DNA from: Halorhabdus utahensis DSM 12940
GTDB taxonomy: Archaea; Halobacteriota; Halobacteria; Halobacteriales; Haloarculaceae
Assembly: GCF_000023945.1 (NCBI RefSeq)
Contig: NC_013158.1
Coordinates: 1,922,001-1,986,000 of the forward strand
Length of the DNA stretch: 64,000 nt
Direction of reading: 5' to 3'
The translations under genes and the position numbers were made by a program. Positions 1-64,000 of this stretch are shown in pieces (position 1 is the stretch's first letter; every line of letters starts with the position of its first letter). Below the pieces are notes generated by a model. It was not told the origin of the DNA, did not search any database, and saw only the letters and a list, made by a program, of their open reading frames with translations.

Positions 1-1441
1 CTTCCACCCCGTGATGCTGCAGATCGGTGATGAACACCTACAGGAACTCCGGGGACTCTCGGCCCAAGACCCGCTGCCCGCGTGGGCCCAACAGATCGAG
101 GTTGCCACTGAGGATCCGGAGACCCACGGCGGTTCCATCCAGAACAACGTGCGGGCATTCACCGGCCAGCAATTGAAGCAGAGCGACGGTAGTCTCGCGA
201 TGATCAAGATTCTTGACGGAATCGTAGAGAAAGAAGAACAGCAACGCGAGAAGACCTCCGAACTCGCAGTGTATGGCGATGCCCGGCCGGCGTTGTGCGC
301 CATCATCTGGGGGCTCTGTCGTAAGGGGGACTTCCTTCCCGTCGACGAGACGGGGGACTCGCTCGAACTCGACTCGGTCATCGATCTAAACGAGTTGACG
401 ACCACACGCCTCAAGATTGCAGGAGGGAGTGGTGTCCGCGAGGCACTCGAGGCCGGTGGCTTCATCGACTCGACGGAGACGATCCCGGACGGGATGGTCA
501 GGCTCCAGTCCGCGAACGACACGCTGGCCAGCCGCCTCGGGAGCCTTATCGAGGACGTGGAACTGGTCGCAGAAAGCGACGTCCAGACGCAACACGTTCA
601 GGGTCTGCTCGACTCGTTCGTCGACGCTCTCGAATACAGACAACAGGACGCTAACGACCGCCACGAAGCCGTCAAGTCCCGCGATACCGACTGGCAGCGG
701 GTCGTCGAAGCCACCAACGATGCCCAAGAGTGGTACGACGATGCCACGGAGGTGTGGAACCTCCGCTTGCCGGCACTTGCACAACTCGACGCCCAGCTCA
801 CTCTCGCTCGACAGTCTTTCGACTGGCTGACCGACGAGTGCGAAGCTGCCAGCCGGAAACTTCGGGACAACATCGCGGAGTACGACGACGAGTGGTGGAC
901 ACACGACGGATGGGACAGGTTCAACGATGCCCGCACTGTCTCGCCGTCCTTGGACGACGCCATCGAGGACACATGGCAGACGTTCCAGAACTCGACTGAC
1001 GTGGATACACTCGTTCGCAAACTCGATGACCACCCGTGGATACGACCGCCGAGCGAATTCGGATCGAACGTCCGCCCTGCCTTCGAGAACGAATACATCA
1101 CGCCGCTTCGCCGTGCTGTGTCATGGTACGAGGACATCTCGGAGGCCGTCGGCACCGTGACTGGCGGTACGACGGGGACTGAGGCGGATGCCTTCATTCG
1201 TGCGACGGACACGCTGGTCGACACGGAGCCACTCCGCGTGGTCACGGGCAGTGAGATCAGCGAACTGCGGGCCACGTTCGAAGAGTTGCAGACGGTCGTC
1301 GGCAACCAACGGCCGTCGGAGGTCACTGCAGTCGGCGTCCTCCCGTCGGATCGAGAGTCGCTGGACGCTGAACTCGAGCGGTTGGCGGAACGGCGTGATC
1401 TCAGTATCGAGCGGACGGAGACGGGGGTGATCGTCCGATGA
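1..1441 (+). CDS. BrxC/PglY-type BREX ATPase, C-terminal part (cut by window edge)
   Basis: The reading frame is open to the left edge, so the true start lies outside the window; the GTG at 11 is only the first in-window candidate. About 479 residues are visible. They are acidic, largely helical and contain no Walker motif, as expected for the tail of a large P-loop protein. The stop overlaps the brxB start by 4 bases (ATGA), so the two are translationally linked. A complete brxC follows brxB, so this is most simply the first of two BrxC/PglY ATPases, as reported for haloarchaeal type 5 BREX. Identity rests on position and tail character, not on a visible motif. Confidence 0.6.
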   Translation, partial: FHPVMLQIGDEHLQELRGLSAQDPLPAWAQQIEVATEDPETHGGSIQNNVRAFTGQQLKQSDGSLAMIKILDGIVEKEEQQREKTSELAVYGDARPALCAIIWGLCRKGDFLPVDETGDSLELDSVIDLNELTTTRLKIAGGSGVREALEAGGFIDSTETIPDGMVRLQSANDTLASRLGSLIEDVELVAESDVQTQHVQGLLDSFVDALEYRQQDANDRHEAVKSRDTDWQRVVEATNDAQEWYDDATEVWNLRLPALAQLDAQLTLARQSFDWLTDECEAASRKLRDNIAEYDDEWWTHDGWDRFNDARTVSPSLDDAIEDTWQTFQNSTDVDTLVRKLDDHPWIRPPSEFGSNVRPAFENEYITPLRRAVSWYEDISEAVGTVTGGTTGTEADAFIRATDTLVDTEPLRVVTGSEISELRATFEELQTVVGNQRPSEVTAVGVLPSDRESLDAELERLAERRDLSIERTETGVIVR

Positions 1442-2019
1442 CAAGCAAGCGGCCGCTCCACGACTTCACGGAGCGGCTCGCCCGATTCGCGGACGGGCGT
1501 CGCGGCATTCGGAACCCGTTCGTGATCGTGCCCGTCCAGCCGAAATACGAGCGACGCGTCGCTGACCGCCTCGTCGAGTGGGCAGACGACGCGCACGATA
1601 CCGAGGGGTTCCCGGCGGACGGAACCGTGCAAGTCCTCCGGCTTGACGAGTTGCTCGTAGAGACCGACGTGTTTGACCTCGCGGTCGACCTAGGTGAGGA
1701 GGCCGACCCCGCGACGATCGAAGACACGATGCAAGACCGACTCGCTGAAGAGTTGGTCGAGGTCATGGTCGAAGAAATCTCCGCTCCCGACCAGCAGCGA
1801 CACGTGGTCATCCTAACTCATCTCGGCAGTCTCTATCCCTTCACGCGGGCCTCGGAGTTGCTCGACGAACTCGACCGCCGCAACGTCCAGTCGACGATCG
1901 GCATCCCGTTCCCCGGGGACATCGTCGGCGGGAAGCTGAGCTTCTTCGGCGAGGAATCGCGCAACTACTACCCGGCACACCAGATCGACGGCCGCATCGA
2001 GGAGGTGCATCTCCAATGA
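1438..2019 (+). CDS. brxB: BrxB (DUF1788) BREX core protein
   Basis: 193 residues, the usual BrxB length. The C-terminal half has the DUF1788 signature: a hydrophobic strand into THLGSLYPFTRASELLDEL (about residues 124-142), then IPFPGDIVGGKLSFF and a Tyr-Tyr/Ala-His end. BrxB is a small conserved BREX protein of unknown biochemical role that normally sits beside brxC. Both junctions are ATGA overlaps, with the ATPase upstream and brxC downstream, so three genes form one tightly coupled unit. Having brxB between two BrxC-type ATPases fits the type 5 arrangement. No truncation is seen. Confidence 0.85.
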   Translation: MTSKRPLHDFTERLARFADGRRGIRNPFVIVPVQPKYERRVADRLVEWADDAHDTEGFPADGTVQVLRLDELLVETDVFDLAVDLGEEADPATIEDTMQDRLAEELVEVMVEEISAPDQQRHVVILTHLGSLYPFTRASELLDELDRRNVQSTIGIPFPGDIVGGKLSFFGEESRNYYPAHQIDGRIEEVHLQ

Positions 2020-5000
2020 GCGACCACCGAATCCACGATATCTTCCAGCAGTCACCGACCCGCGAACTCGAGGAAGTCCAGAAGGTCAATGCCAGAGCGC
2101 AGGCCGAAAACGACGTGCGCGAGTTCTACGAGACCGACAGCGCACGGAGCGTCCTCACTACGCTCGGCAACCTCGTCGACAAGTACCCACAGGAGGAGCC
2201 GCGCTTCCTCTACATCTCCGCGACGTTCGGGTCGGGGAAGACCCACCTCCTGAAGCTCGCCGGATTCGCCGCCGACACCGAGTCGAAGTTCGCTGACCTC
2301 GGTGAGGAACTGGCGAGTCGGTGGCCGGGGTTCCAGTCGTTCAGACAGAGCATCGCCGACTCCCACGTCGACCGCCTGAAGCCGGTCTTCCTCAACCTCC
2401 TCAACAGAGACGCGTCACAGGAGCCGCCACTCCCCTACCTCATCTACGAGGTCATCGGCCGCGAACTCGGGTATCCGAACGATCCGAACTGGCTGCTCGA
2501 ATGGGCGTGGCAGCTGGACATGAACCACGGCGACTGCTGGGAGCTACTGCAGGAGATCGAATACGACGGGCGAACGTTCGACGAGGTGTACGACGAGCGG
2601 GCCTCGCTACGAAGCTGGCTCTACGGGGCTGTTCCGACACTCGATGACACGCCGTATCGCTCCAGTAGCGAAGTAAAACAGTCGATCGATACTGCGATCG
2701 AGGAGATCGACCCGGACGAATTCGATCCGGACGAACTCGTCGACCGGGTCGAAGCGGCACAAGAGGCCCTGAGTACGCCCGAGACGGAGACGGAGCTGTT
2801 GATCGGCCTCGACGAGGTGGCACTGTTCATCGGCGACGGCCGCCACCGCTACCGGGAGTTCCAAGAAACGATGGAGGCCCTGACCAACCCCGCGACGGGG
2901 CCGAACCCACCCATCGTCGGGACGGGCCAGTATCCCTTCGATCGCATCCACGGGGAGTTCGAGGACTCAGACGTCACCGACGAACCGTGGTGGGGCAAGC
3001 AGGAGCCGCTGGAGGGGGCCGACACCGAGATCATCGTCCGCAAACGATGGCTCCAGAAGGACGGCGACGGCGAGCAGGCGGTCGACGCGGCGATTCATGA
3101 GCTTCCCGACCTCACGCTTGATACGTACGCGGACATCACGGGCGCGGATCCCGATGCAATCGAGTCGTACCCGTTCCGCGAGTACGACCTCGGACTGTTG
3201 CGCACGGTGATCCAGCAGCTGATGCCGCGCGGTCGCGTGACCGAGGAGGAGTACGTGCAGGGGCGAGCCCTGCTCATCCTCGTTCGGTCGCTGTTCACGC
3301 GGTTCGAGTGGGGCGAGAAATCCGTCGGTGCGCTCGTCACGTGGGACGAGTTGTACGACCTGCTGGTCGAGGAGACGACGTACGTCCCGCTGTGGGTGCA
3401 GGAGATGGTCGAGAACAAGCTCGTCCCGTCCGCAGGTGGAGATGAAGATGCCTTCTCGGTGCGAGTAGCGAAGGCGCTGTACCTCCTGAATCAGGTGCGC
3501 TCGGAGGTACCGTCCACGCCGGCGAACCTCGCCCGACTGATGGTGGAATCGGCCGACGCATCGCTCGAAGAAGTCCAAGACGATGTCGAGTCGGCGCTGG
3601 CCGACCTCGTTGAGGACAGAAAGGTGCTGACCGAGACGAGCGACCGAGGTGACGAGGAGTACCTGCTCGTCTCCGAGGAGCAGGAGGACATCCTGACGCG
3701 GGCGAAGACACGTGCTCAACAGATTTCGTCGCATCGCCTGTCGGCCAAGCTGGAGACGTACCTGCAGGAGGGGAGTGACCACCTCCTCTCGGCTGGCAGT
3801 CGACACGAGGTCGATCTCGACGGCGAGCGCCGGGTGCCGCTCCGGTTCGATTACTCCGTCCTCGATCCGATCGAGCGGGCTCCCACGCCGGAGTTCGATG
3901 CCATTCGCGTCCGGCTTGTTGCCGACCGCCCCGACACGGTGGCCGATCAGGTGGACGCGTGGCAGTCGACCAACGAGGGACAGGACGGGGGCGAACACGT
4001 CCTCGTAGCCGTGGAGATCTCGGAGTCCACGGTTGAGCGTCTGCGGGACGTGATGGGAATGCAGGAAGTCCTCTCGGAGGAGACGGAGACCTATCCGGAC
4101 TTGGAGTCCGACCATCGCGACGATCAGCGTGCGCTCGAATCGACGGTTCGCGACCAGCTCAACGAGGCCGACATCTACGTCCGAGCCGGCGACACGAGGG
4201 GTCGTTACGGCGACGTGTTCGAGCAGGTCGTGACGAATCAGGTGCAGTCGGTGTTCGGTCGGACGAGGCACGCATTGACGAACGGGATCACCGAGGTCGA
4301 CGATGCAAAGCAGATGGCGCGGTTCTTCCGCGGTGTTGATGACTGGCCGCTGTCGAGCGAAGACGCTGTCACACTCGGTGTGGACACCAACCGGGGGGAA
4401 CTCGCGGACGGGTGGTGTCAGGAGTTCCTCGACGACTACGAGAACACGCAATCGCTCCGCGGTGAGGACTTGCTCGCTCAGACCGTCCAGCGCGGGGGCA
4501 AATACCGCGGGACGCCACGGGAGTCCATCGCGGCGCTGCTGATCACGCTCGCCACGGCCAACGAGATCGCTCTCCGCCGCGACGACGAGTACATCACCGA
4601 GCCCGAGGAGATCGGACGGGCGGTCAGGAACAAGACGAATCTGACCGGTCTACAGATTCGATTCGAGTCGCTGGACGGCATCGATCCCGACCAGATTCGG
4701 GAGACAGTCCGGACGCTCATGAGCGAATCACCGGAGGGTAGCGACCCGGATGCGTGGCTCTCGGAGCTGGCTGAGTGGGTCGACGAGAATAGCGTTCTCG
4801 TGAAACGCGTCCTTCGGGGCGTCAGCAGAGAGTTTGGCGAAGGTGCATCACTGGATGAGTTGGAAAACGCCCTCGAACCGGCACTCGGCGGAGAGGCACT
4901 CGAGACCGAGGACTTCGCGACCGACGAAGTCGAGCGAGAGGCCGAACGGTTCGCTCGTGCCAGAGGGCTGTTCCGTCCAGATGAGGACGATACGACGCTG

Positions 5001-5858
5001 TGGGCGCGGTTCAGCGAGCGCACGGCCGAGATGCAGCGGCTCCACCCCGGGGCAGACGTCACCGGCGATATGCAGAGCATCGCCGGCGGTAACGAGGTAC
5101 CCGACGCTGAGCGTCTGCGGACGCTGATCGATGAGGCAGACGCCCACAGGCAGCGCGTCGTCCGAGAACAGTACGAGCGCATCACCGGTGAGACGCCAGC
5201 CGACGAGGAGTCGGAGAGTGTCGTTTCCAGCCTCGCGACGTGGTTGTTCGCTCACGACGGAAGCAGCAAGGAAATCGCCGACCGCGTCTCCGTCGAATTC
5301 GGGGGTGTGACGATCGACGACCTGTACGATCTCTTCGAGACGGCGTGGGAAGGTGACTCATTCTCGGAAGAGGAACTCGTCGATCCAGCGGTTGTCCAGC
5401 AAGCCGAGCGATACTCGAGGGCGCGGGAGCTCCTCGAATCACCCGAAGGCGAGGTCAGTCTTTGGTCGAAGCTCCAAGACGCGTCGAGGCGACTTGAAGA
5501 GGAGTATCCGAACCACCCAGTCACAAGCGACGTGGAGGAGACGCTATCTCGGTCACAGCCGCCGAGCGTGGATGAAGTGGAACGGCTTCTTGATAAGGCA
5601 GAGAGCCCATTCGAAGTCGACGAACGGCTGGCAGAGCTCGCCGACGAACTGCAGACCGAGTACCCAAATCACGAAGTTACCGCAACAGTCGTTAACGCCG
5701 TTGAAGGACCCAGCCAGCCGAGCGACGAGCGCGTGGGCGAATTGATTGAAGAGGCTGAACAGCTGCTTGAAGGTGTGGATGAGCAGTTGCGGCGGATTAG
5801 AGAAACGATGAACGAACTTGACGATGGGTCCGTTGTGGTGGTCGAGTCTCTCGATTGA
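2016..5858 (+). CDS. brxC: BrxC/PglY P-loop ATPase of BREX
   Basis: 1280 residues, typical of BrxC/PglY. The Walker A motif is at about residues 70-77 (FGSGKTHL) and a Walker B-like strand at about 262-270 (LLIGLDEVALF). BrxC ATPases are required for BREX defence and are thought to act with PglX and PglZ; the mechanism is not settled. The last third contains an internal repeat: residues about 908-1050 resemble about 1062-1195, with a third partial unit at about 1197-1260. Each unit has an AER(F/Y)xRAR helix and a later DE(V/L)-rich helix. The last ~110 residues are duplicated in the pseudogene at 7545-7877. The start is set by the ATGA overlap with brxB. Confidence 0.85.
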   Translation: MSDHRIHDIFQQSPTRELEEVQKVNARAQAENDVREFYETDSARSVLTTLGNLVDKYPQEEPRFLYISATFGSGKTHLLKLAGFAADTESKFADLGEELASRWPGFQSFRQSIADSHVDRLKPVFLNLLNRDASQEPPLPYLIYEVIGRELGYPNDPNWLLEWAWQLDMNHGDCWELLQEIEYDGRTFDEVYDERASLRSWLYGAVPTLDDTPYRSSSEVKQSIDTAIEEIDPDEFDPDELVDRVEAAQEALSTPETETELLIGLDEVALFIGDGRHRYREFQETMEALTNPATGPNPPIVGTGQYPFDRIHGEFEDSDVTDEPWWGKQEPLEGADTEIIVRKRWLQKDGDGEQAVDAAIHELPDLTLDTYADITGADPDAIESYPFREYDLGLLRTVIQQLMPRGRVTEEEYVQGRALLILVRSLFTRFEWGEKSVGALVTWDELYDLLVEETTYVPLWVQEMVENKLVPSAGGDEDAFSVRVAKALYLLNQVRSEVPSTPANLARLMVESADASLEEVQDDVESALADLVEDRKVLTETSDRGDEEYLLVSEEQEDILTRAKTRAQQISSHRLSAKLETYLQEGSDHLLSAGSRHEVDLDGERRVPLRFDYSVLDPIERAPTPEFDAIRVRLVADRPDTVADQVDAWQSTNEGQDGGEHVLVAVEISESTVERLRDVMGMQEVLSEETETYPDLESDHRDDQRALESTVRDQLNEADIYVRAGDTRGRYGDVFEQVVTNQVQSVFGRTRHALTNGITEVDDAKQMARFFRGVDDWPLSSEDAVTLGVDTNRGELADGWCQEFLDDYENTQSLRGEDLLAQTVQRGGKYRGTPRESIAALLITLATANEIALRRDDEYITEPEEIGRAVRNKTNLTGLQIRFESLDGIDPDQIRETVRTLMSESPEGSDPDAWLSELAEWVDENSVLVKRVLRGVSREFGEGASLDELENALEPALGGEALETEDFATDEVEREAERFARARGLFRPDEDDTTLWARFSERTAEMQRLHPGADVTGDMQSIAGGNEVPDAERLRTLIDEADAHRQRVVREQYERITGETPADEESESVVSSLATWLFAHDGSSKEIADRVSVEFGGVTIDDLYDLFETAWEGDSFSEEELVDPAVVQQAERYSRARELLESPEGEVSLWSKLQDASRRLEEEYPNHPVTSDVEETLSRSQPPSVDEVERLLDKAESPFEVDERLAELADELQTEYPNHEVTATVVNAVEGPSQPSDERVGELIEEAEQLLEGVDEQLRRIRETMNELDDGSVVVVESLD

Positions 5859-5918
5859 TATCCGTTATTCCCGGTAACTCACCTGTGGACGTCAGTCACA
5901 ATGTGGTTCTCCTGGAAT

Positions 5919-6398
5919 TCAAACTTTCTCTGCCGATCGCAGCTCGTCGGCGACTGTATCCGGTAGGTGTACGTCCCCAATATACGCTGAACAGCCATCG
6001 TTGAACGAATCCTCGTCAATACCACACAGTTCGAACGTTTGGATCAGGAATTTCGTTCCCCACATACGTTCGATATCTCTCTTTTCTGCTTCAGCAATCA
6101 CTCGTCGGTCATTCGAAACGAGAATGGGATCAGTGACCGTTTCAGCGAGTCGGATGAGTGTCCAGTCTGGCTCACCGAGTTCTACTGACTTCGAGTCCAA
6201 ACGGTCTGTATCCACGCTCTTCGACCTTAGCCAGTCTGGCTTGGTATATTCGTGATGTGGAGTGAACTCACCCTCCCAAATCCGTTCTGTGGTGAGTATA
6301 TCGTACTCGGCACTCCAGAAGGAGAGATCGTGGAACCAGCTGCCCGACGCAAACGCCGAGAGAACAGAATTATCGAGTATGAGATGCCCGCTATTCAT
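5919..6398 (-). CDS. PIN-domain toxin-like protein
   Basis: 159 residues. PIN-type features are an N-terminal strand with LILDNSVLSAF (Asp at about 9), an acidic residue in TTERIWEGEF (about 56-65), and a C-terminal strand PILVSNDRRVIAEAEK with Asp at about 99. These would form the acidic metal site of a PIN ribonuclease. It lies antisense to the BREX genes. Its ATG overlaps the end of the upstream UPF0175-tailed gene by 8 bases, the usual antitoxin-then-toxin order. PIN proteins partnered with UPF0175 antitoxins are known in archaea, so a type II toxin-antitoxin pair is inferred. The target RNA cannot be predicted. GC is lower than in the flanking brxC. Confidence 0.7.
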   Translation of the reverse strand: MNSGHLILDNSVLSAFASGSWFHDLSFWSAEYDILTTERIWEGEFTPHHEYTKPDWLRSKSVDTDRLDSKSVELGEPDWTLIRLAETVTDPILVSNDRRVIAEAEKRDIERMWGTKFLIQTFELCGIDEDSFNDGCSAYIGDVHLPDTVADELRSAEKV

Positions 6399-7275
6399 TC
6401 ATTAGGTCCGGACCAGAATGGAGTTCCTCAACGGTGTCAGGTCCATAATTCGGACGGACATCGTTTTGTTCCAGGAGATTGACGAACTGTTCCTGAGTCA
6501 TCCTGGCCAACTCAGCGCCACGGCCAACCGAAATGTCTGATTCCTTGTATACTCTCAGTGCGCCACGTCTAATGGCGAGCCTCGCTCTTTCCTCGCTACT
6601 CAGTTCCTCAATTGCAGGGTACTCAACGTTGGGGTGCAGCACCTCAGTTAGACCACTTTCGCCGTAGAGTACATCGGTGGCTAACGCGTCACGAGACAGC
6701 CGTTTCCCGTTCTGATCTCGTTTGATTTCCCTGTATAGACGGGCATAGGAGGCGATCGCCACTGATCCAAGCTGATACTTCTCCTGCTCGTTTAGTTCGA
6801 GTGGTGGAAGGGAATCCTCGCCAGTCGTATCGTCGGACTGTATTCCTGCCTGGATCACCTCCATTACGTCCTGGAGTACGTCCACGACAGCCAAGACGAG
6901 GAGAAGTGCGTTTCTATGACGAGGGTCCACTTCCAGGGCTTTCCTGGCAATCTTTGCAGCCCACTGGTTCAATAGCTGTTCAAGGAAGGTGAACAGGATC
7001 GCTGAAGCGACGGGGAACTGGACGTCGAACGCATCCAGGCTTCCGAACTCCTCGACAAAATGCTCCTTTAGAACGTCTGCACCGTCTTCGAATCGCTGTT
7101 CTGGTGGTAGTTCCAGCAATTCCTCGATAATTCCCTCAATGAACTGCTCTGGATCATCGAACGTAGCTGAGGTAGCTTGCTGTAAGCGCTGGACGAGCAT
7201 CACCAGTGGCTGGGTTGGATCAACAGATCCGGGGCCCGACCCGCCACTGGAACCAGGAGCATCGTCGCCCAGCAT
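6391..7275 (-). CDS. UPF0175-tailed antitoxin-like protein with a large unknown N-terminal domain
   Basis: 294 residues. The last ~60 match the UPF0175 antitoxin pattern: a helix RRGALRVYKESDISVGRGAE, then LARMTQEQFVNLLEQNDV and an acidic tail. Standard UPF0175 proteins are only about 80-100 residues. Here about 225 extra residues precede it: a Gly/Ser/Pro-rich start, an acidic helical section, a hydrophobic stretch around 110-160 (FPVASAILFTFLEQLL, then LLLVLAVVDVLQDVMEV), and a basic section. I do not recognise that region. It is first in a two-gene antisense unit with the PIN gene, which it overlaps by 8 bases. The call as antitoxin rests on the tail and the partner. Confidence 0.6.
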   Translation of the reverse strand: MLGDDAPGSSGGSGPGSVDPTQPLVMLVQRLQQATSATFDDPEQFIEGIIEELLELPPEQRFEDGADVLKEHFVEEFGSLDAFDVQFPVASAILFTFLEQLLNQWAAKIARKALEVDPRHRNALLLVLAVVDVLQDVMEVIQAGIQSDDTTGEDSLPPLELNEQEKYQLGSVAIASYARLYREIKRDQNGKRLSRDALATDVLYGESGLTEVLHPNVEYPAIEELSSEERARLAIRRGALRVYKESDISVGRGAELARMTQEQFVNLLEQNDVRPNYGPDTVEELHSGPDLMNE

Positions 7276-7346
7276 CGATAGTGTACTCTAATCTTGGGGG
7301 ACACGAATATCTATCGCACCCTTCGTCGTCTGTAGAGCTCCCACTG

Positions 7347-7525
7347 ATGGGCAATCTTCACGAGACAGCCGTGGTTCTGGAAGAGAGGTCGGTTGACTCT
7401 CGTTTAGACGGGAATTGGACATAAGGAGTACCAAGCTTGACAAAGAAGAGCGTGTGTATCGCGAAGATGTCGTCACCGAGCGCGAACGCGTCGAGGCGAA
7501 TGTTCGCTACCAGTTCGAAGAAAGA
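7347..7525 (+). pseudogene. Ghost of the pglX 5' end
   Basis: Aligning from the ATG at 7347 with the intact pglX start at 9651 gives base-level similarity throughout. The first frame reads MGNLHETAVVLEERSVDSRL against pglX MDNIQDTSAGLNQTSADSHM, then hits a TAA at 7422. After a frame change, 7436 onward reads LDKEERVYREDVVTERERVE and NVRYQFEE, matching pglX LDKEEREHLEDVVTEMRERV and NVRYQLEE. An in-frame stop plus a frameshift make it non-functional. Similarity ends near 7525, just before a brxC-like segment begins. It is read as the remains of a second pglX copy. Confidence 0.85.
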
Positions 7526-7544
7526 TATTGCACTCATCGATAGG

Positions 7545-7877
7545 AGTGATGTCAAGGAAGCGCTGTCTCGGTCACAGCCGTCGACCGTGGACGAGGTAGA
7601 GCAACTCCTTGAGGAGGCCGAGGATCCATTCAAAGTCGACGAACGGTTGGCGGAAATCGCCGACGAACTGCAGGCCGAGCACTCCGGTCACGAACTGACT
7701 ACGGAGGTCATCGACGTCGTCGAAGGAAGCAGTCCACCGAGTGACGAGCGCGTAGGGAAGCTGATTGAGGAGGCCGAACAGTTGCTCGCAGGCGTAGACG
7801 AGCAATTGAAGCAGATCCGAGAAACGGTGGACGATCTCGAAGATGGCTCCGTTGTGTTAGTCGAGTCTCTCGAGTGA
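7545..7877 (+). pseudogene. Ghost of the brxC 3' end
   Basis: The segment encodes about 110 residues that match the last ~110 residues of BrxC (5524-5858) at roughly 70% identity, counted by eye. Landmarks are LSRSQPSTVDEVEQLL, FKVDERLAEIADELQ, PSDERVGKLIEEAEQLL and an ending DGSVVLVESLE against DGSVVVVESLD. It is open and in frame with an ATG at 7437, so a 146-residue product is possible. However, the 7437-7544 part is the pglX ghost read in the wrong frame, so that product would be artefactual. Together with the pglX ghost it forms a pglX-start/brxC-end joint, the reverse of the normal order. Confidence 0.85.
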
Positions 7878-7946
7878 CGGAAATGCTACGGTTCACCTCG
7901 CAGAATATTAGTAGCCGGCTGTGACTGTCGTCCACTACGAAATAGC

Positions 7947-9542
7947 CTATACGCCGTCGAAAGCTTCCTCAACGATTGACTTTAGGTCGGAGAATTCATC
8001 ATCTACCCCTATTTCGTACATTACTTGTGCAATGTCACGGGCATTTTGGACTTTCCCGTCATCGTAGTTGTAGTCCTCCAGAATATCCTCTGCCTCGTCG
8101 TAATGTCCTATATTGATGGATTCTGAAACCTCTAACACATCTTCAATCGCATCCGCGTGGAAGTAGTTCTCTATCTCCCTCCTTTCCAGAACCCATCGAT
8201 CCAAGTCAATTCGGTCTGCTTCATCTACCAACAAGGCTGATTGGTCGCCCAATTCACCACCCTCAGACGTTCGATCACTATCAATGAGAATACCGGAATT
8301 TCGGTTAATATGTTTCATGTTTTCTAGTTGATGTCGAAGATTGCCTCCGCCTGCTGGCTGAACTGTAACATTGATACCATCCCAATCATCAAATTCGTGT
8401 TGACAGATAACCTCAATAACCGCAGCATCAGAGGCTCCCTCTGTGTACAGAACGTAGTCACTCTGGAGGATGTCGCTGTTTTTAGCGCCGATTGCCTCTA
8501 TGGCTTCGAATCCATCATCTTTCACGTGCTTGAACTCTGCTTCCCCATCATCGTTCGACGCAACGATGAGACTACCATTCTCGTGAGTATCAATCAGAGA
8601 TTGTGAGTGAGTCGTGATGATGACCTGATTTCCTTGTGACGCGATTTCTCGGAGTGCTTGATCCATTTCTCTGACCGCACTCGGATGGAGCGAATTTTCA
8701 GGTTCTTCGTAAAGCACGTAGTAGCCGTCATCAAGTTCTGAATCAGCATACGACTTCATCATCGATAGAATAAACTGATTCCCCACACCGGAGCCTCGCT
8801 CAGAGAGTGGCATCCACTCATCTACGTTGTCGTCTCGAACCTCGATTTTCGGTGAGACAGCTTTAGAAAGGTCAATATCTCCGAGTTCTATTTGAACATC
8901 ATTTATGTGTGAGTGTTGATCGGAGAGTACCTCATTCAGTGAGGCTTTGATTTCCTCTAGTTCATCCTCAAGTTCGGAACGAATCTTTTGTTTCTGTTCG
9001 TTGAGATTGTCACTGCTAAACACGGGGGACATCACTCTGGTCAGCCATGACCCTTGAGTTAGGGATGTTTCGCTTTCGTGGTCGCGTTCGGCAAGGACAG
9101 TCACCGTCTCAGATAACTGTTCTTTGATATACTCACGGGAATCTGATTTGCTGAGTTCCTCTTCGTCGATCTGTATAGCGCCCGATTCAATCTCCTCGCC
9201 ATTGATATACAACCCGTCCGGCGTCCGTCCACTGGAAGACGTATAGCGGGCCGTTATCGAAAGATTATCACCGTCGAGATAGTCGTCTGTCAACATTTCC
9301 TTCAGAGTGTCGGAGATCTCTTCGAATTCGCAACAAAGTATAATCGTATTGCTCTCATCGAGCATATGGAAGTCTGATTTGTCCGGCGTGTCGAACTTCA
9401 GAAGAAGGTCTATGGCCTCCAACACCGATGACTTCCCGACATCGTTCTTCCCGATTATGATGTTGTACTCTCCAAATTCGAGGGTCTGCTCTTTGATTGC
9501 TTTGTAGTTCCGAACGGAAAAAGACGAAATTCTCATCGACAT
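7947..9542 (-). CDS. OLD-family ATPase-TOPRIM endonuclease
   Basis: 531 residues. The N-terminal SMC/ABC-like ATPase starts with ISSFSVRNYKAIKEQTLEF and Walker A GKNDVGKSS (about 31-39). Walker B is EEPENSLHPSAVREMD, followed by IITTHSQSLID (about 260-310). The C-terminal TOPRIM domain has YTEGASDAAVIEVI (about 367-380) and GILIDSDRTSEGG (about 416-428), giving the Glu and Asp-x-Asp metal ligands. OLD nucleases cut DNA and several act in phage defence. It is antisense between the ghosts and pglX. No UvrD-type partner directly adjoins it, so it is more like a stand-alone OLD than a Gabija pair. Lower GC and codon use point to separate acquisition. Confidence 0.85.
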   Translation of the reverse strand: MSMRISSFSVRNYKAIKEQTLEFGEYNIIIGKNDVGKSSVLEAIDLLLKFDTPDKSDFHMLDESNTIILCCEFEEISDTLKEMLTDDYLDGDNLSITARYTSSSGRTPDGLYINGEEIESGAIQIDEEELSKSDSREYIKEQLSETVTVLAERDHESETSLTQGSWLTRVMSPVFSSDNLNEQKQKIRSELEDELEEIKASLNEVLSDQHSHINDVQIELGDIDLSKAVSPKIEVRDDNVDEWMPLSERGSGVGNQFILSMMKSYADSELDDGYYVLYEEPENSLHPSAVREMDQALREIASQGNQVIITTHSQSLIDTHENGSLIVASNDDGEAEFKHVKDDGFEAIEAIGAKNSDILQSDYVLYTEGASDAAVIEVICQHEFDDWDGINVTVQPAGGGNLRHQLENMKHINRNSGILIDSDRTSEGGELGDQSALLVDEADRIDLDRWVLERREIENYFHADAIEDVLEVSESINIGHYDEAEDILEDYNYDDGKVQNARDIAQVMYEIGVDDEFSDLKSIVEEAFDGV

Positions 9543-9650
9543 ACTTGCGCCGAGTGGTGTCAGGGATGTAAATCTATGTGAGAGGTCTAGTTAGTTGTCA
9601 GCCTGCTTCTCCCTCCCGCATCACAGCGAAAGTCGTGTGGCATCTATTCG

Positions 9651-12600
9651 ATGGACAACATTCAAGACACTTCCGCGGGTCTGAACCAAACATCGGCTGA
9701 CTCTCATATGGAAGGGGATTCTACGACTCCACGAAAGGCCCAACTCGACAAGGAGGAACGCGAACATCTCGAAGATGTCGTCACCGAGATGCGCGAACGC
9801 GTTGAGGCGAACGTTCGCTACCAGCTCGAAGAGTACGATCTTGAAGAGCGTCCCAACAAAGATACGTCCCTGAGCGACGAGGAAGAAGGTCTCGTTGAGG
9901 CCATCAAACTCGAAGCCGTCGACGGAAACGACTGGGATGACGGCTACGAGCAGTATATCACGGGCGTCGGTTATACCATCGTCAATCGACTCGCTGCCCT
10001 TCGCTGTATGGAGGTTCGTGACTTCATCGACGACGAGGTGACGCGATTCCGTGAGGATGGACTCACGCCGGCGGCCGACCGATTAGTCACCGAGGAGTTC
10101 ATGCTCGAAGAGGAGGCCGTCCTCGAAGCCTATCGAAATGCATGCGACGATCTCGCCGAGGAAATCGAAATTCTCTTCGACCGCTCTACTGCCTATAGTC
10201 TGATTGACCCCGATGATGACACTTTTGAAGATCTCTGTGTGATGCTTGACGAGGTTCCCAACGAAGTATGGCGGGCCGATGATGTTCTTGGATGGATTTA
10301 TGAATACTACAACGTCAAACTCCTTGATGATCTTCGACGAAAGGGAGAACGTCAAGGTCTAGAGCCGGAAGATGTTCCACCCGCTAACCAGTTTTACACC
10401 CCACATTGGGTTGTTAGAATGCTCACTGACAATTCACTGGGCAAACTATATTTAGAAGATACAGGGGAACTGCAGAATGTCGTTGATTCTCAGGAATCAA
10501 TCACTCCTCAAGAGCGCAAAAACCGTCCCCTGTCACCTGAGAAATCAGCAGAGTTAGCTGATTTTTGCACCTATATTGTACCGTCTGAAGAAGGAGGTAA
10601 ACCCCCTGAATTTGGCGAGCCTGCAGACATTCGCGTAATAGATCCAGCTTGCGGTAGTGGCCACTTTTTGTTATATGCCTTTGATATTCTGGAACGTATT
10701 TGGAGGAAGGAAACGAAAGTCGATCATAAAGATATACCTCGTAAGATTTTGAAACATAATCTCTATGGCGTTGACCTTGATATGCGAGCCTGCCAACTCG
10801 CTGCCTTCAATCTCTATCTGAAAGGGAGGACACGTACTGAAGCAGAAGGTGGCAGTGACTTTGAAATGCCCAAAGTGAGTATTGTTTGTGCAGATGCGAA
10901 GATCGCCGACATAGAGGGGATCGAAGATGTATTTGATGAGGTTATTTCCAATAGTTCGAGTATCAAATCAGCTCTAAGTGAAGACGATGTCGAAGAAGCC
11001 TTAAATAATATTGTAAGATCTTTTGAAGACATTCACGGCCTTGGTAGCCTCCTCGATGTTCGAGGAACCCTTGGAGAAATGTTTAGTGACGATAGTGAGG
11101 GGCTTCAATTAACTTTCGAGGATGATTTTACAGCTGATTATACTTTAAGCGGTTTTCTACATACACTACAGGAAGCTATTGCAGAACATGATAACAACGA
11201 ATCGTTCCTTGCACAGGATTTGAGAAGCTTCATTCGGTTAATCGATATACTCGCTCAGGAATATGATGTTGCTCTGATGAATCCCCCCTATGGGTCGCGA
11301 AAACGGATGCCCGATGAAGTAACTGAATATGTTGAAGAACATTACAGGTACAACCCCGAATATTATATAAATTTCTTCGAAGTCTGTGATAACATAACAA
11401 AAGAAAACGGCCGTATCGGTATGCTTATCCCCCGGTCGTTTATGTTCAAAAAATGGTTTAAACAATTCCGAGAAGACTTTGTTGGTGGAGAGGGGGTTTT
11501 TGATTTCCTTGCTGAATTTGGGTTAGGAATTCTTGATAATGCTACTGTCCGTACAGCTGCTACTGTTGTTAGGTCAGGAGTTGAAGGGGATGATACTGGA
11601 TCATTTATTCGGCTGTATGATGTTGAAAGCGAAAGCAAAGAAGAAGCTTTCTTGGATACAATCTCAAAGTCAGATGATATCAAAAGAAAAAGGTTATATA
11701 ATGTTCAGCTATCTGAATTTTCGATCGTGCCCGAAACTCCCCTGAGTTATTCTATACCTTCGGAAATCCGGTATCTACACGACACTGATTTGAAAATAGA
11801 TGCTGAGGTAGCAGAGATCGATGGAAACAGTATCTCTACGATTGCAACAGGCCTCCAGACGGGTAACAACGACCGGTTCCTACGAAAACACTGGGAATCA
11901 ATCTCTGACGATTTCCGCCCATATGCGAAGGGAGGTGCAGACGCTTGGATTATTCCACCAGCCATCCATACGGTGAACTTCAATGGAGGAGGAAGGGAGA
12001 TCCGCGCTGCTGGACGTGCCCGATTCCAGAATAGTCAGTTCTATGGCAAAGAAGGGCTAAGCTGGACATACATTAAGGATACAGGGAGGAGATTTGGCTA
12101 TCTGCCAGAAGGTTATGTATTCGATGTTGCCGGATCAATGGTATTCCCCGAGGAGGATTACTCTCCTTGGAGGTTGATGTCTGTTCTAAATAGTGACCTA
12201 TATCACTGTCTCTTCCTTTCATTGACTCCAGAAAGACAGTGGAACCAAGGTGATGTTGGCCGAATTCCTTGGATCAGCGACCTAGATGATGAAGAGGAGC
12301 TAATAGATATTTCCAAGGAGCAGTATCAGCTAATGATTTCCCAGCGAGTATATGATCCTACTAGTCCTTTCTATATCGGCCCGGCCCTATTACCAGATCA
12401 ATCAAATGTCGAATTCTTCTATAACCATCCTGTTTTAGATAAAATCGAAGAAATTTCAAAGACCGATTTTAGTGGGTCGAATCCGGCAGTATCGGTTACT
12501 GAAGCAGTTCAAAAAGCGCAACAACGGAAAAGTCGAAAGAGTAGTCAGCTTGAACAACTTGCTACCCAAGTAGACGAAATAATCTATGATGAGCTGGAGA

Positions 12601-13943
12601 TACAGGATAAGGTGAGGCAGAAAATCATCTCTGAAATAGCTCTTCGCACAGGAGAGGATCCAGAAAATCGTGAAATCTCTTCAGCTCTGGTGGAATCCGT
12701 TGGAGATACTCAACATCAAATAAAGCTTCTACTTCATCATTTTGCAGTTGAATCTATCCAACAGAAAAGCGATGGGATTGTGCCAATTTCTTCTGAAAGA
12801 GGTCATCCGAATATCTTTGATGCAGTTAAAGAAAGAATCGAAAACGCATATGAAGGACACGCTGAAGATCGATTAGCGGAAATTGACGACTTACTTGGGA
12901 GCAGATCAGCAGACGAGGAGGCATATCCGAACATTCGCCACTGGGTCAGTAATGACCTATTTGAGTTCCATACCGACACGATGGAAAATACACCGATCAT
13001 CTGGAAAATGACCACTTCTGGTCTGACGTCAGATAGAGAAGAAGATGGATTCGCCTGCTTTATTGATTATAAGCAACTTGATGCAGCCCTATTTGATCGT
13101 CTAAGCAATCAGTATCTTGAACCACGAAAAGCAGAACTCAGGGAACAACGTTCTGCTGCAAATCAACGTCAAAATAATGAATCACTTTCCAGTACTGAGC
13201 GAGCAGAAGCTACTGAAGAGTTCGAGTTTTGTACGAATGCTCTTGAGCAGATAGCAGTATTTGAAGAAGTGATTCAAGAACTTGCGATGGCCAATACTCG
13301 AGACTGGGATCAAAGCAAACAAAATATAGCCTCTAATTTAGAGTCTAAAGTAAAGGATTTCCGTGAAAAGACCGAAAAGCGTCTCCGTCTTCTTGAAAAG
13401 TTGGCCCAGAAAGATGACGTAAGCCTAGCTGATATATTTACGAAAACATTCTATCCTACTGCACAGCAGGAGAGAGAAGAGTGGACAGGATCACTAAAGG
13501 AACTCGAAGAAGCCTGTAGGGCCTACAGCAGGGACGCGTCAGAGCCTGTTGAAGCACACTATTATGATTATCTCTCATATTTTGATGAGGTAATTGGGTC
13601 AACCCACTTTGCAAGCAACGGTATTTTATTTATGACATATTACTTCGAAGATGGCACTAAATATCTGGAAGATGGGACACCGAAAGAGGATTTATCCGAA
13701 GAAGGCCAGATCCTTGCGGAACTAGCAGTTGGCCTTGAAGACTATATCAATCTTGCAGAAGAAATTAATGAGGATTGCGAACGGCTTACGAAGTCAATCC
13801 CTTCGAATTGGGAAGATCGAGCATTATCTGAGATCTTGACACAGGGTTATCAACCCAAATATAAGCATGGTGTAGAAATAAATATAATACCTCTGTCAGA
13901 CAAAAATATTGTACCGGATATTGTTGAGGACAAGGTGATTTGA
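9651..13943 (+). CDS. pglX: PglX, BREX adenine-specific DNA methyltransferase
   Basis: 1430 residues. The N-terminal ~320 are helical. Methyltransferase motif I is DPACGSGHFLLYAFDILERI (about 332-351) and motif IV is NPPY (about 543-546), giving an N6-adenine enzyme. A long C-terminal region should carry target recognition. In BREX, PglX methylates a non-palindromic site to mark self DNA and is needed for defence. The first ~550 bases are GC-rich with haloarchaeal codon use. From roughly 10.2 kb the gene becomes clearly AT-richer (many ATT, AAT, AAA), so it looks mosaic. The ATG at 9651 is supported by alignment with the ghost start at 7347. Confidence 0.93.
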   Translation: MDNIQDTSAGLNQTSADSHMEGDSTTPRKAQLDKEEREHLEDVVTEMRERVEANVRYQLEEYDLEERPNKDTSLSDEEEGLVEAIKLEAVDGNDWDDGYEQYITGVGYTIVNRLAALRCMEVRDFIDDEVTRFREDGLTPAADRLVTEEFMLEEEAVLEAYRNACDDLAEEIEILFDRSTAYSLIDPDDDTFEDLCVMLDEVPNEVWRADDVLGWIYEYYNVKLLDDLRRKGERQGLEPEDVPPANQFYTPHWVVRMLTDNSLGKLYLEDTGELQNVVDSQESITPQERKNRPLSPEKSAELADFCTYIVPSEEGGKPPEFGEPADIRVIDPACGSGHFLLYAFDILERIWRKETKVDHKDIPRKILKHNLYGVDLDMRACQLAAFNLYLKGRTRTEAEGGSDFEMPKVSIVCADAKIADIEGIEDVFDEVISNSSSIKSALSEDDVEEALNNIVRSFEDIHGLGSLLDVRGTLGEMFSDDSEGLQLTFEDDFTADYTLSGFLHTLQEAIAEHDNNESFLAQDLRSFIRLIDILAQEYDVALMNPPYGSRKRMPDEVTEYVEEHYRYNPEYYINFFEVCDNITKENGRIGMLIPRSFMFKKWFKQFREDFVGGEGVFDFLAEFGLGILDNATVRTAATVVRSGVEGDDTGSFIRLYDVESESKEEAFLDTISKSDDIKRKRLYNVQLSEFSIVPETPLSYSIPSEIRYLHDTDLKIDAEVAEIDGNSISTIATGLQTGNNDRFLRKHWESISDDFRPYAKGGADAWIIPPAIHTVNFNGGGREIRAAGRARFQNSQFYGKEGLSWTYIKDTGRRFGYLPEGYVFDVAGSMVFPEEDYSPWRLMSVLNSDLYHCLFLSLTPERQWNQGDVGRIPWISDLDDEEELIDISKEQYQLMISQRVYDPTSPFYIGPALLPDQSNVEFFYNHPVLDKIEEISKTDFSGSNPAVSVTEAVQKAQQRKSRKSSQLEQLATQVDEIIYDELEIQDKVRQKIISEIALRTGEDPENREISSALVESVGDTQHQIKLLLHHFAVESIQQKSDGIVPISSERGHPNIFDAVKERIENAYEGHAEDRLAEIDDLLGSRSADEEAYPNIRHWVSNDLFEFHTDTMENTPIIWKMTTSGLTSDREEDGFACFIDYKQLDAALFDRLSNQYLEPRKAELREQRSAANQRQNNESLSSTERAEATEEFEFCTNALEQIAVFEEVIQELAMANTRDWDQSKQNIASNLESKVKDFREKTEKRLRLLEKLAQKDDVSLADIFTKTFYPTAQQEREEWTGSLKELEEACRAYSRDASEPVEAHYYDYLSYFDEVIGSTHFASNGILFMTYYFEDGTKYLEDGTPKEDLSEEGQILAELAVGLEDYINLAEEINEDCERLTKSIPSNWEDRALSEILTQGYQPKYKHGVEINIIPLSDKNIVPDIVEDKVI

Positions 13944-14045
13944 GATGACTATAATCGGGTATCAAAATATCTATCACAATCCTGAACTTATGGACTTACA
14001 AAAGATGCTATCCGACTTTTTCCCAACAGACGATCAAGGTATCCC

Positions 14046-14921
14046 ATGACCCAAGGAGAGATCTGTCAGCTTTTGTCAGAACTGAGTGGGAGCGCAACTC
14101 AGGAAAAAATAGCTGAGCTAGCCCAAGAAAAATATCCTGATCGCACACTCGCTGCTTATGTTGGGGAATTTCTACACATAATGAAAGAAAAGGGGCTAGT
14201 GGAGATCGTCAACGGGTATTGGAAGATTACTGATATGGATTCAGTACCGAAAATTGAACACCGAATCGACGAACTTGATGCCGTTATTAGTGAAGAGACT
14301 CTAAGAAATGACTGCGGGATTACTATTTCAAACCTTGTTGGTTCACTTCGATTAGAGAGGGAGCTAGATTTAGGGGCCCTCAATTCAGATCTGGAAAATA
14401 CAGACTATCATCCGGAGACATATCCAAGTATGATCTATCGTCCCGATATAGATAGCAGTATGAGCGTACTAACTCCTTCGAGTGGGCGATTAGCTATTGT
14501 GGGGGCTAAAAACAAAGAAGAGTTATTAAAAGGGGTCGATGATTTTCTCGGAAAATTAGCTATGCTTGGTATTGATGTCGATAAAAATACAAATGATTTA
14601 CTCGTTCAGAATATTGTCGGTGACTTTGATATAGGACGAGAAATAGATCTTTCAGCCCTGTCTATTGCACTTGGCCTTGAGAATATTGAGTATGAGCCTG
14701 AACAGTTTCCGGGAATCATATATCGAGGGGGTGGAAATTCCACGGTTCTTCTCTTTAACTCCGGGAAATGCGTTATCACTGGCTCAAAATCTTATTTGGA
14801 GCTTGTTCAGGCCAGAGATGATATAATTAGGATCCTCTCAAAACATGGCCTTGAAACGGATCTTGAAGAGTACAACGTAATCTCTTCGGAGGAGAATGGT
14901 TCCGATAGTAGTAAAGAATAA
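14046..14921 (+). CDS. Winged-helix domain fused to a divergent TATA-binding protein (TBP)
   Basis: 291 residues. Residues 1 to about 72 look like a winged helix (ICQLLSELSGSATQEKIAEL, then LHIMKEKGLVEIVNGYWKIT). Residues about 94-280 hold two TBP repeats. Repeat 1 has ISNLVGSLRLERELDLGAL, TYPSMIYR and SSGRLAIVGAK. Repeat 2 has VQNIVGDFDIGREIDLSAL, LENIEYEPEQFPGIIYR and LLFNSGKCVITGSK, close to standard haloarchaeal TBP. The paired Phe residues TBP inserts into DNA are kept in repeat 2 (QFPG, LLFNSG) but are Tyr and Pro in repeat 1 (TYPS, TPSSG). The gene ends 5 bases before pglZ and is AT-richer than it. The inferred role is promoter-specific control of the defence operon or of invading DNA. 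Confidence 0.88.
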   Translation: MTQGEICQLLSELSGSATQEKIAELAQEKYPDRTLAAYVGEFLHIMKEKGLVEIVNGYWKITDMDSVPKIEHRIDELDAVISEETLRNDCGITISNLVGSLRLERELDLGALNSDLENTDYHPETYPSMIYRPDIDSSMSVLTPSSGRLAIVGAKNKEELLKGVDDFLGKLAMLGIDVDKNTNDLLVQNIVGDFDIGREIDLSALSIALGLENIEYEPEQFPGIIYRGGGNSTVLLFNSGKCVITGSKSYLELVQARDDIIRILSKHGLETDLEEYNVISSEENGSDSSKE

Positions 14922-14926
14922 CATCG

Positions 14927-17119
14927 ATGCAAGCTACCCAAACTCTCCCTGACGCTGCAAAAGACACAATCCGCCGCAAATTCGACCGCGCAGAGTCGAA
15001 CGACCCGATCGTTCTCTGGTGGGACGACGGTAACTACCTCGAAGACATCCTCCAGCAGGCCTGTGCCGAACTCGGCGTCCCGCTGAAGACTGCCGAAAAA
15101 ACACCGCTGGAACTCCGTGCTGACCCAGTCGACGGTGAGCAGGTCTGGTACGTTCCACACGTCAAAGAGCCAGCCGACAGAGAAGGTGACTACGACTGGT
15201 TTCGGGACGTCCAGCACACGGGGAGCGAGGTGGAGATGAGCATCGAGGATCTCACCGTCCACGTCTTCGGGAGCGAACAGCTCCAAGCGTGGGAACTGAA
15301 GAACGCCACCCAATCCGACAACCCTCAGCAGCGCCGGGAGATCGCGCGAATCCTCCACGACCAACTCACCGGCGGCCAGCTCCCGACGCTCGAACAACTC
15401 CGTACCCAGATCGTCACCGGGGGCTATACCGATCCGGTGGCGTTCGTGCTGGAGAACGGCTGGGCAGATATCGACGACGATCCCCAGACCGTCGACCAGA
15501 TGAAGGACTTGCTGACCAGCGAGGGCGTCGACGCGGTCGCCGACGAGAGCGAGCCTACGACCATCGAAACCCAGACGCGTCGGTGGGCGGTCGCGGAGTG
15601 GTTGATTCACGCTGGCGCCGACGCCGACCGCTTCCCCAGCAAGTTCCGGGCCGAAACCGCCGGCGCTCACGACCTGCCGGAACTCAAGTCACTGCTGAAC
15701 AACACGACCTCGCCCGATCTGATCGCCGACCGCTACCTCGGGGAGGCGGTGTGGCCCGACGTAGTCGATACCATCGACGATCCGTGGGAACTGTCGAGTT
15801 GTATCGTAGACGCTGCACTCGAACGCCGTCTCTGGGATGAGTGGCACGCGTCCTTCGACGTCGGTGACTACGAGGAGTGTCTCGATCGTGCCGAGGAACG
15901 GTACGAAGCCCTCCTCGGGAGCGAGGACATCCACGGGAACTACCGAGGCGCATACGGCCCGGATAGCCCGTGGACGCAAACGTGGGAGCAGGCCGCCGAG
16001 GTGGCCCGTCTCGCACATCAGCTCGACACGTGGGACGAGAACGTGAACGACGACGTCGTCTCCCTGTACGCGGACGAGGATGACGGTACGTGGCAGATCG
16101 ACAACGCCATCCTTAATCTCGTCGTCTCCGGCGAACCGGAGACTGACCTTCCCGGCAACCACCCGGCGACCAAAACGCTGGACGACCTCCGCACCCAGCT
16201 CCAGTCGGAGTACGTCGACTACCTCGAAGACCTCGGCGACCTCGTCACTGAGACCATCGAGGCTGGCGCTCCATTCGTCGACGAGGATCACGCCTACCAG
16301 TTCTTCACCAAGGAATCCGACGGCCTCGAGAGCGGGCAGACGGTCGCGCTGTTCGTCATCGACGCCCTTCGACTCGACCTTGCCCGTCGCCTCGCGGACG
16401 AACTCCGCGAGTACGTGGCGACCATCCCGGCCGACGCGCCCGAGTTCGCCGTCGAAGAGAGTGTCTGGCTCGGGACACTACCCTCGGAGACCGAGTTCGG
16501 GAAGGCCGCCCTCACGCCCGGTGAAGTCCAGATGTTCGACATCTCGCTCGTCGATGGCGACCTATTGCCGCTCCGCAACAACCGTGAAGTCAACACAAAC
16601 CGACGCAACTCGCTGCTGGATGGTGACGGCTGGACGGTCACGCGCGAGGAAGACGAGGGCTGGCAGTCGACGCGTGTGGCCTACTTCAAGAATGACCTCG
16701 ACAATATGGGTGAGAAGGAACTCAGCGATCTCGAAGAGATGCTTGCCCAGCGTGTCGACTCTCTCGCGGAATTCATTGGCACGAAGGTCGAACAGGGCGA
16801 GTGGGATCAGGCCTACGTCCTGACCGACCACGGGTTCGTCCTCCTGCCTCACGACGTAACCCCGGGGAAAATCTCACGACCGACGGAGTCGACAGACTCC
16901 GGTCGTCGGTGGGTTGCCGGCGAGAACGTCGACGAGGACTCGCCCGGTGTGCTGCTCGACGCCAGCACTCGGTTGGGATATCTCGACGCCAACGTCAGCG
17001 CCTTCGCGAGCCCGCTCAGGCGGTTCAGCAAGCAGGGTGTCGGCGACGCCCGCTTCTACCACGGCGGTCTCCTTCCACAGGAGTTCGTACTCGACTTCAT
17101 CAGCATCACGCAAGGGTGA
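14927..17119 (+). CDS. pglZ: PglZ, alkaline-phosphatase-fold BREX protein
   Basis: 730 residues. The start region (IVLWWDDGNYLEDILQQA) resembles PglZ N-termini. The C-terminal PglZ domain has ALFVIDALRLDLARRLADEL (about 474-493), with the Asp expected of the phosphatase fold, and YVLTDHGFVLLP (about 629-640) with the Asp-His pair. PglZ is the signature protein of BREX. It begins 5 bases after the winged-helix-TBP gene and ends 9 bases before the HEPN gene, so all three are probably co-transcribed. It is GC-rich, unlike both neighbours, which suggests the neighbours were added later or exchange independently. Confidence 0.93.
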   Translation: MQATQTLPDAAKDTIRRKFDRAESNDPIVLWWDDGNYLEDILQQACAELGVPLKTAEKTPLELRADPVDGEQVWYVPHVKEPADREGDYDWFRDVQHTGSEVEMSIEDLTVHVFGSEQLQAWELKNATQSDNPQQRREIARILHDQLTGGQLPTLEQLRTQIVTGGYTDPVAFVLENGWADIDDDPQTVDQMKDLLTSEGVDAVADESEPTTIETQTRRWAVAEWLIHAGADADRFPSKFRAETAGAHDLPELKSLLNNTTSPDLIADRYLGEAVWPDVVDTIDDPWELSSCIVDAALERRLWDEWHASFDVGDYEECLDRAEERYEALLGSEDIHGNYRGAYGPDSPWTQTWEQAAEVARLAHQLDTWDENVNDDVVSLYADEDDGTWQIDNAILNLVVSGEPETDLPGNHPATKTLDDLRTQLQSEYVDYLEDLGDLVTETIEAGAPFVDEDHAYQFFTKESDGLESGQTVALFVIDALRLDLARRLADELREYVATIPADAPEFAVEESVWLGTLPSETEFGKAALTPGEVQMFDISLVDGDLLPLRNNREVNTNRRNSLLDGDGWTVTREEDEGWQSTRVAYFKNDLDNMGEKELSDLEEMLAQRVDSLAEFIGTKVEQGEWDQAYVLTDHGFVLLPHDVTPGKISRPTESTDSGRRWVAGENVDEDSPGVLLDASTRLGYLDANVSAFASPLRRFSKQGVGDARFYHGGLLPQEFVLDFISITQG

Positions 17120-17128
17120 ATTCAGCTC

Positions 17129-18664
17129 ATGACTCTGAAATCCGATGTTCACGACGATGTGAAGTCTGCTTGCAGAGACTACATATCCTCGATAAAACAA
17201 GGTGAAGACGAGATACCTACCGACACAGTCTTCAAACTGACCGGGTCTGGAGTGAGATTCAGAGAAACTACAGAAATTAACCGCCCTTCACTTGCGCTGA
17301 GGCGAAATCCGGGAGAACACTATTCTGGTGAATTTGAGTCTATTGCTGAACATATTGCTGATGAGCTCCCGTTTGAGATGGTTCCAGAAGTCGATATAGA
17401 CGGGGAAGGGAATCAATTCGTCGTCAATGAGGAGTTATCGGGGAAAATAGAGGATAGTCTAAGGGGCTTCGCCGGACTTGTCTTGGATTACGCTAGCAGC
17501 TTTGATTTCGATGATGCAGCCTTTGAGGCTGCTTACGATCGCCAGTTTGAACCAGATTATGCAGATCGAGAGAAGTATGAAATTCTTGTCCCGCTACGAG
17601 GCGGTAGAGCAGGATCGGATATAACTCTCGGGACAGGGCTTCAATTCGATAGCCAATTCGATGGCCCATATAATTTTTCTAACATAGAAATAACGGATGT
17701 CTCTGATGCTGAGTGGAACGGAATAGCGACATTCGATGCTCCTTTTGATGCGCCAACCAACACTCAACTCCCGGAACCCACTCAAGACTACTCTTACTCG
17801 AATGTACTGCGAGTAACTATCAAAAGAAGGCGCAAGAACGTCCGAGAATATATTCTGAATAATCGAGGAGGGGATCCTAGTAAACTCGATGCTGAATCCG
17901 TCTCCGTACTAACGGTGGACAACCTTTCATCCAAGATTCACGATCATCTGATGAGGGAATTAGTGGATACTCTCGAAAGAACCCTTCACCACTACAAACC
18001 ACGCTGTGACCCCGGGTTTGGAACGGGATATATACTGTCTCCGAGTTGGCTGGCATACCGTGGGATTGCTGTAGATATTGTTGATGAAGTAAATGTCGAG
18101 CGGGAGGCGGGGCACGGAGAAATAGTACTCGATGACGGTCAAAAAGGGTTCAGCGCGTTTTGGGACAGATATTCCTCTTACTTTACTGGTCAGGATTCTC
18201 ACTACGACAAGCCCCTTGTGAGATTTGAAGAGATGTTCCATAAGCGGAGAGACGAAGATGCAATCCTTGATTGTTTGATCGCTTTAGAAGGTACGCTTCT
18301 AAGAGGGACACAAGGATCTTCCTACACATTCCGGATCGGGCTACGTGGGAGTTTCCTACTTGACGGGTCGAATCGATTATCGTGGAACCGTGAGAAAATT
18401 AGGGATTTTCTTTCGGGGCTCTATGCCGTTCGAGGAGAGATTGTACATCAAGATAGATCGCTCGCGGATGCAATTGACGAGGTCAATAACAGTGAACTCG
18501 ACAATTATAGCGCCTCCGCTCTTGCTGAAGAGGCTCGTGTGGTTTTTGCCAAAATTCTACTTCGATATATCGACCATGACATCGACCACGGGTTATCGAT
18601 TAATGAGGTGAATCAAGATTTGGATCAGGCCGCACTTGACGCATCTTACTCACCGGGGCCATGA
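17129..18664 (+). CDS. Apea-like HEPN protein in the BREX operon
   Basis: 511 residues. The C-terminal ~150 look like an Apea-like HEPN domain: helix LDCLIALEGTLLRG, then FLSGLYAVRGEIVHQDRSLA with the HEPN RNase motif R-x4-H (RGEIVH, about residue 435), then EEARVVFAKILLRYI. The N-terminal ~350 residues are unassigned, with mixed sheet and helix and a YSNVLRVTIKRRRKN segment around 230. HEPN proteins often cleave RNA in abortive-type immunity. It starts 9 bases after pglZ and precedes the helicase by about 110 bases. GC is low compared with pglZ and brxHII. It is not among the canonical BREX parts I know, so an accessory effector role is inferred. Confidence 0.65.
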   Translation: MTLKSDVHDDVKSACRDYISSIKQGEDEIPTDTVFKLTGSGVRFRETTEINRPSLALRRNPGEHYSGEFESIAEHIADELPFEMVPEVDIDGEGNQFVVNEELSGKIEDSLRGFAGLVLDYASSFDFDDAAFEAAYDRQFEPDYADREKYEILVPLRGGRAGSDITLGTGLQFDSQFDGPYNFSNIEITDVSDAEWNGIATFDAPFDAPTNTQLPEPTQDYSYSNVLRVTIKRRRKNVREYILNNRGGDPSKLDAESVSVLTVDNLSSKIHDHLMRELVDTLERTLHHYKPRCDPGFGTGYILSPSWLAYRGIAVDIVDEVNVEREAGHGEIVLDDGQKGFSAFWDRYSSYFTGQDSHYDKPLVRFEEMFHKRRDEDAILDCLIALEGTLLRGTQGSSYTFRIGLRGSFLLDGSNRLSWNREKIRDFLSGLYAVRGEIVHQDRSLADAIDEVNNSELDNYSASALAEEARVVFAKILLRYIDHDIDHGLSINEVNQDLDQAALDASYSPGP

Positions 18665-18773
18665 TACCAAACCACGGCGACGGATGTGATTTAGCACCCA
18701 CCATGGGAGTAGGATCACCTATGACAAATAACATTCAAGATGTCGTGTTACATTTTAATCGAGGAATCACTCG

Positions 18774-21689
18774 ATGACGGACACGACATTCTCTTCCGGC
18801 CAACAAGTGATTCTCAACGGCACGTCCGCGGAGGTCATCCAGACGCGGACAGTTGGTGACATCGAGTATCTTCGAGCATACATCGACGGCGAGGGCGTCA
18901 AGACGGTCTGTCTGGACGACGTCGATATCCAGCCACACCAAACCGGGCTGGAGACCCTCTCCGGGCAGCAACTCGATGATCTTCATCCGGATCACGAGGC
19001 CGTATCTGCCCAGTGGTTCGACCTCCACACGCAGGCGACGAAGCTGAAGCTCGCCCACGAGCAGGGACAGTTGCTGAGCATTTCCAACTCGCTCGTCCGG
19101 CTGGAACCCTACCAGCTGGCGTGCGTCAATTGGGTGATGCAGAAACTCCGACAGCGTGCGCTCATCGGGGACGACGTCGGTCTCGGGAAGACCATCGAGG
19201 CGGGGCTCATCCTCAAAGAATTGAGTGCCCGAAACCGGGCCGACCGCGTCCTCTTCGTCGTCCCTGCCCACCTCCAGAAGAAGTGGATCCGGGATATGGA
19301 TCGCTTCTTCGACGTGGATCTCACCGTCGCTGACCGGGCGTGGGTCGAAGGCGAGCGTCGGCGTCTCGGAGAGGAGGCCAATATCTGGAATCAAGACCAG
19401 CAGCAACTCGTCACCAGTATGGCCTTCCTGCGGCAAGAGGAGTTCCGGTCGGCGCTCCGAGACGCGTTCTGGGATGTCGTCGTGGTCGACGAGGCCCACA
19501 AGGCCGCGAAGCGGGGCGACTCCCCGAGCAAGACGGCGAACATGGTCGAGACTGTTGCGGGCAACTCCGACTCACTCCTCCTCCTCAGTGCGACGCCTCA
19601 CGACGGGAAGGGAGAGGCATTCCGGTCGCTCGTCGAGTACATCGACCCCTTCCTCGTCGCCGAGAACCGCGAGCTCTCGCAGGAGACAGTCGACCGTGTG
19701 ATGATCCGACGCGGCAAGACGGACATCTACGACGACGACGGCGAGCGCATCTTCCCCGACCGGGAGGTCAACTCTGTCTCCGTCTCGATGACCCACGACG
19801 AACGGCAGTTCTACCGCGCCGTCACGGACTACGTCAAGAACGTCTACAATCGCTCTGAGAAGCTGAACGAGCCCGCGGTCGGGTTCGCGATGGCGCTCAT
19901 GCAGAAGCGGCTGGTCAGCAGCGTCGGCGCGATTCACGCCACGCTCCGCCGGCGGCTGAACGATTTGCTCGATGAACAGACGGCGACGGACGAACTCTCC
20001 GAGGAGGCCGAGGCCTACCTCGACGGCGAGGATCTGGACGAGGACGACAAGCAGCGAGCGGAAGACGAGATTGCCGGGCTGACCGTCGCCAGCAACGATG
20101 AACAACTCCAAGAGGAGATCGACACGCTCCGCGATCTCGTCTCACTCGCCGAAGACCTGCCCGTCGACTCGAAGGCCCAGAAGGTACGGCGGTTCATCAG
20201 CCAACTCCTCGAAGAGCAACCAGACGAGAAGCTCCTGCTGTTCACCGAGTACCGGGATACGCTCGACTACCTCCTCGACTTCGTACAGGACGAGCCGTGG
20301 GCCGAAGAGATTCTGGTCATCCACGGTGACGTCGACAAAGAGGAGCGGGCCCGCATCGAAGACGAGTTCAATCACGGCCAGTCGCGACTGCTGTTCGCGA
20401 CCGACGCGGCGAGCGAGGGGATCGACCTCCAGCATAGCTGCCACATTATGGCGAACTACGAGTTGCCGTGGAATCCCAACCGGCTCGAACAGCGCATCGG
20501 CCGGATCCACCGCTACGGGCAGGACAGGGAGGTCAAGGTCTGGAACTTCCTCTTTGATGACACTCGTGAGAGTGAAATCTTCGAGATGCTCCAGACCAAA
20601 GTCGAAGAGATTCGCTCGAAGCTCGGCAACACGGCGGACGTGCTCGGAATCCTCGACGACATCGACGTGGACTCGCTCATTATGGAGTCCATCCAGAACG
20701 ACGAGCCGCCGAGCGCAACCAAGGAGGAACTCGAGGACCTGATCGAGGAGCGCCAGCGCACGCTCGAAGAGTGGTACGAACGGAGTCTCGTCGACACCAG
20801 CACGTTCGACGCGGAGAGCCGCCGGCAGATACAGGAGGTCGTCGACGAGTCCGAAGACGTCTACGGGAGTGCCGGTGACATTCGGGAGTTCTTCGAGCAG
20901 GCAGTCGAGGCCTTCGGCGGCGAGTTCGAGAAGCGCGGCACCAATCTCTATCAGGCCGAATTACCCGAGGACATCCGACCCCCGGATGAGGATGCGACCT
21001 TCGGCCCGTTCACGTTCGACCGCGAATTTGCGATGGAGCACGAGGAAATCACGTTCGTAGCGCCCGACACGGACGTCCTCCAGCGACTCATGGCACGCGT
21101 GCTGGAGTTCGATCGGGGAGATGTCGGCCTCAAACTCCTCCCGTTCGTCGACACGCCGGGAGTTACCTACAATTATCGCGTAGCGTTCGAGGATGGCACC
21201 GGAGAGGCAATCCGGGAGGAGACAATCCCCGTCTTCGTCGACGCGGAGCAACGGGATGCCCAACAAGGGCTCGGTGAGCGCGTCGTCGAGGGCGAGACGG
21301 TGTCTGCGAAACCAGGGGTGGATGACATCCGGACAGTAGTGGACGCCGAAGACGAACTTCGTGAAGCCGCCGACCGCTATGTGAGTGCTCGGGTGAACGA
21401 GATCAAGTCCGACCTCAGTTCCAAACGCCACGAAGAGACTGCCCGGGAACTCGAAAACCTCAACGAGTACGCACAGTCCGAACGCGAGCGCATCGAGTCC
21501 TTTATCGAGGAGTACGAACGCAAGTCCGAGGCCGGCTCGGATATGGACATCGCGATCCGGGGCCAGCGTGAGCGTCTCGAAAAACTCGAAGAGCGAATCG
21601 AGACGCGTCGCCAAGAGCTGAAACGTCGGGAGCAGGTCATCTCGCTGGCGCCCGAGGTCGAGAACTACTGTTTGACACTACCACTCTGA
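18774..21689 (+). CDS. brxHII: BrxHII-like SNF2-family helicase
   Basis: 971 residues. Helicase motifs run in order: LIGDDVGLGKTIEAGLILKE (motif I, about 132-151), VVVDEAHKAAKRGDS (motif II), LLLLSATPHDGKGE (motif III), then the second lobe with LLFTEYRDTLDYLLDF, ATDAASEGIDLQ and NRLEQRIGRIHRYGQ. The C-terminal ~350 residues are acidic and helical, ending in a coiled coil (about 880-960). BREX types 3 and 5 carry such a helicase (BrxHII) in place of BrxL. It closes the defence operon on the right. The ATG at 18774 follows a purine-rich GAGGAA at about 8 bases. DISARM DrmD is a related alternative, but the BREX partners decide. Confidence 0.8.
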   Translation: MTDTTFSSGQQVILNGTSAEVIQTRTVGDIEYLRAYIDGEGVKTVCLDDVDIQPHQTGLETLSGQQLDDLHPDHEAVSAQWFDLHTQATKLKLAHEQGQLLSISNSLVRLEPYQLACVNWVMQKLRQRALIGDDVGLGKTIEAGLILKELSARNRADRVLFVVPAHLQKKWIRDMDRFFDVDLTVADRAWVEGERRRLGEEANIWNQDQQQLVTSMAFLRQEEFRSALRDAFWDVVVVDEAHKAAKRGDSPSKTANMVETVAGNSDSLLLLSATPHDGKGEAFRSLVEYIDPFLVAENRELSQETVDRVMIRRGKTDIYDDDGERIFPDREVNSVSVSMTHDERQFYRAVTDYVKNVYNRSEKLNEPAVGFAMALMQKRLVSSVGAIHATLRRRLNDLLDEQTATDELSEEAEAYLDGEDLDEDDKQRAEDEIAGLTVASNDEQLQEEIDTLRDLVSLAEDLPVDSKAQKVRRFISQLLEEQPDEKLLLFTEYRDTLDYLLDFVQDEPWAEEILVIHGDVDKEERARIEDEFNHGQSRLLFATDAASEGIDLQHSCHIMANYELPWNPNRLEQRIGRIHRYGQDREVKVWNFLFDDTRESEIFEMLQTKVEEIRSKLGNTADVLGILDDIDVDSLIMESIQNDEPPSATKEELEDLIEERQRTLEEWYERSLVDTSTFDAESRRQIQEVVDESEDVYGSAGDIREFFEQAVEAFGGEFEKRGTNLYQAELPEDIRPPDEDATFGPFTFDREFAMEHEEITFVAPDTDVLQRLMARVLEFDRGDVGLKLLPFVDTPGVTYNYRVAFEDGTGEAIREETIPVFVDAEQRDAQQGLGERVVEGETVSAKPGVDDIRTVVDAEDELREAADRYVSARVNEIKSDLSSKRHEETARELENLNEYAQSERERIESFIEEYERKSEAGSDMDIAIRGQRERLEKLEERIETRRQELKRREQVISLAPEVENYCLTLPL

Positions 21690-21709
21690 CAACTAAATCA
21701 TAGACGCAC

Positions 21710-24589
21710 CTATCGAATAGTAGGATTCTCTCCCTGATCGCTCCTATTTGATTCTCGTTCGATTTTAACCAGATCCGAGAGAGATTCCATCGAGAGTGGA
21801 TCGATGGCTACGACAGTACCTTTACCAGAATAAAAGAGACTCGGTTCAATCTCTCGATCGGGATACAGCTGTCGGACGACATGATAGTAGACGCTTAGCT
21901 GTTTGCGATACTCGGTTTCGGCGTCCCGGGTACGGTCGGTCTTGTAGTCGACGATCTCGACACGATCGCCAGTCACGTGAAGCAAGTCGATCACGCCGGA
22001 GATAGTCACTTCCTGCTCGCCGACCGACACCGGCAGGTACGCGTCCTCTTCGACGTGCAGCTCTCCCTCCAGCTCATCGATGAAGTCTCGAACTCGCCGT
22101 TCGTCATCACTCGCAGGCTCGACAGCCTCGCCGTCGGCATACTGTTCGGCGAACTCGTGAACTCGATTCCCGAACTCGATCCCACGACCGTCGTCGCGAT
22201 CCTCGAACACGCGATCGTCCATCAGTGCGTGTGGTGACTGGCCAGCCGGCACGTCGGGCTCCGGGATCGACACCTGCAATCGCGTCTGTTCGGTCCGATC
22301 GATCCTGGACTCTTCAAGGTCCGGCTCGACGGATTCGGGTTCCAGCGGCAAATTCTCGAACAGCGGACTCGGCTCCGCGCCCGCCGAAAAGAGCAGGTGA
22401 TCCTGCGCTCGCGTCATCGCGACGTAGAGCAGACGGCGCTCCTCGTCGTAGTCACGACCCAGACACGCCGACAGCACGCGATACCGCCAGTTGTCGTAGA
22501 GGTGGGGCTGACCGTGGGCTGTCGAAGACAGTTTCGTCTGGCGCAGGCCGATCGGATCCTCGAAGCGAATCCGATCGTCGCCGCCGCCCGCTGGCGGGAA
22601 ACTGTACCGGTTGATATTCGCGACGATCACGATCGGGTGTTCCAGCCCCTTGGCCGCGTGGATCGTCTGGACGGTGATCGAGTCCCCGCCCGGGTTGTCG
22701 TCGATCTCGTGGGTCGCCTCAGCGTCCAGACTCCGCTCGATGAAGCGGATCATCCCGCCGAGATTCCGCGTCGTCCCGTCCGAGACATCCTGCAGGAGGG
22801 CGACGAGCGAACTCGCGTAGGCGTCCTCAAATCCGTAGCGCTCGAAGACCTGCCGGGCGATCGCACCGATCGACTCCATCGCCGCGAGTCGGTCGCGAAA
22901 CGCGTCCATCGCGTCGGGATACGTGTGCTCGTCGAGAATCTGCTCGACCTCTGCGAGCGTGTAGCCCGCCCGTTCGAGGACGACCGCCCAGCCACGTCGC
23001 GAGTCCTCGTCGGCGAGAATCCGGAGCCATGCAAGCAGCAGGATCGCCTGATCGGTCTCGAAGAGCTTCACGCCGCCCTCGTAGGCGACCGGGACGCCGA
23101 ACTCGTCGGCCGTGGTCTGTAACTCCCGCCCGAAGCGTCGCGTTCGGGTGAGGACCGCGATGTCGTCGTAGCGTGGCGTGCGAAGGTCGCCGTTCTCGTC
23201 AACCGCGTAGTCGTCGTTGCCGACGATCGTCTCGATCCGATCGAGGATCGCCTCGTGTTCGCTCGCACTCGTGAACGCCGCGATCGTCGAGTGGTCCCGA
23301 TCGGTCGCCGCCTCGAGGCCGTCGATATCCTCGACGGTTCGGTCGACCGACTCGCTACCCGTCGCGGGCACCGTCAGGGCGTGCCGCGAGAGGTCCAGAA
23401 TCGACTGCGTCGAGCGGTAGTTCCGCCGCAATGGGATCGTGGTTACCTCCTCGATGGGGAAGGCGACGCGTTCGTGCTCGCCGTTGAGTTCGCGTTTGTA
23501 CGCCCGGAGTCGTCGTTCGAACGAGCGAATGTTCTCGACGGCGGCGTACTGAAACCCGTAGATCGACTGTTTCCAGTCGCCAACGACACAGAGGTTGTCG
23601 GTCCCGGCGAGCAAGAGTGTGAGCTTGAACTGGATCTCGCTGGTGTCCTGGAACTCGTCGACCATCACCTGCTCGAAGGCGATCGACTCCCGGAGCGCGT
23701 GATCCTCACACAATTGGACGAAAGCGAATAGCTGGAGGAAGCTGAAGTTGAGGTAGTTCCGCCGGACCGCGAACTGGATATACTCGACGTACACGTCGTG
23801 GATGAACTCCGTCAGCGCCTCGCGGTCCTCCACGAACGCTTCCTCCGCCCACCGGTCGTCGATCGAGGGATAGCCCTCTCGCAACTCGTCCTCGCTGGGG
23901 GCGTCCGGGAGGAAGCAGCGATCGCGCTCGAACCCGCTCAGGGAGGTGCGAAGGTTCGACTGTGTGGCTCCGTTCGCTCCCTCGTTTGGTGCGTTCGCCT
24001 CGGCAAACAACTCCTCGAAGGCCCCGAAATCGCCGTCCAGAGCGGCCGCACCATCGCGATACCACCCGTCAACAGTGGGGAAGACGCCCTTCGCGGCGAG
24101 TTCCCTGATCAACTCGAGCAGGGCGGTCGGATCGTTGAGCACCCGGAACACGGCCTCGTGTTCGGGATGGGCGTCGACGAACTGCGAGAGGAAGGTCCGA
24201 AAGCGATCGGCCTCGATGACCTCGTTTTCGAGCAGCTGCGTCGATTGGGTGATCTGGTCGTCGATGCCGAGGTACGAGGGCGCGTCGGCCCCGTATTCGA
24301 GGAGCAGGTCGTGACAGAAGCTGTGGAACGTGCTGATCGGTGCGTCCCGGAGCGCAGACATCGAGTAGTCACACCGCGCGACGACGCGCTCTTTCATCTC
24401 GGTGGCGGCGTTGTTCGTGAACGTGACCAGCAGCACGTCGTCAGGCTCGTACCCCTCACTCAGTAGGTTCGCATACCGACGCGTGATCGCGAACGTCTTG
24501 CCCGTCCCCGCGCCGGCGTCGACGACGTGAATCCCCTCGATCGCCTCAATCAATTCGCGCTGCCGGGCGTTCGGCGTGGGCTCAGTCAT
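21710..24589 (-). CDS. AddA/RecB-like UvrD-family helicase-nuclease
   Basis: About 959 residues from ATG 24589; a GTG at 24598 is an alternative. UvrD motifs are VDAGAGTGKTFAITRRYANL (motif I), VLLVTFTNNAATEMKERV (Ia), MVDEFQDTSEIQFKLTLLL (II), VVGDWKQSIYGFQYA (III), TIPLRRNYRSTQSILDLSRH (IV) and VQTIHAAKGLEHPIVIVANI (V), plus YVAMTRAQDHL (VI). A C-terminal PD-(D/E)xK nuclease has ISGVIDLLHVTG and VEIVDYKTDRTRD. It overlaps the upstream AddB-like gene by 8 bases. Such pairs process double-strand DNA ends in recombination repair and degrade foreign DNA. It converges with brxHII, with only about 20 bases between stops. Confidence 0.85.
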   Translation of the reverse strand: MTEPTPNARQRELIEAIEGIHVVDAGAGTGKTFAITRRYANLLSEGYEPDDVLLVTFTNNAATEMKERVVARCDYSMSALRDAPISTFHSFCHDLLLEYGADAPSYLGIDDQITQSTQLLENEVIEADRFRTFLSQFVDAHPEHEAVFRVLNDPTALLELIRELAAKGVFPTVDGWYRDGAAALDGDFGAFEELFAEANAPNEGANGATQSNLRTSLSGFERDRCFLPDAPSEDELREGYPSIDDRWAEEAFVEDREALTEFIHDVYVEYIQFAVRRNYLNFSFLQLFAFVQLCEDHALRESIAFEQVMVDEFQDTSEIQFKLTLLLAGTDNLCVVGDWKQSIYGFQYAAVENIRSFERRLRAYKRELNGEHERVAFPIEEVTTIPLRRNYRSTQSILDLSRHALTVPATGSESVDRTVEDIDGLEAATDRDHSTIAAFTSASEHEAILDRIETIVGNDDYAVDENGDLRTPRYDDIAVLTRTRRFGRELQTTADEFGVPVAYEGGVKLFETDQAILLLAWLRILADEDSRRGWAVVLERAGYTLAEVEQILDEHTYPDAMDAFRDRLAAMESIGAIARQVFERYGFEDAYASSLVALLQDVSDGTTRNLGGMIRFIERSLDAEATHEIDDNPGGDSITVQTIHAAKGLEHPIVIVANINRYSFPPAGGGDDRIRFEDPIGLRQTKLSSTAHGQPHLYDNWRYRVLSACLGRDYDEERRLLYVAMTRAQDHLLFSAGAEPSPLFENLPLEPESVEPDLEESRIDRTEQTRLQVSIPEPDVPAGQSPHALMDDRVFEDRDDGRGIEFGNRVHEFAEQYADGEAVEPASDDERRVRDFIDELEGELHVEEDAYLPVSVGEQEVTISGVIDLLHVTGDRVEIVDYKTDRTRDAETEYRKQLSVYYHVVRQLYPDREIEPSLFYSGKGTVVAIDPLSMESLSDLVKIERESNRSDQGENPTIR

Positions 24590-27167
24590 CGAAACCACCG
24601 CCCTCTGTCAGCAGCAGGTCACGATGGGTCACGCGATCCAGGTTAGGATCGCCGACCGGGAACGACGACTCTCGATACTCGTTGATCAGGGCGATCTGCT
24701 CGTCGAGGAACGCCTCGAACGCCTCGACATCGTCCCGGAAATAGTTCTCGCCACGCAGGTCGAGCAAAGTTTTGAGCGCGCTCTCGATTCCCGACGTGAC
24801 ATACTTGTACTCGCCGACTCGGTCGCGAGCGTACCTGACGAATGCATCCGCAAACTCGGTATCGAGGAGTATCTCCTTCTCGTCGACGTCGGGAAACGTG
24901 TGCGAACCGAGGAACTGGGCATACGCGTCATATCCCAACTTTTCGAGTGTTTTCCGTCGATCGTTGCTCTCCGCGACGCCCTCACAGAGTGCGTCGAACG
25001 CCGTCTGTGAGCCGACCCACTCGTCGAACGCCACGGGATAGTAGGTCACGCGGACGAGCGCGTCCTCGACATCGGCGGTTCCAGTAATGGCATCGTCGAC
25101 CAGGTCAAGGAAGTGATAGAACACGAAATCGATCGGCTCGTCGGGACGAACCCGACGGTGATGGGCGAGATAGAGCATGGCCTGAAAGTCGGGTTTGTCG
25201 TGAATCTCCTCGATCGACGAGCGATCCACGACCTGTGACGCGGATTTCGCCGACCCGCTTTTGTAATCGAGAAGTTGCGTCGGGGAGTGAATGAGATCCA
25301 CCTTGCCTCTCCCGCCGAGTTCCGGATTTTCGAACCACTGCTCGGTGATCGGTGAATCGATCGGGTGATCGAAATAGTTGGCGACGAGATTCCCAAAGGG
25401 CAACACCTCGTACTCGCTGTAGTCACGCTCGACCGGTGGATTCTCGTCGATGAATCGCTCGATCAGGTCAAGCCCCACGTCGAATTCCGTTTCGAGGACG
25501 TCACGATCCACCTGATCGACGAACGGCCGGAGTTCGTCGAGAAAGAGATCGACGAGTTCAGCTCGATCCGCATCGGCGACTACGTCCGGGTGGTTGACGT
25601 AGAACTCGGCGAAGTCGTGATAGCAATTCCCTTTCCGGAAGTAGTCCCGATCGGGTTGCTCGACCACCTGATCGAAGAAGTAATCGCGCGGACAGTTGAC
25701 GAACGTGGACAGACTCGACTGGCTGATCGTCTCGATCGACTCGGGCGCTGCGCTGACGGGGTCGTGCTCGAACCCGGTCGAGCCATCTCCTCGCCGATAC
25801 GTGTGCGGGATCGTCTCGAAATCGTCGAACGTCTCGATGTCGTCGTCCAGAAGGTCGTGGAAGTACAGACACGGCCGGACGGGTTCGCCGGCGCTGGTCT
25901 CCTGAACGAGATAATACTGTTCGCGACCGTTCTGGAGGAGGAGCTGGAACTGCCGGAGGTGCTCACGGTCTTTCCGTTCGGTGTCGATCCACGGCCGATC
26001 GATGACCTGGTGGGTCCAGTCTGCATCCAGTCCGAGATAGAAGACGGCGGGCCGGTCGACGTAGGTCGAGGTGTTCGCGTCGGCGAGCAGGACGCCGCTG
26101 TCCTCGCGGTCGATCGGTACGTCGAACGCACTGAAGTAGAATTCGAGATCGTCGAGTCGGCCGTCCGTGACCGTCTTGTCCACCAACCCGAGCACGTCGA
26201 GTTCGTCCCGAACGACGTTCAGTGACCGGTCCGACAGCTCCTCGAACTCCCGGATCGCTTCGCCGAACGTCCACTCGGGGACGTTCGCACAGAACGCCTG
26301 CATCGGTTCGGCCGCCGCACTTTCGAGTTCACCCAGGAGTTTGTCCTCGTCGTCGACGGGGAGGTCGATTCCGAGCCCGCGAGCGATCGGTCGCACGTCC
26401 CCGACGCGGGCTCTCGAATCGGCGTGCGCTAACCTGAGTAGTTCGAGGAACGTCCGCAGTCCCTCGTCGTCCGCGAAGCCTGGCCCGCCGTGGAAGGGGA
26501 TGTCCCGCGCTTCGAGTGCCGATTCTATCAACGCGGGGAAGGGTCCGCCGCGGTCCATGACGATCGCCACGTCGTCGGCGTTGTCGCTGGTCACGTTGTC
26601 CACGATCGCCTCGACGATCGCTGTCCGGGACGCGAAGCTGTGGAACGCCGGCAGGTCGAAGGCCTCGCTCGTGAGCGGGTCGATCACGTCGTACTCGGCG
26701 GGCAGGATCGACCGGTCCAGCGCGCTGAACTGGGATTCGCCGATGACGGCGACCTCACGGTCGTCGTCGATCCGGTACTCCTCAAGATCGCGATGCGCAC
26801 TCTCGACGGACGCGATGACCTCGAGTACCTCCCGCGTTTTCGGTGTATCGTAGCGTTCGAACTCGAGGATCGCCTGTCGATCACCTGTCTCCTCCCAACA
26901 ACCGAGGATCAACTCGACCAGATGAGCGGCCTGTTTCCAGGGCAGTGCCGTCGACTCGATCACGTCGAGAAAGAGCTGTCGTTGGTCCTGCGGTCGGAAC
27001 TCGTCGGCCGCGAGCATCTGTGGCGTGGCCGCGAACCGACCAAGTCGTGGGTGGTCCAGCCGTCGATTGAGCGCAAGACTGAGCGGCGCGTCGACCGTCA
27101 ACACGAGATCGTAGCCCGCCACCGCCTCGAAGAGATCGTCGATAGAACGAGCCCGTTGAACTGGCAT
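24582..27167 (-). CDS. AddB-like PD-(D/E)xK nuclease partner
   Basis: 861 residues. The C-terminal nuclease core is GRGKVDLIHSPTQLLDYKSG (about 620-640), preceded by SSLSTFVNCPRDYFF (about 470-485), which resembles the AddB/Cas4 entry helix. No clear Walker A is present in the N-terminal helicase-like part. I see only one of the cysteines expected for an AddB-type Fe-S cluster, so the cluster is probably absent. It is the first gene of the pair and overlaps AddA by 8 bases. It begins about 40 bases from the divergent DUF457 gene. The role is inferred as the scaffolding, second-nuclease subunit of an end-resection complex. Confidence 0.75.
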   Translation of the reverse strand: MPVQRARSIDDLFEAVAGYDLVLTVDAPLSLALNRRLDHPRLGRFAATPQMLAADEFRPQDQRQLFLDVIESTALPWKQAAHLVELILGCWEETGDRQAILEFERYDTPKTREVLEVIASVESAHRDLEEYRIDDDREVAVIGESQFSALDRSILPAEYDVIDPLTSEAFDLPAFHSFASRTAIVEAIVDNVTSDNADDVAIVMDRGGPFPALIESALEARDIPFHGGPGFADDEGLRTFLELLRLAHADSRARVGDVRPIARGLGIDLPVDDEDKLLGELESAAAEPMQAFCANVPEWTFGEAIREFEELSDRSLNVVRDELDVLGLVDKTVTDGRLDDLEFYFSAFDVPIDREDSGVLLADANTSTYVDRPAVFYLGLDADWTHQVIDRPWIDTERKDREHLRQFQLLLQNGREQYYLVQETSAGEPVRPCLYFHDLLDDDIETFDDFETIPHTYRRGDGSTGFEHDPVSAAPESIETISQSSLSTFVNCPRDYFFDQVVEQPDRDYFRKGNCYHDFAEFYVNHPDVVADADRAELVDLFLDELRPFVDQVDRDVLETEFDVGLDLIERFIDENPPVERDYSEYEVLPFGNLVANYFDHPIDSPITEQWFENPELGGRGKVDLIHSPTQLLDYKSGSAKSASQVVDRSSIEEIHDKPDFQAMLYLAHHRRVRPDEPIDFVFYHFLDLVDDAITGTADVEDALVRVTYYPVAFDEWVGSQTAFDALCEGVAESNDRRKTLEKLGYDAYAQFLGSHTFPDVDEKEILLDTEFADAFVRYARDRVGEYKYVTSGIESALKTLLDLRGENYFRDDVEAFEAFLDEQIALINEYRESSFPVGDPNLDRVTHRDLLLTEGGGFDD

Positions 27168-27207
27168 ACTCTGAGTCCTCCCTGACGTAACAAAAAAGGG
27201 GCGTCCT

Positions 27208-27720
27208 GTGCCACTACCACACGTGCATCGAGAGGGCCATGTCGGGGCTGCCTTGCTCGCCTACGCGCCGGTCGGGTTCATCGTCTTCGTCGTGGGCTTC
27301 GAGGGGGCCGCAATGGCCGGAGCAGTCGGGGCCGGTCTCCTCGCCATGGTTCCGGATTACGACCAGCGTGTCCCCGGTATCTCTCACCGCGGAATTACCC
27401 ACACGGTCTGGTTCGCTGCTCTCGTCGGGATCGGGCTCGGTCTCATCGGGCTCGCGATCGGCTCGAATGACGGCATTCTGGCGGCGATCGATCTCGGCGT
27501 GTTCGGATTACTGGTCGGGACGGTCACGATCCTCTCACACATCGCCGCAGACGCTCTCACGCCGATGGGTGTCGAACCATTTGCGCCCGTTCGTAACGAC
27601 CACTACTCCTACGATGTCGCCCGAGCGGCGAATCCGATCGCGAACTATGGACTGTTGGTACTGGGTATCATCGCGACGGGGATCGCACTAGCAGTGGTGA
27701 ACGTCCTTTCGAATATCTGA
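27208..27720 (+). CDS. DUF457 membrane-bound metal-dependent hydrolase family protein
   Basis: 170 residues with a GTG start. There are four or five hydrophobic segments and the family's His/Asp pattern: an N-terminal HVHREGHVGAALLAY, MVPDYDQRVPGISHRGITHT (about 51-70) and LSHIAADALTPMGVEPF (about 110-126). DUF457 (YdjM-like) proteins are integral membrane proteins with a predicted metal site; the substrate is unknown. It is divergent from the AddB-like gene, with a 40-base gap that must hold both promoters. Composition is typical of the chromosome. Confidence 0.8.
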   Translation: MPLPHVHREGHVGAALLAYAPVGFIVFVVGFEGAAMAGAVGAGLLAMVPDYDQRVPGISHRGITHTVWFAALVGIGLGLIGLAIGSNDGILAAIDLGVFGLLVGTVTILSHIAADALTPMGVEPFAPVRNDHYSYDVARAANPIANYGLLVLGIIATGIALAVVNVLSNI

Positions 27721-27781
27721 GAGCCTTGTTCTGATCCAATGGGATCACAAGCTCTCCTGACTGGGAATCAGGTTCGTTCAG

Positions 27782-28144
27782 CTACTCGGGCCGAGAGTCC
27801 GTTACACCCGGATCTTGCCAGTCTTCAGCGTCGTGTTCATCCCACGGGATCAGATATACCCCTTTCTCTGCTCGGTCTTGACAGTCCAAGTCATCCATCA
27901 AATTGTTCCAGCGTGCTTCTATTGTCTCGCCAGGTTGGTCTTCGAGGGATTCGTCAAGCCGGTCGATCAGTAGTTCCTTGTGGCGGGCCCAGCGTTCGCC
28001 GCCATGTTCACCGAAGACGTTTTCGCGCCCTTCGCCCCGAAGAAGGCGAACGAGCGTCGTCACCCGTAACGCACGGTCATCACAAATATCGAACTTCCCC
28101 TCAAGTTGATCGCACATTCGGCCGGCCCAGTCTGATGCACCCAT
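27782..28144 (-). CDS. Hypothetical protein, 120 residues
   Basis: 120 residues, acidic and soluble, with no motif I recognise. It has a His/Arg/Trp-rich middle (GEHGGERWARHKELLIDRL) and an acidic end with LIPWDEHDAEDW. Its codon use looks like real haloarchaeal coding sequence, with third-position GC higher than in the noncoding stretch to its right. No partner gene is close. It faces the gene-poor zone that holds the tRNA-end repeats, so it may belong to an old integrated element. Function unknown. Confidence 0.5.
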   Translation of the reverse strand: MGASDWAGRMCDQLEGKFDICDDRALRVTTLVRLLRGEGRENVFGEHGGERWARHKELLIDRLDESLEDQPGETIEARWNNLMDDLDCQDRAEKGVYLIPWDEHDAEDWQDPGVTDSRPE

Positions 28145-28668
28145 GCCACAATCATCTCAATTTACCCGTATATATTCTCCCCTGGACTACTTTCCGGCAG
28201 TCGTCGAAGTTTGCTAAGTTCAGCGCAAGTCGGTAATCGTGTTGCACGAAAGAACCGGTCTGTTCCATTCAGTCGTGTTTAGATGATGCTTCAAAAGTTC
28301 ACTGTCGCCGCTCACATCTCTGGGATGTCGGGAACTACAATTTTCAAGTCCAGAGCACTGTCTTGATCTCGTCAATCGCCTTAGTGCGACCCCATCTTTG
28401 TCCTTGATGATGCGAGCTCTCTCGGAGTACCGCGCTCATTTGAAATATCCAATCTACCGTTCTGAAATGTCCGAATGATGAATGACACTGATAAGTCATG
28501 AAAACACCCTTCGACCATTCAAAATCGCCCGACTGAAGCCGTATCCTTCCATCGCATGGTTGAACTCCACCCGAGCTACCGATCCGTTTCACTGCCCAAA
28601 ATCACAAAACCGGCGATATGAATCGTCTACCTATTGAAATCGTCGGCCACAGAACCTGCAAAATCTGG
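28145..28668. other. Gene-poor stretch (524 bases)
   Basis: No gene is supported here. An 82-codon frame on the minus strand (28344-28592) has no recognisable motif and unconvincing codon use. Base composition is lower in GC than flanking chromosomal genes. It lies between the unknown 120-residue gene and the tRNA-end repeats, so it is probably decayed mobile DNA. Confidence 0.5.
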
Positions 28669-28692
28669 ATGGGCCCGCTCGGATTGTGAACC
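28669..28692. repeat. tRNA 3'-end-like copy 1 (att-like)
   Basis: A 24-base segment identical to 28790-28813. It nearly matches the 3' end of the CAT-anticodon tRNA at 28925, differing by G for A after GGGCCC and by one inserted G in the T-loop part (GGATTGTGAACC against GGATTTGAACC). It has the orientation expected of an integration scar on the 3' side of that tRNA. Confidence 0.65.
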
Positions 28693-28789
28693 ACGCCCTG
28701 ACGTGCTCGCTTCGCTGTGCGCGTCAGGTCTCATTCAAATCCTCGCTCTTTTAGTAGCGGGCGCTCGCGAGTTTGCTCGCGCCACGCAC

Positions 28790-28813
28790 ATGGGCCCGCT
28801 CGGATTGTGAACC
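28790..28813. repeat. tRNA 3'-end-like copy 2 (att-like)
   Basis: Second exact copy of the 24-base segment, 121 bases from the first and about 134 bases from the tRNA's own 3' end. It shares both differences from the resident tRNA with copy 1, so the two scars derive from one ancestor rather than independently from this tRNA. Between them are GC-rich inverted sequences (GCGCTCGCGAG-type) and a TTCAAATCCTC also seen after copy 2. Confidence 0.65.
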
Positions 28814-28924
28814 GGAGGAAGACATTCCTGCTCGGACCTCCGGTCCTGCGCGGGCTGTGACTCCCAGGGTTCAAATCCTCCCTTTTGTATGCTTCGCTCG
28901 TCACGTCCGTTCCTCGCAGAAGCA

Positions 28925-28999
28925 TGGGCCCACTCGGATTTGAACCAAGGACGAAGCGGTTATGAGCCGCTCTCTCTAACCAGACTGAGATACGGGCCC
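28925..28999 (-). tRNA. tRNA with CAT anticodon (Met elongator or Ile2)
   Basis: 75 bases, intron-free. The 7-bp acceptor stem is GGGCCCG with CGAGTGGGCCCA at the 3' side (one non-Watson-Crick pair), discriminator A. The anticodon stem AGCGG/CCGCT closes the loop CTCATAA, so the anticodon is CAT. The T-arm contains GGTTCAAATCC. CAT can be elongator Met or Ile2, whose C34 is modified to agmatidine in archaea; sequence alone does not let me decide. CCA is not encoded. Its 3' end points toward the defence island, which suits it as an integration site. Confidence 0.9.
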
Positions 29000-29056
29000 T
29001 CATTCCCGATTTTCCATTCCGCGAACTAAACTGTACCGTCTCCGATTGCCGCGACG

Positions 29057-29458
29057 TCACTCCAACGACCCGCCGTCGCCCAACCGCCACACGCCTCGAC
29101 ACCGCCCGTCACCCGCCGCCGCGATGTCGAACCCCAGCGACTCGTAAAACGGCCGCACATCGGTATCGAACTGGGCGACGAGTCGATCCCGCTCCTGCAT
29201 CGCTCGCTCGACGAGCACACTTCCGATCCCCTGATCCCGACGTCGCCGGCGCACGGCCACGTTCACGATTTCCTCGCCGTCGAGTACCACCGCACCGACG
29301 ACTGGCGAACCGTCCTGATCCTCGTCCGGTACAGCGACGAAGACATCCCCACGCTCGATGGCTGTCTGTACCTGGTCGTGGTCGGTCGCCAGGTCGGCCC
29401 CGTCGAGGACGTTCAAGACGCCGACGAGATCGCCATCCTGGGCGGTACGAACCGGCAT
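29057..29458 (-). CDS. GNAT-family N-acetyltransferase
   Basis: 133 residues. The acetyl-CoA-binding motif A is IVNVAVRRRRRDQGIGSVLV (about 65-84; Q/RxxGxG/A form), followed by a helix and VRPFYESLGFDI (motif B), a usual GNAT ending. It starts inside the stop of the SAMP2-like gene (TGATG overlap), so the two are translated from one message. The substrate, protein N-terminus or small molecule, is not predictable. The operon with a ubiquitin-like modifier is notable but proves no joint function. Confidence 0.85.
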   Translation of the reverse strand: MPVRTAQDGDLVGVLNVLDGADLATDHDQVQTAIERGDVFVAVPDEDQDGSPVVGAVVLDGEEIVNVAVRRRRRDQGIGSVLVERAMQERDRLVAQFDTDVRPFYESLGFDIAAAGDGRCRGVWRLGDGGSLE

Positions 29459-29658
29459 CAGCCACCCTTGATCAGCCGGACGATGCGGACGTGTTCGGCG
29501 TCGACCGCTTCGTCCTCGGGCACTGGCCGGTCGTCGACGAGCACCGACACCTCGTGTGGACTCACCTCGAAGTCCGCGAGCAACTCGCCGTAGGTCGTCC
29601 CCGGCTCGATGTCGAACTCGCGCGTGATCTCGTCGACCAGCTCCACCGTGACTTCCAT
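29458..29658 (-). CDS. samp2: SAMP2-like ubiquitin-fold modifier
   Basis: 66 residues from ATG 29658. Longer in-frame starts exist, but the domain begins at MEVTVELVDEITREFDIEPG. It is a beta-grasp protein with LSPHEVSVLVDDRPVPEDEA-like core spacing (here VSPHEVSVLVDDRPVPED) and ends in LIKGG. It closely follows Haloferax SAMP2, which is adenylated by an E1-like enzyme, conjugated to lysines, and supplies sulfur for tRNA thiolation. The C-terminal Gly-Gly is intact. The GNAT gene follows with a TGATG overlap. Confidence 0.9.
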   Translation of the reverse strand: MEVTVELVDEITREFDIEPGTTYGELLADFEVSPHEVSVLVDDRPVPEDEAVDAEHVRIVRLIKGG

Positions 29659-29847
29659 GTTCGTGGGTTCGGCCGGACGGACATGAGCGCTTCGGGGTTC
29701 GTTACTGTCTCTGAGCCGGACGGCCCGCTCACACGTAGCGAGCCTCCGCTTCGTTCGGTCTCGCATCACGCGACCTCCCAGCCACGGTTCGCTCAGCTCT
29801 CCGTTCGCATTTGTCGAGGTTTCACTCACGACGGTCGGTCGACCTCG

Positions 29848-29860
29848 CATGCTTTATCCC
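29848..29860 (+). promoter_or_regulatory. TATA-like element for rfcS
   Basis: GCTTTATCC lies about 25 bases before ATG 29883. That distance would place transcription start at or within a few bases of the ATG, the leaderless arrangement common in haloarchaea. It also supports choosing ATG 29883 over the in-frame start at 29811. Confidence 0.5.
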
Positions 29861-29882
29861 ACCCGGGACCCACCCATCGTCT

Positions 29883-30863
29883 ATGAGCGAGGCCGAGTCA
29901 GCCCGGGCGGGTCGACAGGAAGTCTGGATCGAGAAGTACCGCCCACAAACCCTCGAAGACATCGCGGGCCACGAGGCCATCGTCGAGCGACTGGGCAGCT
30001 ACGTCTCACGCAACGACCTCAGCCACATGCTGTTCGCCGGGCCGGCCGGCGTCGGCAAGACGACCGCTGCGACCGCCATCGCCCGCGAACTCTACGGCGA
30101 GGACTGGGAAGAGAACTTCCTCGAACTCAACGCCTCTGACGAGCGCGGCATCGACGTCGTCCGCGACCGCGTCAAGAGCTTCGCACGCACTTCTTTTGGC
30201 GGCTACGACTACCGAATTATATTTCTCGATGAGGCCGACGCACTCACCGCAGACGCCCAGTCAGCGCTTCGCCGGACGATGGAGCAGTTCTCGAACAACG
30301 TCCGCTTTATCCTCTCGTGTAACTACTCCAGTCAGATCATCGACCCGATCCAGTCTCGATGTGCCGTCTTCCGCTTTTCGCCGCTCGCCGACGAGGCCGT
30401 CGAGGCCCAGATCCGCCAGATCGCCCAAGAGGAAGTCATCGACGTTACCGAGGACGGGATCGAGGCGCTGGTCTACGTCGCCGGCGGCGACATGCGAAAA
30501 GCGATCAACGGGCTCCAGGCCGCCTCGATGTCCGGGGATACAGTCAACGAGGAAGCGGTCTTCGAGATCACGTCGACGGCCCGGCCAGAGGACATCCGCG
30601 AGATGGTCGACCTCGCGCTCGACGGCGACTTCACCGCCGCCCGGTCGCGGCTCGACACCCTGTTGACCGAGGAAGGGATCGCCGGCGGCGACATCATCGA
30701 CCAGCTGCACCGCACTGTCTGGGAGTTCGACCTCTCGGATGCGGCGGCCGTCCGCGTCCTCGACCGTGTCGGTGAAGCCGACTATCGGATCACCGAGGGC
30801 GCGAGCGAACGGATCCAACTCGAAGCCTTGCTCGCCTCACTCGCGCTCGACGGCCGTGACTGA
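29883..30863 (+). CDS. rfcS: Replication factor C small subunit
   Basis: 326 residues. The clamp-loader AAA+ pattern is [20 protein letters not shown], Walker [19 protein letters not shown] (about 50-67), the [16 protein letters not shown] box, Walker [11 protein letters not shown] (about 113-122), sensor 1 [19 protein letters not shown] with the SRC arginine finger, then [13 protein letters not shown] (sensor 2). It loads the PCNA clamp at replication forks. ATG 29883 is chosen because the conserved start and the TATA-like element fit it. No intein is present. A second RFC-like gene lies at 58315-59325. Confidence 0.97.
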
Positions 30864-30982
30864 CAGAAATATAAAAAATTGGTGCGGAAAAATTGCGGTG
30901 AGAAGCGGCGACAGACGGTGGTTTTACACCGGATTGACCCTTCCGATAGTTTTTTCATAATTGGAGCTGACATGTACAGTCG

Positions 30983-31621
30983 ATGTCCGCCTTCGACATC
31001 AGGTCCCCCTCCGTCTCCGACGACGGTCTCGGTATTGTCCTCCATCCCGGGCCGTACAAACGGCTCGTGTATCACGTGCTGGGCTTTCCGCTCGGCATCC
31101 TCTCGTTTCTCGGCGTCGTGATCGGTGTCTCGCTCGGGCTCACTCTCTCGGTTCTGTTCGTCGGCATCGCGATCCTCGCCGGGACGGTCGTCCTCCTGCG
31201 TGTCTTCGCGATAGTCGAGGCACGCCTGGCCGCGACATTCCTCGACGAGACGATCCAGTCCCCTCGGAAGCTGGATACCTCCCCTTCGGAGCCCATTTCT
31301 CACGTTCGGAATGCGTGCACAGATGAGCAGACCTGGCGCGCGTGTGCCTTTGCGCTGGTTCGGCTGCCAGTCGGCGTGATCCAGTTCACCGTGGTCGTGA
31401 CGCTCACAGCCCTTTCGCTCGCGCTGGTGACCGCACCGTTGCACTACGATGGCGTTCAACTCTTCCAGTTCGGGCCCTGGTGGCACCTGGGATCGCTTTC
31501 GGAGGCACTGCTTGCCGTTCCGGTCGGCGTGTTGCTCTGGGCGTTCTCGCTGCACGTCTTCGATCTGCTCGGCACGGCCATGGAGCGATTCACACGCACC
31601 TTGTTGACGCCTGTCGAGTAG
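30983..31621 (+). CDS. Four-TM sensor-domain membrane protein
   Basis: 212 residues. Hydrophobic helices lie at about 32-52 and 54-75, then about 122-150 and 180-205, with a short loop of about 40 polar residues in the middle (RKLDTSPSEPISHVR). The layout and the YHVLGFPLGILSFL start match the putative sensor domain family found alone or fused to histidine kinases. Here it is stand-alone. A T-rich TTTTTTCATAAT about 25-30 bases upstream of the ATG could be its TATA region. The signal sensed is unknown. Confidence 0.6.
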   Translation: MSAFDIRSPSVSDDGLGIVLHPGPYKRLVYHVLGFPLGILSFLGVVIGVSLGLTLSVLFVGIAILAGTVVLLRVFAIVEARLAATFLDETIQSPRKLDTSPSEPISHVRNACTDEQTWRACAFALVRLPVGVIQFTVVVTLTALSLALVTAPLHYDGVQLFQFGPWWHLGSLSEALLAVPVGVLLWAFSLHVFDLLGTAMERFTRTLLTPVE

Positions 31622-31798
31622 CCAGACCGACGCTTGCGTGTGTCTCAGACGTCTTCGATCACCGCGTCCCCGAAACCGCCAGGTACGAAACAATGACGCG
31701 GCTGGAGCGCCCGTTTTCGGCCCACGGACACCTTTAGCTGCCCGAACAGCCCCTTCGGAACTGATTTAGGGCCGGACGGGCCACAATACAGTCAACGA

Positions 31799-34579
31799 AT
31801 GAGTGATCTCGAGGAGGAATACCGGCTCGAATACTTCGAGGAGCACGGGTTCCATCGCAAGGAGTGTATGGAGTGTGGGGATCACTTCTGGACGCTCGAC
31901 GGGGCGCGGGAAACCTGCGGTGAACCGCCCTGTGACGAGTACAGCTTTATCGACGATCCCGGATTCGACGAGGCATTCGAACTCGGCGAGATGCGCGAAC
32001 AGTTTCTCTCCTTTTTCGAGGAGCACGATCACGAGCGCATCGACCCCTATCCCGTCGCGGCCAACCGCTGGCGGGAGGACGTCCTCCTGACCCAGGCGTC
32101 GATCTACGACTTTCAGCCACACGTCACTAGCGGCGCGTCGCCGCCGCCGGCGAACCCACTCGCCGTGAGCCAGCCCTGCATTCGGATGCAGGACATCGAC
32201 AACGTCGGCGTCACCGGCCGACACACCATGGCCTTCGAGATGATGGGCCATCACGCGTTCAACGCTGACGAGGGGACCGACTACGCCTACGAGGGCGAGG
32301 TCTACTGGAAGGACGAGTGCGTCGAGTACTGCATGGACTTACTCGCCGAAGTCGGTGCCGACCGCGAGGCTGTGACGCTGATAGAGGACCCCTGGGTCGG
32401 CGGCGGCAACGCCGGACCCGCCTTCGAGGTGATCTACGAGGGCGCGGAACTCGCGACGCTCGTGTTCATGCAGTTCGAGCGCGACCCGGACGGCGATTTC
32501 GAGATGAAGGACGGCAACACCTACAGCCGGATGGATCGCCGGGTCATCGACACCGGCTACGGGCTCGAACGCTGGACCTGGATGTCCCAGGGCACGCCGA
32601 CGGTCTACGAGGCCGTTTACCCCGACATGATCGACTTCCTGACGGACAATGCGGGGATCGATCATACTGCCGACGAGGAGGAGATCGTCCACAAAGCGGC
32701 GAAGCTCTCCGGTCGGATGGATATCGACGAGGCCGAGGACGTCGAGGCTGCCCGCGACGACATCGCCGCGGAGATCGGCGTCGCGACCGACCGCCTCCGC
32801 GAACTCGTCGAACCCCTCGAATCCATCTACGCGATCGCCGACCACAGCCGGACACTCGCGTACATGCTCGGCGACGGGATCGTACCGAGTAACGTCGGCA
32901 CGGGCTATCTCGCGCGGATGGTATTGCGGCGGACGAAACGCCTGGTCGACGAGGTCGGCGTCGACGCCCCGTTGGACGAACTCGTCGACATGCAGGCCGA
33001 ACGGCTTGGGTACGACAACCGCGATACGATCCGGGACATCGTCCGCACGGAGGTCGAGAAGTATCGCGAGACGCTCGACCGCGGCCATCGACGCGTCGAG
33101 CAGTTGGCCGAGGAGTACGCCGACTCCGGCGACCCGATTCCCGCCGACGAACTTGTCGAACTCTATGACAGCCACGGGATGCAGCCCGAGACAGTCGAAC
33201 AGATCGCCGCCGATCGTGGCGTCGCTGTCGAGACGCCCGAGGACTTCTATTCACTGGTTGCCGAGCGCCACGAGGACGCCGAACGCGCCGGGTCGACCGA
33301 GGAAAGCGACACGGACGAGCGTCTCGCCGACCTCCCCGAGACCGAGAAACTCTACTACGACGACCAGACTCGCACCGAGTTCGAGGCGGTCGTTCTCGAC
33401 GTCTTCGAGCGTGCGGACGGGTACGACGTGGTGCTCGATCAGACGATGTTCTACCCGGAAGGCGGGGGCCAGCCCCCGGACCAGGGGACGCTCTCGACGG
33501 ACGACGAGACGGTCGAGGTGACCGACGTCCAGATCCAGGACGGTGTCATCTTACACCGGACAGATGCCGACCCGGGGACGGGCGACTTCGTTCGCGGTCA
33601 GGTCGATGGACGGCGGCGACGACGGCTGATGGCCCATCACACGGCCACCCACATCGTCGTTCACGCCGCCCGGCAGGTTCTCGGCGACCACATCCGCCAG
33701 GCCGGCGCACAGAAGGGAACTGACTCGGCACGCATCGACGTCCGTCACTACGAACCGGTCTCTCGCGCGGCGGTCAAGGAGATCGAGCGGGTCGCCAACG
33801 ATATCGTCACCGACAACGCCCAGGTCACCCAGGAGTGGCCAGATCGCCACGAGGCCGAAGCCGAGTACGGGTTCGATCTCTACCAGGGCGGGATCCCGGC
33901 CGGCGAGCAGATCCGCCTGATCCACGTCGAGGACGACGTCCAGGCCTGTGGCGGGACCCACGTCTCGCGAACGGGCGAAGTCGGGGCGATCAAAATCCGC
34001 TCGACGGAACGCATCCAGGACGGCGTCGTCAGGCTGACGTTCGCCGCCGGCGAGGCCGCCATCGAAGCGACCCAGGCGACCGAGGACGCCCTCTACGAGG
34101 CGGCCGAAGCGTTCGACGTGGATCCGCAGGACGTCCCGGAGACGGCCGAACGCTTCTTCGCGGAGTGGAAAGAACGCGGCAAGGAGATCGAAGCGCTCCG
34201 GGCTGAACTCGCCGAGGTTCGCGCATCGGGCGCAAGCGAGGGCGAGGAAGTCGATCTCGACGGGACGACGGCGGTCGTCCAGCGCGTCGACGGCGAGATG
34301 GACGAGTTACGGGCGACGGCCAACGCGATCGCCGATTCGGGGTCGGTGGCGGTCGTCGGTTCGGCGGCCGACGGCGCGCAGTTCGTCGTGGCCGCACCCG
34401 AGGGTAGCGGTGTCGACGCTGGTTCGGTCGTGAGTGAACTCGCCGATCGCGTCGGCGGCGGTGGCGGCGGTCCCTCGGACTTCGCCCAGGGTGGAGGGCC
34501 GGACGCCGACGCCCTCGATGCGGCACTCGACGCTGCGCCGGACGTCCTGCGGCAGGTCATGCGTCCTTCGGACCGCTGA
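31799..34579 (+). CDS. alaS: Alanyl-tRNA synthetase
   Basis: 926 residues, normal for archaeal AlaRS. The class II catalytic core includes [20 protein letters not shown] (about 122-141) and [13 protein letters not shown]. The editing domain has [17 protein letters not shown] (about 617-633) and the CGGTH motif (about 719-723). The C-terminal C-Ala domain has a Gly-rich [16 protein letters not shown] zinc-type [13 protein letters not shown]...CGEPPC lies near the N-terminus, an archaeal trait. It charges tRNA-Ala and edits Ser or Gly. About 180 bases separate it from the sensor gene. Confidence 0.97.
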
Positions 34580-34715
34580 TGACGTGTGACTGGTGTTGAC
34601 AGAGGGCTTGTTCACGCTGAGTAAATTGTCTCACCCCTTTACAAGTAACCGGCAACAAATACCGACTGGGTCGGCACGCCGGCCCTCTCCCCCACGAGAT
34701 TGTCAGAGGCACCCC

Positions 34716-34736
34716 GAACTCCTCCCCCCGGAGTTC
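34716..34736. terminator. 7-bp hairpin with C-rich loop after alaS
   Basis: GAACTCC and GGAGTTC pair perfectly around a 7-base TCCCCCC loop, about 140 bases past the alaS stop and 60 bases past the DICT gene stop on the other strand. A run of ten C follows at 34757-34766. It lies between convergent genes, so it may end transcription or stabilise 3' ends, but no T-rich tract follows it on the plus strand. Confidence 0.3.
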
Positions 34737-34795
34737 AGATACGCAGACGGTGTCTACCCCCCCCCCTGATTTCTATTTGGTGGTGTACTGGTCGG

Positions 34796-35545
34796 TTACA
34801 CGTATTGCGTTTCGAGATATCCGAGGATCTCGCGCACCAGTCGTGGTTCGAACGTCCAGTAGCCCCGATACTCGTTGGGCCCGATCTCCTCGGCGACGAG
34901 CGCGGCCATCCGGTTTTCGTCGCCGTTGCCGTCGTGGACAACGAACCACGAATCCTGGAGTTCGGGAGTGGATCCGGCGTGGACCGACAACCTGTCGGCG
35001 AAGGCGGGTGGCTCCCAGCCGCCGACTCCGTACACGTGGACGTCAACCCCCGAGTCGGCTAACGTCCGGTATGCGTCCGCTGTCCCGCGCTCGTCACGCA
35101 ATCGAGAGAGCTGCTGGAACGATGAATGAAGTATGCCGCCATCCGTTTCGAGCGCCAGTGACTCGATATGTCTGGAGATGTGGATCAACAGAAACTTCTG
35201 CTTGTCAGAGACGGTGAAGGTCACGTCCGAGAGGTGGGCAACGACTTCCGGCGTTTCGACCTCCTCGAGCGGGACTGTCCCGGTCACGTATAGATCCGAG
35301 TTGACCAGCAACAGCGTCTCGCTGATCTCGTCCATCTGTGAGATTGCCAGCGATCCGGTCTGCTTGTCGCGCAACAATACAACGTCGCTCGGTGCGTCCG
35401 GATCTTGATTCTCGGTGACGGCGACGTTATCGTTGTCGAACATCCCGTCCAGCATCCGGTAGAGCGGATCAACCGATTCACGGTTGAGGACGGTCACCGA
35501 CTTCTCCCGGTCTTCGACGGCGTCGATGAACGCTGAGATCCCCAT
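34796..35545 (-). CDS. DICT-domain sensory protein
   Basis: About 249 residues from ATG 35545 (MGISAFIDAVEDREKSVTVL). An in-frame ATG at 35593 would add 16 residues that do not look conserved. The haloarchaeal DICT pattern has an N-terminal segment with LLRDKQTGSLAISQMDEISE, then LLLVNSDLYVTGTV, and a C-terminal DICT core with YRTLADSGVDVHVYGVG and a GYWTFEPRLVREILGYLE end. DICT domains are predicted light or small-signal sensors in two-component and cyclase proteins. No output domain is attached. It diverges from the hydrolase gene. Confidence 0.75.
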   Translation of the reverse strand: MGISAFIDAVEDREKSVTVLNRESVDPLYRMLDGMFDNDNVAVTENQDPDAPSDVVLLRDKQTGSLAISQMDEISETLLLVNSDLYVTGTVPLEEVETPEVVAHLSDVTFTVSDKQKFLLIHISRHIESLALETDGGILHSSFQQLSRLRDERGTADAYRTLADSGVDVHVYGVGGWEPPAFADRLSVHAGSTPELQDSWFVVHDGNGDENRMAALVAEEIGPNEYRGYWTFEPRLVREILGYLETQYV

Positions 35546-35646
35546 TAGCCTTGGATTGGGCACGAAGAGATTTAGCTTCGGTGGTCCGCACAACGTTTCC
35601 GTATTGATCCGGCAGTCATTTCTCCGCCCGTCTACACCACTCGGAT

Positions 35647-36423
35647 ATGCCCAGCGTCGACGCGGATGGTGTTTCCCTCCGGTACGAGACCAATGGGTCC
35701 GGGCCGGCTGTCGTCTTCGTCAACGACGTCGGCTTTGGCGCGTGGCTCTGGAGTTACCAGCACGCTGCCGTCGCCGGCCCCTACGAGGCGACCGTCTGGG
35801 ATCTCCGTGGCACCGGCGAGTCCGACGCGCCCGAGGGGCCGTATGCCCTGTCCACGCTCGTCTCGGATCTCGCGGCCGTCGTCTCGGCGACCGGATCCCG
35901 GCGTGTCCATCTGGTCGGGGCCGGACTCGGGGGTGTCATCGCGCTAGAATACGCCCGCCGTCACGACCGGGTCGCAAGCCTCGCCGTCCTCGGGACTGCA
36001 CCGGGGGACGCCGTCGATGAAGATGCCCTCTCGGCCATGGCTGCCCCGACGGACGACCCTGCGGCGCTGGCGGCGTCACTCGACACTGCCTTCGCGCCGG
36101 GCGTCCCCGAGGCCCATCCGGACGTCATCGAGCAGATTGCCGAGTGGCGGGGGACCGACGACGCCGAACCGGCACGCTGGCGAGACCAGCAGGCTGCGTG
36201 GCTCGGGGCTGCGCTCGACGATCTCTACGAGATCACGACGCCGACGCTAGTGATGAGCGGTACTGACGACGCCGTGGTCGATCCCGAGGCGACGGCTCGC
36301 CTCGCCGAGGCACTCCCGCGTGGTGAGCATCGCCGCGTCGAAGGCGGGCACCTCTGTTTCCTTAGCGAGAGCGCGACTGTCTCCGACGAACTGCTCGCGT
36401 GGCTCGACGAACACGCTGACTGA
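35647..36423 (+). CDS. Alpha/beta-hydrolase fold protein lacking the nucleophile Ser
   Basis: 258 residues. Fold landmarks are VVFVNDVGFGAWLW (oxyanion loop), VWDLRGTGESDAP, the nucleophile elbow, MSGTDDAVVDPEATA with the acidic residue, and VEGGHLCFLSES with the His. The elbow reads VGAGLGG (about residues 91-97) where active enzymes have GxSxG, so Gly replaces the catalytic Ser. It is therefore probably not a classical esterase; binding, sensing or altered chemistry are possible. The rest of the fold is intact, with no frameshift. It is divergent from the DICT gene by about 100 bases. Confidence 0.85.
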   Translation: MPSVDADGVSLRYETNGSGPAVVFVNDVGFGAWLWSYQHAAVAGPYEATVWDLRGTGESDAPEGPYALSTLVSDLAAVVSATGSRRVHLVGAGLGGVIALEYARRHDRVASLAVLGTAPGDAVDEDALSAMAAPTDDPAALAASLDTAFAPGVPEAHPDVIEQIAEWRGTDDAEPARWRDQQAAWLGAALDDLYEITTPTLVMSGTDDAVVDPEATARLAEALPRGEHRRVEGGHLCFLSESATVSDELLAWLDEHAD

Positions 36424-36503
36424 GAACACGCGATCGCGATCGGTCGATGTCGGAACGGGGACTCACTGCCGAGCGGGGACTGTGCGGGCGGACGAACCGG
36501 CAG

Positions 36504-36668
36504 TCACTCGATGCCTTCGACGTTTAGGTCGTCTTCGACCGTCTCGAGCCACTCCCCGTCCGCCAGCTCCGTCATCTGCTCGCGAAAGTCGTCCTCACAG
36601 AGGCCGACCGTGACGCCGTCTTTCTCGACCGCGACGTCCGCGTCGCGGTCGCAGTAGTGACACTGCAT
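36504..36668 (-). CDS. Small two-Cys-pair zinc-binding-type protein
   Basis: 54 residues from ATG 36668. It starts MQCHYCDRDADVAVEKDGV, so it has C-x2-C, then LCEDDFREQM with a further Cys, followed by ELADGEWLETVEDDLNVEG. It looks like one of the many tiny haloarchaeal Cys-rich proteins; three visible cysteines plus His could bind zinc. The longer upstream reading frame is a shadow of the intergenic region. Function unknown. Confidence 0.7.
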   Translation of the reverse strand: MQCHYCDRDADVAVEKDGVTVGLCEDDFREQMTELADGEWLETVEDDLNVEGIE

Positions 36669-36774
36669 ACTGGGTCCTTGGGGCCCAGAGACATTCAAGG
36701 CACCGTTCTCGTCAGACGGACGGCAGACGCCCGGTGTTGTCCCGGGGCGATCCGTCTCGACCGTCTGGACACTG

Positions 36775-37566
36775 TCAGACTGTCGACAACGCGGCATCGA
36801 GCGCCGTACAGAACCGCTCGGACGTGGCACGTCCCAGCCCCGCGATACCGAGAGTCTCCCCGTGGGCGTCGCTCCCTCCGGTTGCAAGGAGATCGTGGGC
36901 CTCGATCGCGTCGTCGATCGGCGTTCGATCGACCGCCCTCTCGTAGGGATATTCCCGTTCGATCGCGTCGAGACTCCCAGCGTGCGCCAGCGCGGCGTCC
37001 GGATCGTCGTACCGGAGCGGGTGGGCGAGACCGACCAGCGCCGCGGCGTCGTCGAGTAGTTCCCGTCCGCGCTCGACGGTGGGGAGGTCCCTGGCGACGT
37101 AACAGGGTTGGTCCGTGCCGATGAGCTGATCGAAGGCGTCCTGGACTGTATAGTGGCCGTGACTGTCGGCGACTGCCTGCGCGATGTGCGGCCGGCCGAC
37201 ACCCGGGTGCACGTCGAGGCCGAGGTCGATCCCGAGACGGCCCTCGACACAGTCGACGATCTCCCGGGCACGCTCGATCCGGTCGCGCTGCAGGCGCTCG
37301 GTTTCCGCACGAAGCGCCGGCGTCGGATCGACGCCGTATCCGAGCAGATCCAGTTGCTGGTCGCCGGCGGTCACCCGGAGTTCGACCCCGGCGATCACCG
37401 TCACGCCATCGCGCTCGACGACCGGCGCATCGAAGGGGGGGAGGCGATCGTGATCCGTCACGGCGACGGCCCGCAGGTCGGCCGCCCGGGCCGCGTCGCT
37501 GACGGCGTCCGGCGGCAGGGTTCCGTCGGATCTGGTCGTGTGGACGTGCAGGTCAGCGACAATCAT
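36775..37566 (-). CDS. PHP-domain phosphoesterase
   Basis: 263 residues from ATG 37566, chosen because the PHP motif follows at once: MIVADLHVHTTRSDGTLPP (HxH). Other metal ligands are VTDHDRLPPFDAP, a Glu in VIAGVELRVTAG, VGLAHPLRYDD and TGGSDAHGE (about 230-238). This set matches the TrpH/RNase AM-type PHP family, phosphoesterases that act on nucleotides or RNA 5' ends in some members. The substrate is inferred only by family. It is divergent from the DUF6789-like gene across 319 bases. Confidence 0.85.
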   Translation of the reverse strand: MIVADLHVHTTRSDGTLPPDAVSDAARAADLRAVAVTDHDRLPPFDAPVVERDGVTVIAGVELRVTAGDQQLDLLGYGVDPTPALRAETERLQRDRIERAREIVDCVEGRLGIDLGLDVHPGVGRPHIAQAVADSHGHYTVQDAFDQLIGTDQPCYVARDLPTVERGRELLDDAAALVGLAHPLRYDDPDAALAHAGSLDAIEREYPYERAVDRTPIDDAIEAHDLLATGGSDAHGETLGIAGLGRATSERFCTALDAALSTV

Positions 37567-37885
37567 CGATGGTGGGTGGCTCCCTCGTCGCTCGTTCGGA
37601 ACACGTCCTGCCGTCTGGCATATCAAAACGTTGGTCCCCGTCGTACCTATCGTTTGGGTTCACGTTGACCGCCGGCCACATCTCACACCGGTTGTCGGTG
37701 GGCCGGAAGCTGCTGTTCCACCAGCGGCGACCCGGTCCCGAAAGCGGGATCGGATGCTTCGCGAACAACCGGCTGCTCTCACGCTGTCGAGGGGGATCCT
37801 GTTTTCCTATATGAATGTTGGGGGGACGTGGTTGCCGGTCACACAGGCTCCGTTCATATATCCACCAACGGGCGGATGATAACAT
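37567..37885. other. Divergent intergenic region (319 bases)
   Basis: It holds the promoters of the PHP gene and of the membrane-protein gene on its right. Near the right end is the TATA-like element at 37853. No gene is supported; short frames here lack motifs. Confidence 0.6.
37853..37862 (+). promoter_or_regulatory. TATA-like element, leaderless spacing
   Basis: TTCATATATCC sits about 25-30 bases before ATG 37886, the spacing expected for a leaderless haloarchaeal transcript of the membrane-protein gene. Confidence 0.5.
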
Positions 37886-38359
37886 ATGGCAACGGAAACA
37901 AGTCATACCGTGACGCGAGGCGTCCAGCCGACGAACGTGGTCAAAGGCGGTCTTGCCGGGATTGCCGGGGCACTCGTGATGGGTGCGTTGATGATCGTGA
38001 TGAACGAGGCCGTGATCGCCGTGGCGATCCCATCGCTGTACACGCTGGCTCCCCCACCGAGCGTTCCGCTTGGGATGGCAGTCCACGTGTTCCACGGCGC
38101 GATGCTGGGGCTTGCCTTCGCCGTCACCGTCGGCATGCTGGGAATGGACTCGAACGGCCAAGTCGTCGGCCTCGGGATCGCCTGGGGCGTGTTGACGTGG
38201 GTCGGCCTCGCCGCGCTCCTCATGCCCGTCTGGCTCAGTGCCGTCGGGTCGCCCGCCTCGCCGTCGTTCCCCAACTTCGCGATGCCGTCGTTGCTCTGGC
38301 ACGGTGTCTACGGGCTCGTGCTGGGCGTGGGCTACGCGGTGGCTGCGGACGGCAACTGA
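37886..38359 (+). CDS. Four-TM DUF6789-like membrane protein
   Basis: 157 residues with four hydrophobic helices (about 18-42, 62-82, 88-112 and 130-152). Landmarks are VVKGGLAGIAGALVMGALMI and, near the end, LLWHGVYGLVLGVGYA, with a conserved-looking His in AVHVFHGAMLG. This is the pattern of small haloarchaeal membrane proteins annotated DUF6789. No known activity. A good TATA-like element is just upstream. Confidence 0.6.
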   Translation: MATETSHTVTRGVQPTNVVKGGLAGIAGALVMGALMIVMNEAVIAVAIPSLYTLAPPPSVPLGMAVHVFHGAMLGLAFAVTVGMLGMDSNGQVVGLGIAWGVLTWVGLAALLMPVWLSAVGSPASPSFPNFAMPSLLWHGVYGLVLGVGYAVAADGN

Positions 38360-38384
38360 ACGCGGCTCGAACCCCGACGACGCG

Positions 38385-38903
38385 CTATTTTTGATAAATC
38401 TTCCACTGGGGAGTATCTGTGTCGACCTCCACCATCGCTTCGACCTTCTCGCGACTGATCGAATCGATGAGCGCGGTGGCGTCCTGGACCCAGTTTGCGA
38501 ACGCACCAGTAAGTCGCCGGGTCACCACATCCGCATCGTTGGGCGTGTAGACGTAGATCTGCCCCCCTTCTTCGAGGAGGCGTCGGTGCTTGTCGATGAC
38601 GCCCAACTCGACGAGGTGGTCGAGATGCCGGGCGACGACACTTCGGTCGTACCCGACGTCTTCGGCCAGGTCCGGCACGGTCAACTCGCCACCCTCCATG
38701 ACGCAGAGGCAGATATCCAGTTCCGTCTCGGACATGTCAAAGACTGTCCGCAGCAATTCATCGAGAGAGGGCTCCTCGACGCTCACCTGTTCTTCCTCGA
38801 CCGGTTGCATCGGGCCATCACAGCAACTGATCTCCCCGTCGCCGAACCCGAGGTTCCCGCAGGTCTCACATTCGAACAGCGTGGCATCTGACGGCGGACT
38901 CAT
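38385..38903 (-). CDS. Zinc-ribbon plus winged-helix transcriptional regulator
   Basis: 172 residues. The N-terminus carries a short zinc ribbon (FECETCGNLGFGDGEISCC, about 10-28). A TrmB/ArsR-like winged helix follows: MSETELDICLCVMEGGELTV, AEDVGYDRSVVARHLDHLVE (recognition helix) and LLEEGGQIYVYTPND as the wing. The C-terminal ~50 residues are helical. Probably a DNA-binding regulator; the ligand and targets are unknown. It converges on the membrane-protein gene with about 25 bases between stops. Confidence 0.75.
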   Translation of the reverse strand: MSPPSDATLFECETCGNLGFGDGEISCCDGPMQPVEEEQVSVEEPSLDELLRTVFDMSETELDICLCVMEGGELTVPDLAEDVGYDRSVVARHLDHLVELGVIDKHRRLLEEGGQIYVYTPNDADVVTRRLTGAFANWVQDATALIDSISREKVEAMVEVDTDTPQWKIYQK

Positions 38904-39103
38904 TTGGCTGTGGTATGGGATGTGATTACAAAAGTTACAGGTCGATGGATGGGGTTGTGGGGTATTGATCGTTCGTCCGCTGGCAGCTGGACGGAAGCGC
39001 TACGATCGGTGCAACCGCTGGTCGAGAGCAATCGCGACAAGGAGAAGCGTGGGTGTCCGCCCCGCCCTGTCCTCACCCGCCGACACCGGACGCCCGGCGT
39101 GCC

Positions 39104-39517
39104 CTACGGGGATGACGCCCGATCATCCGACCGCAGGTTTGTGATCTCGATTTCGTCTTCGAGGACAGGCGTCACGAAATCCGAGTCCGCAACGACGAGA
39201 TGGTCGCCAGTTGATCGAGCAGTGGCGGCGATGAGCAAGTCCCGAACCGGCCGTGGATTGCCGTTGTCGTAGTGCCGGTTTTGCAACCTGAGCGCTTCGA
39301 GGGCGATTGATTCGGTGAGGTCGATCGCGGTCACACCACCAAAATCCTGGCGGAGCGCGTACACATCGGCATCTCCCTGGCCGAGATACCCTTCGATCAC
39401 TTCGAAAACGCAAATTGTTGAAGTGACGTACGGCTCGCCTTCAGATTCGACGAACTCCACGACATCGTCATCGCCGGCCAGCATATCGGCGATCACTGAG
39501 GAATCCAGAAACGTCAT
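39104..39517 (-). CDS. vapC: VapC-type PIN ribonuclease toxin
   Basis: 137 residues. PIN acidic residues are in MTFLDSSVIADMLAG (Asp 5), TSTICVFEVIEGYLG (Glu near 39), RPVRDLLIAATARSTG (Asp near 93) and VVADSDF (Asp near 111). It follows vapB with a TGATG overlap. VapC toxins cleave tRNA or rRNA and are silenced by VapB. The order antitoxin-toxin and the sizes are textbook. It lies at the left border of the AT-rich insert. Confidence 0.9.
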   Translation of the reverse strand: MTFLDSSVIADMLAGDDDVVEFVESEGEPYVTSTICVFEVIEGYLGQGDADVYALRQDFGGVTAIDLTESIALEALRLQNRHYDNGNPRPVRDLLIAATARSTGDHLVVADSDFVTPVLEDEIEITNLRSDDRASSP

Positions 39518-39720
39518 CGATCGAGCCCGAAACTCTCCCGCGACCGATCGATCGACTCCCGGACTGCCTCGGCGTCCTTGTCACTCCAGGCCCCCACGCG
39601 AATCGGTTCGTCCTCACCGGCCAGTCGTGTGAGAAACTCGTCCCAGGTTTCGTCGCTCCGCTTGAGGCGACTGAGACGGTCTTTCGTCTCTGAATTGATC
39701 GGGATTGACGTCCTGCTCAT
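39514..39720 (-). CDS. vapB: VapB-type antitoxin
   Basis: 68 residues. The N-terminal ribbon-helix-helix-like MSRTSIPINSETKDRLSRLK is followed by ETWDEFLTRLAGEDEP and a C-terminal tail (ESIDRSRESFGLDR) that should wrap the toxin. It probably also represses its own promoter, as VapB family members do. The stop overlaps vapC. Confidence 0.85.
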   Translation of the reverse strand: MSRTSIPINSETKDRLSRLKRSDETWDEFLTRLAGEDEPIRVGAWSDKDAEAVRESIDRSRESFGLDR

Positions 39721-39906
39721 GTGAATTTATTTTGAATGCAGAAAGGTAATGGTTTCGCCGGTCACAATCGTCCCACGTTCTCGCCGTTGTGCCTCAGTCG
39801 TGTGCGTCCCGCGGTAGTGATCTGCAACTGTGTCGAGGTCACCTTGTCCTATTGACTCGGCAAGCCTGACAAAACCGCATCGACTGAGGGAGGATCTTCG
39901 GCCCCG

Positions 39907-40092
39907 TCACGCCGGAAGAAGAGTAAATGCGGCAGCTATTGAAAAGAACGCAGTTTTCTGATGCTTCTTAACTTTCTCTTCTTCACAGTGGTCTCTTGTG
40001 TGCCCTAATAGATAATTTAATAGAATTGAACTGGCCGCAAATACGGCAGCAATGACTCCAATAAACCCAGTTGCTATACCTGTACTTGGCAC
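39907..40092 (-). CDS. Small two-TM membrane protein in AT-rich insert
   Basis: 61 residues: a hydrophobic helix TGFIGVIAAVFAASSILLNY (about 8-27), a charged loop HTRDHCEEEKVKKHQK, and a second hydrophobic segment AFFSIAAAFTLLPA at the end. AT content and codon use differ strongly from the chromosome. It follows the 181-residue membrane-protein gene by about 100 bases on the same strand, so a two-gene unit is likely. Function unknown. Confidence 0.5.
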   Translation of the reverse strand: MPSTGIATGFIGVIAAVFAASSILLNYLLGHTRDHCEEEKVKKHQKTAFFSIAAAFTLLPA

Positions 40093-40192
40093 AGGAGAAC
40101 ATCTGCCCTATTATTTTGCTCTTTTGCCGTCTATAAATCCGATTCGGGGCTGAGAACCGGACAATTAGAAGAGATGCTTGGTAAGTGATGAC

Positions 40193-40738
40193 TCAATTAT
40201 AGGGCGGTAGAAAGTCAGTGGGACTTAGATTCTCGTTGTGTTGGGCCTCTTGATGAATAATATACATACCAGCATCGAATCCTCTTGGATGGAGTCTCAT
40301 AATCCCCATCAGTAAAGGCATCAAGTAGGGTGTGACGGGATTTTTCGCCACCCCTCGATTCCATGCAAGCATGAATGTGAGGTCACGTGAAGTATACCTC
40401 GATTCTGGACGCTTATATGAGAGAACACCTACAGACGTAGATCTAATAAGGGAAAATACCGTTAGAAGAATACCCAATATTGTGAGAAGACACGACAATT
40501 GATATCCAAGAAAGAGTGTGGCTACAGAAAGTGCAATTCCAATCTCCGTCTGCCAAGAAGCCATCGCGTCCTCTCGTGATTGTTTGATTTCTCTTTTGAG
40601 TTCAGTTGTTGGCTTATTTAGTGAGGGTATTTTCCCCGAATCAATCATAATATTGCGTATTTTTTCTCTGAAATCCTTGATATCTTGTGATAGGCCGGTC
40701 TTCTCGAAAAAGTTCTCAATATATCGGTCAATAATCAT
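40193..40738 (-). CDS. Membrane protein of unknown function in AT-rich insert
   Basis: 181 residues. The N-terminal ~65 are charged and coiled-coil-like (IENFFEKTGLSQDIKDFREK). Two hydrophobic helices follow at about 68-85 and 86-105 (IGIALSVATLFLGYQL, then LLTILGILLTVFSLI), then a soluble C-terminal part with YTSRDLTFMLAWNRGVAKNP and a His-rich end (IIHQEAQHNENL). Codon use is AT-rich, unlike its neighbours, pointing to recent transfer. The upstream 100 bases are almost pure A and T and must hold its promoter. No family recognised. Confidence 0.6.
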   Translation of the reverse strand: MIIDRYIENFFEKTGLSQDIKDFREKIRNIMIDSGKIPSLNKPTTELKREIKQSREDAMASWQTEIGIALSVATLFLGYQLSCLLTILGILLTVFSLIRSTSVGVLSYKRPESRYTSRDLTFMLAWNRGVAKNPVTPYLMPLLMGIMRLHPRGFDAGMYIIHQEAQHNENLSPTDFLPPYN

Positions 40739-40776
40739 TCTATCATCGATCCCTTTTCGACCGGACGAGATATGAA

Positions 40777-40861
40777 TATATGGGGAAACCGTGACTAATA
40801 ATTAACTAACTAATTTATTTCATATATTTATATATTAAAATAATTAAAGTATAAACCGTAA
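40777..40861. promoter_or_regulatory. Extremely AT-rich promoter-like tract
   Basis: Within about 85 bases there are repeated TAATTAACTAACTAATTTAT and ATATTTATATATTAAAA stretches, the most AT-rich spot in the window. It lies just upstream of the 181-residue gene on the minus strand and ends where the truncated pseudogene begins. It contains several possible TATA elements and could also be an insertion boundary. Confidence 0.4.
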
Positions 40862-41160
40862 ATACCACAGGTTGAATTTGGAAGCAAAACTGTCCCCGAC
40901 AGCTACCGTGAGGACCACCCCGACCACATCTGTCCCGACGACGACGCTCGATTGAAAACGGTCACGTTCACCGACGACGTACCGGAGTGGCTGCTCGATC
41001 AGGCCGAACGCGCCGAACGTGAAACGTCGACCGGCAGGTTGGGCTCTCCGGCGGCGAGAAAGATGCGATCGACTTCTCGGAGAGGAACGCTTCGAACCCT
41101 TACGCCTAGACGGTGAAGGCCATGACTTGTGACGAGGGCGTTGACGACTGGATTAGTTGA
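40862..41160 (+). pseudogene. Truncated, frameshifted small haloarchaeal gene
   Basis: The frame starts abruptly after the AT-rich tract with VEFGSKTVPDSYREDHPDHI and FTDDVPEWLLDQAERAER. A frame change near 41035 then continues as VGLSGGEKDAIDFSERNASN, an in-frame TAG after NPYA, then VKAMTCDEGVDDWIS and a stop at about 41160. GC is high again. The pieces read as one protein with lost N-terminus, one frameshift and one stop. I do not know its family name. The truncation point coincides with the edge of the AT-rich insert. Confidence 0.65.
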
Positions 41161-41251
41161 GCGTACGCGCGAGTGAAGCGAGCGCGTTTCACTGCGAGCG
41201 AGCCGTCGGCTCGCGAGCAGGACGTTTTTCGCCCACGTTTTTACAAGGAGT

Positions 41252-41270
41252 GGTGCGCCGCAGGCGCACC
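41252..41270. terminator. Perfect 8-bp hairpin near tRNA-Pro
   Basis: GGTGCGCC and GGCGCACC form a perfect 8-bp stem with a 3-base GCA loop, about 20 bases past the 3' end of tRNA-Pro and preceded by TTTTTACAAGG. On the minus strand, which carries the tRNA, it could help end transcription. Confidence 0.35.
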
Positions 41271-41291
41271 CGACGCCGTAAAAAGGTGGTA

Positions 41292-41364
41292 TGGGACCGC
41301 TCGGATTTGAACCGAGGTCAACGGCACCCAAGGCCGCAAGGATACCAAGCTACCCCACGGTCCC
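41292..41364 (-). tRNA. tRNA-Pro (TGG)
   Basis: 73 bases, no intron. The acceptor GGGACCG pairs perfectly with CGGTCCC and the discriminator is A. The anticodon stem GCGGC/GCCGT (one G-U pair) closes the loop CTTGGGT, giving anticodon TGG. The T-arm is CTCGGTTCAAATCCGAG. The 3' end points left, toward the truncated pseudogene and the AT-rich insert. CCA is not encoded. Confidence 0.92.
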
Positions 41365-41622
41365 GTATGAACCTCTTACGACGACGCGAGGTAAAGCGTT
41401 TCGTTCGAAATATTGCCAGAGTCGAGACCACTGGAGACAGCGTGAAAGCCTCACCCACATCAGCTGCCCGACCAGGAGACACGAGTGGGCTGAAGGGGGT
41501 GACCCTCCTGACTCGAATGGTCCGGGGCTTTCACGTTGTTTCCACCGACAGTCACCCCGTTCAATCCCTCTCCCGATCTCACTGGCCGGAAAGCACATAC
41601 ACCCACGGCAAGATGTACAGGT

Positions 41623-41901
41623 ATGGTAACAGGTATCGAAGTCACGGCGCTGTTGATCGTCCTCGGCGTCGTCTTCGGCGCGTACTGGATCGTCAAGGCG
41701 ATCAAACCGTTCGTCTGGAACGCGGTGATCGGCCTCGTCGTGTTCTTCGTCGCCGAGATGGCCTTCGGACTGGAGGTGGCGATCTCACCGCTGGTACTCT
41801 TGATCGTCGCCATCGGGGGCTTGCCCGGCGCGATCGTCGTGATCTTGCTCTCGGTGCTGGAGGTCGCGTTCGTCCCCGCCGTGATCATCGCGGCATTCTG
41901 A
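41623..41901 (+). CDS. BofA-family membrane protein
   Basis: 92 residues from ATG 41623, almost entirely hydrophobic with three helices: about 4-22, 27-50 and 55-88. Features are IVKAIKPFVWNAVIGLVVFF and a Gly-rich LLIVAIGGLPGAIVVILLSV, the pattern of BofA (pro-sigmaK processing inhibitor) family proteins in haloarchaea. Archaea have no sigma-K, so the bacterial role does not transfer; a membrane-protease modulator is possible. A longer in-frame start upstream is unlikely, as it would add a non-hydrophobic leader. Confidence 0.75.
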   Translation: MVTGIEVTALLIVLGVVFGAYWIVKAIKPFVWNAVIGLVVFFVAEMAFGLEVAISPLVLLIVAIGGLPGAIVVILLSVLEVAFVPAVIIAAF

Positions 41902-41957
41902 CCTGCTCATCTCGAGCGCTCGTAACAGGTAGCGGACTGAGTTGTCTGTGGATCCCA

Positions 41958-42398
41958 TCAATCCATCGTCACGTGTTGACAACCCGCTTCCATTCGGATT
42001 CCGGGCGAGCCGTCGGTCCCGTTCTCGACCCATAGCTCGATGCCCGCGCGATTCGGGTCATCGCAGGGCAACTCGGCTTGCTCAAAGCCGGGCCAGTCAC
42101 GTTCGAACCGGGTTCCATCGACGGACACGATGACTGTCTCGGGATCGGTCGATGGCGAAAACGGGACGTTCTCGTCGGCTTCGTTGCTATCCGAGAGACG
42201 GTACTCCTTCTCGAAGAGGATGTCCTTGCTCTCACTTCGGATCGTCACGCTGACGTCGTGGCTCTTCTCGCGTTCACCCAGATAGACAGTCACCCAGTGA
42301 GCCGGGTCCGAGGATGACGCCTGTGTGAGACAGCCACTGAGGATCGCCAGCGCTGCACTCGCACTACCGAGAAACGTTCGCCGAGTACTGGAGGGCAT
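41958..42398 (-). CDS. Predicted Tat lipoprotein of unknown function
   Basis: 146 residues. The N-terminus MPSSTRRTFLGSASAALAIL has a twin-arginine motif and is followed by LSGC, a lipobox, so it is probably exported folded and lipid-anchored at Cys 22. The mature part is a small beta-rich domain (VTVYLGEREKSHDVSVTIRS, VIVSVDGTRFERDW) ending in CQHVTMD. Two further cysteines (PCDD, GCQH) could form a disulfide. No functional family recognised. Confidence 0.7.
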   Translation of the reverse strand: MPSSTRRTFLGSASAALAILSGCLTQASSSDPAHWVTVYLGEREKSHDVSVTIRSESKDILFEKEYRLSDSNEADENVPFSPSTDPETVIVSVDGTRFERDWPGFEQAELPCDDPNRAGIELWVENGTDGSPGIRMEAGCQHVTMD

Positions 42399-42530
42399 CG
42401 GGGGAACTTTCAGGAGTGATTTCCCTTACTGGTTACTATGAATACTATATAGATATCCATACACACTGGCGTCGTTGCCTCCCGATTCCGTTGTAATCCA
42501 CCATTCCCCTTTTGACATCCTCCATCGACG

Positions 42531-44402
42531 TTACAGTCCCCAGAAAAGGGCGATGCCGAGCGTCGTGACGACGGCGAAGATCGCTTGCAGGGGCGCACCG
42601 GCCTTGACGTAGTCCATGAACTCGTAGCCGCCGGGCCCGTAGACGAAGAGGTTCGTCTGGTAGCCGATGGGTGTCATGAACGCCGTCGAGGCGGCGAAGG
42701 TCACCGAGAGCACGAACGAGAAGGGATTGGCTCCGAGCGCGACGGCCGCCTCGACGGCGACGGGGATCATCAACACCACGCTCGCGTTGTTCGAAATGAT
42801 GTTTGTCAGCAGTGCCGTCACGACGTACATCAACCCGAGGACGACGATGGGCGGCAGCGAGGGGGCAACGGCGACGATCCCGTCGGCGAGCAGCGCCGCG
42901 CCGCCGGTCACCTCCAGGGCGATCCCGAGGGGAATGACGCCCGCGAGCAAGAAGATGACGTCCCACTCGACGGCATCGTACATCTCGGCGGGTTTCAGAC
43001 AGCCGGTGAGTACCATCCCGAGCGCGCCAGCCAGCGCCGCCACGGCGATGTTGATCGGGGTCAGTGCCGCCAGGCCGACGACGGCGGCGACGATCCCGAT
43101 GGCGACGGGGATCTTCGACTCGCGGTAGTCGGGTCGGTCGACCTCCTGGGCGACGATGAAGTTGCGGTTGTTGTTGAGGCGGTCGATGCTGTCGGTCGCC
43201 CCCTGGACGAGCAGGGTGTCGCCGACCCGGAGTCGCGTTCGATCCATCCGGTCGCGGATGACGGCCCCGCCGCGGCGCAGGGCGAGCACGGTCGTGTCGT
43301 AGCGTTGCCGGAAGTTCGCGCTCGCGAGCGTTTCGCCGACCAGGAACGATCCGGGGGCGACGACGACCTCGACCAGGTTGTGGCCTTCCTCGGGGGCCTC
43401 CAATTCGGTGTCAGTGACGGCCACGTCGCCCAGCAGGTCGAACCCGTCGACGTCCATGAGCTCCACGAGGGTGTCCCGATCGGTCCGGAGCGCGAAGACG
43501 TCGCCGGCCTGGATCACCTTCTGGCCCAGTGGCTCCAGAAAGACCGCGTCCTCCCGGATCAACTGGACGACGTCGACATCGAAGTCCGTGCCCTCGAGGG
43601 CCTCACCGACGCGCTGGCCGACGACCGGCGAATCATCGCGGACGACGACCTCGGTCAGGTATTCGGCCATGTCGTACTCGCTGGTGAGGTCCTCGGCGGG
43701 TTTGATCCGGGCTGGGACGAGTTGTCGCCCGATCGTCATGAGATACACCAGCCCGACGGCCATCATGATCACGCCGAGGTGGGTAAACTCGAACATCGAG
43801 AAGGCGTGAAGCTCCGGAATGCCGAGATCGCGGCCCAGCCGGGCCGAGAGGTCGCTGGCGAGGATGTTCGTCGAGGTCCCGATCAGCGTGAGCGTCCCGC
43901 CGAACATCGAGGCATACGACAGCGGCAGGAGGAGCTTCGAGGGCGAGGTCTTGCCTTTCTCGGCGAGATCAGTCACCATCGGCAGGAGGATGGCGACCGC
44001 GGCGGTGTTGTTGATGAACCCCGAGATCGGGCTGACGATCCCGACGGTCGCGCCCAACTGGCGGGTTTCGTCCTCGCCGGTGAACGCCCCGACTTTCCGG
44101 CCGAGGATCTGGATCACGCCGGTCCGTCGGACGCCGGCGCTGAGGATGAACATCGCCAGCACGGTGATCGTCGCGACGCTGGCGAATCCTGAGAGCCCGC
44201 GCTCGACGGCCGTCACCTCGCTGCCCGGCGCGCGCAGGACGTACACGGCCGACTCGAGGACGCCCCACTCGACGAGCATCGTCGAGACGGGTTCGACGAC
44301 CAGCAGTGCGATCATGATCCCGATGGCGGTGACGTCGACCGGGACGGCCTCCGTGGCGAACAACACGAGTGCAGCGAGGATGATCGCGAAGACGATCACC
44401 AT
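42531..44402 (-). CDS. SLC13/DASS-type transporter with two RCK_C domains
   Basis: 623 residues from ATG 44402 (MVIVFAIILAALVLF); frames starting further upstream add a non-hydrophobic leader. About a dozen TM helices flank a central soluble part (about 210-390) with two TrkA_C/RCK_C domains (FLEPLGQKVIQAGDVFALRT and FLVGETLASANFRQRYDT). DASS signatures are ISGFINNTAAVAILLPMVTD and LTNIISNNASVVLMIPVAVE. Likely a sodium-driven anion or dicarboxylate/sulfate carrier gated by a ligand at the RCK_C domains. Its first ~65 codons are copied in the pseudogene at 52207-52406. Divergent from moxR by 186 bases. Confidence 0.88.
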   Translation of the reverse strand: MVIVFAIILAALVLFATEAVPVDVTAIGIMIALLVVEPVSTMLVEWGVLESAVYVLRAPGSEVTAVERGLSGFASVATITVLAMFILSAGVRRTGVIQILGRKVGAFTGEDETRQLGATVGIVSPISGFINNTAAVAILLPMVTDLAEKGKTSPSKLLLPLSYASMFGGTLTLIGTSTNILASDLSARLGRDLGIPELHAFSMFEFTHLGVIMMAVGLVYLMTIGRQLVPARIKPAEDLTSEYDMAEYLTEVVVRDDSPVVGQRVGEALEGTDFDVDVVQLIREDAVFLEPLGQKVIQAGDVFALRTDRDTLVELMDVDGFDLLGDVAVTDTELEAPEEGHNLVEVVVAPGSFLVGETLASANFRQRYDTTVLALRRGGAVIRDRMDRTRLRVGDTLLVQGATDSIDRLNNNRNFIVAQEVDRPDYRESKIPVAIGIVAAVVGLAALTPINIAVAALAGALGMVLTGCLKPAEMYDAVEWDVIFLLAGVIPLGIALEVTGGAALLADGIVAVAPSLPPIVVLGLMYVVTALLTNIISNNASVVLMIPVAVEAAVALGANPFSFVLSVTFAASTAFMTPIGYQTNLFVYGPGGYEFMDYVKAGAPLQAIFAVVTTLGIALFWGL

Positions 44403-44557
44403 CCCGGGATCTAGCCCACCTAGCACGTCCGTCACACAGTCGTCGGTGGACAAAAATCCATCTGCCGACGACCTCAGTTCTGATCCCACACCGGGTTGGC
44501 GTCCGCAATCGCCGGGATGTCGAGACAGCGACGTCAGATCCTGTTCGCAATCAGGAA

Positions 44558-44566
44558 CTTTATGTC
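44558..44566 (+). promoter_or_regulatory. TATA-like element for moxR
   Basis: ACTTTATG about 26 bases before ATG 44589, consistent with a leaderless moxR transcript and with choosing that ATG over the in-frame start at 44496. Confidence 0.45.
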
Positions 44567-44588
44567 GTCGTGGCGAGGCGACACACGC

Positions 44589-45557
44589 ATGGCAGTCCCC
44601 GACACCGCAGAGACGGTCCAGGCGGTCATCGACGAGATCCGCTCGGCCGTCATCGCCGACCCGACGGTCCTCGAAGAGATCACGGCCGGGATCCTGGCTC
44701 GTGGACACATCCTCTTAGAAGACGTGCCCGGGACCGGCAAGACACTGACAGCGCGGTCGTTCGCGACGGCGCTGGGCCTTGAGTTCTCCCGGATCCAGTT
44801 CACGCCGGATCTGATGCCGTCCGACATCACTGGGTCGTACATCTTCCAGGAGGGCACAGAAGAGTTCCACTTCACTCCGGGCCCCGTGTTCGGCAACGTC
44901 GTCCTCGCCGACGAGATCAACCGCGCGCCACCGAAGACACAGTCGGCGCTGCTGGAGGCGATGGCGGAGGGCCAGGTGACGGTCGACGGCGAAACCCACG
45001 CCCTCCCGGAGCCGTTCGTCGTCATCGCGACCCAGAACCCCGTCGAACAGGAGGGGACCTTCGAACTCCCCGAGGCCCAGCGCGACCGCTTCATGATCAA
45101 GACCTCGCTTGGCTACCCTGACGCCGACGGGACCCGCGAGTTGATCGACCGCCGCGCGGATCGGGATCACCCGGATCCGACGGTCGAGCGCGTCGCGGAC
45201 CGAACGGACGTCCTTGACTTCCAGCAGGAACCAGAGACGATCACCGTCGAGGATCCGGTGCGGGATTACATCGCCGACCTCTGCCGGGCGACCCGGACGG
45301 ACGGACGTGTCGAGGTCGGCGTCTCCCCGCGGGGTGTCCAGCGACTGTTCGAAGCCGCTCGCGCCCGGGCCGTCATCGACGGCCGGGAGTTCGTCGTCCC
45401 CGACGACGTTCGCCGGATCGCGCCGCCCGTCCTCGCCCATCGCCTCGTCCTGACGCCGGAGGCGAGCGTCGAAGGCGTTTCCCGACGCTCCATCGTCGAG
45501 TCGGTCCTCGATCGCGTCTCGGTGCCGGCGATGGAGGAGCCCCCCGCCGAACAGTAG
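44589..45557 (+). CDS. moxR: MoxR-family AAA+ ATPase
   Basis: 322 residues. Walker A is LLEDVPGTGKTLTARSFATA (about 39-58). Other motifs are TPDLMPSDITGSYIF, Walker B VVLADEINRAPPKTQSALLE (about 101-120), FVVIATQNPVEQEGTFELPE (sensor 1) and an arginine-finger AQRDRFM. MoxR proteins act as chaperones with DUF58 and membrane partners to activate or assemble exported or metal proteins. Usually it heads the same operon as DUF58; here it faces that operon, tail to tail with 22 bases between stops. Its last codons lie in a 22-base direct repeat shared with the neighbour. Confidence 0.93.
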   Translation: MAVPDTAETVQAVIDEIRSAVIADPTVLEEITAGILARGHILLEDVPGTGKTLTARSFATALGLEFSRIQFTPDLMPSDITGSYIFQEGTEEFHFTPGPVFGNVVLADEINRAPPKTQSALLEAMAEGQVTVDGETHALPEPFVVIATQNPVEQEGTFELPEAQRDRFMIKTSLGYPDADGTRELIDRRADRDHPDPTVERVADRTDVLDFQQEPETITVEDPVRDYIADLCRATRTDGRVEVGVSPRGVQRLFEAARARAVIDGREFVVPDDVRRIAPPVLAHRLVLTPEASVEGVSRRSIVESVLDRVSVPAMEEPPAEQ

Positions 45558-45569
45558 CCAGCTTCCGAG
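45548..45569. repeat. 22-base direct repeat, copy 1 (moxR end)
   Basis: It spans the last moxR codons, the TAG stop and 12 bases beyond. An identical copy begins 37 bases further on, inside the 3' end of the convergent gene. The core is GAACAGTAGCCAGCTTCC. Confidence 0.85.
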
Positions 45570-45579
45570 GGCCCGTTCA

Positions 45580-46977
45580 TCAGGCGAACAGTAGCCAGCT
45601 TCCGAGCAGGATCGCCCCGAGCGCGAGAACCACGGCCAGCATCGCCGGGGCCGAGAGGACGGGTGCGAACAGCGTCGCGACGACGAACCCGAGGACCCCG
45701 ATGCCGAACCCGGCGGCGGCGACTGCCACACTCCAGCCCACGCGAACGAACTGCGGGAGGGGACTGGCCCCGTCACGACCGATTTCCCAGCCGAGGTGCC
45801 GGCCGTAGTGGCCGACGTCGGTCACGAACGCGGCCATGGCGAACAGCGCGAGTGCCGACACGCCGTCGAGTACGGAGCCGACGCCGAGGCCGGCCTGGAG
45901 TTCGACGCCTGCGCCGGTCACGATCGCGCCGACGGCCAGCGCGATCGAAACAGTGTGAGTCGCGCCGGCGGTGAGCGTTGCGCCGGTCCCATCGTCGGCG
46001 AGTTCGATACCGCTGGCCCACGTGAAACTACCCCCGATGCCCAGCACGACGGCCGTCCCGAACAGGACGACGATCACGTCCTCGATCCCGGTACCGAGGC
46101 CGAACGCGACGAGCACGAAACCACCGATACCGACCAGGGCGCCGGACAGCATCGGGACGGCGGCGTTGTACGGCTCGCTCGCCCGCATCCACAGTTCGCG
46201 GACCACCGCGGCGAAGACAGCCAGGCCAGCCCCGGCAGCGATCGTGACTGCGAGGGGGACGCGCACGACGGCGGACCCGGCGAGGAGGTCGACGACTGTC
46301 TCTATCTCCTGGACGTATCGACCGACAGACATCGCGCCGGCAAGGACCACAGTGGCGATCCCGAGTCCGACCACGAACCCTCGTCTGACGGTCCGATACG
46401 TGCCGATGTTCTCCGGGCGGGTGATAGCGGCGGGTGGGAGTGCGAACACCGCAGCGCCGACGGCGACTGCGGCGAGGACGAGCGAGACGCGAAGCCCGAG
46501 ACTGCCTGTCCCGCCGATCCACACCAGCCCGGATAACGCCGCGCCGACGCCACCGACCGCCTCGACCGCGAGTAGCCCGATCGCCCAGCCGAACGCGGCG
46601 AGCGAGCCGTACATCGCGGCGACGCCACCTCGCTCGATCGTTCTTTCCGTCCGCCCGGCGATCGCGAGTAGGCCGAGCCCGATCCCGATCACCGTCGTCA
46701 CCGCTGCCAGGATCCCGGCCGTCGTCCCGACCCGAGCGAGTCGAAGGCCGATCAGTCCGACGCCGATACCGGCGATGCCAGCACACAGGCCGGTGGCGAG
46801 CCAGACCCGCCAGTACGAACCCGTGAGTCTGGCCGTCCCGACGACGAGTCCGAGGCCGACGAACATGCCGGACACGGCGATCGGGTCATGGATGCCGAGC
46901 GAGAGGACGCCGGCGACCCCGGCGATCACGACGGCCGTGCTGATCGTGTCCGGAACGCGCTTGTCTCGTGTCGTCAT
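45580..46977 (-). CDS. Multi-TM membrane protein at the end of the MoxR-associated operon
   Basis: 465 residues with roughly twelve hydrophobic helices and almost no soluble domain; charged residues fall only in short loops (GRTERTIERGG, RAITRPENIGTYRTVRRGF). Family DUF7519-like by position and layout in haloarchaeal MoxR-DUF58 clusters. Its start overlaps the DUF58 gene's stop by 4 bases. It could be a channel-like or scaffold partner of the DUF58 protein; no direct evidence. The 3' end carries the 22-base repeat. Confidence 0.6.
   Translation of the reverse strand: MTTRDKRVPDTISTAVVIAGVAGVLSLGIHDPIAVSGMFVGLGLVVGTARLTGSYWRVWLATGLCAGIAGIGVGLIGLRLARVGTTAGILAAVTTVIGIGLGLLAIAGRTERTIERGGVAAMYGSLAAFGWAIGLLAVEAVGGVGAALSGLVWIGGTGSLGLRVSLVLAAVAVGAAVFALPPAAITRPENIGTYRTVRRGFVVGLGIATVVLAGAMSVGRYVQEIETVVDLLAGSAVVRVPLAVTIAAGAGLAVFAAVVRELWMRASEPYNAAVPMLSGALVGIGGFVLVAFGLGTGIEDVIVVLFGTAVVLGIGGSFTWASGIELADDGTGATLTAGATHTVSIALAVGAIVTGAGVELQAGLGVGSVLDGVSALALFAMAAFVTDVGHYGRHLGWEIGRDGASPLPQFVRVGWSVAVAAAGFGIGVLGFVVATLFAPVLSAPAMLAVVLALGAILLGSWLLFA
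45585..45606. repeat. 22-base direct repeat, copy 2 (convergent gene end)
   Basis: Exact copy of 45548-45569, here encoding (on the minus strand) the last residues GSWLLFA of the multi-TM protein. In that gene the sequence is coding and fits the protein, so it looks like the original; the moxR tail would be the derived copy. Confidence 0.8.
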
Positions 46978-48311
46978 CGTGTCGTCACCGTCCCGATCGT
47001 GTTGCGGAGCACGATGCCGAGCGGTCGCGTGCGGTCCCAGTCGACGACCCGGGCCCCGGCCGACCTGGCACGGGCGAGTCGGGTCCGACGAACGAGCGCC
47101 TCGAAACGACCTTCGGTGCTGTCGTCGGCTATCGGGTCCGGGGAGACGACGCGAACGGTGTACCCCTGGGTCCGTAACCGTTCGATTAACTCGACCGGCC
47201 TGTCGTCGACGAACGACGAGAACAGGTAGAGTTGGGCTTCGCCGGGCAGCGTGGTTTCGATCTTCGTGAACGGATCTTTTGACATGCCAAAGTGCCAGAA
47301 TGGAACGTTCGTGAGACGCTTGCTCGATCGCGCCGCTTCGAGCAACGTCGTGGCGGCCTCCCGGGTCCCCGGGTCAGTCCCCGGCGGGACCGAGGAGTGG
47401 TTGTCATCGCCGACGGCGACGACGCCGGTCGGATGACCGGCCTCGACGAGCGTCTCGAAGGTTCGCTCCGCAGCGTCTGCGGATAACTCGGCGGCGGCGA
47501 GCCGATCCTGAGAGGCCCCGCGGAACTGATTGTGTCGGACGTCGACGAGACAGACGATCCGGGTCGCCCGCTCGGCACGATACTCGACGGTCGTCAGATC
47601 CCGCGTCCGGGCGTAGCGACGCCAGTCGATCGAGCCGATGGCGTCGCCCGGTTCGTAGTCTCGCACAGAATAAAACTCGACGCCACTCCCGCCGTCGTCA
47701 GTCGGGACCGTGCCGGCGAAATCGTTTGCGCCACCGCGAAGCGGGACGGTTTCGATGGGTGGCAGACAGCTGAGCGCCTCCGCGCCGGTCGCCGCAACGT
47801 TCCAGGTCTCGACGACAGTTCCAGTGAGATCCCGCGTCCGGACATCCACCGCCTCGAACGTATGCTCGCCGCGATGGAGCTCCATGTCGTACTCGATCGT
47901 CACGGTCTCGCCGGCGTCGAGACTCACGCAGGCCCGTGGCGTTCCATCGACGACAGGGAGTTCCGCTGGCACGCCATCGACGAGCCGAAGGTCGACGATC
48001 GGCTCCGAGCCGACGTTCTCGACGGTCGTCCGGACGGCAACGACGTCACCCGGATCACCGGTGAGCGGCTCCTCGCGTGTCGCCGTCCCGTCGCTATCGC
48101 AACCGTCGCCATTGCGGACCATCTCACGGTGGGCGCGAATTTCCGCGTCTTCCCGGGTGCCGATGACGCTCGCGGCGGCATACCAAAGCGGGACCGTCGC
48201 GGCGACGATCAGGAATGGACTCCCGGCGACGAATCCGATGCCGGCGACCAGAAACGTCGTGACAATCGCGCCGTCTGACCGATTGATCCGGTCGACCGTG
48301 CGATCGGTCAT
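46974..48311 (-). CDS. DUF58 protein with two N-terminal TM helices
   Basis: 445 residues. Two hydrophobic helices (about 15-52) are followed by a conserved Ig-like section and the DUF58 signature YEPGDAIGSIDWRRYARTRD (about 214-233). A vWA-like domain then continues with IVCLVDVRHNQFRG. DUF58 proteins are the usual partners of MoxR ATPases; the vWA part may receive the MoxR action. It overlaps both neighbours by 4 bases (ATGA type). Confidence 0.85.
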   Translation of the reverse strand: MTDRTVDRINRSDGAIVTTFLVAGIGFVAGSPFLIVAATVPLWYAAASVIGTREDAEIRAHREMVRNGDGCDSDGTATREEPLTGDPGDVVAVRTTVENVGSEPIVDLRLVDGVPAELPVVDGTPRACVSLDAGETVTIEYDMELHRGEHTFEAVDVRTRDLTGTVVETWNVAATGAEALSCLPPIETVPLRGGANDFAGTVPTDDGGSGVEFYSVRDYEPGDAIGSIDWRRYARTRDLTTVEYRAERATRIVCLVDVRHNQFRGASQDRLAAAELSADAAERTFETLVEAGHPTGVVAVGDDNHSSVPPGTDPGTREAATTLLEAARSSKRLTNVPFWHFGMSKDPFTKIETTLPGEAQLYLFSSFVDDRPVELIERLRTQGYTVRVVSPDPIADDSTEGRFEALVRRTRLARARSAGARVVDWDRTRPLGIVLRNTIGTVTTR

Positions 48312-49036
48312 CGCGGACCCTCCTGAACCGACGCCATTGCGGGCGATTCGTCCGTCTCCGCCGTGCCAGCGGTCTGTGCTGCGTCCGCTGGCGTCTCCGT
48401 CCCGATCGTTTCGATCGCGGCGAGTGTCCGTCGGACCCGATGCGTGTAGGCTGCCCCTGGATCGACCATCCGGCGCAGTTGTTCGGCAAGGGGCTGGGAC
48501 ACCGCCGGCGAGAGAAACGCGGCCGCAACCCGGTCGTCAGTCCACTCGCCCGTCTGGATCGCGTCTCTGGCGGCCGCCCTGCCAAGTCCCCCTCGCGCAA
48601 CCAACGTCCGGACCGCCCCGTCGAGCAAGCGCTGGCGGACCTCTCTCGTACGGTCGTCACGCTGACAGCGATACCGGTCGGTCGCGCTCGCTTCGATCGG
48701 GTCGTCGGCCTGTATGTCCCGGATCGATCGAATACTCCCCCGTTCCGGTGGGTCACCGTCGACGAGGGGATCGACGGTTCCGTAATTCAAACGCCGCCGC
48801 AGCCCCCATCCAGCCGACACGAGGACGAGGATCCCGCCGACCACCGGTAGCAACACCGCAAGCAGGTGTAACACGCTGAAGATGGATCCGGACAGCGAGA
48901 CGTAGCCACCGATGAGTAGCGTCAGGACAGCCGCCGTCCCGCCAGCGAGGACGACCGCGACGCCAGCGCGCTCGGGGTCGCCAATCCGCGCCCGGAGGTG
49001 ACTGACGCCTCCGGCCAGCGCCCTGAGCGCACTCAT
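48308..49036 (-). CDS. Two-TM protein of the MoxR-DUF58 operon
   Basis: 242 residues. Two adjacent hydrophobic helices at about 25-70 (AVVLAGGTAAVLTLLIGGYV, then LLAVLLPVVGGILVLVSAGW) are followed by a soluble helical region containing VRQRLLDGAVRTLVARGGLG and a Thr/Ala-rich tail. It matches the small membrane protein (DUF7269-like) that lies beside DUF58 in haloarchaeal clusters. Overlaps DUF58 and DUF4129 genes by 4 bases each. Function inferred only from the operon. Confidence 0.6.
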   Translation of the reverse strand: MSALRALAGGVSHLRARIGDPERAGVAVVLAGGTAAVLTLLIGGYVSLSGSIFSVLHLLAVLLPVVGGILVLVSAGWGLRRRLNYGTVDPLVDGDPPERGSIRSIRDIQADDPIEASATDRYRCQRDDRTREVRQRLLDGAVRTLVARGGLGRAAARDAIQTGEWTDDRVAAAFLSPAVSQPLAEQLRRMVDPGAAYTHRVRRTLAAIETIGTETPADAAQTAGTAETDESPAMASVQEGPR

Positions 49037-50730
49037 TCGTCACTCACCTCGTCTGAGTCGCCGTCCGCACGGGGTTGGTCGTCGCCCTGCTCTGTCTCGA
49101 AGGCGATCAACTCCTCAGCGAGCGCCCGGGCGCTGGTGACGCGCTCCGGTGAGGGCTCCCGACCACCGTACTCGACCGCACGGACAATCCCCAGGAGTCG
49201 CCGGACGCTGTCGACCGGGAACCCGGTCCTGATGGCCCGACGTGCGACCGTCCCGGGCGTTACCGTCTCGCGCCTTCGTATGTCGAGCCGATCCAGGAAA
49301 CTGTGCCACGCTGCGCGGATCTCCTCTCTTGGGGTGAGCGAGGGGGGTGGCTCGTCCGTGCCTGCCGTCGCTTCGTCTGCATCGTCGTCGACTGTGTTGG
49401 TCTCGTCGTCACTGAGCCATTCGACGATCCGACTGCTCGGCGACCGCTCGGTTCCCGTACGATCCGGCGAGCCACTGACGACTCTTCGAAGCGACCCAAA
49501 CGACGACAGTGTCGCCGTGATCCCGCCCAGGGACGCTGCCGTGAACGTCGCCCCGACGGCAGGGAACTGCCACCCCTCGCCGAAACCGGACAGCGACGGG
49601 CGTGAAATCGCCGGGACGGAGGGACGCCAGTTGCCCAACAAGCCCCACAGACGGCCAGCGGAACCGGAGAGTCCTGCGAGTACAGTGCCAAATCCGACAA
49701 AGACTTTGACGAACCCCTTGGCCCGACGCCGCTTGCGGAGTGCGACGAGTTTGAGATACGACAGGACGCCGCCGATGATGAGCCCGGGAACCACAACGAC
49801 AACGGCTGCAAGCCGGAAATAGAGGTTGCCGACCGTTGCCGTTGCCGATGCCGCACCGACTGTCGCCGTCACGGTGGCTGAATCTTCGATCGGCAGCCAG
49901 ACCGTCGTCCGACCGCTTCTGTCGGTCGTTCCGGCTACGGAACCGCCGATCTGGACGGTTGCGTTTTCGATAGGCTCGCCGTCGGCCGAAACGACCACCG
50001 GAGCGGGGAACCCGGGGAACAACACGGGTGTGGCAAAATCGACCGTTGGTTCCGTGACCGAGACGGTTCGTTCAGCCCTGACTGCACGCCGCACGACACT
50101 GATTTCGACCGGACCCGGCGAGTCGGGTAACGGGACCGCCGCGTCCCCGTCGTCATCGGTCCACGTGACCACTTCATCGTCGACACGTACTGGCGCGCCG
50201 ACGAGTGGCTCCGTCGCGACAGCGGCGGTGATCGAGAGATTGCGAGCCGGCGCTGCCGCCGACCGCTTGTGGATCGTCGCATCCGTTTCGATGTCGACAG
50301 TACGGTTCACGTCTTTGCCCTCGACGGAAATTGTCATCGACTCCTCGAAGGGCACCTCGACCTCGACCTTTCCGTGCCGGCTGGTTTCGCCAACAACCTC
50401 ACCGTCGACGGTGACGTTGTCCGTCCGCGTGGATCCGCTACTTTCGGTCTTGACGGTCATCTGGGTTCCCGGAACAGGTGAGTCGAGAATATCGATTTGT
50501 TCCTCGTCGTCCGCCTCGCTATCTGCCTGCTCCGTCGAGGTGGACTGGTTCGTCGACTCGGTTGGGATGTCCGATCGCTCGTCGCCCGAATCCCATTCCC
50601 CTGGGACAACATCTTCGCCTTGCGATCCAGGCGGGTCGAGTCGTGGATCTGCGGCCGGAAGCGCGCTGGCGACCACGATCAGGCAGACGACGGTACCCAG
50701 CGCGAACACCGCACGACGCGTGTCCGTCAT
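49033..50730 (-). CDS. DUF4129-domain exported membrane protein
   Basis: 565 residues. A signal-type helix (VFALGTVVCLIVVASALPA) starts it, then an acidic Ser/Thr-rich linker and two or three Ig-like extracytoplasmic domains (about 85-290). A TM helix (FRLAAVVVVVPGLIIGGVLS) is followed by a second hydrophobic region and a C-terminal cytoplasmic DUF4129 domain (IRAAWHSFLDRLDIR, then GTVARRAIRTGF and EYGGREPSPERV). DUF4129 commonly pairs with MoxR and DUF58. It links an external sensing or adhesion part to that ATPase system; the role is inferred. Confidence 0.75.
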   Translation of the reverse strand: MTDTRRAVFALGTVVCLIVVASALPAADPRLDPPGSQGEDVVPGEWDSGDERSDIPTESTNQSTSTEQADSEADDEEQIDILDSPVPGTQMTVKTESSGSTRTDNVTVDGEVVGETSRHGKVEVEVPFEESMTISVEGKDVNRTVDIETDATIHKRSAAAPARNLSITAAVATEPLVGAPVRVDDEVVTWTDDDGDAAVPLPDSPGPVEISVVRRAVRAERTVSVTEPTVDFATPVLFPGFPAPVVVSADGEPIENATVQIGGSVAGTTDRSGRTTVWLPIEDSATVTATVGAASATATVGNLYFRLAAVVVVVPGLIIGGVLSYLKLVALRKRRRAKGFVKVFVGFGTVLAGLSGSAGRLWGLLGNWRPSVPAISRPSLSGFGEGWQFPAVGATFTAASLGGITATLSSFGSLRRVVSGSPDRTGTERSPSSRIVEWLSDDETNTVDDDADEATAGTDEPPPSLTPREEIRAAWHSFLDRLDIRRRETVTPGTVARRAIRTGFPVDSVRRLLGIVRAVEYGGREPSPERVTSARALAEELIAFETEQGDDQPRADGDSDEVSDE

Positions 50731-51839
50731 ACACTACCCTCCAGTTCTGCATCGGCAGCCAACTCCTGTAGTCGCCGAATCCGCTCCGCAACTGGTGGGT
50801 GTGTGCGTCTGTCGGTTCCGGCGCTGCGCTGGTCCCCCTTCGGGACGCCCGACGGCGTTTCTCCGTCGAGCCACGTCCGCAGCCGGTCGCGTCGATCTCC
50901 CGCCGGCGGTCGATCGGGCGTCGGAATCGATCGAGCCACCCGGTCGGCGATCAGCGGCGACGGAATGACCGAGAGTGCCTGCATCGTGGTCGTTCGGAGA
51001 TCCGTCTCCGGCGTAGTCCGGCCCGACGCCGACAGCGTCGAGAGCGCGGTTGCCAGCGCCAGTGGCCGACCGGTGATGTGCGCTGCCGCGGCATCGGCGG
51101 CGAACTCCCGGGCGTGTGAAAGCGTTCGCGTCGCCCAGTCGGCGACGGTCGGGAACACCCACAGGAGTGGCGCGACGAAGACGTAGGTCAGCGTGACCAG
51201 CGGGAGAAACCAATAGAGGGCGATCTTTCCCCGGAACGAGACGTCCCCGGGCGACTGGATCGCCCGGCGTGCGAGCCGTGCCGATCGATACGCGCGATCG
51301 GCGATCTCCAGAAACAGCGTCGTGACCGTCATCAGTGTCACGTCCCGGTTGGCGACGTGTGCCACCTCGTGGGCGAGCACAGCCGTGAGTTCGTCGGCGT
51401 CGAGTTGCTCGATCAGCCCGGTCGATACCACGATCGTCGCGTCGGTGAACCGACCCACGGTATAGCAACTGGGCTCCTCGGCGTCGAGGACTCGCACGCT
51501 GGGTTCGGGCACGTCGGCCGTCATCGCCAGCCGGCGGACGATCCGTGCGACAACGTGATCGCCGTCGTCGCGTCCGGTCCGTGTCTGTTCGAGGACGCGG
51601 CGGTAGCCGTAGTACAACTGTGCGCCGAGAAAGCCAGCCACGAGGACGGCCACCGTCGACCACGAGACCGGGAGCTGGAGGAGGTCGAAGCTCACGGTTC
51701 CGTGACGCGCGTAGACGACCGCGCCCGCGACGACCCCGGGCAGCAGGACGCCGTACGCCCACAGGATCGCCACCACGAACAGGACGTTCATCCCGACGAG
51801 GACCGCGAGGACGGCACCGATCCGGACTCGGTTGTGCAT
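50727..51839 (-). CDS. htpX: HtpX-like M48 membrane metalloprotease
   Basis: 370 residues from ATG 51839 (MHNRVRIGAVLAVLVGMNVL); the in-frame extension upstream is not hydrophobic. Two N-terminal TM helices are followed by the zinc motif AVLAHEVAHVANRDV (about 156-170) and a third TM region around 215-240. LSHAREFAADAAAAHITG supplies the downstream Glu ligand. It degrades damaged membrane proteins. It is the first gene of a five-gene overlapping operon, so its promoter near 51880 (CATAAAAGC) probably drives all five. Confidence 0.88.
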   Translation of the reverse strand: MHNRVRIGAVLAVLVGMNVLFVVAILWAYGVLLPGVVAGAVVYARHGTVSFDLLQLPVSWSTVAVLVAGFLGAQLYYGYRRVLEQTRTGRDDGDHVVARIVRRLAMTADVPEPSVRVLDAEEPSCYTVGRFTDATIVVSTGLIEQLDADELTAVLAHEVAHVANRDVTLMTVTTLFLEIADRAYRSARLARRAIQSPGDVSFRGKIALYWFLPLVTLTYVFVAPLLWVFPTVADWATRTLSHAREFAADAAAAHITGRPLALATALSTLSASGRTTPETDLRTTTMQALSVIPSPLIADRVARSIPTPDRPPAGDRRDRLRTWLDGETPSGVPKGDQRSAGTDRRTHPPVAERIRRLQELAADAELEGSV

Positions 51840-51939
51840 GGAGGGGATTGTTTGAGTCTTGCTCTGTCGGTCGCAAAAGCTTTTATGTCTGAACTTTTGA
51901 TCGACATCCGGCCCCGCTCTCATCGGACACGCCGCCCCC

Positions 51940-52406
51940 TCAGAGTTCCTCGTCAGCGAACTCGACTTCCGCGACGATGTCGAACGGATTTCTCCCCTTC
52001 CGAATGCCATCGAGCAACAGGAACGCCCGATCGGGCGAGAGGAAGTGTCGCGTCACGGCCCGACCCAGTGGCGTCGGTTCCAGTCCGTCGATGAACTCGT
52101 ACTCCAGCAGCTTGCCGATGGCGTGCTTGGTCGGCACCTCGCCGAGCATCCGGTCGTTGAGGCGCTTGGCGGCACTCCCGCCGACGACGACGTTCGCCAG
52201 CGTCTCCTCGACGGCCGTCACCTCGCTGCCCGCCACCCCAGGACGTACACTGGCGTGGCGAGCAGTCCCCAGTCGACGAGCATCGTCGAGATGGGCTCGA
52301 CGACCAGCAGCGCGAGCATGATCCCGATGGCCGTGACGTCCACGGGGACGGCCTCGGTGGCAAACAACACGAGTGCCCTCAGAATGATCGCGAAGACGAG
52401 GATCAT
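51940..52406 (-). pseudogene. Chimeric pseudogene: SLC13 start fused to Ski2-like helicase end
   Basis: Reading the minus strand, 52406-52218 matches the transporter's first ~60 residues (MILVFAIILRALVLFATEAV and VVEPISTMLVDWGLL). From 52217 to 51940 it matches the last ~90 residues of the helicase at 53558, with about two differences (N for D in GKGRNPFDIV-type context, V for I in LANVVVGG). The joint lies in CTCGACGGCCG (52207-52217), present in both parents (44202-44212 and 53825-53835). A one-base deletion after the codons for VYVLGW breaks what was once an in-frame fusion. Confidence 0.85.
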
Positions 52407-52611
52407 CCCGGGATCCCACTTCGCACGTCCATCACCCGGTCGGCCGGCGGGAAAATGACTGCGACAGTTCCTCCGCTGACAACTCCACCACGGCGATGAT
52501 GCGTATGGGGTCTGGCGCGCCAGGCTTCCACGGCTGGCCCACAAAGTGCGCCCCATCGCTACCAGCAGACCCTGGCCACCACAACACGTTTGTCGTCGGC
52601 TGGCCAAGACG

Positions 52612-53088
52612 ATGGCAATGGGAGAACGGTTCGACCACGGGGACGGTCCGGCCGAGCCGAGAGACGCCGAGCAGATAGATTCTGCCCGTCTCCGTGAGGT
52701 GCTGGCCGACCATCCCGTCCGGCTGGCTGTCCTGTTCGGTTCGCAGGTGACCGGGCAGGCTGATCCGGCCAGTGACGTCGACGTCGTCGTCGAGTTCGAA
52801 TCGACGGTCGACGAACGCGGGGATGCGTTGCTCTCGTTGCTCGCGGATCTCTCGGTTGCGCTGGATCGCAACGACCTCGACGTGTCCCTCGTCGAGGATA
52901 TCGACCCACGCGTCGGTCGTGCAGCGTTGACCCACGGGACGGTCCTCATCGGCACCGCCGGCCGAATCGAGCGGCTACGGGAACGGTTCGCCGAACGCGT
53001 CGCGGACCGACGATCCGAGCAGACGTTGCGCGAGCGGTTCGACCAGACGATCGAAACCCTCGACCGGATCGTCGAGACGGGAGGGTGA
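52612..53088 (+). CDS. mntA: MntA-type minimal nucleotidyltransferase antitoxin
   Basis: 158 residues from ATG 52612. The MNT motif is LFGSQVTGQADPASDVDVVV (about 42-61), i.e. GS-x9-SDxD, with a third acidic residue in NDLDVSLVED (Asp about 90). In characterised pairs the MNT enzyme AMPylates the HEPN toxin next to Rx4HxY. The hepT gene follows after 3 bases. An alternative upstream in-frame ATG at 52546 adds residues with no conserved look. Confidence 0.85.
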   Translation: MAMGERFDHGDGPAEPRDAEQIDSARLREVLADHPVRLAVLFGSQVTGQADPASDVDVVVEFESTVDERGDALLSLLADLSVALDRNDLDVSLVEDIDPRVGRAALTHGTVLIGTAGRIERLRERFAERVADRRSEQTLRERFDQTIETLDRIVETGG

Positions 53089-53091
53089 GAC

Positions 53092-53541
53092 GTGTCGAAC
53101 CCTCACGACCCCGAGCGAGTGGAGACGATCGTCGAGAAGGCCGAATACGTCGAGACGTGTCTGGAGATCCTGGCGGCGAACCAGTCGGTTACCCGGGAGT
53201 CGTTCCGTGAGAACCCCGAAACGCGCGACGTGGTTGAACGTCGCTTCGAAAAGGCGAGCCAGGCCTGCATCGACGTCGCGCGGATGCTGGTCCGTGACCT
53301 CGACGGGAACGCGCCCGGATCCAACGCCGCCACGATGCGGCGACTCGGCGGACTCGACGTCCTGACCGACGACACGGCCGAGTCGATGGCGGAGGCCGCC
53401 ATGTTCCGGAACATCCTGGCTCACGAATACGGCGACGTACTCGATCAGGACATCGTCTACGACGCGCTTCAGGACCTGGGACGATATCGGGACTTTCTCG
53501 TGGAAGTCTACGGGTATCTGGACGAGCTCGGCGCTCTCTGA
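53092..53541 (+). CDS. hepT: HepT-type HEPN ribonuclease toxin (DUF86)
   Basis: 149 residues with a GTG start. The HEPN active-site motif is FRNILAHEYGD (about 104-114), the R-x4-H-x-Y form whose Tyr is AMPylated by MntA. The helical bundle pattern (VETIVEKAEYVETCLEIL, ACIDVARMLVRDL) fits DUF86. The pair lies convergent to the helicase, with only about 16 bases between stops, and is bracketed by the helicase's 3' end and the near-identical copy of it at 51940. Confidence 0.88.
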   Translation: MSNPHDPERVETIVEKAEYVETCLEILAANQSVTRESFRENPETRDVVERRFEKASQACIDVARMLVRDLDGNAPGSNAATMRRLGGLDVLTDDTAESMAEAAMFRNILAHEYGDVLDQDIVYDALQDLGRYRDFLVEVYGYLDELGAL

Positions 53542-53557
53542 GACAGTGCCATATCCG

Positions 53558-55657
53558 CTACAACTCCTCGTCGGCGAACTCGACCTCGGCGACGATGTCG
53601 AACGGATCCCTTCCCTTGCGAATCCCGTCGAGCAACAGGAACGCCCGGTCGGGCGAGAGGAAGTGCCGTGTGACGGCCCGGCCCAGCGGCGTCGGTTCCA
53701 GTCCGTCGATGAACTCGTACTCCAGCAACTTGCCGATGGCGTGCTTGGTCGGCACTTCCCCGAGCATCCGGTCGTTGAGGCGCTTGGCAGCACTCCCGCC
53801 GACCACGATGTTCGCCAGCGTCTCCTCGACGGCCGCGCTCTCGTCGTAGCGATTCGTGACCGGTTCCATCTCGCCTTTCAGCAGCTTGAACGCGACCTCG
53901 TCCTCGGTCATCTCCTGGCTGTTGTGATAGACGCCATCGGGTTCGACCAGCAGATACACCGTCCCCTTGTCGTGGTAATCGGGCCGGCCAGCCCGCCCGA
54001 GCATCTGTGAGAACTCCTGGACCGTGAGCCACTCGATGCCCATCGCCAGCGAATCGAAGATGACCTGGGAGGCCGGGAAGTCCACGCCCGCTGCCAGCGC
54101 TGCCGTGGTCACGACCGCCGCCAGTTCCTGGTCGGCGAACAGCGACTCGACTTCACCGCGGCGCTTGTTGTCCAGGCCGGCGTGGTAGGGGGCTGAGGAG
54201 TACTCGAGCCGGCGGGAGATCTCGTGACACCGCCGCCGGGAGTTGGTGAAGATGATCGTCTGGCCGCGATACCCCTTCGAGGATTTCGTGTCGAAGGCCC
54301 GTTTGGCGAGCTTGTTCTCGATGTCGACCTTCTCGTAGTCGTCGGCGAAGGTGACGTGACGCTCGATCGGGACCGGGCGCTCCTCGAACTCGATGAGCTT
54401 GGCCGATAGCGAGTCCGCGAGCGACCCCGGGTTGCCCACGGTCGCCGAAAGGTAGATCCACTGGGTGTCGCCCGACTGAGAACTCGAAGCTGACCCGCCC
54501 CGTCCGCCGGAGCGATTCGAGCGGGCTGCCGTCTTCCCACCCGATTCGCAGTAGTATTTCAGCCGCGAGATGAGCCCGTCCAGCCGGTGGCCCCGCTCGC
54601 CCTCGCCGAGGGTGTGGACCTCGTCGATGACGACGGTCCCGATGTCCCCGAGGTCGTGACCGACCCGCAGCGCGTGGTCGATCCCTTCGTAGGTCCCGAC
54701 GATGATGTCGGCGCTGGGATCGAACCCACCGCCGTCTCCGCGGATTCGGCTCGATCCGACCCGGAGGCTCACGTCGGCGATATCGCCGTACTCAGCCTGG
54801 AAGTCCTGGTATTTCTGGTTGGCCAGTGCCACCAGCGGGACCAGAAACAGCATCTTGCCTTTCCCGTTGAGTACCCGATCGATACCGGCCATCTCGCCGA
54901 TCAGCGTTTTCCCGGTTGCGGTCGCCGAGACCACGAGCTGGTCCTGCCCGTCGGTGACGCCGTTCTCGACGGCGAGGCTCTGGACGGGCAGGAGTTCGTC
55001 GAACTGCCCCTCCAGTTTCTGCTGCATTCCCGGGTGCAACGAAAGGGAGTCCGTCGGCACCAGATCGATGTCCTCGACCGTGGCGCTGATCTCGTCGAAC
55101 TTCGTGAGTTCCGGGTCGAGTTCGCCCGAGAGGAGATTGACGATGCGTTCGAGGTCCTGGACATCCAATAAGAGTTCTTCCAGCCGATCACGGGCCGTCC
55201 CGGTCACGTCGCCGTGGTAGGCGAGTTCGCGTTCGAGTTCCGTGATCGCACACGACGGGCAGATGTCCTCGCCGTCGGCGTCGATCGCCGTCTCGCTCGT
55301 GATCGGCGAGTATTTGCCAGCCGACGCGCAAAAGCGGCAGGTCCGGACGACCTTCGCCTCCAGTTGATAGGCGTCGAGTAGCTCGCGGACGACGCGGCGA
55401 CCGCGGGCGGAGGTCTGCTCGGAGACGCGAATCCGCCCCGCTCGGCGGGCGAGTTCCACGAACTGGTCGGGGCTGCGGAGGTCCTCCTGGCTGCCCCGCT
55501 TGATCCGGAGTCGGGCCGGGCGTGGACCTGCTTCGGTCTCTTTGACCTCCAGGCGACCGTCGAGGACGCGCTCGCCGTCGCGCTGGACGACCACCTGAAA
55601 GTCCTCGCCGTCCTCGTGGAGGAACAGCGTATCGACCTGCGTAACCTGCTGGGACAC
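53558..55657 (-). CDS. Ski2-like DEAD/DEAH-box helicase with zinc finger
   Basis: 699 residues. An N-terminal ~110-residue domain is followed by a four-Cys zinc finger (CRFCASAGKYSP, then DICPSC; about 130-165). Helicase motifs are ATATGKTLIGEMAGIDRVLN (I), VVIDEVHTLGEGERGH (II), IYLSATVGN (III), TIIFTNSRRRCHEISRRL (IV), AVVTTAALAAGVDFP (V) and QMLGRAGRPDYHDKG (VI). The C-terminal domain ends DIVAEVEFADEEL. It belongs to a haloarchaeal helicase family (DUF5814-like); RNA or DNA substrate unknown. Its last 90 codons are duplicated in the chimeric pseudogene. Confidence 0.88.
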   Translation of the reverse strand: MSQQVTQVDTLFLHEDGEDFQVVVQRDGERVLDGRLEVKETEAGPRPARLRIKRGSQEDLRSPDQFVELARRAGRIRVSEQTSARGRRVVRELLDAYQLEAKVVRTCRFCASAGKYSPITSETAIDADGEDICPSCAITELERELAYHGDVTGTARDRLEELLLDVQDLERIVNLLSGELDPELTKFDEISATVEDIDLVPTDSLSLHPGMQQKLEGQFDELLPVQSLAVENGVTDGQDQLVVSATATGKTLIGEMAGIDRVLNGKGKMLFLVPLVALANQKYQDFQAEYGDIADVSLRVGSSRIRGDGGGFDPSADIIVGTYEGIDHALRVGHDLGDIGTVVIDEVHTLGEGERGHRLDGLISRLKYYCESGGKTAARSNRSGGRGGSASSSQSGDTQWIYLSATVGNPGSLADSLSAKLIEFEERPVPIERHVTFADDYEKVDIENKLAKRAFDTKSSKGYRGQTIIFTNSRRRCHEISRRLEYSSAPYHAGLDNKRRGEVESLFADQELAAVVTTAALAAGVDFPASQVIFDSLAMGIEWLTVQEFSQMLGRAGRPDYHDKGTVYLLVEPDGVYHNSQEMTEDEVAFKLLKGEMEPVTNRYDESAAVEETLANIVVGGSAAKRLNDRMLGEVPTKHAIGKLLEYEFIDGLEPTPLGRAVTRHFLSPDRAFLLLDGIRKGRDPFDIVAEVEFADEEL

Positions 55658-55797
55658 ACCCTACGTAGGGCAACGGCGGTACTTGAGTCGCTCGGAGACG
55701 AGTTTTGCCACCACAATAGGTCAAGACGTTCCGTCAACGACGTGGGTTTGTGAGAAGAGTCCTGGGTGCACTTCGAATTCGGTTTGCTCAACCCGTC

Positions 55798-56016
55798 TCA
55801 TTCGGAGTCGTATGATTGACTGTATTGGTAGTAGGCGACAGTAAAAATACCGAAGACGAAGATGGCACCAACTACGAATCCGAGCCATACGGCGTATCTA
55901 TTTACGGAGGACATGGAACCACCGACCGCACCACCCACGATCATCATCGCATAAATCACGACGAGACCGAGGATAATCCTGGTGACGAAGTTCTCCTCGA
56001 CAGGAGTTTTTGACAT
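55798..56016 (-). CDS. Small two-TM membrane protein
   Basis: 72 residues from ATG 56016. Two hydrophobic helices (IILGLVVIYAMMIVGGAV and WLGFVVGAIFVFGIFTVAYY) are joined by a short polar loop, with an acidic C-terminus. The sequence is less GC-rich than its neighbours. No family recognised. It lies between the helicase and kae1-bud32 genes, same strand. Confidence 0.6.
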   Translation of the reverse strand: MSKTPVEENFVTRIILGLVVIYAMMIVGGAVGGSMSSVNRYAVWLGFVVGAIFVFGIFTVAYYQYSQSYDSE

Positions 56017-56077
56017 ACTATCAATATCTGATAATGAATGAAAAATTTTCCGTTGAGAGTTCGGGAGTCTGCCGGAC

Positions 56078-57739
56078 TCACTGATACCGGCCGCGTCCCT
56101 CGATCTCGCGGAGACGATCCAGCACCGCCCCGCCTTCGTCTGCCGTCTCGCGATAGGCGTCCTCGGCGGCCGATCGCAGTGCCTCGGGGTCGTCAGCGGT
56201 TCCAGCCAGCGACTGGGCGAAGACGTGGAGGTCCATCGCGTGATCCTCGGCGTGGCCGGTGTAGTAGCCCAGGCCGAAGTCGATGAGGTGAGTGCGATCT
56301 TCTGAAACTCTGACATTTCGCGTCGTCGGATCGCCGTGGACGAACCCCGCGTCGTGGATCGTCGCCAGGTGTCGCCCGACGTCCCGGACCCGATCGAGTG
56401 TCAGGGCCTCACGGAGATCCCGCTCGCCCACGCGCTCGAAGACCAGGACGCCTTCCTGCGGGTCGACGTCGTGGACGACCGGCGTCGGGACGCCGACGCG
56501 GCGCGCTTCGCTCGTGAGTCGGGCTTCTTCGCGCGTTCGCTCGGTCCGGAGGCGCTCGTCGAGCGTCGGATGGCGGTAGGTCCGTGGCTGGCGCTCCTTC
56601 CTGACCCGGCCGTCCTCGACGGTGACGGTCGCTTCGGCCCCCTGGACGGCATCGTCGGCTCCCGCTCCGTCCCGGGCACCGACCGTCCCGTCGTCGCTCG
56701 ACCCGCCCCACGAACCGACGGCCTCGTCGGATCGCCAGGTCACGTCAACCTCGTCGGGCCGGAAGTCCGGCCGGACGCGTGAGTCCTCGATCGGAATCGT
56801 GTCGCCCGCGTCGTACATCTTCGCGCCGAGGACGGCGATCATCCCCGCGTTGTCCCGGAGAAATCTGGGTTCGGGCGCGTAAAAATCAGCCCCGCGCTGG
56901 TCGCACATCTTGCCGAGCATCTCTCTGAGGCGCTCGTTCTGCCCGACACCCCCGCCGAGGACGAGTTCGTCGGCGTCGGTCAGGGAGAGGGCCCGCTCCG
57001 CGACTTCCGTCAGCATCGCGAAGATGTTCTCCTGGAGCGAGTAGCAGACGTCCTCTACTGCCTCCCCATCGTCAATCGCTTGCTTGGCGGCGCTCATGAT
57101 TCCCGAAAAGGAGAAGTCCATCCCCTTGACGACGTAGGGCAGGTCGATGTACTCGCCGTCTTTTGCCCGCTTTTCGACCTTCGGCCCGCCGGGATGGGAC
57201 CACCCGAGGTGGCGGGTGAACTTGTCGATGGCGTTGCCGACGCCGGTGTCCATCGTCTCCCCGAGGACGCGATACCGCCCGTTTCGATACCCCAGAATGT
57301 GGGCGTTCGCGCCGGAGGCGTTCAGACACACCGGCGCGGAAAAGCCCGAGCGATGACGGCCGATCTCCAGATGCGCAACCATGTGATTGACGCCGACCAG
57401 CGGGACGTCCAGCCGCTGTGCCAGTGCCCTGGCGGCCGTGGCGACGATCCGCAGACAGGGCCCCAGTCCCGGACCGCGTGAGAAAGCGACGGCGTCGACC
57501 GGCGATTCGTCGGGGTCTTCGCCCGCGTCGGCAGCCTGCTCGCGGGCGATGTCGAGTGCCCGTTCGACGACCTGCGGGATCGCCTCGCGCATGTGCTCGG
57601 CGGCTTCCCGCGGGTGAATCCCGCCGCTGTCGGGTTCGTAGGCGTCAGTCTCGATAACGACGGATTCACCGCTGTCCGTCCGTTCGTAGACGGCGGCACT
57701 CGCCGCCCACGCCGTGCCTTCGATGCCGAGAATCCGCAT
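56078..57739 (-). CDS. Kae1-Bud32 fusion, tRNA t6A synthesis
   Basis: 553 residues. The Kae1 half (1 to about 325) starts MRILGIEGTAWAASAAVYER, with metal ligands in VNHMVAHLEIGRH and later LVLGGGVGQNERL and FLRDNAGMIAVLGA. The Bud32 half (about 345-553) is a small RIO-like kinase with FVHGDPTTRNVRV and THLIDFGLGYYTGHAEDHAM. The fused form is common in archaea and acts in the KEOPS complex to make threonylcarbamoyladenosine on tRNAs reading ANN codons. The linker between halves is acidic and Gly-rich. S27ae and S24e genes lie just upstream on the same strand. Confidence 0.96.
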   Translation of the reverse strand: MRILGIEGTAWAASAAVYERTDSGESVVIETDAYEPDSGGIHPREAAEHMREAIPQVVERALDIAREQAADAGEDPDESPVDAVAFSRGPGLGPCLRIVATAARALAQRLDVPLVGVNHMVAHLEIGRHRSGFSAPVCLNASGANAHILGYRNGRYRVLGETMDTGVGNAIDKFTRHLGWSHPGGPKVEKRAKDGEYIDLPYVVKGMDFSFSGIMSAAKQAIDDGEAVEDVCYSLQENIFAMLTEVAERALSLTDADELVLGGGVGQNERLREMLGKMCDQRGADFYAPEPRFLRDNAGMIAVLGAKMYDAGDTIPIEDSRVRPDFRPDEVDVTWRSDEAVGSWGGSSDDGTVGARDGAGADDAVQGAEATVTVEDGRVRKERQPRTYRHPTLDERLRTERTREEARLTSEARRVGVPTPVVHDVDPQEGVLVFERVGERDLREALTLDRVRDVGRHLATIHDAGFVHGDPTTRNVRVSEDRTHLIDFGLGYYTGHAEDHAMDLHVFAQSLAGTADDPEALRSAAEDAYRETADEGGAVLDRLREIEGRGRYQ

Positions 57740-57754
57740 GCGCCGTGTGGGCGC

Positions 57755-57889
57755 TTACTCCCACTCGGTGTAGCTACACCGGCCGCAGTGCGTGCGGTCA
57801 CCGTGCTGGGCAAGGAACGCGTCGCCACACCGCGGGCACAGTTCACGGTCGGTGGTTCCGTCGTCGTTGTAGAGCTCGTGACGCGCCAT
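57755..57889 (-). CDS. rps27ae: 30S ribosomal protein S27ae
   Basis: 44 residues from ATG 57889. It is a single zinc ribbon, [20 protein letters not shown] with RC following, the archaeal stand-alone form of the ribosomal half of eukaryotic ubiquitin-S27a. One base separates it from the S24e stop, and 15 bases from kae1-bud32, so the three are one translation-linked operon. Confidence 0.95.
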
Positions 57890-57890
57890 T

Positions 57891-58202
57891 TCAGGCCTCC
57901 TCTGCCTCGGACTCGCCGTCCTCAGCCACGATCTTGTTGCGTTCGAGCATGTGGTCCTGTTCGACCTCACGCGCGAACTCCGGGTCGTCGTACACCTTCG
58001 CGTAGCCGACGGTCTTGCGCATGCCGAAGGTCGTATCGAGTTCGTGCACGACGACTTCCGCGGCGTCCTTGTTGAGCATTGCAGCCAGCGAGTCCCGGAT
58101 AGAGAGCCGCGACGGCGTCGCCTCCTCGTGGACGACCTCGAATCGGACGTCGGTCCGATGCAACATCGGATTGTCCTCCTCTTCGATGATTTCGATGTCC
58201 AT
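57891..58202 (-). CDS. rps24e: 30S ribosomal protein S24e
   Basis: 103 residues, full length. It starts [20 protein letters not shown] and continues with [20 protein letters not shown] and [20 protein letters not shown], the S24e pattern, ending in an acidic tail usual in haloarchaea. First gene of the S24e-S27ae-Kae1/Bud32 operon. Confidence 0.95.
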
Positions 58203-58314
58203 GGTTCGTTGTTCATATGTCCCCTACAAGCGTGTATAAGGATTTCGAAGAGTCCGGTTCCTCGTTGGCCGTCCCGCCGTTCCGTGCCGGGCCGACCGTT
58301 CCCTGGTCGATCGC

Positions 58315-59325
58315 TCACGTCCCGGCGGCGAGTTCGGCGAGCAGGTGCGAGAGGTGCACGCGGTCGTCGGTGCCCGCCGCGAGGTCGCGGTCGATCTCCC
58401 CGGCCAGGTCGTGGAGCCGGGCCAATCGATCCCCGGCGTATCGTGAGCGACCCACTCTGAGGATCGCTTCGAGCACTTCGACGCCGCTGTGACCCTCGTC
58501 GACCAGCAGGTCGTCGAGCGTCGACCGTGCGTCGGTCACGTCCCCTTCCTCGGCGGCGGACAGCATCGCCGCCACCTGCTCGTCGGTCCGGACCTCGCCG
58601 AGGGACTCGTAGGCCGCGTTCATCGTGATCTCGCCCGCTTGCTCGTAGGTCGTCTGGGCACCGAGGATCGCCTTCCGGAGGTCACCGCCGGCGTAGCCCG
58701 CGACGTATTCCAGCCCCTCGTCGTCGTAGTCGGCGTCTTCGGCCTCGACGATCCGGCGGAGGACGGCCTCGGTCTCGTCGTGGGTCGGCGCGCGGACCGT
58801 CACGGGGAAACACCGCGAACGGATCGGTGGGATCAGCGTCGAGGATTGGCGGGTGGCGATGGCGAACTGCGTCGCCTCGTAGTACTGCTCCATGACCCGG
58901 CGCAGCGCCTGCTGGAAGTCCTCGCGCATCCGCTCGGCGTTGTCCAGCAGGATCGTCTTGTACGATCCCGAGACCGGCGTGTAACTCGCAGCCTCCTTGA
59001 GAACGTGATTGATGAGGTCGGCCTTCGAGGATTCCCGGCGGCGTTTGGGCGTAATAAACCGCTCGAATCGGGGGTCTTCGGCGAGTTCCTTCTTCGTCAG
59101 GTCGAAGAAGTCCGCGACGTTGATCACCACGAGGTCGGCCTCAACGTCGGCGTGGGCCTCGCGGGCGAACGCCCGGACTGCGGCGGTCTTGCCGGCACCC
59201 GCCGGACCGTGGACCAGCAGATTCATCGGATCGTCGAGTGCACCCCGGAGCTGGTCGCGTACCTCCGGCTGTGGCAACTCCTCGATCGTCGGCGCGTGTC
59301 GCTCGGTCCACAGCGGCCCGTCCAT
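58315..59325 (-). CDS. RFC small-subunit paralogue with altered Walker B
   Basis: 336 residues. It starts [20 protein letters not shown], with Walker [20 protein letters not shown] (about 36-54). The Walker B position reads [10 protein letters not shown] (about 124-133), keeping the first Asp and a Glu but not the DEAD form. Sensor 1 and SRC finger are present ([20 protein letters not shown]), as is [13 protein letters not shown]. Haloarchaea carry such a divergent extra RFC small subunit. An insertion with [14 protein letters not shown] follows Walker A. Probably a clamp-loader subunit with changed ATPase activity. Confidence 0.85.
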
Positions 59326-59407
59326 TGGCTCGTCGTAGGCAACCCCCGGACAAGTATTCCGCGATCGATCCGGGTGGTCACGTCCGGTCCCGCCGGCTCC
59401 TCGCCGC

Positions 59408-60649
59408 TCACTCGTATCGCAGGGCTTCGATCGGATCGACGCGAGCGGCCCGCCAGGCCGGGTACAGCCCGGCGATCACGCCGATACCGATCCCCATCGC
59501 GATGGCGATGGCGACCCACTCGACGGGGATCGTGAACCCGACCTCGGCGTAGGTCGCACCCGCGTACCCGACGCCGAGTCCGAGCGGGATACCGATCACG
59601 GCCCCGAGCGAACCCAGCAGGACGGACTCGACGAGGAACAGCCCGACGATCTCCCGGTTGGTCGCGCCCATCGACTTCATGATCCCGATCTCCTTCGTGC
59701 GCTCGGTCACGCTGACGAGCATGATGTTGGCGATGCCGAACGCGCCGACCACGAGCGCGAGCACGCCGATCCCGGTGATGAGTCGCGTGATGTCCTGAAG
59801 CACGGCCTGGATGCCGCCGACGACGTCCTCGGTCGACTCGACGGTCACCTGGCTACCGTCGCCCGCGAGTTGTCTCGCATCCGACTCCGTCTGAATGTAT
59901 GTCTCGATCGCGTCGCGGGTCTCCGAGACGCGGCCGGCATCGGCCACGATCGTCACTTGTGAGTACGCCCGCTGCTCGACGCCGAGGGTCGGCGATTCCT
60001 GGGTCGTCCGGTAGTGTGGGTCGACCGGAACGTAGAATTCCGGTCCGGGCGGCGAGAGTGCGGTGAACCCACCGCGAGCCCCGGTGGTGATGCCGACGAC
60101 CGTCAGCGAGGTTGTGCCCTCTCGGAGGAGTTCGACCGTGTCACCGACGGTTACGTTCGGCTCGAACTGCGCGGCGGCGATCTCGTTGAGGACGATCTCG
60201 TTCGTGCCGGACTCGAAGACCCGGCCCTCGACGATCGTGCCCGCCAACGCCCCGCGACTCGTCGCCGTCAGGCTTCCGGGCGTGACCGTCTGGTTCGCGT
60301 ATGTCAACGACGAGACGGGCACCGACCCCCGTGGGATCACGGTCCGCGTGCCGTCGATCGCACGGAGCTGTTCGAGATCGTATGTCGTGACGGCCGGGGT
60401 CGTGAGGCCGATCCCGCTCCCGGGTGGCCCGCCACCGGCCAGGAATCCGCCACCGGAGGCGACGTAAATCTCGCTCGCCGATGTCGACTGGAACTCGCTC
60501 ACGACGTCGGTCTGGACGCTCGCACCGAAACTCGCGAACGCGATCACCGTCGCGATGCCGATGACGATGCCGACGACCGTCAACGCCGACCGGAGCCGAT
60601 GGCCGGCGATCGCTCGCACTGCCATCCGAACCCCTTCTCGCCAGTCCAT
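59408..60649 (-). CDS. MacB/FtsX-type ABC transporter permease
   Basis: 413 residues. TM1 is near the N-terminus (RSALTVVGIVIGIATVIAFA), then a large extracytoplasmic MacB-PCD domain (about 50-280). Three TM helices end it (LITGIGVLALVVGAFGIANI, LVESVLLGSLGAVIGIPLGL and WVAIAIAMGIGIGVIAGLYP), with RAARVDPIEALRYE as the classic last motif. The Gly-rich ASGGGFLAGGGPPGSG loop sits near residue 66. Its start overlaps the ATPase gene's last base. Role: mechanotransmission-type export, perhaps of lipoproteins or peptides; substrate unknown. Confidence 0.9.
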   Translation of the reverse strand: MDWREGVRMAVRAIAGHRLRSALTVVGIVIGIATVIAFASFGASVQTDVVSEFQSTSASEIYVASGGGFLAGGGPPGSGIGLTTPAVTTYDLEQLRAIDGTRTVIPRGSVPVSSLTYANQTVTPGSLTATSRGALAGTIVEGRVFESGTNEIVLNEIAAAQFEPNVTVGDTVELLREGTTSLTVVGITTGARGGFTALSPPGPEFYVPVDPHYRTTQESPTLGVEQRAYSQVTIVADAGRVSETRDAIETYIQTESDARQLAGDGSQVTVESTEDVVGGIQAVLQDITRLITGIGVLALVVGAFGIANIMLVSVTERTKEIGIMKSMGATNREIVGLFLVESVLLGSLGAVIGIPLGLGVGYAGATYAEVGFTIPVEWVAIAIAMGIGIGVIAGLYPAWRAARVDPIEALRYE

Positions 60650-61377
60650 TAGTCGTCACCTCCCAGGTGCTCGGTCCGCTCGCGGACGCCGTCTCTGACG
60701 TGGACGATCCGGTCGGCGTGTTCGGCGATCCGACGCTCGTGGGTCACCAGCAGAATCGTGTTGCCCCGGTCGTGGGCGTCCGCGAACAGCGACATGATCT
60801 CCTCGCCGGTGTCAGTATCGACGTTCCCGGTCGGCTCGTCGGCCAAGAGGAGCGCGGGGTCGGCTGCCAGGGCGCGGGCGATAGCAACTCGCTGGCGTTG
60901 GCCGCCGCTGAGTTCCTGTGGCAAGTGATCGAGTCGGTCCCCGAGTCCGACGCGTTCGAGGAGAGTACGGGCGCGTTCGGCCCGCTCGCGTCGGTCCCAT
61001 TCGGCGAAGACGAGGGGGAGTTCGACGTTCTCGACGGCGGTCAGCCGGGGCATCAGGTTGAACGTCTGGAAGACGAACCCGATCTCGGTCCCACGGAGTC
61101 GTGCGCGCCCGCGCTCGGAGAGGCCACCGACATCGGTCCCGTTGACGGTAACCGTCCCCGAGGTCGGCGTGTCGAGCGCGCCGATGAGATTCAACAGCGT
61201 ACTCTTCCCGGAGCCGCTCGGCCCCACGATGGCGGTGTAGGAGCCGGCCGGGAGCGTCAGATCGATCCCGTCGAGTGCCGTCACCGTTCCGCCGAGGTCG
61301 TACTCCTTGCGGACGTCCGCGAGTACCACGACCGGGTCGGGCCCCCTCGCGTTCTCAATCCCCTTCGCGTCCTCCAT
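60649..61377 (-). CDS. LolD/MacB-type ABC transporter ATPase
   Basis: 242 residues. Walker A is IVGPSGSGKSTLLNLIGALD (about 50-69), the Q-loop is FVFQTFNLMPRLTAVENVEL, the ABC signature is LSGGQRQRVAIARALAADP, Walker B is LLLADEPTGNVD and the His switch is ILLVTHERRIAEHAD. This order and the LMPRLT-type Q-loop are typical of LolD/MacB ATPases. It pairs with the permease that follows. Confidence 0.95.
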   Translation of the reverse strand: MEDAKGIENARGPDPVVVLADVRKEYDLGGTVTALDGIDLTLPAGSYTAIVGPSGSGKSTLLNLIGALDTPTSGTVTVNGTDVGGLSERGRARLRGTEIGFVFQTFNLMPRLTAVENVELPLVFAEWDRRERAERARTLLERVGLGDRLDHLPQELSGGQRQRVAIARALAADPALLLADEPTGNVDTDTGEEIMSLFADAHDRGNTILLVTHERRIAEHADRIVHVRDGVRERTEHLGGDD

Positions 61378-61472
61378 ATACGTCTCCTACGCGCTGTACC
61401 TCCATGAACCCTCGATTCGGGCAGGTACGCCGTCTCCCCGTTCACCGACCCCCGACAGCAGGCGCACAGACG

Positions 61473-61480
61473 TTTTATGG
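61473..61480 (+). promoter_or_regulatory. TATA-like element for the BtuF-like gene
   Basis: GTTTTATGG about 25 bases before ATG 61502, consistent with a leaderless transcript and with that ATG rather than the in-frame one at 61307. Confidence 0.45.
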
Positions 61481-61501
61481 GTCGGAACCGGACGACTGGT
61501 T

Positions 61502-62269
61502 ATGGATCGGATCGTCTCGTTGGCCCCGAGTGCCACGTCGACCGTCACCGCCCTCGACGCGGGCGGTCGGCTGGTCGGGGTCACCGCTCACTGCGATGTC
61601 CCGGACGTCCCACGGCTCGGTGGCTGGCTGAACCCGGATCTCGATCGGATCGCCGAACTCGATCCTGATCTCGTTCTGACGAACGACCCGCTCCAGGCTG
61701 ACCTCCGCGATGCGTTGCGCGACGACGGGTTCACGGTCGCCCACGCGGAACCGACCACGCTCGATGCCGTTCTGGAGACCTTCCGGACGATCGGCGACGC
61801 GATCGGTTTCCCGGAACGCGGTCGCGTCCTCGAAGAACGCGCCAGCGATCGCCTCGACCGGGTCCGGGACGCGACGCTCGATGGTGACGATCGGCCGGTC
61901 GTCTACTGCGAGGAGTGGGGCGATCCGCCGATGGCGGCCGGCAACTGGGTACCCGAAGCCGTCCGCGCCGCGGGCGGTCGCTACCCTTTCCTCGACCCGG
62001 GTGAACGCTCTCGGGAGATCGATCGGGCGGCGGTCGAGAATGCTGACCCGGATCGGGTGATCGTCCATCACTGCGGCGCGGCCGAACCGTCGACGCGGCC
62101 GCTGGTCGAACGCGAATGGGACCTCGACGCCGAACTCCACGCGATCGACGACTCGTTGCTCAATCAGCCGAGTCCCCGGCTCCTCGACGGGATCGAGCGA
62201 CTGGCGTCGATCGTCTCCGATGCCACTGTCAGTGATGTGAACGGGGTCGCAAGCGTGGCCAATCGCTGA
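61502..62269 (+). CDS. BtuF-like cobalamin/corrinoid-binding protein without signal peptide
   Basis: 255 residues from ATG 61502. The type III substrate-binding fold is evident: MDRIVSLAPSATSTVTALDA, LVGVTAHCDVPDVPRLGGWL, LDRIAELDPDLVLTND and a long connecting helix, then VVYCEEWGDPPMAAGNWVPE. No signal peptide or lipobox is present, so it is predicted to be cytoplasmic, as in some archaeal BtuF-like proteins that may act in cobinamide or corrinoid handling inside the cell. No transporter genes for cobalamin adjoin it. Confidence 0.8.
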   Translation: MDRIVSLAPSATSTVTALDAGGRLVGVTAHCDVPDVPRLGGWLNPDLDRIAELDPDLVLTNDPLQADLRDALRDDGFTVAHAEPTTLDAVLETFRTIGDAIGFPERGRVLEERASDRLDRVRDATLDGDDRPVVYCEEWGDPPMAAGNWVPEAVRAAGGRYPFLDPGERSREIDRAAVENADPDRVIVHHCGAAEPSTRPLVEREWDLDAELHAIDDSLLNQPSPRLLDGIERLASIVSDATVSDVNGVASVANR

Positions 62270-62775
62270 GATCAATACCGGCTTCCTGCTGCCCTTTTGG
62301 GCATCGTCGTGATCGAGCTGACACTCTCGTCCTTGACGCGACCGTTCCGTTCGGGCCGACAGTCCGGCTCTCCCCACGTTGGCGTTGAACTCGCTTGGCG
62401 TGGCTCAGTGGCGGTCTGTCTGTTGATTATCTATCAGGGCCTTGCCATTCCCTCTCCCGATGCGGATACCGACGACCGTTTTGTGTTCGATCGAGATGGG
62501 ACTTCATCGACTTTGGCTCGGTACGATTGCTGTCGTTTGCTTCGCTGACCGCGAGTCGACGAACCTCGGCAACGATATTCCACCGATGCAGGTCACCATC
62601 CGACAGCCAGGTCGACATGTCTTGTCGATTTATTTACCTACCAATTGTATTGTCTTGGTGGCGATTTACCGGCATTATGATCCGCTTCTTGATTGTATGT
62701 CTGTTCTGGACATCCGTTCTAAATAGAATGATTTATATGCATGGAATTGCGGTATAGTTCTGTTGGTAAAACACA
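62270..62775. other. Intergenic region (506 bases) upstream of the xylanase gene
   Basis: No gene is supported; short frames here lack motifs. Composition drops in GC toward the right. The region ends with the xylanase promoter candidate. Length and position suit a regulated promoter of a secreted enzyme. Confidence 0.5.
62732..62738 (+). promoter_or_regulatory. TATA-like element for the xylanase gene
   Basis: TTTATAT about 38 bases before ATG 62776 within an AT-rich ATTTATATGC context. A start site about 25 bases downstream would leave a 5' leader of roughly 12-18 bases. Confidence 0.5.
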
Positions 62776-64000
62776 ATGGGGCGACACAACATCGAAGACG
62801 CGGCGGAGGAATCGAGCGATAACGACCGACTCGGCCAGTTCGATCGGCGGAGCTATCTGAAAGGAGCGGCCGCGACAGTGGCGACAGGACTCGGCGTCGG
62901 ATCCATCGCGAGTCCCGCCGCTGCGATCACCGAGAACCAGACCGGGACTCACGACGGGTACTTCTACTCGTTCTGGACGAACGACCAGGGCTCGGTCGAA
63001 ATGACGCTTGAGTCCGGTGGTAGTTACAGTGTCGACTGGTCGGACACGGGTAACTTCGTCTGCGGCAAGGGCTGGCAGACCGGCTCGGACCGGGACATCG
63101 AGTATACTGCGAACTACAACCCGCAGGGCAACTCCTACCTGTGTCTCTACGGGTGGACGACGGACCCGCTGGTGGAGTACTATATCATCGAGGACTACGG
63201 CAGCTACAAGCCCGGAGACCAGTCCCAGGGGACTCACACCACTGACGGCTCCACGTACGAGATGTACACGTCCGAGCGAGTCGAGAAACCCTCGATCGAA
63301 GGGACGGCGACGTTCACGCAGTACTGGTCCATTCGACAGAACTCCCGGACGAGCGGCACCATCACCACCTCGAATCACTTCGACGCCTGGGAGAGCGCGG
63401 GCCTGAACATGGGGAGCCACGACTACCAGATCCTGGCCACTGAGGGCTACCAATCCAGCGGCAGTTCCAGCGTCACAGTCGGCAGTTCCGGCGGAGGCGG
63501 TGGCGGCGGAGGCGGTGGCGGCGGAGGCGGTGGCGGCGGTTCCGGCAGCCAGCAGCCCTACAACGGAACGCCGCACAGCATCCCCGGCACCATTCCGGCC
63601 GAGGAGTACGACCAGGGTGGCTCGGGCGTCGCCTACAGCGACAACACGTCCGAGAACGAGGGCGGTGCGATGCGCACCGGCGAAGGCGTCGACATCTCCT
63701 CGAACTCCGCGGGTTCGGGCTACTCGATCGGCTACATCGAGTCCGGCGAGTGGGTCGAGTACACCGTCGACGTCCAGCAATCCGGTGACTACACCCTCGA
63801 TGCGCTGGTCGCCTCTGACTCGGGCGGCGGTTCCTTCCACCTCGAAGTCAACGGACAGAACGTCTCCGGGAACGTCAGCTTCGGTGCGACCGGCGGCTGG
63901 GACTCCTGGGAGACGGTTTCGACCTCCGGGGTCTCACTCGACGCCGGACAGCAGGTGATCCGCGTTTCCATGGACGAGAGCTGGTGGGACCTCAACACCT
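62776..64000 (+). CDS. Tat-exported GH11 xylanase with Gly linker and CBM6 (cut by window edge)
   Basis: 408 residues are visible and the frame runs off the right edge. The Tat signal is [20 protein letters not shown] (about 22-41). The GH11 domain (about 52-240) has [35 protein letters not shown] with one catalytic Glu, [17 protein letters not shown] and [13 protein letters not shown] with the second Glu, so it should cleave xylan. A linker of about 18 Gly follows (about 241-260). Then comes a CBM6-type module ([36 protein letters not shown]) that binds polysaccharide. GH11 is rare in archaea and known from Halorhabdus. Confidence 0.92.

Follow-up and report, generated by a model that had tools for sequence, protein, structure and literature searches.

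The window, a stretch of 64,000 nucleotides of Halorhabdus utahensis DSM 12940 (NC_013158.1, positions 1,922,001 to 1,986,000, forward strand), carries a type-5 BREX system with a TBP gene inside it. According to the PADLOC models the system is complete (brxA, brxC, brxB, brxC2, pglX, TBP, pglZ, and brxHII), if brxA and the start of brxC, which lie just upstream of the window, are included. The features are as follows, with positions counted from the first base of the window:

11 to 1441, plus strand: C-terminal part of the first brxC copy (PADLOC); its 5′ part and brxA are upstream (L142)
1438 to 2019, plus strand: brxB (Pfam, PADLOC)
2016 to 5858, plus strand: second brxC/pglY copy, brxC2 (PADLOC)
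9543 to 9650: intergenic region between the diverging OLD-like gene (minus strand) and pglX (plus strand), a candidate promoter
9651 to 13943, plus strand: pglX, adenine methyltransferase, GC 0.44, GC3 0.40 (Pfam, PADLOC)
13944 to 14048, plus strand: 34-aa ORF directly after the pglX stop, read from the sequence
14046 to 14921, plus strand: HTH-TBP fusion gene, 291 aa (ORF calls, Pfam, AlphaFold model), with an HTH or probable winged helix at about aa 1–64, a linker at about 65–90, repeat 1 at about 92–176, and repeat 2 at about 186–268
14927 to 17119, plus strand: pglZ, GC 0.63 (PADLOC)
17129 to 18664, plus strand: low-GC gene for a 511-aa protein in the slot between pglZ and brxHII
18774 to 21689, plus strand: brxHII helicase (PADLOC)

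The HTH-TBP gene is a member of the operon, since its ATG overlaps the TGA of the 34-aa ORF (ATGA) and its stop lies 5 bases ahead of the pglZ ATG at 14927. The ORF coordinates, the spacing, and the PADLOC gene set thus agree with the placement of the gene between pglX and pglZ, within a BREX operon, in an earlier note on this DNA. The ATGA overlap suggests translational coupling, and the region at 9543–9650 is likely to serve as promoter for the pglX-TBP-pglZ part of the operon. There is a marked change in base composition along these genes, GC content falling from 0.63 in brxC2 to 0.44 in pglX and 0.41 in the TBP gene before returning to 0.63 in pglZ. The two genes form a low-GC block inside a BREX backbone of 0.61–0.63, and the block stops at the TBP/pglZ junction. 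Because both share this anomalous composition, the simplest reading would be that pglX and the TBP gene were acquired or swapped together, as an apparent cassette. Upstream of pglX, the OLD-like gene has a low GC content too (0.46).

This OLD-like gene, an OLD/AAA_15 ATPase with TOPRIM (7947–9542), is part of an opposite-strand insertion between brxC2 and pglX (5919–9542, minus strand) that also encodes a UPF0175 protein (6391–7275) and a 159-aa ORF. The interval looks like a cargo slot, because elsewhere it contains TBPs or OLD-like genes; the pglX-pglZ slot, too, is often occupied by different cargo in other genomes. The 511-aa protein matches nothing in Pfam or PADLOC and lacks a homologue in the other BREX loci examined, and the pglZ-brxHII slot in other genomes holds an unrelated-looking protein of 420–435 aa. 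A UvrD-like helicase with PD-(D/E)XK nuclease, together with another PD-(D/E)XK protein, follows directly on brxHII (21710–27167, minus strand); a comparable nuclease-helicase pair is found next to systems with a TBP in Halorientalis marina (L214) and Halorarius halobius (L287).

A Pfam scan identifies the fusion protein as a TBP with two repeats (PF00352, E = 6.1e-37; 125.8 bits against a curated cut-off of 22.9). The PDB sequences closest to it are archaeal TBPs, the AlphaFold model predicts a TBP saddle at pLDDT 80–90, and the best 38 PDB entries matching that model are all TBPs (Z = 16–21). Repeat 2 is near-standard (EYEPEQFPGIIYR), with Phe at both aromatic positions and a stirrup, EYEPEQF, identical to that of the single other TBP of the host genome, a normal 193-aa housekeeping copy. 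Repeat 1 is degenerate: Tyr and Pro/Thr replace its Phe residues. The N-terminus (aa 1–50) is confidently predicted as a three-helix HTH (pLDDT ∼90) and has weak matches to the winged-helix families FUR, LexA, TrmB, and ArsR; the beta wing has low pLDDT and is seen only in the full-length model. A Foldseek search with the HTH part alone returned no significant match, which is not evidence against a winged helix, and we regard this domain as likely to be one. The WYL domain that is the hallmark of BrxR is absent from the Pfam scan of the protein, which sets it apart from that regulator. Several claims of the earlier note can be checked here. It had named the lack of a predicted saddle as a reason to give up its reading, and the saddle is predicted; it had described a winged-helix N-terminus, of which the HTH is confident and the wing is not; and it had seen two TBP repeats, which the Pfam scan confirms. 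With the intercalating Phe pair of repeat 1 gone, the protein is not an ordinary general TBP.

In a tree of 89 TBPs (with long branches and a rough bootstrap), the ordinary "GTF-like" TBPs, the host TBP among them, form a group of 39 rows (support 99/98). The fusion protein falls in clade A (9 rows, support 97/88), apart from several B-type branches among the divergent TBPs; both halovirus TBPs described below belong to these branches, as do relatives close to a Halobacterium NRC-1 gene that is itself outside the tree. Repeat-1 residues F99 and F116 are retained in 36 of 37 ordinary TBPs. Among 44 divergent TBPs, F99 is never found (clade A 0/8, B-type 0/36) and F116 is found twice (clade A 0/8, B-type 2/36). 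The repeat-1 stirrup positions drift as well, unlike their repeat-2 counterparts: Both aromatic positions of repeat 2 are retained, and the EPEQF stirrup is present in 35–36 of 36 B-type sequences and in six of eight from clade A. The two exceptions in clade A are the only other HTH-TBP fusions that we found, in genomes G368 (EYNPDNF) and G071 (EYNPKKF).

In known TBP-TFIIB structures, the acids of the repeat-2 stirrup contact TFIIB/TFB and make no contact with DNA. Their conservation therefore favors a role involving TFB over mere DNA bending, although some clade A proteins may not bind TFB, given the altered acids of the G368 and G071 fusions. In the four divergent-TBP pairs that allowed a test, dN/dS is 0.06–0.11 with both repeats constrained, a sign of purifying selection that argues against decay; the fusion protein itself has no close relative.

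Matching pglZ genes are carried by 62 of 391 genomes of the class (Halobacteria), and 11 of these 62 have TBP genes within or directly beside BREX. The linked TBPs occupy several slots in more than one BREX type. They lie divergent from pglX (G092, G298, and G371), convergent between pglZ and brxHII (G335 and G012), 3′ of pglZ (G316, G018, and a fragment in G216), or upstream of brxC (G379); G318 has two TBPs in or beside its BREX locus, and an additional BREX-like contig (G267:C24) has the order PglX-TBP-BrxC2. TBPs are likewise found on plasmids whose BREX-5 loci are annotated in RefSeq (Halococcus dombrowskii, Halorarius halobius, and Halanaeroarchaeum sulfurireducens), and in a different, brxL-containing BREX of Haloarcula halophila, where the TBP occupies the slot that the fusion gene has in H. 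utahensis and both methylase and TBP are low in GC. Flanks of ±1.5 kb around 29 other pglZ genes had suggested that only this genome has a TBP in BREX; wider flanks overturned that. The remaining 51 of the 62 BREX genomes have no TBP nearby, so the TBP is dispensable for BREX as such. The fusion to an HTH occurs among BREX TBPs only in the H. utahensis copy. The two other fusions (32% identity) are outside BREX: One adjoins a type I RM system (G368), and the other has an N4-methylase-like gene 3.2 kb away and standalone HTH genes adjacent (G071).

The idea that the TBP link is limited to BREX did not survive a survey of the contexts of the other divergent TBPs. Using a local gene detector whose seeds were taken partly from divergent-TBP loci, and covering about 60 of 79 accessory TBP regions, we found a methylase or RM gene within 5.4 kb of all 24 non-BREX divergent TBPs, 20 of them from an unselected list in BREX-bearing genomes and four (G368, G071, G246, and G150) chosen by similarity to the fusion protein, their neighbors having been glimpsed before the test. 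The distance is within 3.5 kb in 22 loci and within 1 kb in 12. In contrast, none of 34 ordinary accessory TBP loci has such a gene within 10 kb (24/24 vs. 0/34, P = 8e-17, Fisher's test). Pfam and PADLOC scans, made as an independent check, covered the two genes closest to the TBP on either side. The neighbors of divergent TBPs (24 loci, 102 proteins) include N6_Mtase (15), Eco57I (13), and ResIII (13), together with HSDR_N (4), Methylase_S (4), N6_N4 (3), and GmrSD (3). The top families next to ordinary TBPs (34 loci, 123 proteins) are Orc1/Cdc6, HisG, MarR, and transposase, and the 25 families listed for them include neither a DNA methylase nor a type I RM family. The PADLOC scans of both neighbor sets agree with this contrast. 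A general defence-island background was considered as the cause and rejected, the ordinary TBPs, also accessory and partly plasmid-borne, acting as a control that shows no link.

The earlier note had known of no BREX system with a TBP, and this no longer holds. The search it proposed, for HTH-TBP homologues in haloarchaeal BREX loci, finds recurrent TBPs but the HTH fusion here only. Homologues scattered without a link to defence, which would have spoken against it, were not what we observed; the TBPs are tied to defence genes, and the tie extends to DNA-modification systems generally rather than to BREX alone.

The divergent TBPs are often oriented divergently from the methylase, or overlap it or its helicase gene. 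Some type I RM operons (L250, L266, and L270/271) have a TBP at each end, the two coming from different TBP branches. Haloviruses show comparable arrangements. In Halorubrum virus HRTV-9, 16 bases separate a type IIG RM gene from the TBP gene that follows it, and in Haloarcula virus HJTV-2 a TBP is grouped with a separate wHTH gene, an N4-methylase, and an Eco29kI-type restriction endonuclease. An IMG/VR scan with P0001 found no viral relatives of the HTH-TBP fusion; the same database scanned with a B-type profile yielded seven viral contigs with B-type-like TBPs (L278–L284).

We think it probable, if far from certain, that the fusion protein is a dedicated defence-linked TBP variant, acting as a local transcription factor for the neighboring DNA-modification system. 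Its intact repeat 2 would bind one half-site and recruit TFB, and the HTH would give site specificity, substituting for the lost half-saddle. The protein may then tune transcription of pglX-TBP-pglZ(-brxHII), comparable to the action of BrxR and RM C proteins on their own systems, and one possible purpose is keeping a toxic methylase or restriction arm in balance on entry to a new host or under infection. It could be an activator, or a repressor through competition with the housekeeping TBP; the lost kink and the kept TFB surface would fit both. A wider proposal, to which we give an even chance, is that the half-saddle TBPs of haloarchaea and their viruses, one of them HTH-fused in BREX, are a class of TFB-dependent RM/BREX control factors, equivalent in archaea to C proteins and BrxR.

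A role as local transcription factor is supported by the family-wide linkage to methylase and RM genes, by the recurrence of BREX-embedded copies (RefSeq-annotated loci included), and by gene arrangements in which the TBP diverges from, or overlaps, the methylase or its helicase. It is also supported by the asymmetric conservation of the two repeats (repeat-1 Phe lost, repeat-2 stirrup kept), the low dN/dS, the GC match of pglX and TBP and of methylase and TBP in H. halophila, and the wHTH, N4-methylase, and endonuclease genes adjoining the HJTV-2 TBP. Against it count the altered stirrups of the G368 and G071 fusions, the absence of a TBP from 51 of 62 BREX loci, and the mid-operon position without a promoter of its own. 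The promoter regions, read by eye, gave no operator motif; in three BREX loci that carry B-type TBPs, conserved stretches precede pglX (TAGCATACAG...), in a comparison by eye that was confined to TBP-bearing loci.

The mid-operon position fits a stoichiometric subunit too, as does the overlap of several RM-type TBPs with an upstream helicase gene. The half-saddle might be a DNA-binding or DNA-bending subunit, structural or sensory, of a defence complex built on PglX or a methylase-helicase, which we consider unlikely. In B-type TBPs the residues that contact TFB stay invariant, or nearly so, without touching DNA themselves, and the divergent TBPs pair with many unrelated systems and are often transcribed divergently from the methylase, as a regulator might be. 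The start-stop overlaps with methylase-helicase genes nevertheless suggest co-translation, and TBP domains do occur in the bacterial conflict systems TOTE/TALON (PMC12458937) and in nuclease fusions (PMC3710099). Less plausible again is antiviral interference, in which the variant on infection captures TFB or sits on viral promoters and so blocks viral transcription. TFB binding would stay while full DNA bending is lost, and haloviruses encode TBPs too, but the viral TBPs adjoin RM genes that the viruses themselves carry, an arrangement that suggests control of RM rather than a contest between viral and host TBPs, and the linkage is to modification systems. That the gene is a hitchhiking or decaying paralogue, a passive passenger of a defence island and non-functional as proposed for TbpC in 2014, is very improbable despite fragment copies (G216 and G298), a frame-broken B-type copy in G318, and the silent deletion of tbpC (PMC2121645), since selection should then be relaxed and methylase neighbors not preferred, and we observe dN/dS of 0.06–0.11, an invariant repeat 2, and the 24/24 vs. 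0/34 linkage.

If the divergent TBPs are indeed local transcription factors, their nearest analogues would be regulators of another fold. C (controller) proteins of type II RM systems are small HTH DNA-binding proteins that time methylase and nuclease expression. Like them, the divergent TBPs are encoded alongside a methylase or nuclease; unlike them, they are TBPs, and their regulatory role is inferred only. BrxR, a wHTH-WYL homodimer of bacterial BREX, is likewise a DNA-binding protein encoded within BREX and proposed to regulate its own operon (PMC9122589), whereas the fusion protein is a candidate regulator derived from a basal-factor paralogue. The TOTE and TALON systems, the latter rare, largely from Chloroflexota, and with TPR-CSD and TBP genes, also place a TBP domain within a defence locus, but the partners in TALON are neither BREX nor RM genes (PMC12458937). 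In a largely open-access literature we found no paper linking TBP to BREX or archaeal RM, and TBP is absent from the main text of a 2026 BREX survey. A basal transcription factor would be added to the components of BREX and restriction-modification systems, and there may be a reason for the presence of TBPs in some haloviruses.

Becker et al. (2014; PMC4230888) describe haloarchaeal TbpC-like TBPs that have lost the N-terminal Phe pair and kept the C-terminal one, and that are possibly non-functional or very specialised. They are dispensable under laboratory conditions, where tbpC transcripts were unseen (cited in PMC4230888), and the passage describing them reports no restriction or BREX link. 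Deletion of tbpC in Halobacterium had no phenotype (PMC2121645), which, with the unseen transcripts, counts against local transcriptional control. The fusion protein has the TbpC-like residue pattern, with the repeat-1 Phe pair lost and the repeat-2 pair kept, and differs in belonging to a separate group (clade A) and in its added HTH. Judged by their residues, the divergent TBPs include or resemble the TbpC-like TBPs. The near-exclusive link to DNA modification therefore points to a probable role for the latter, a puzzle since at least 2014, and suggests two classes of extra haloarchaeal TBPs, ordinary promoter-choice paralogues and defence-system factors. On plasmid pNRC200 of Halobacterium NRC-1, the gene order is methylase, helicase, TBP, with a 4-base overlap, and from the RefSeq naming of its relatives we infer that this TBP gene is tbpC. 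Within the region 103984–120526 of the plasmid (L285), an ISH element interrupts the methylase gene next to the TbpC-like TBP; this may be why the deletion has no phenotype.
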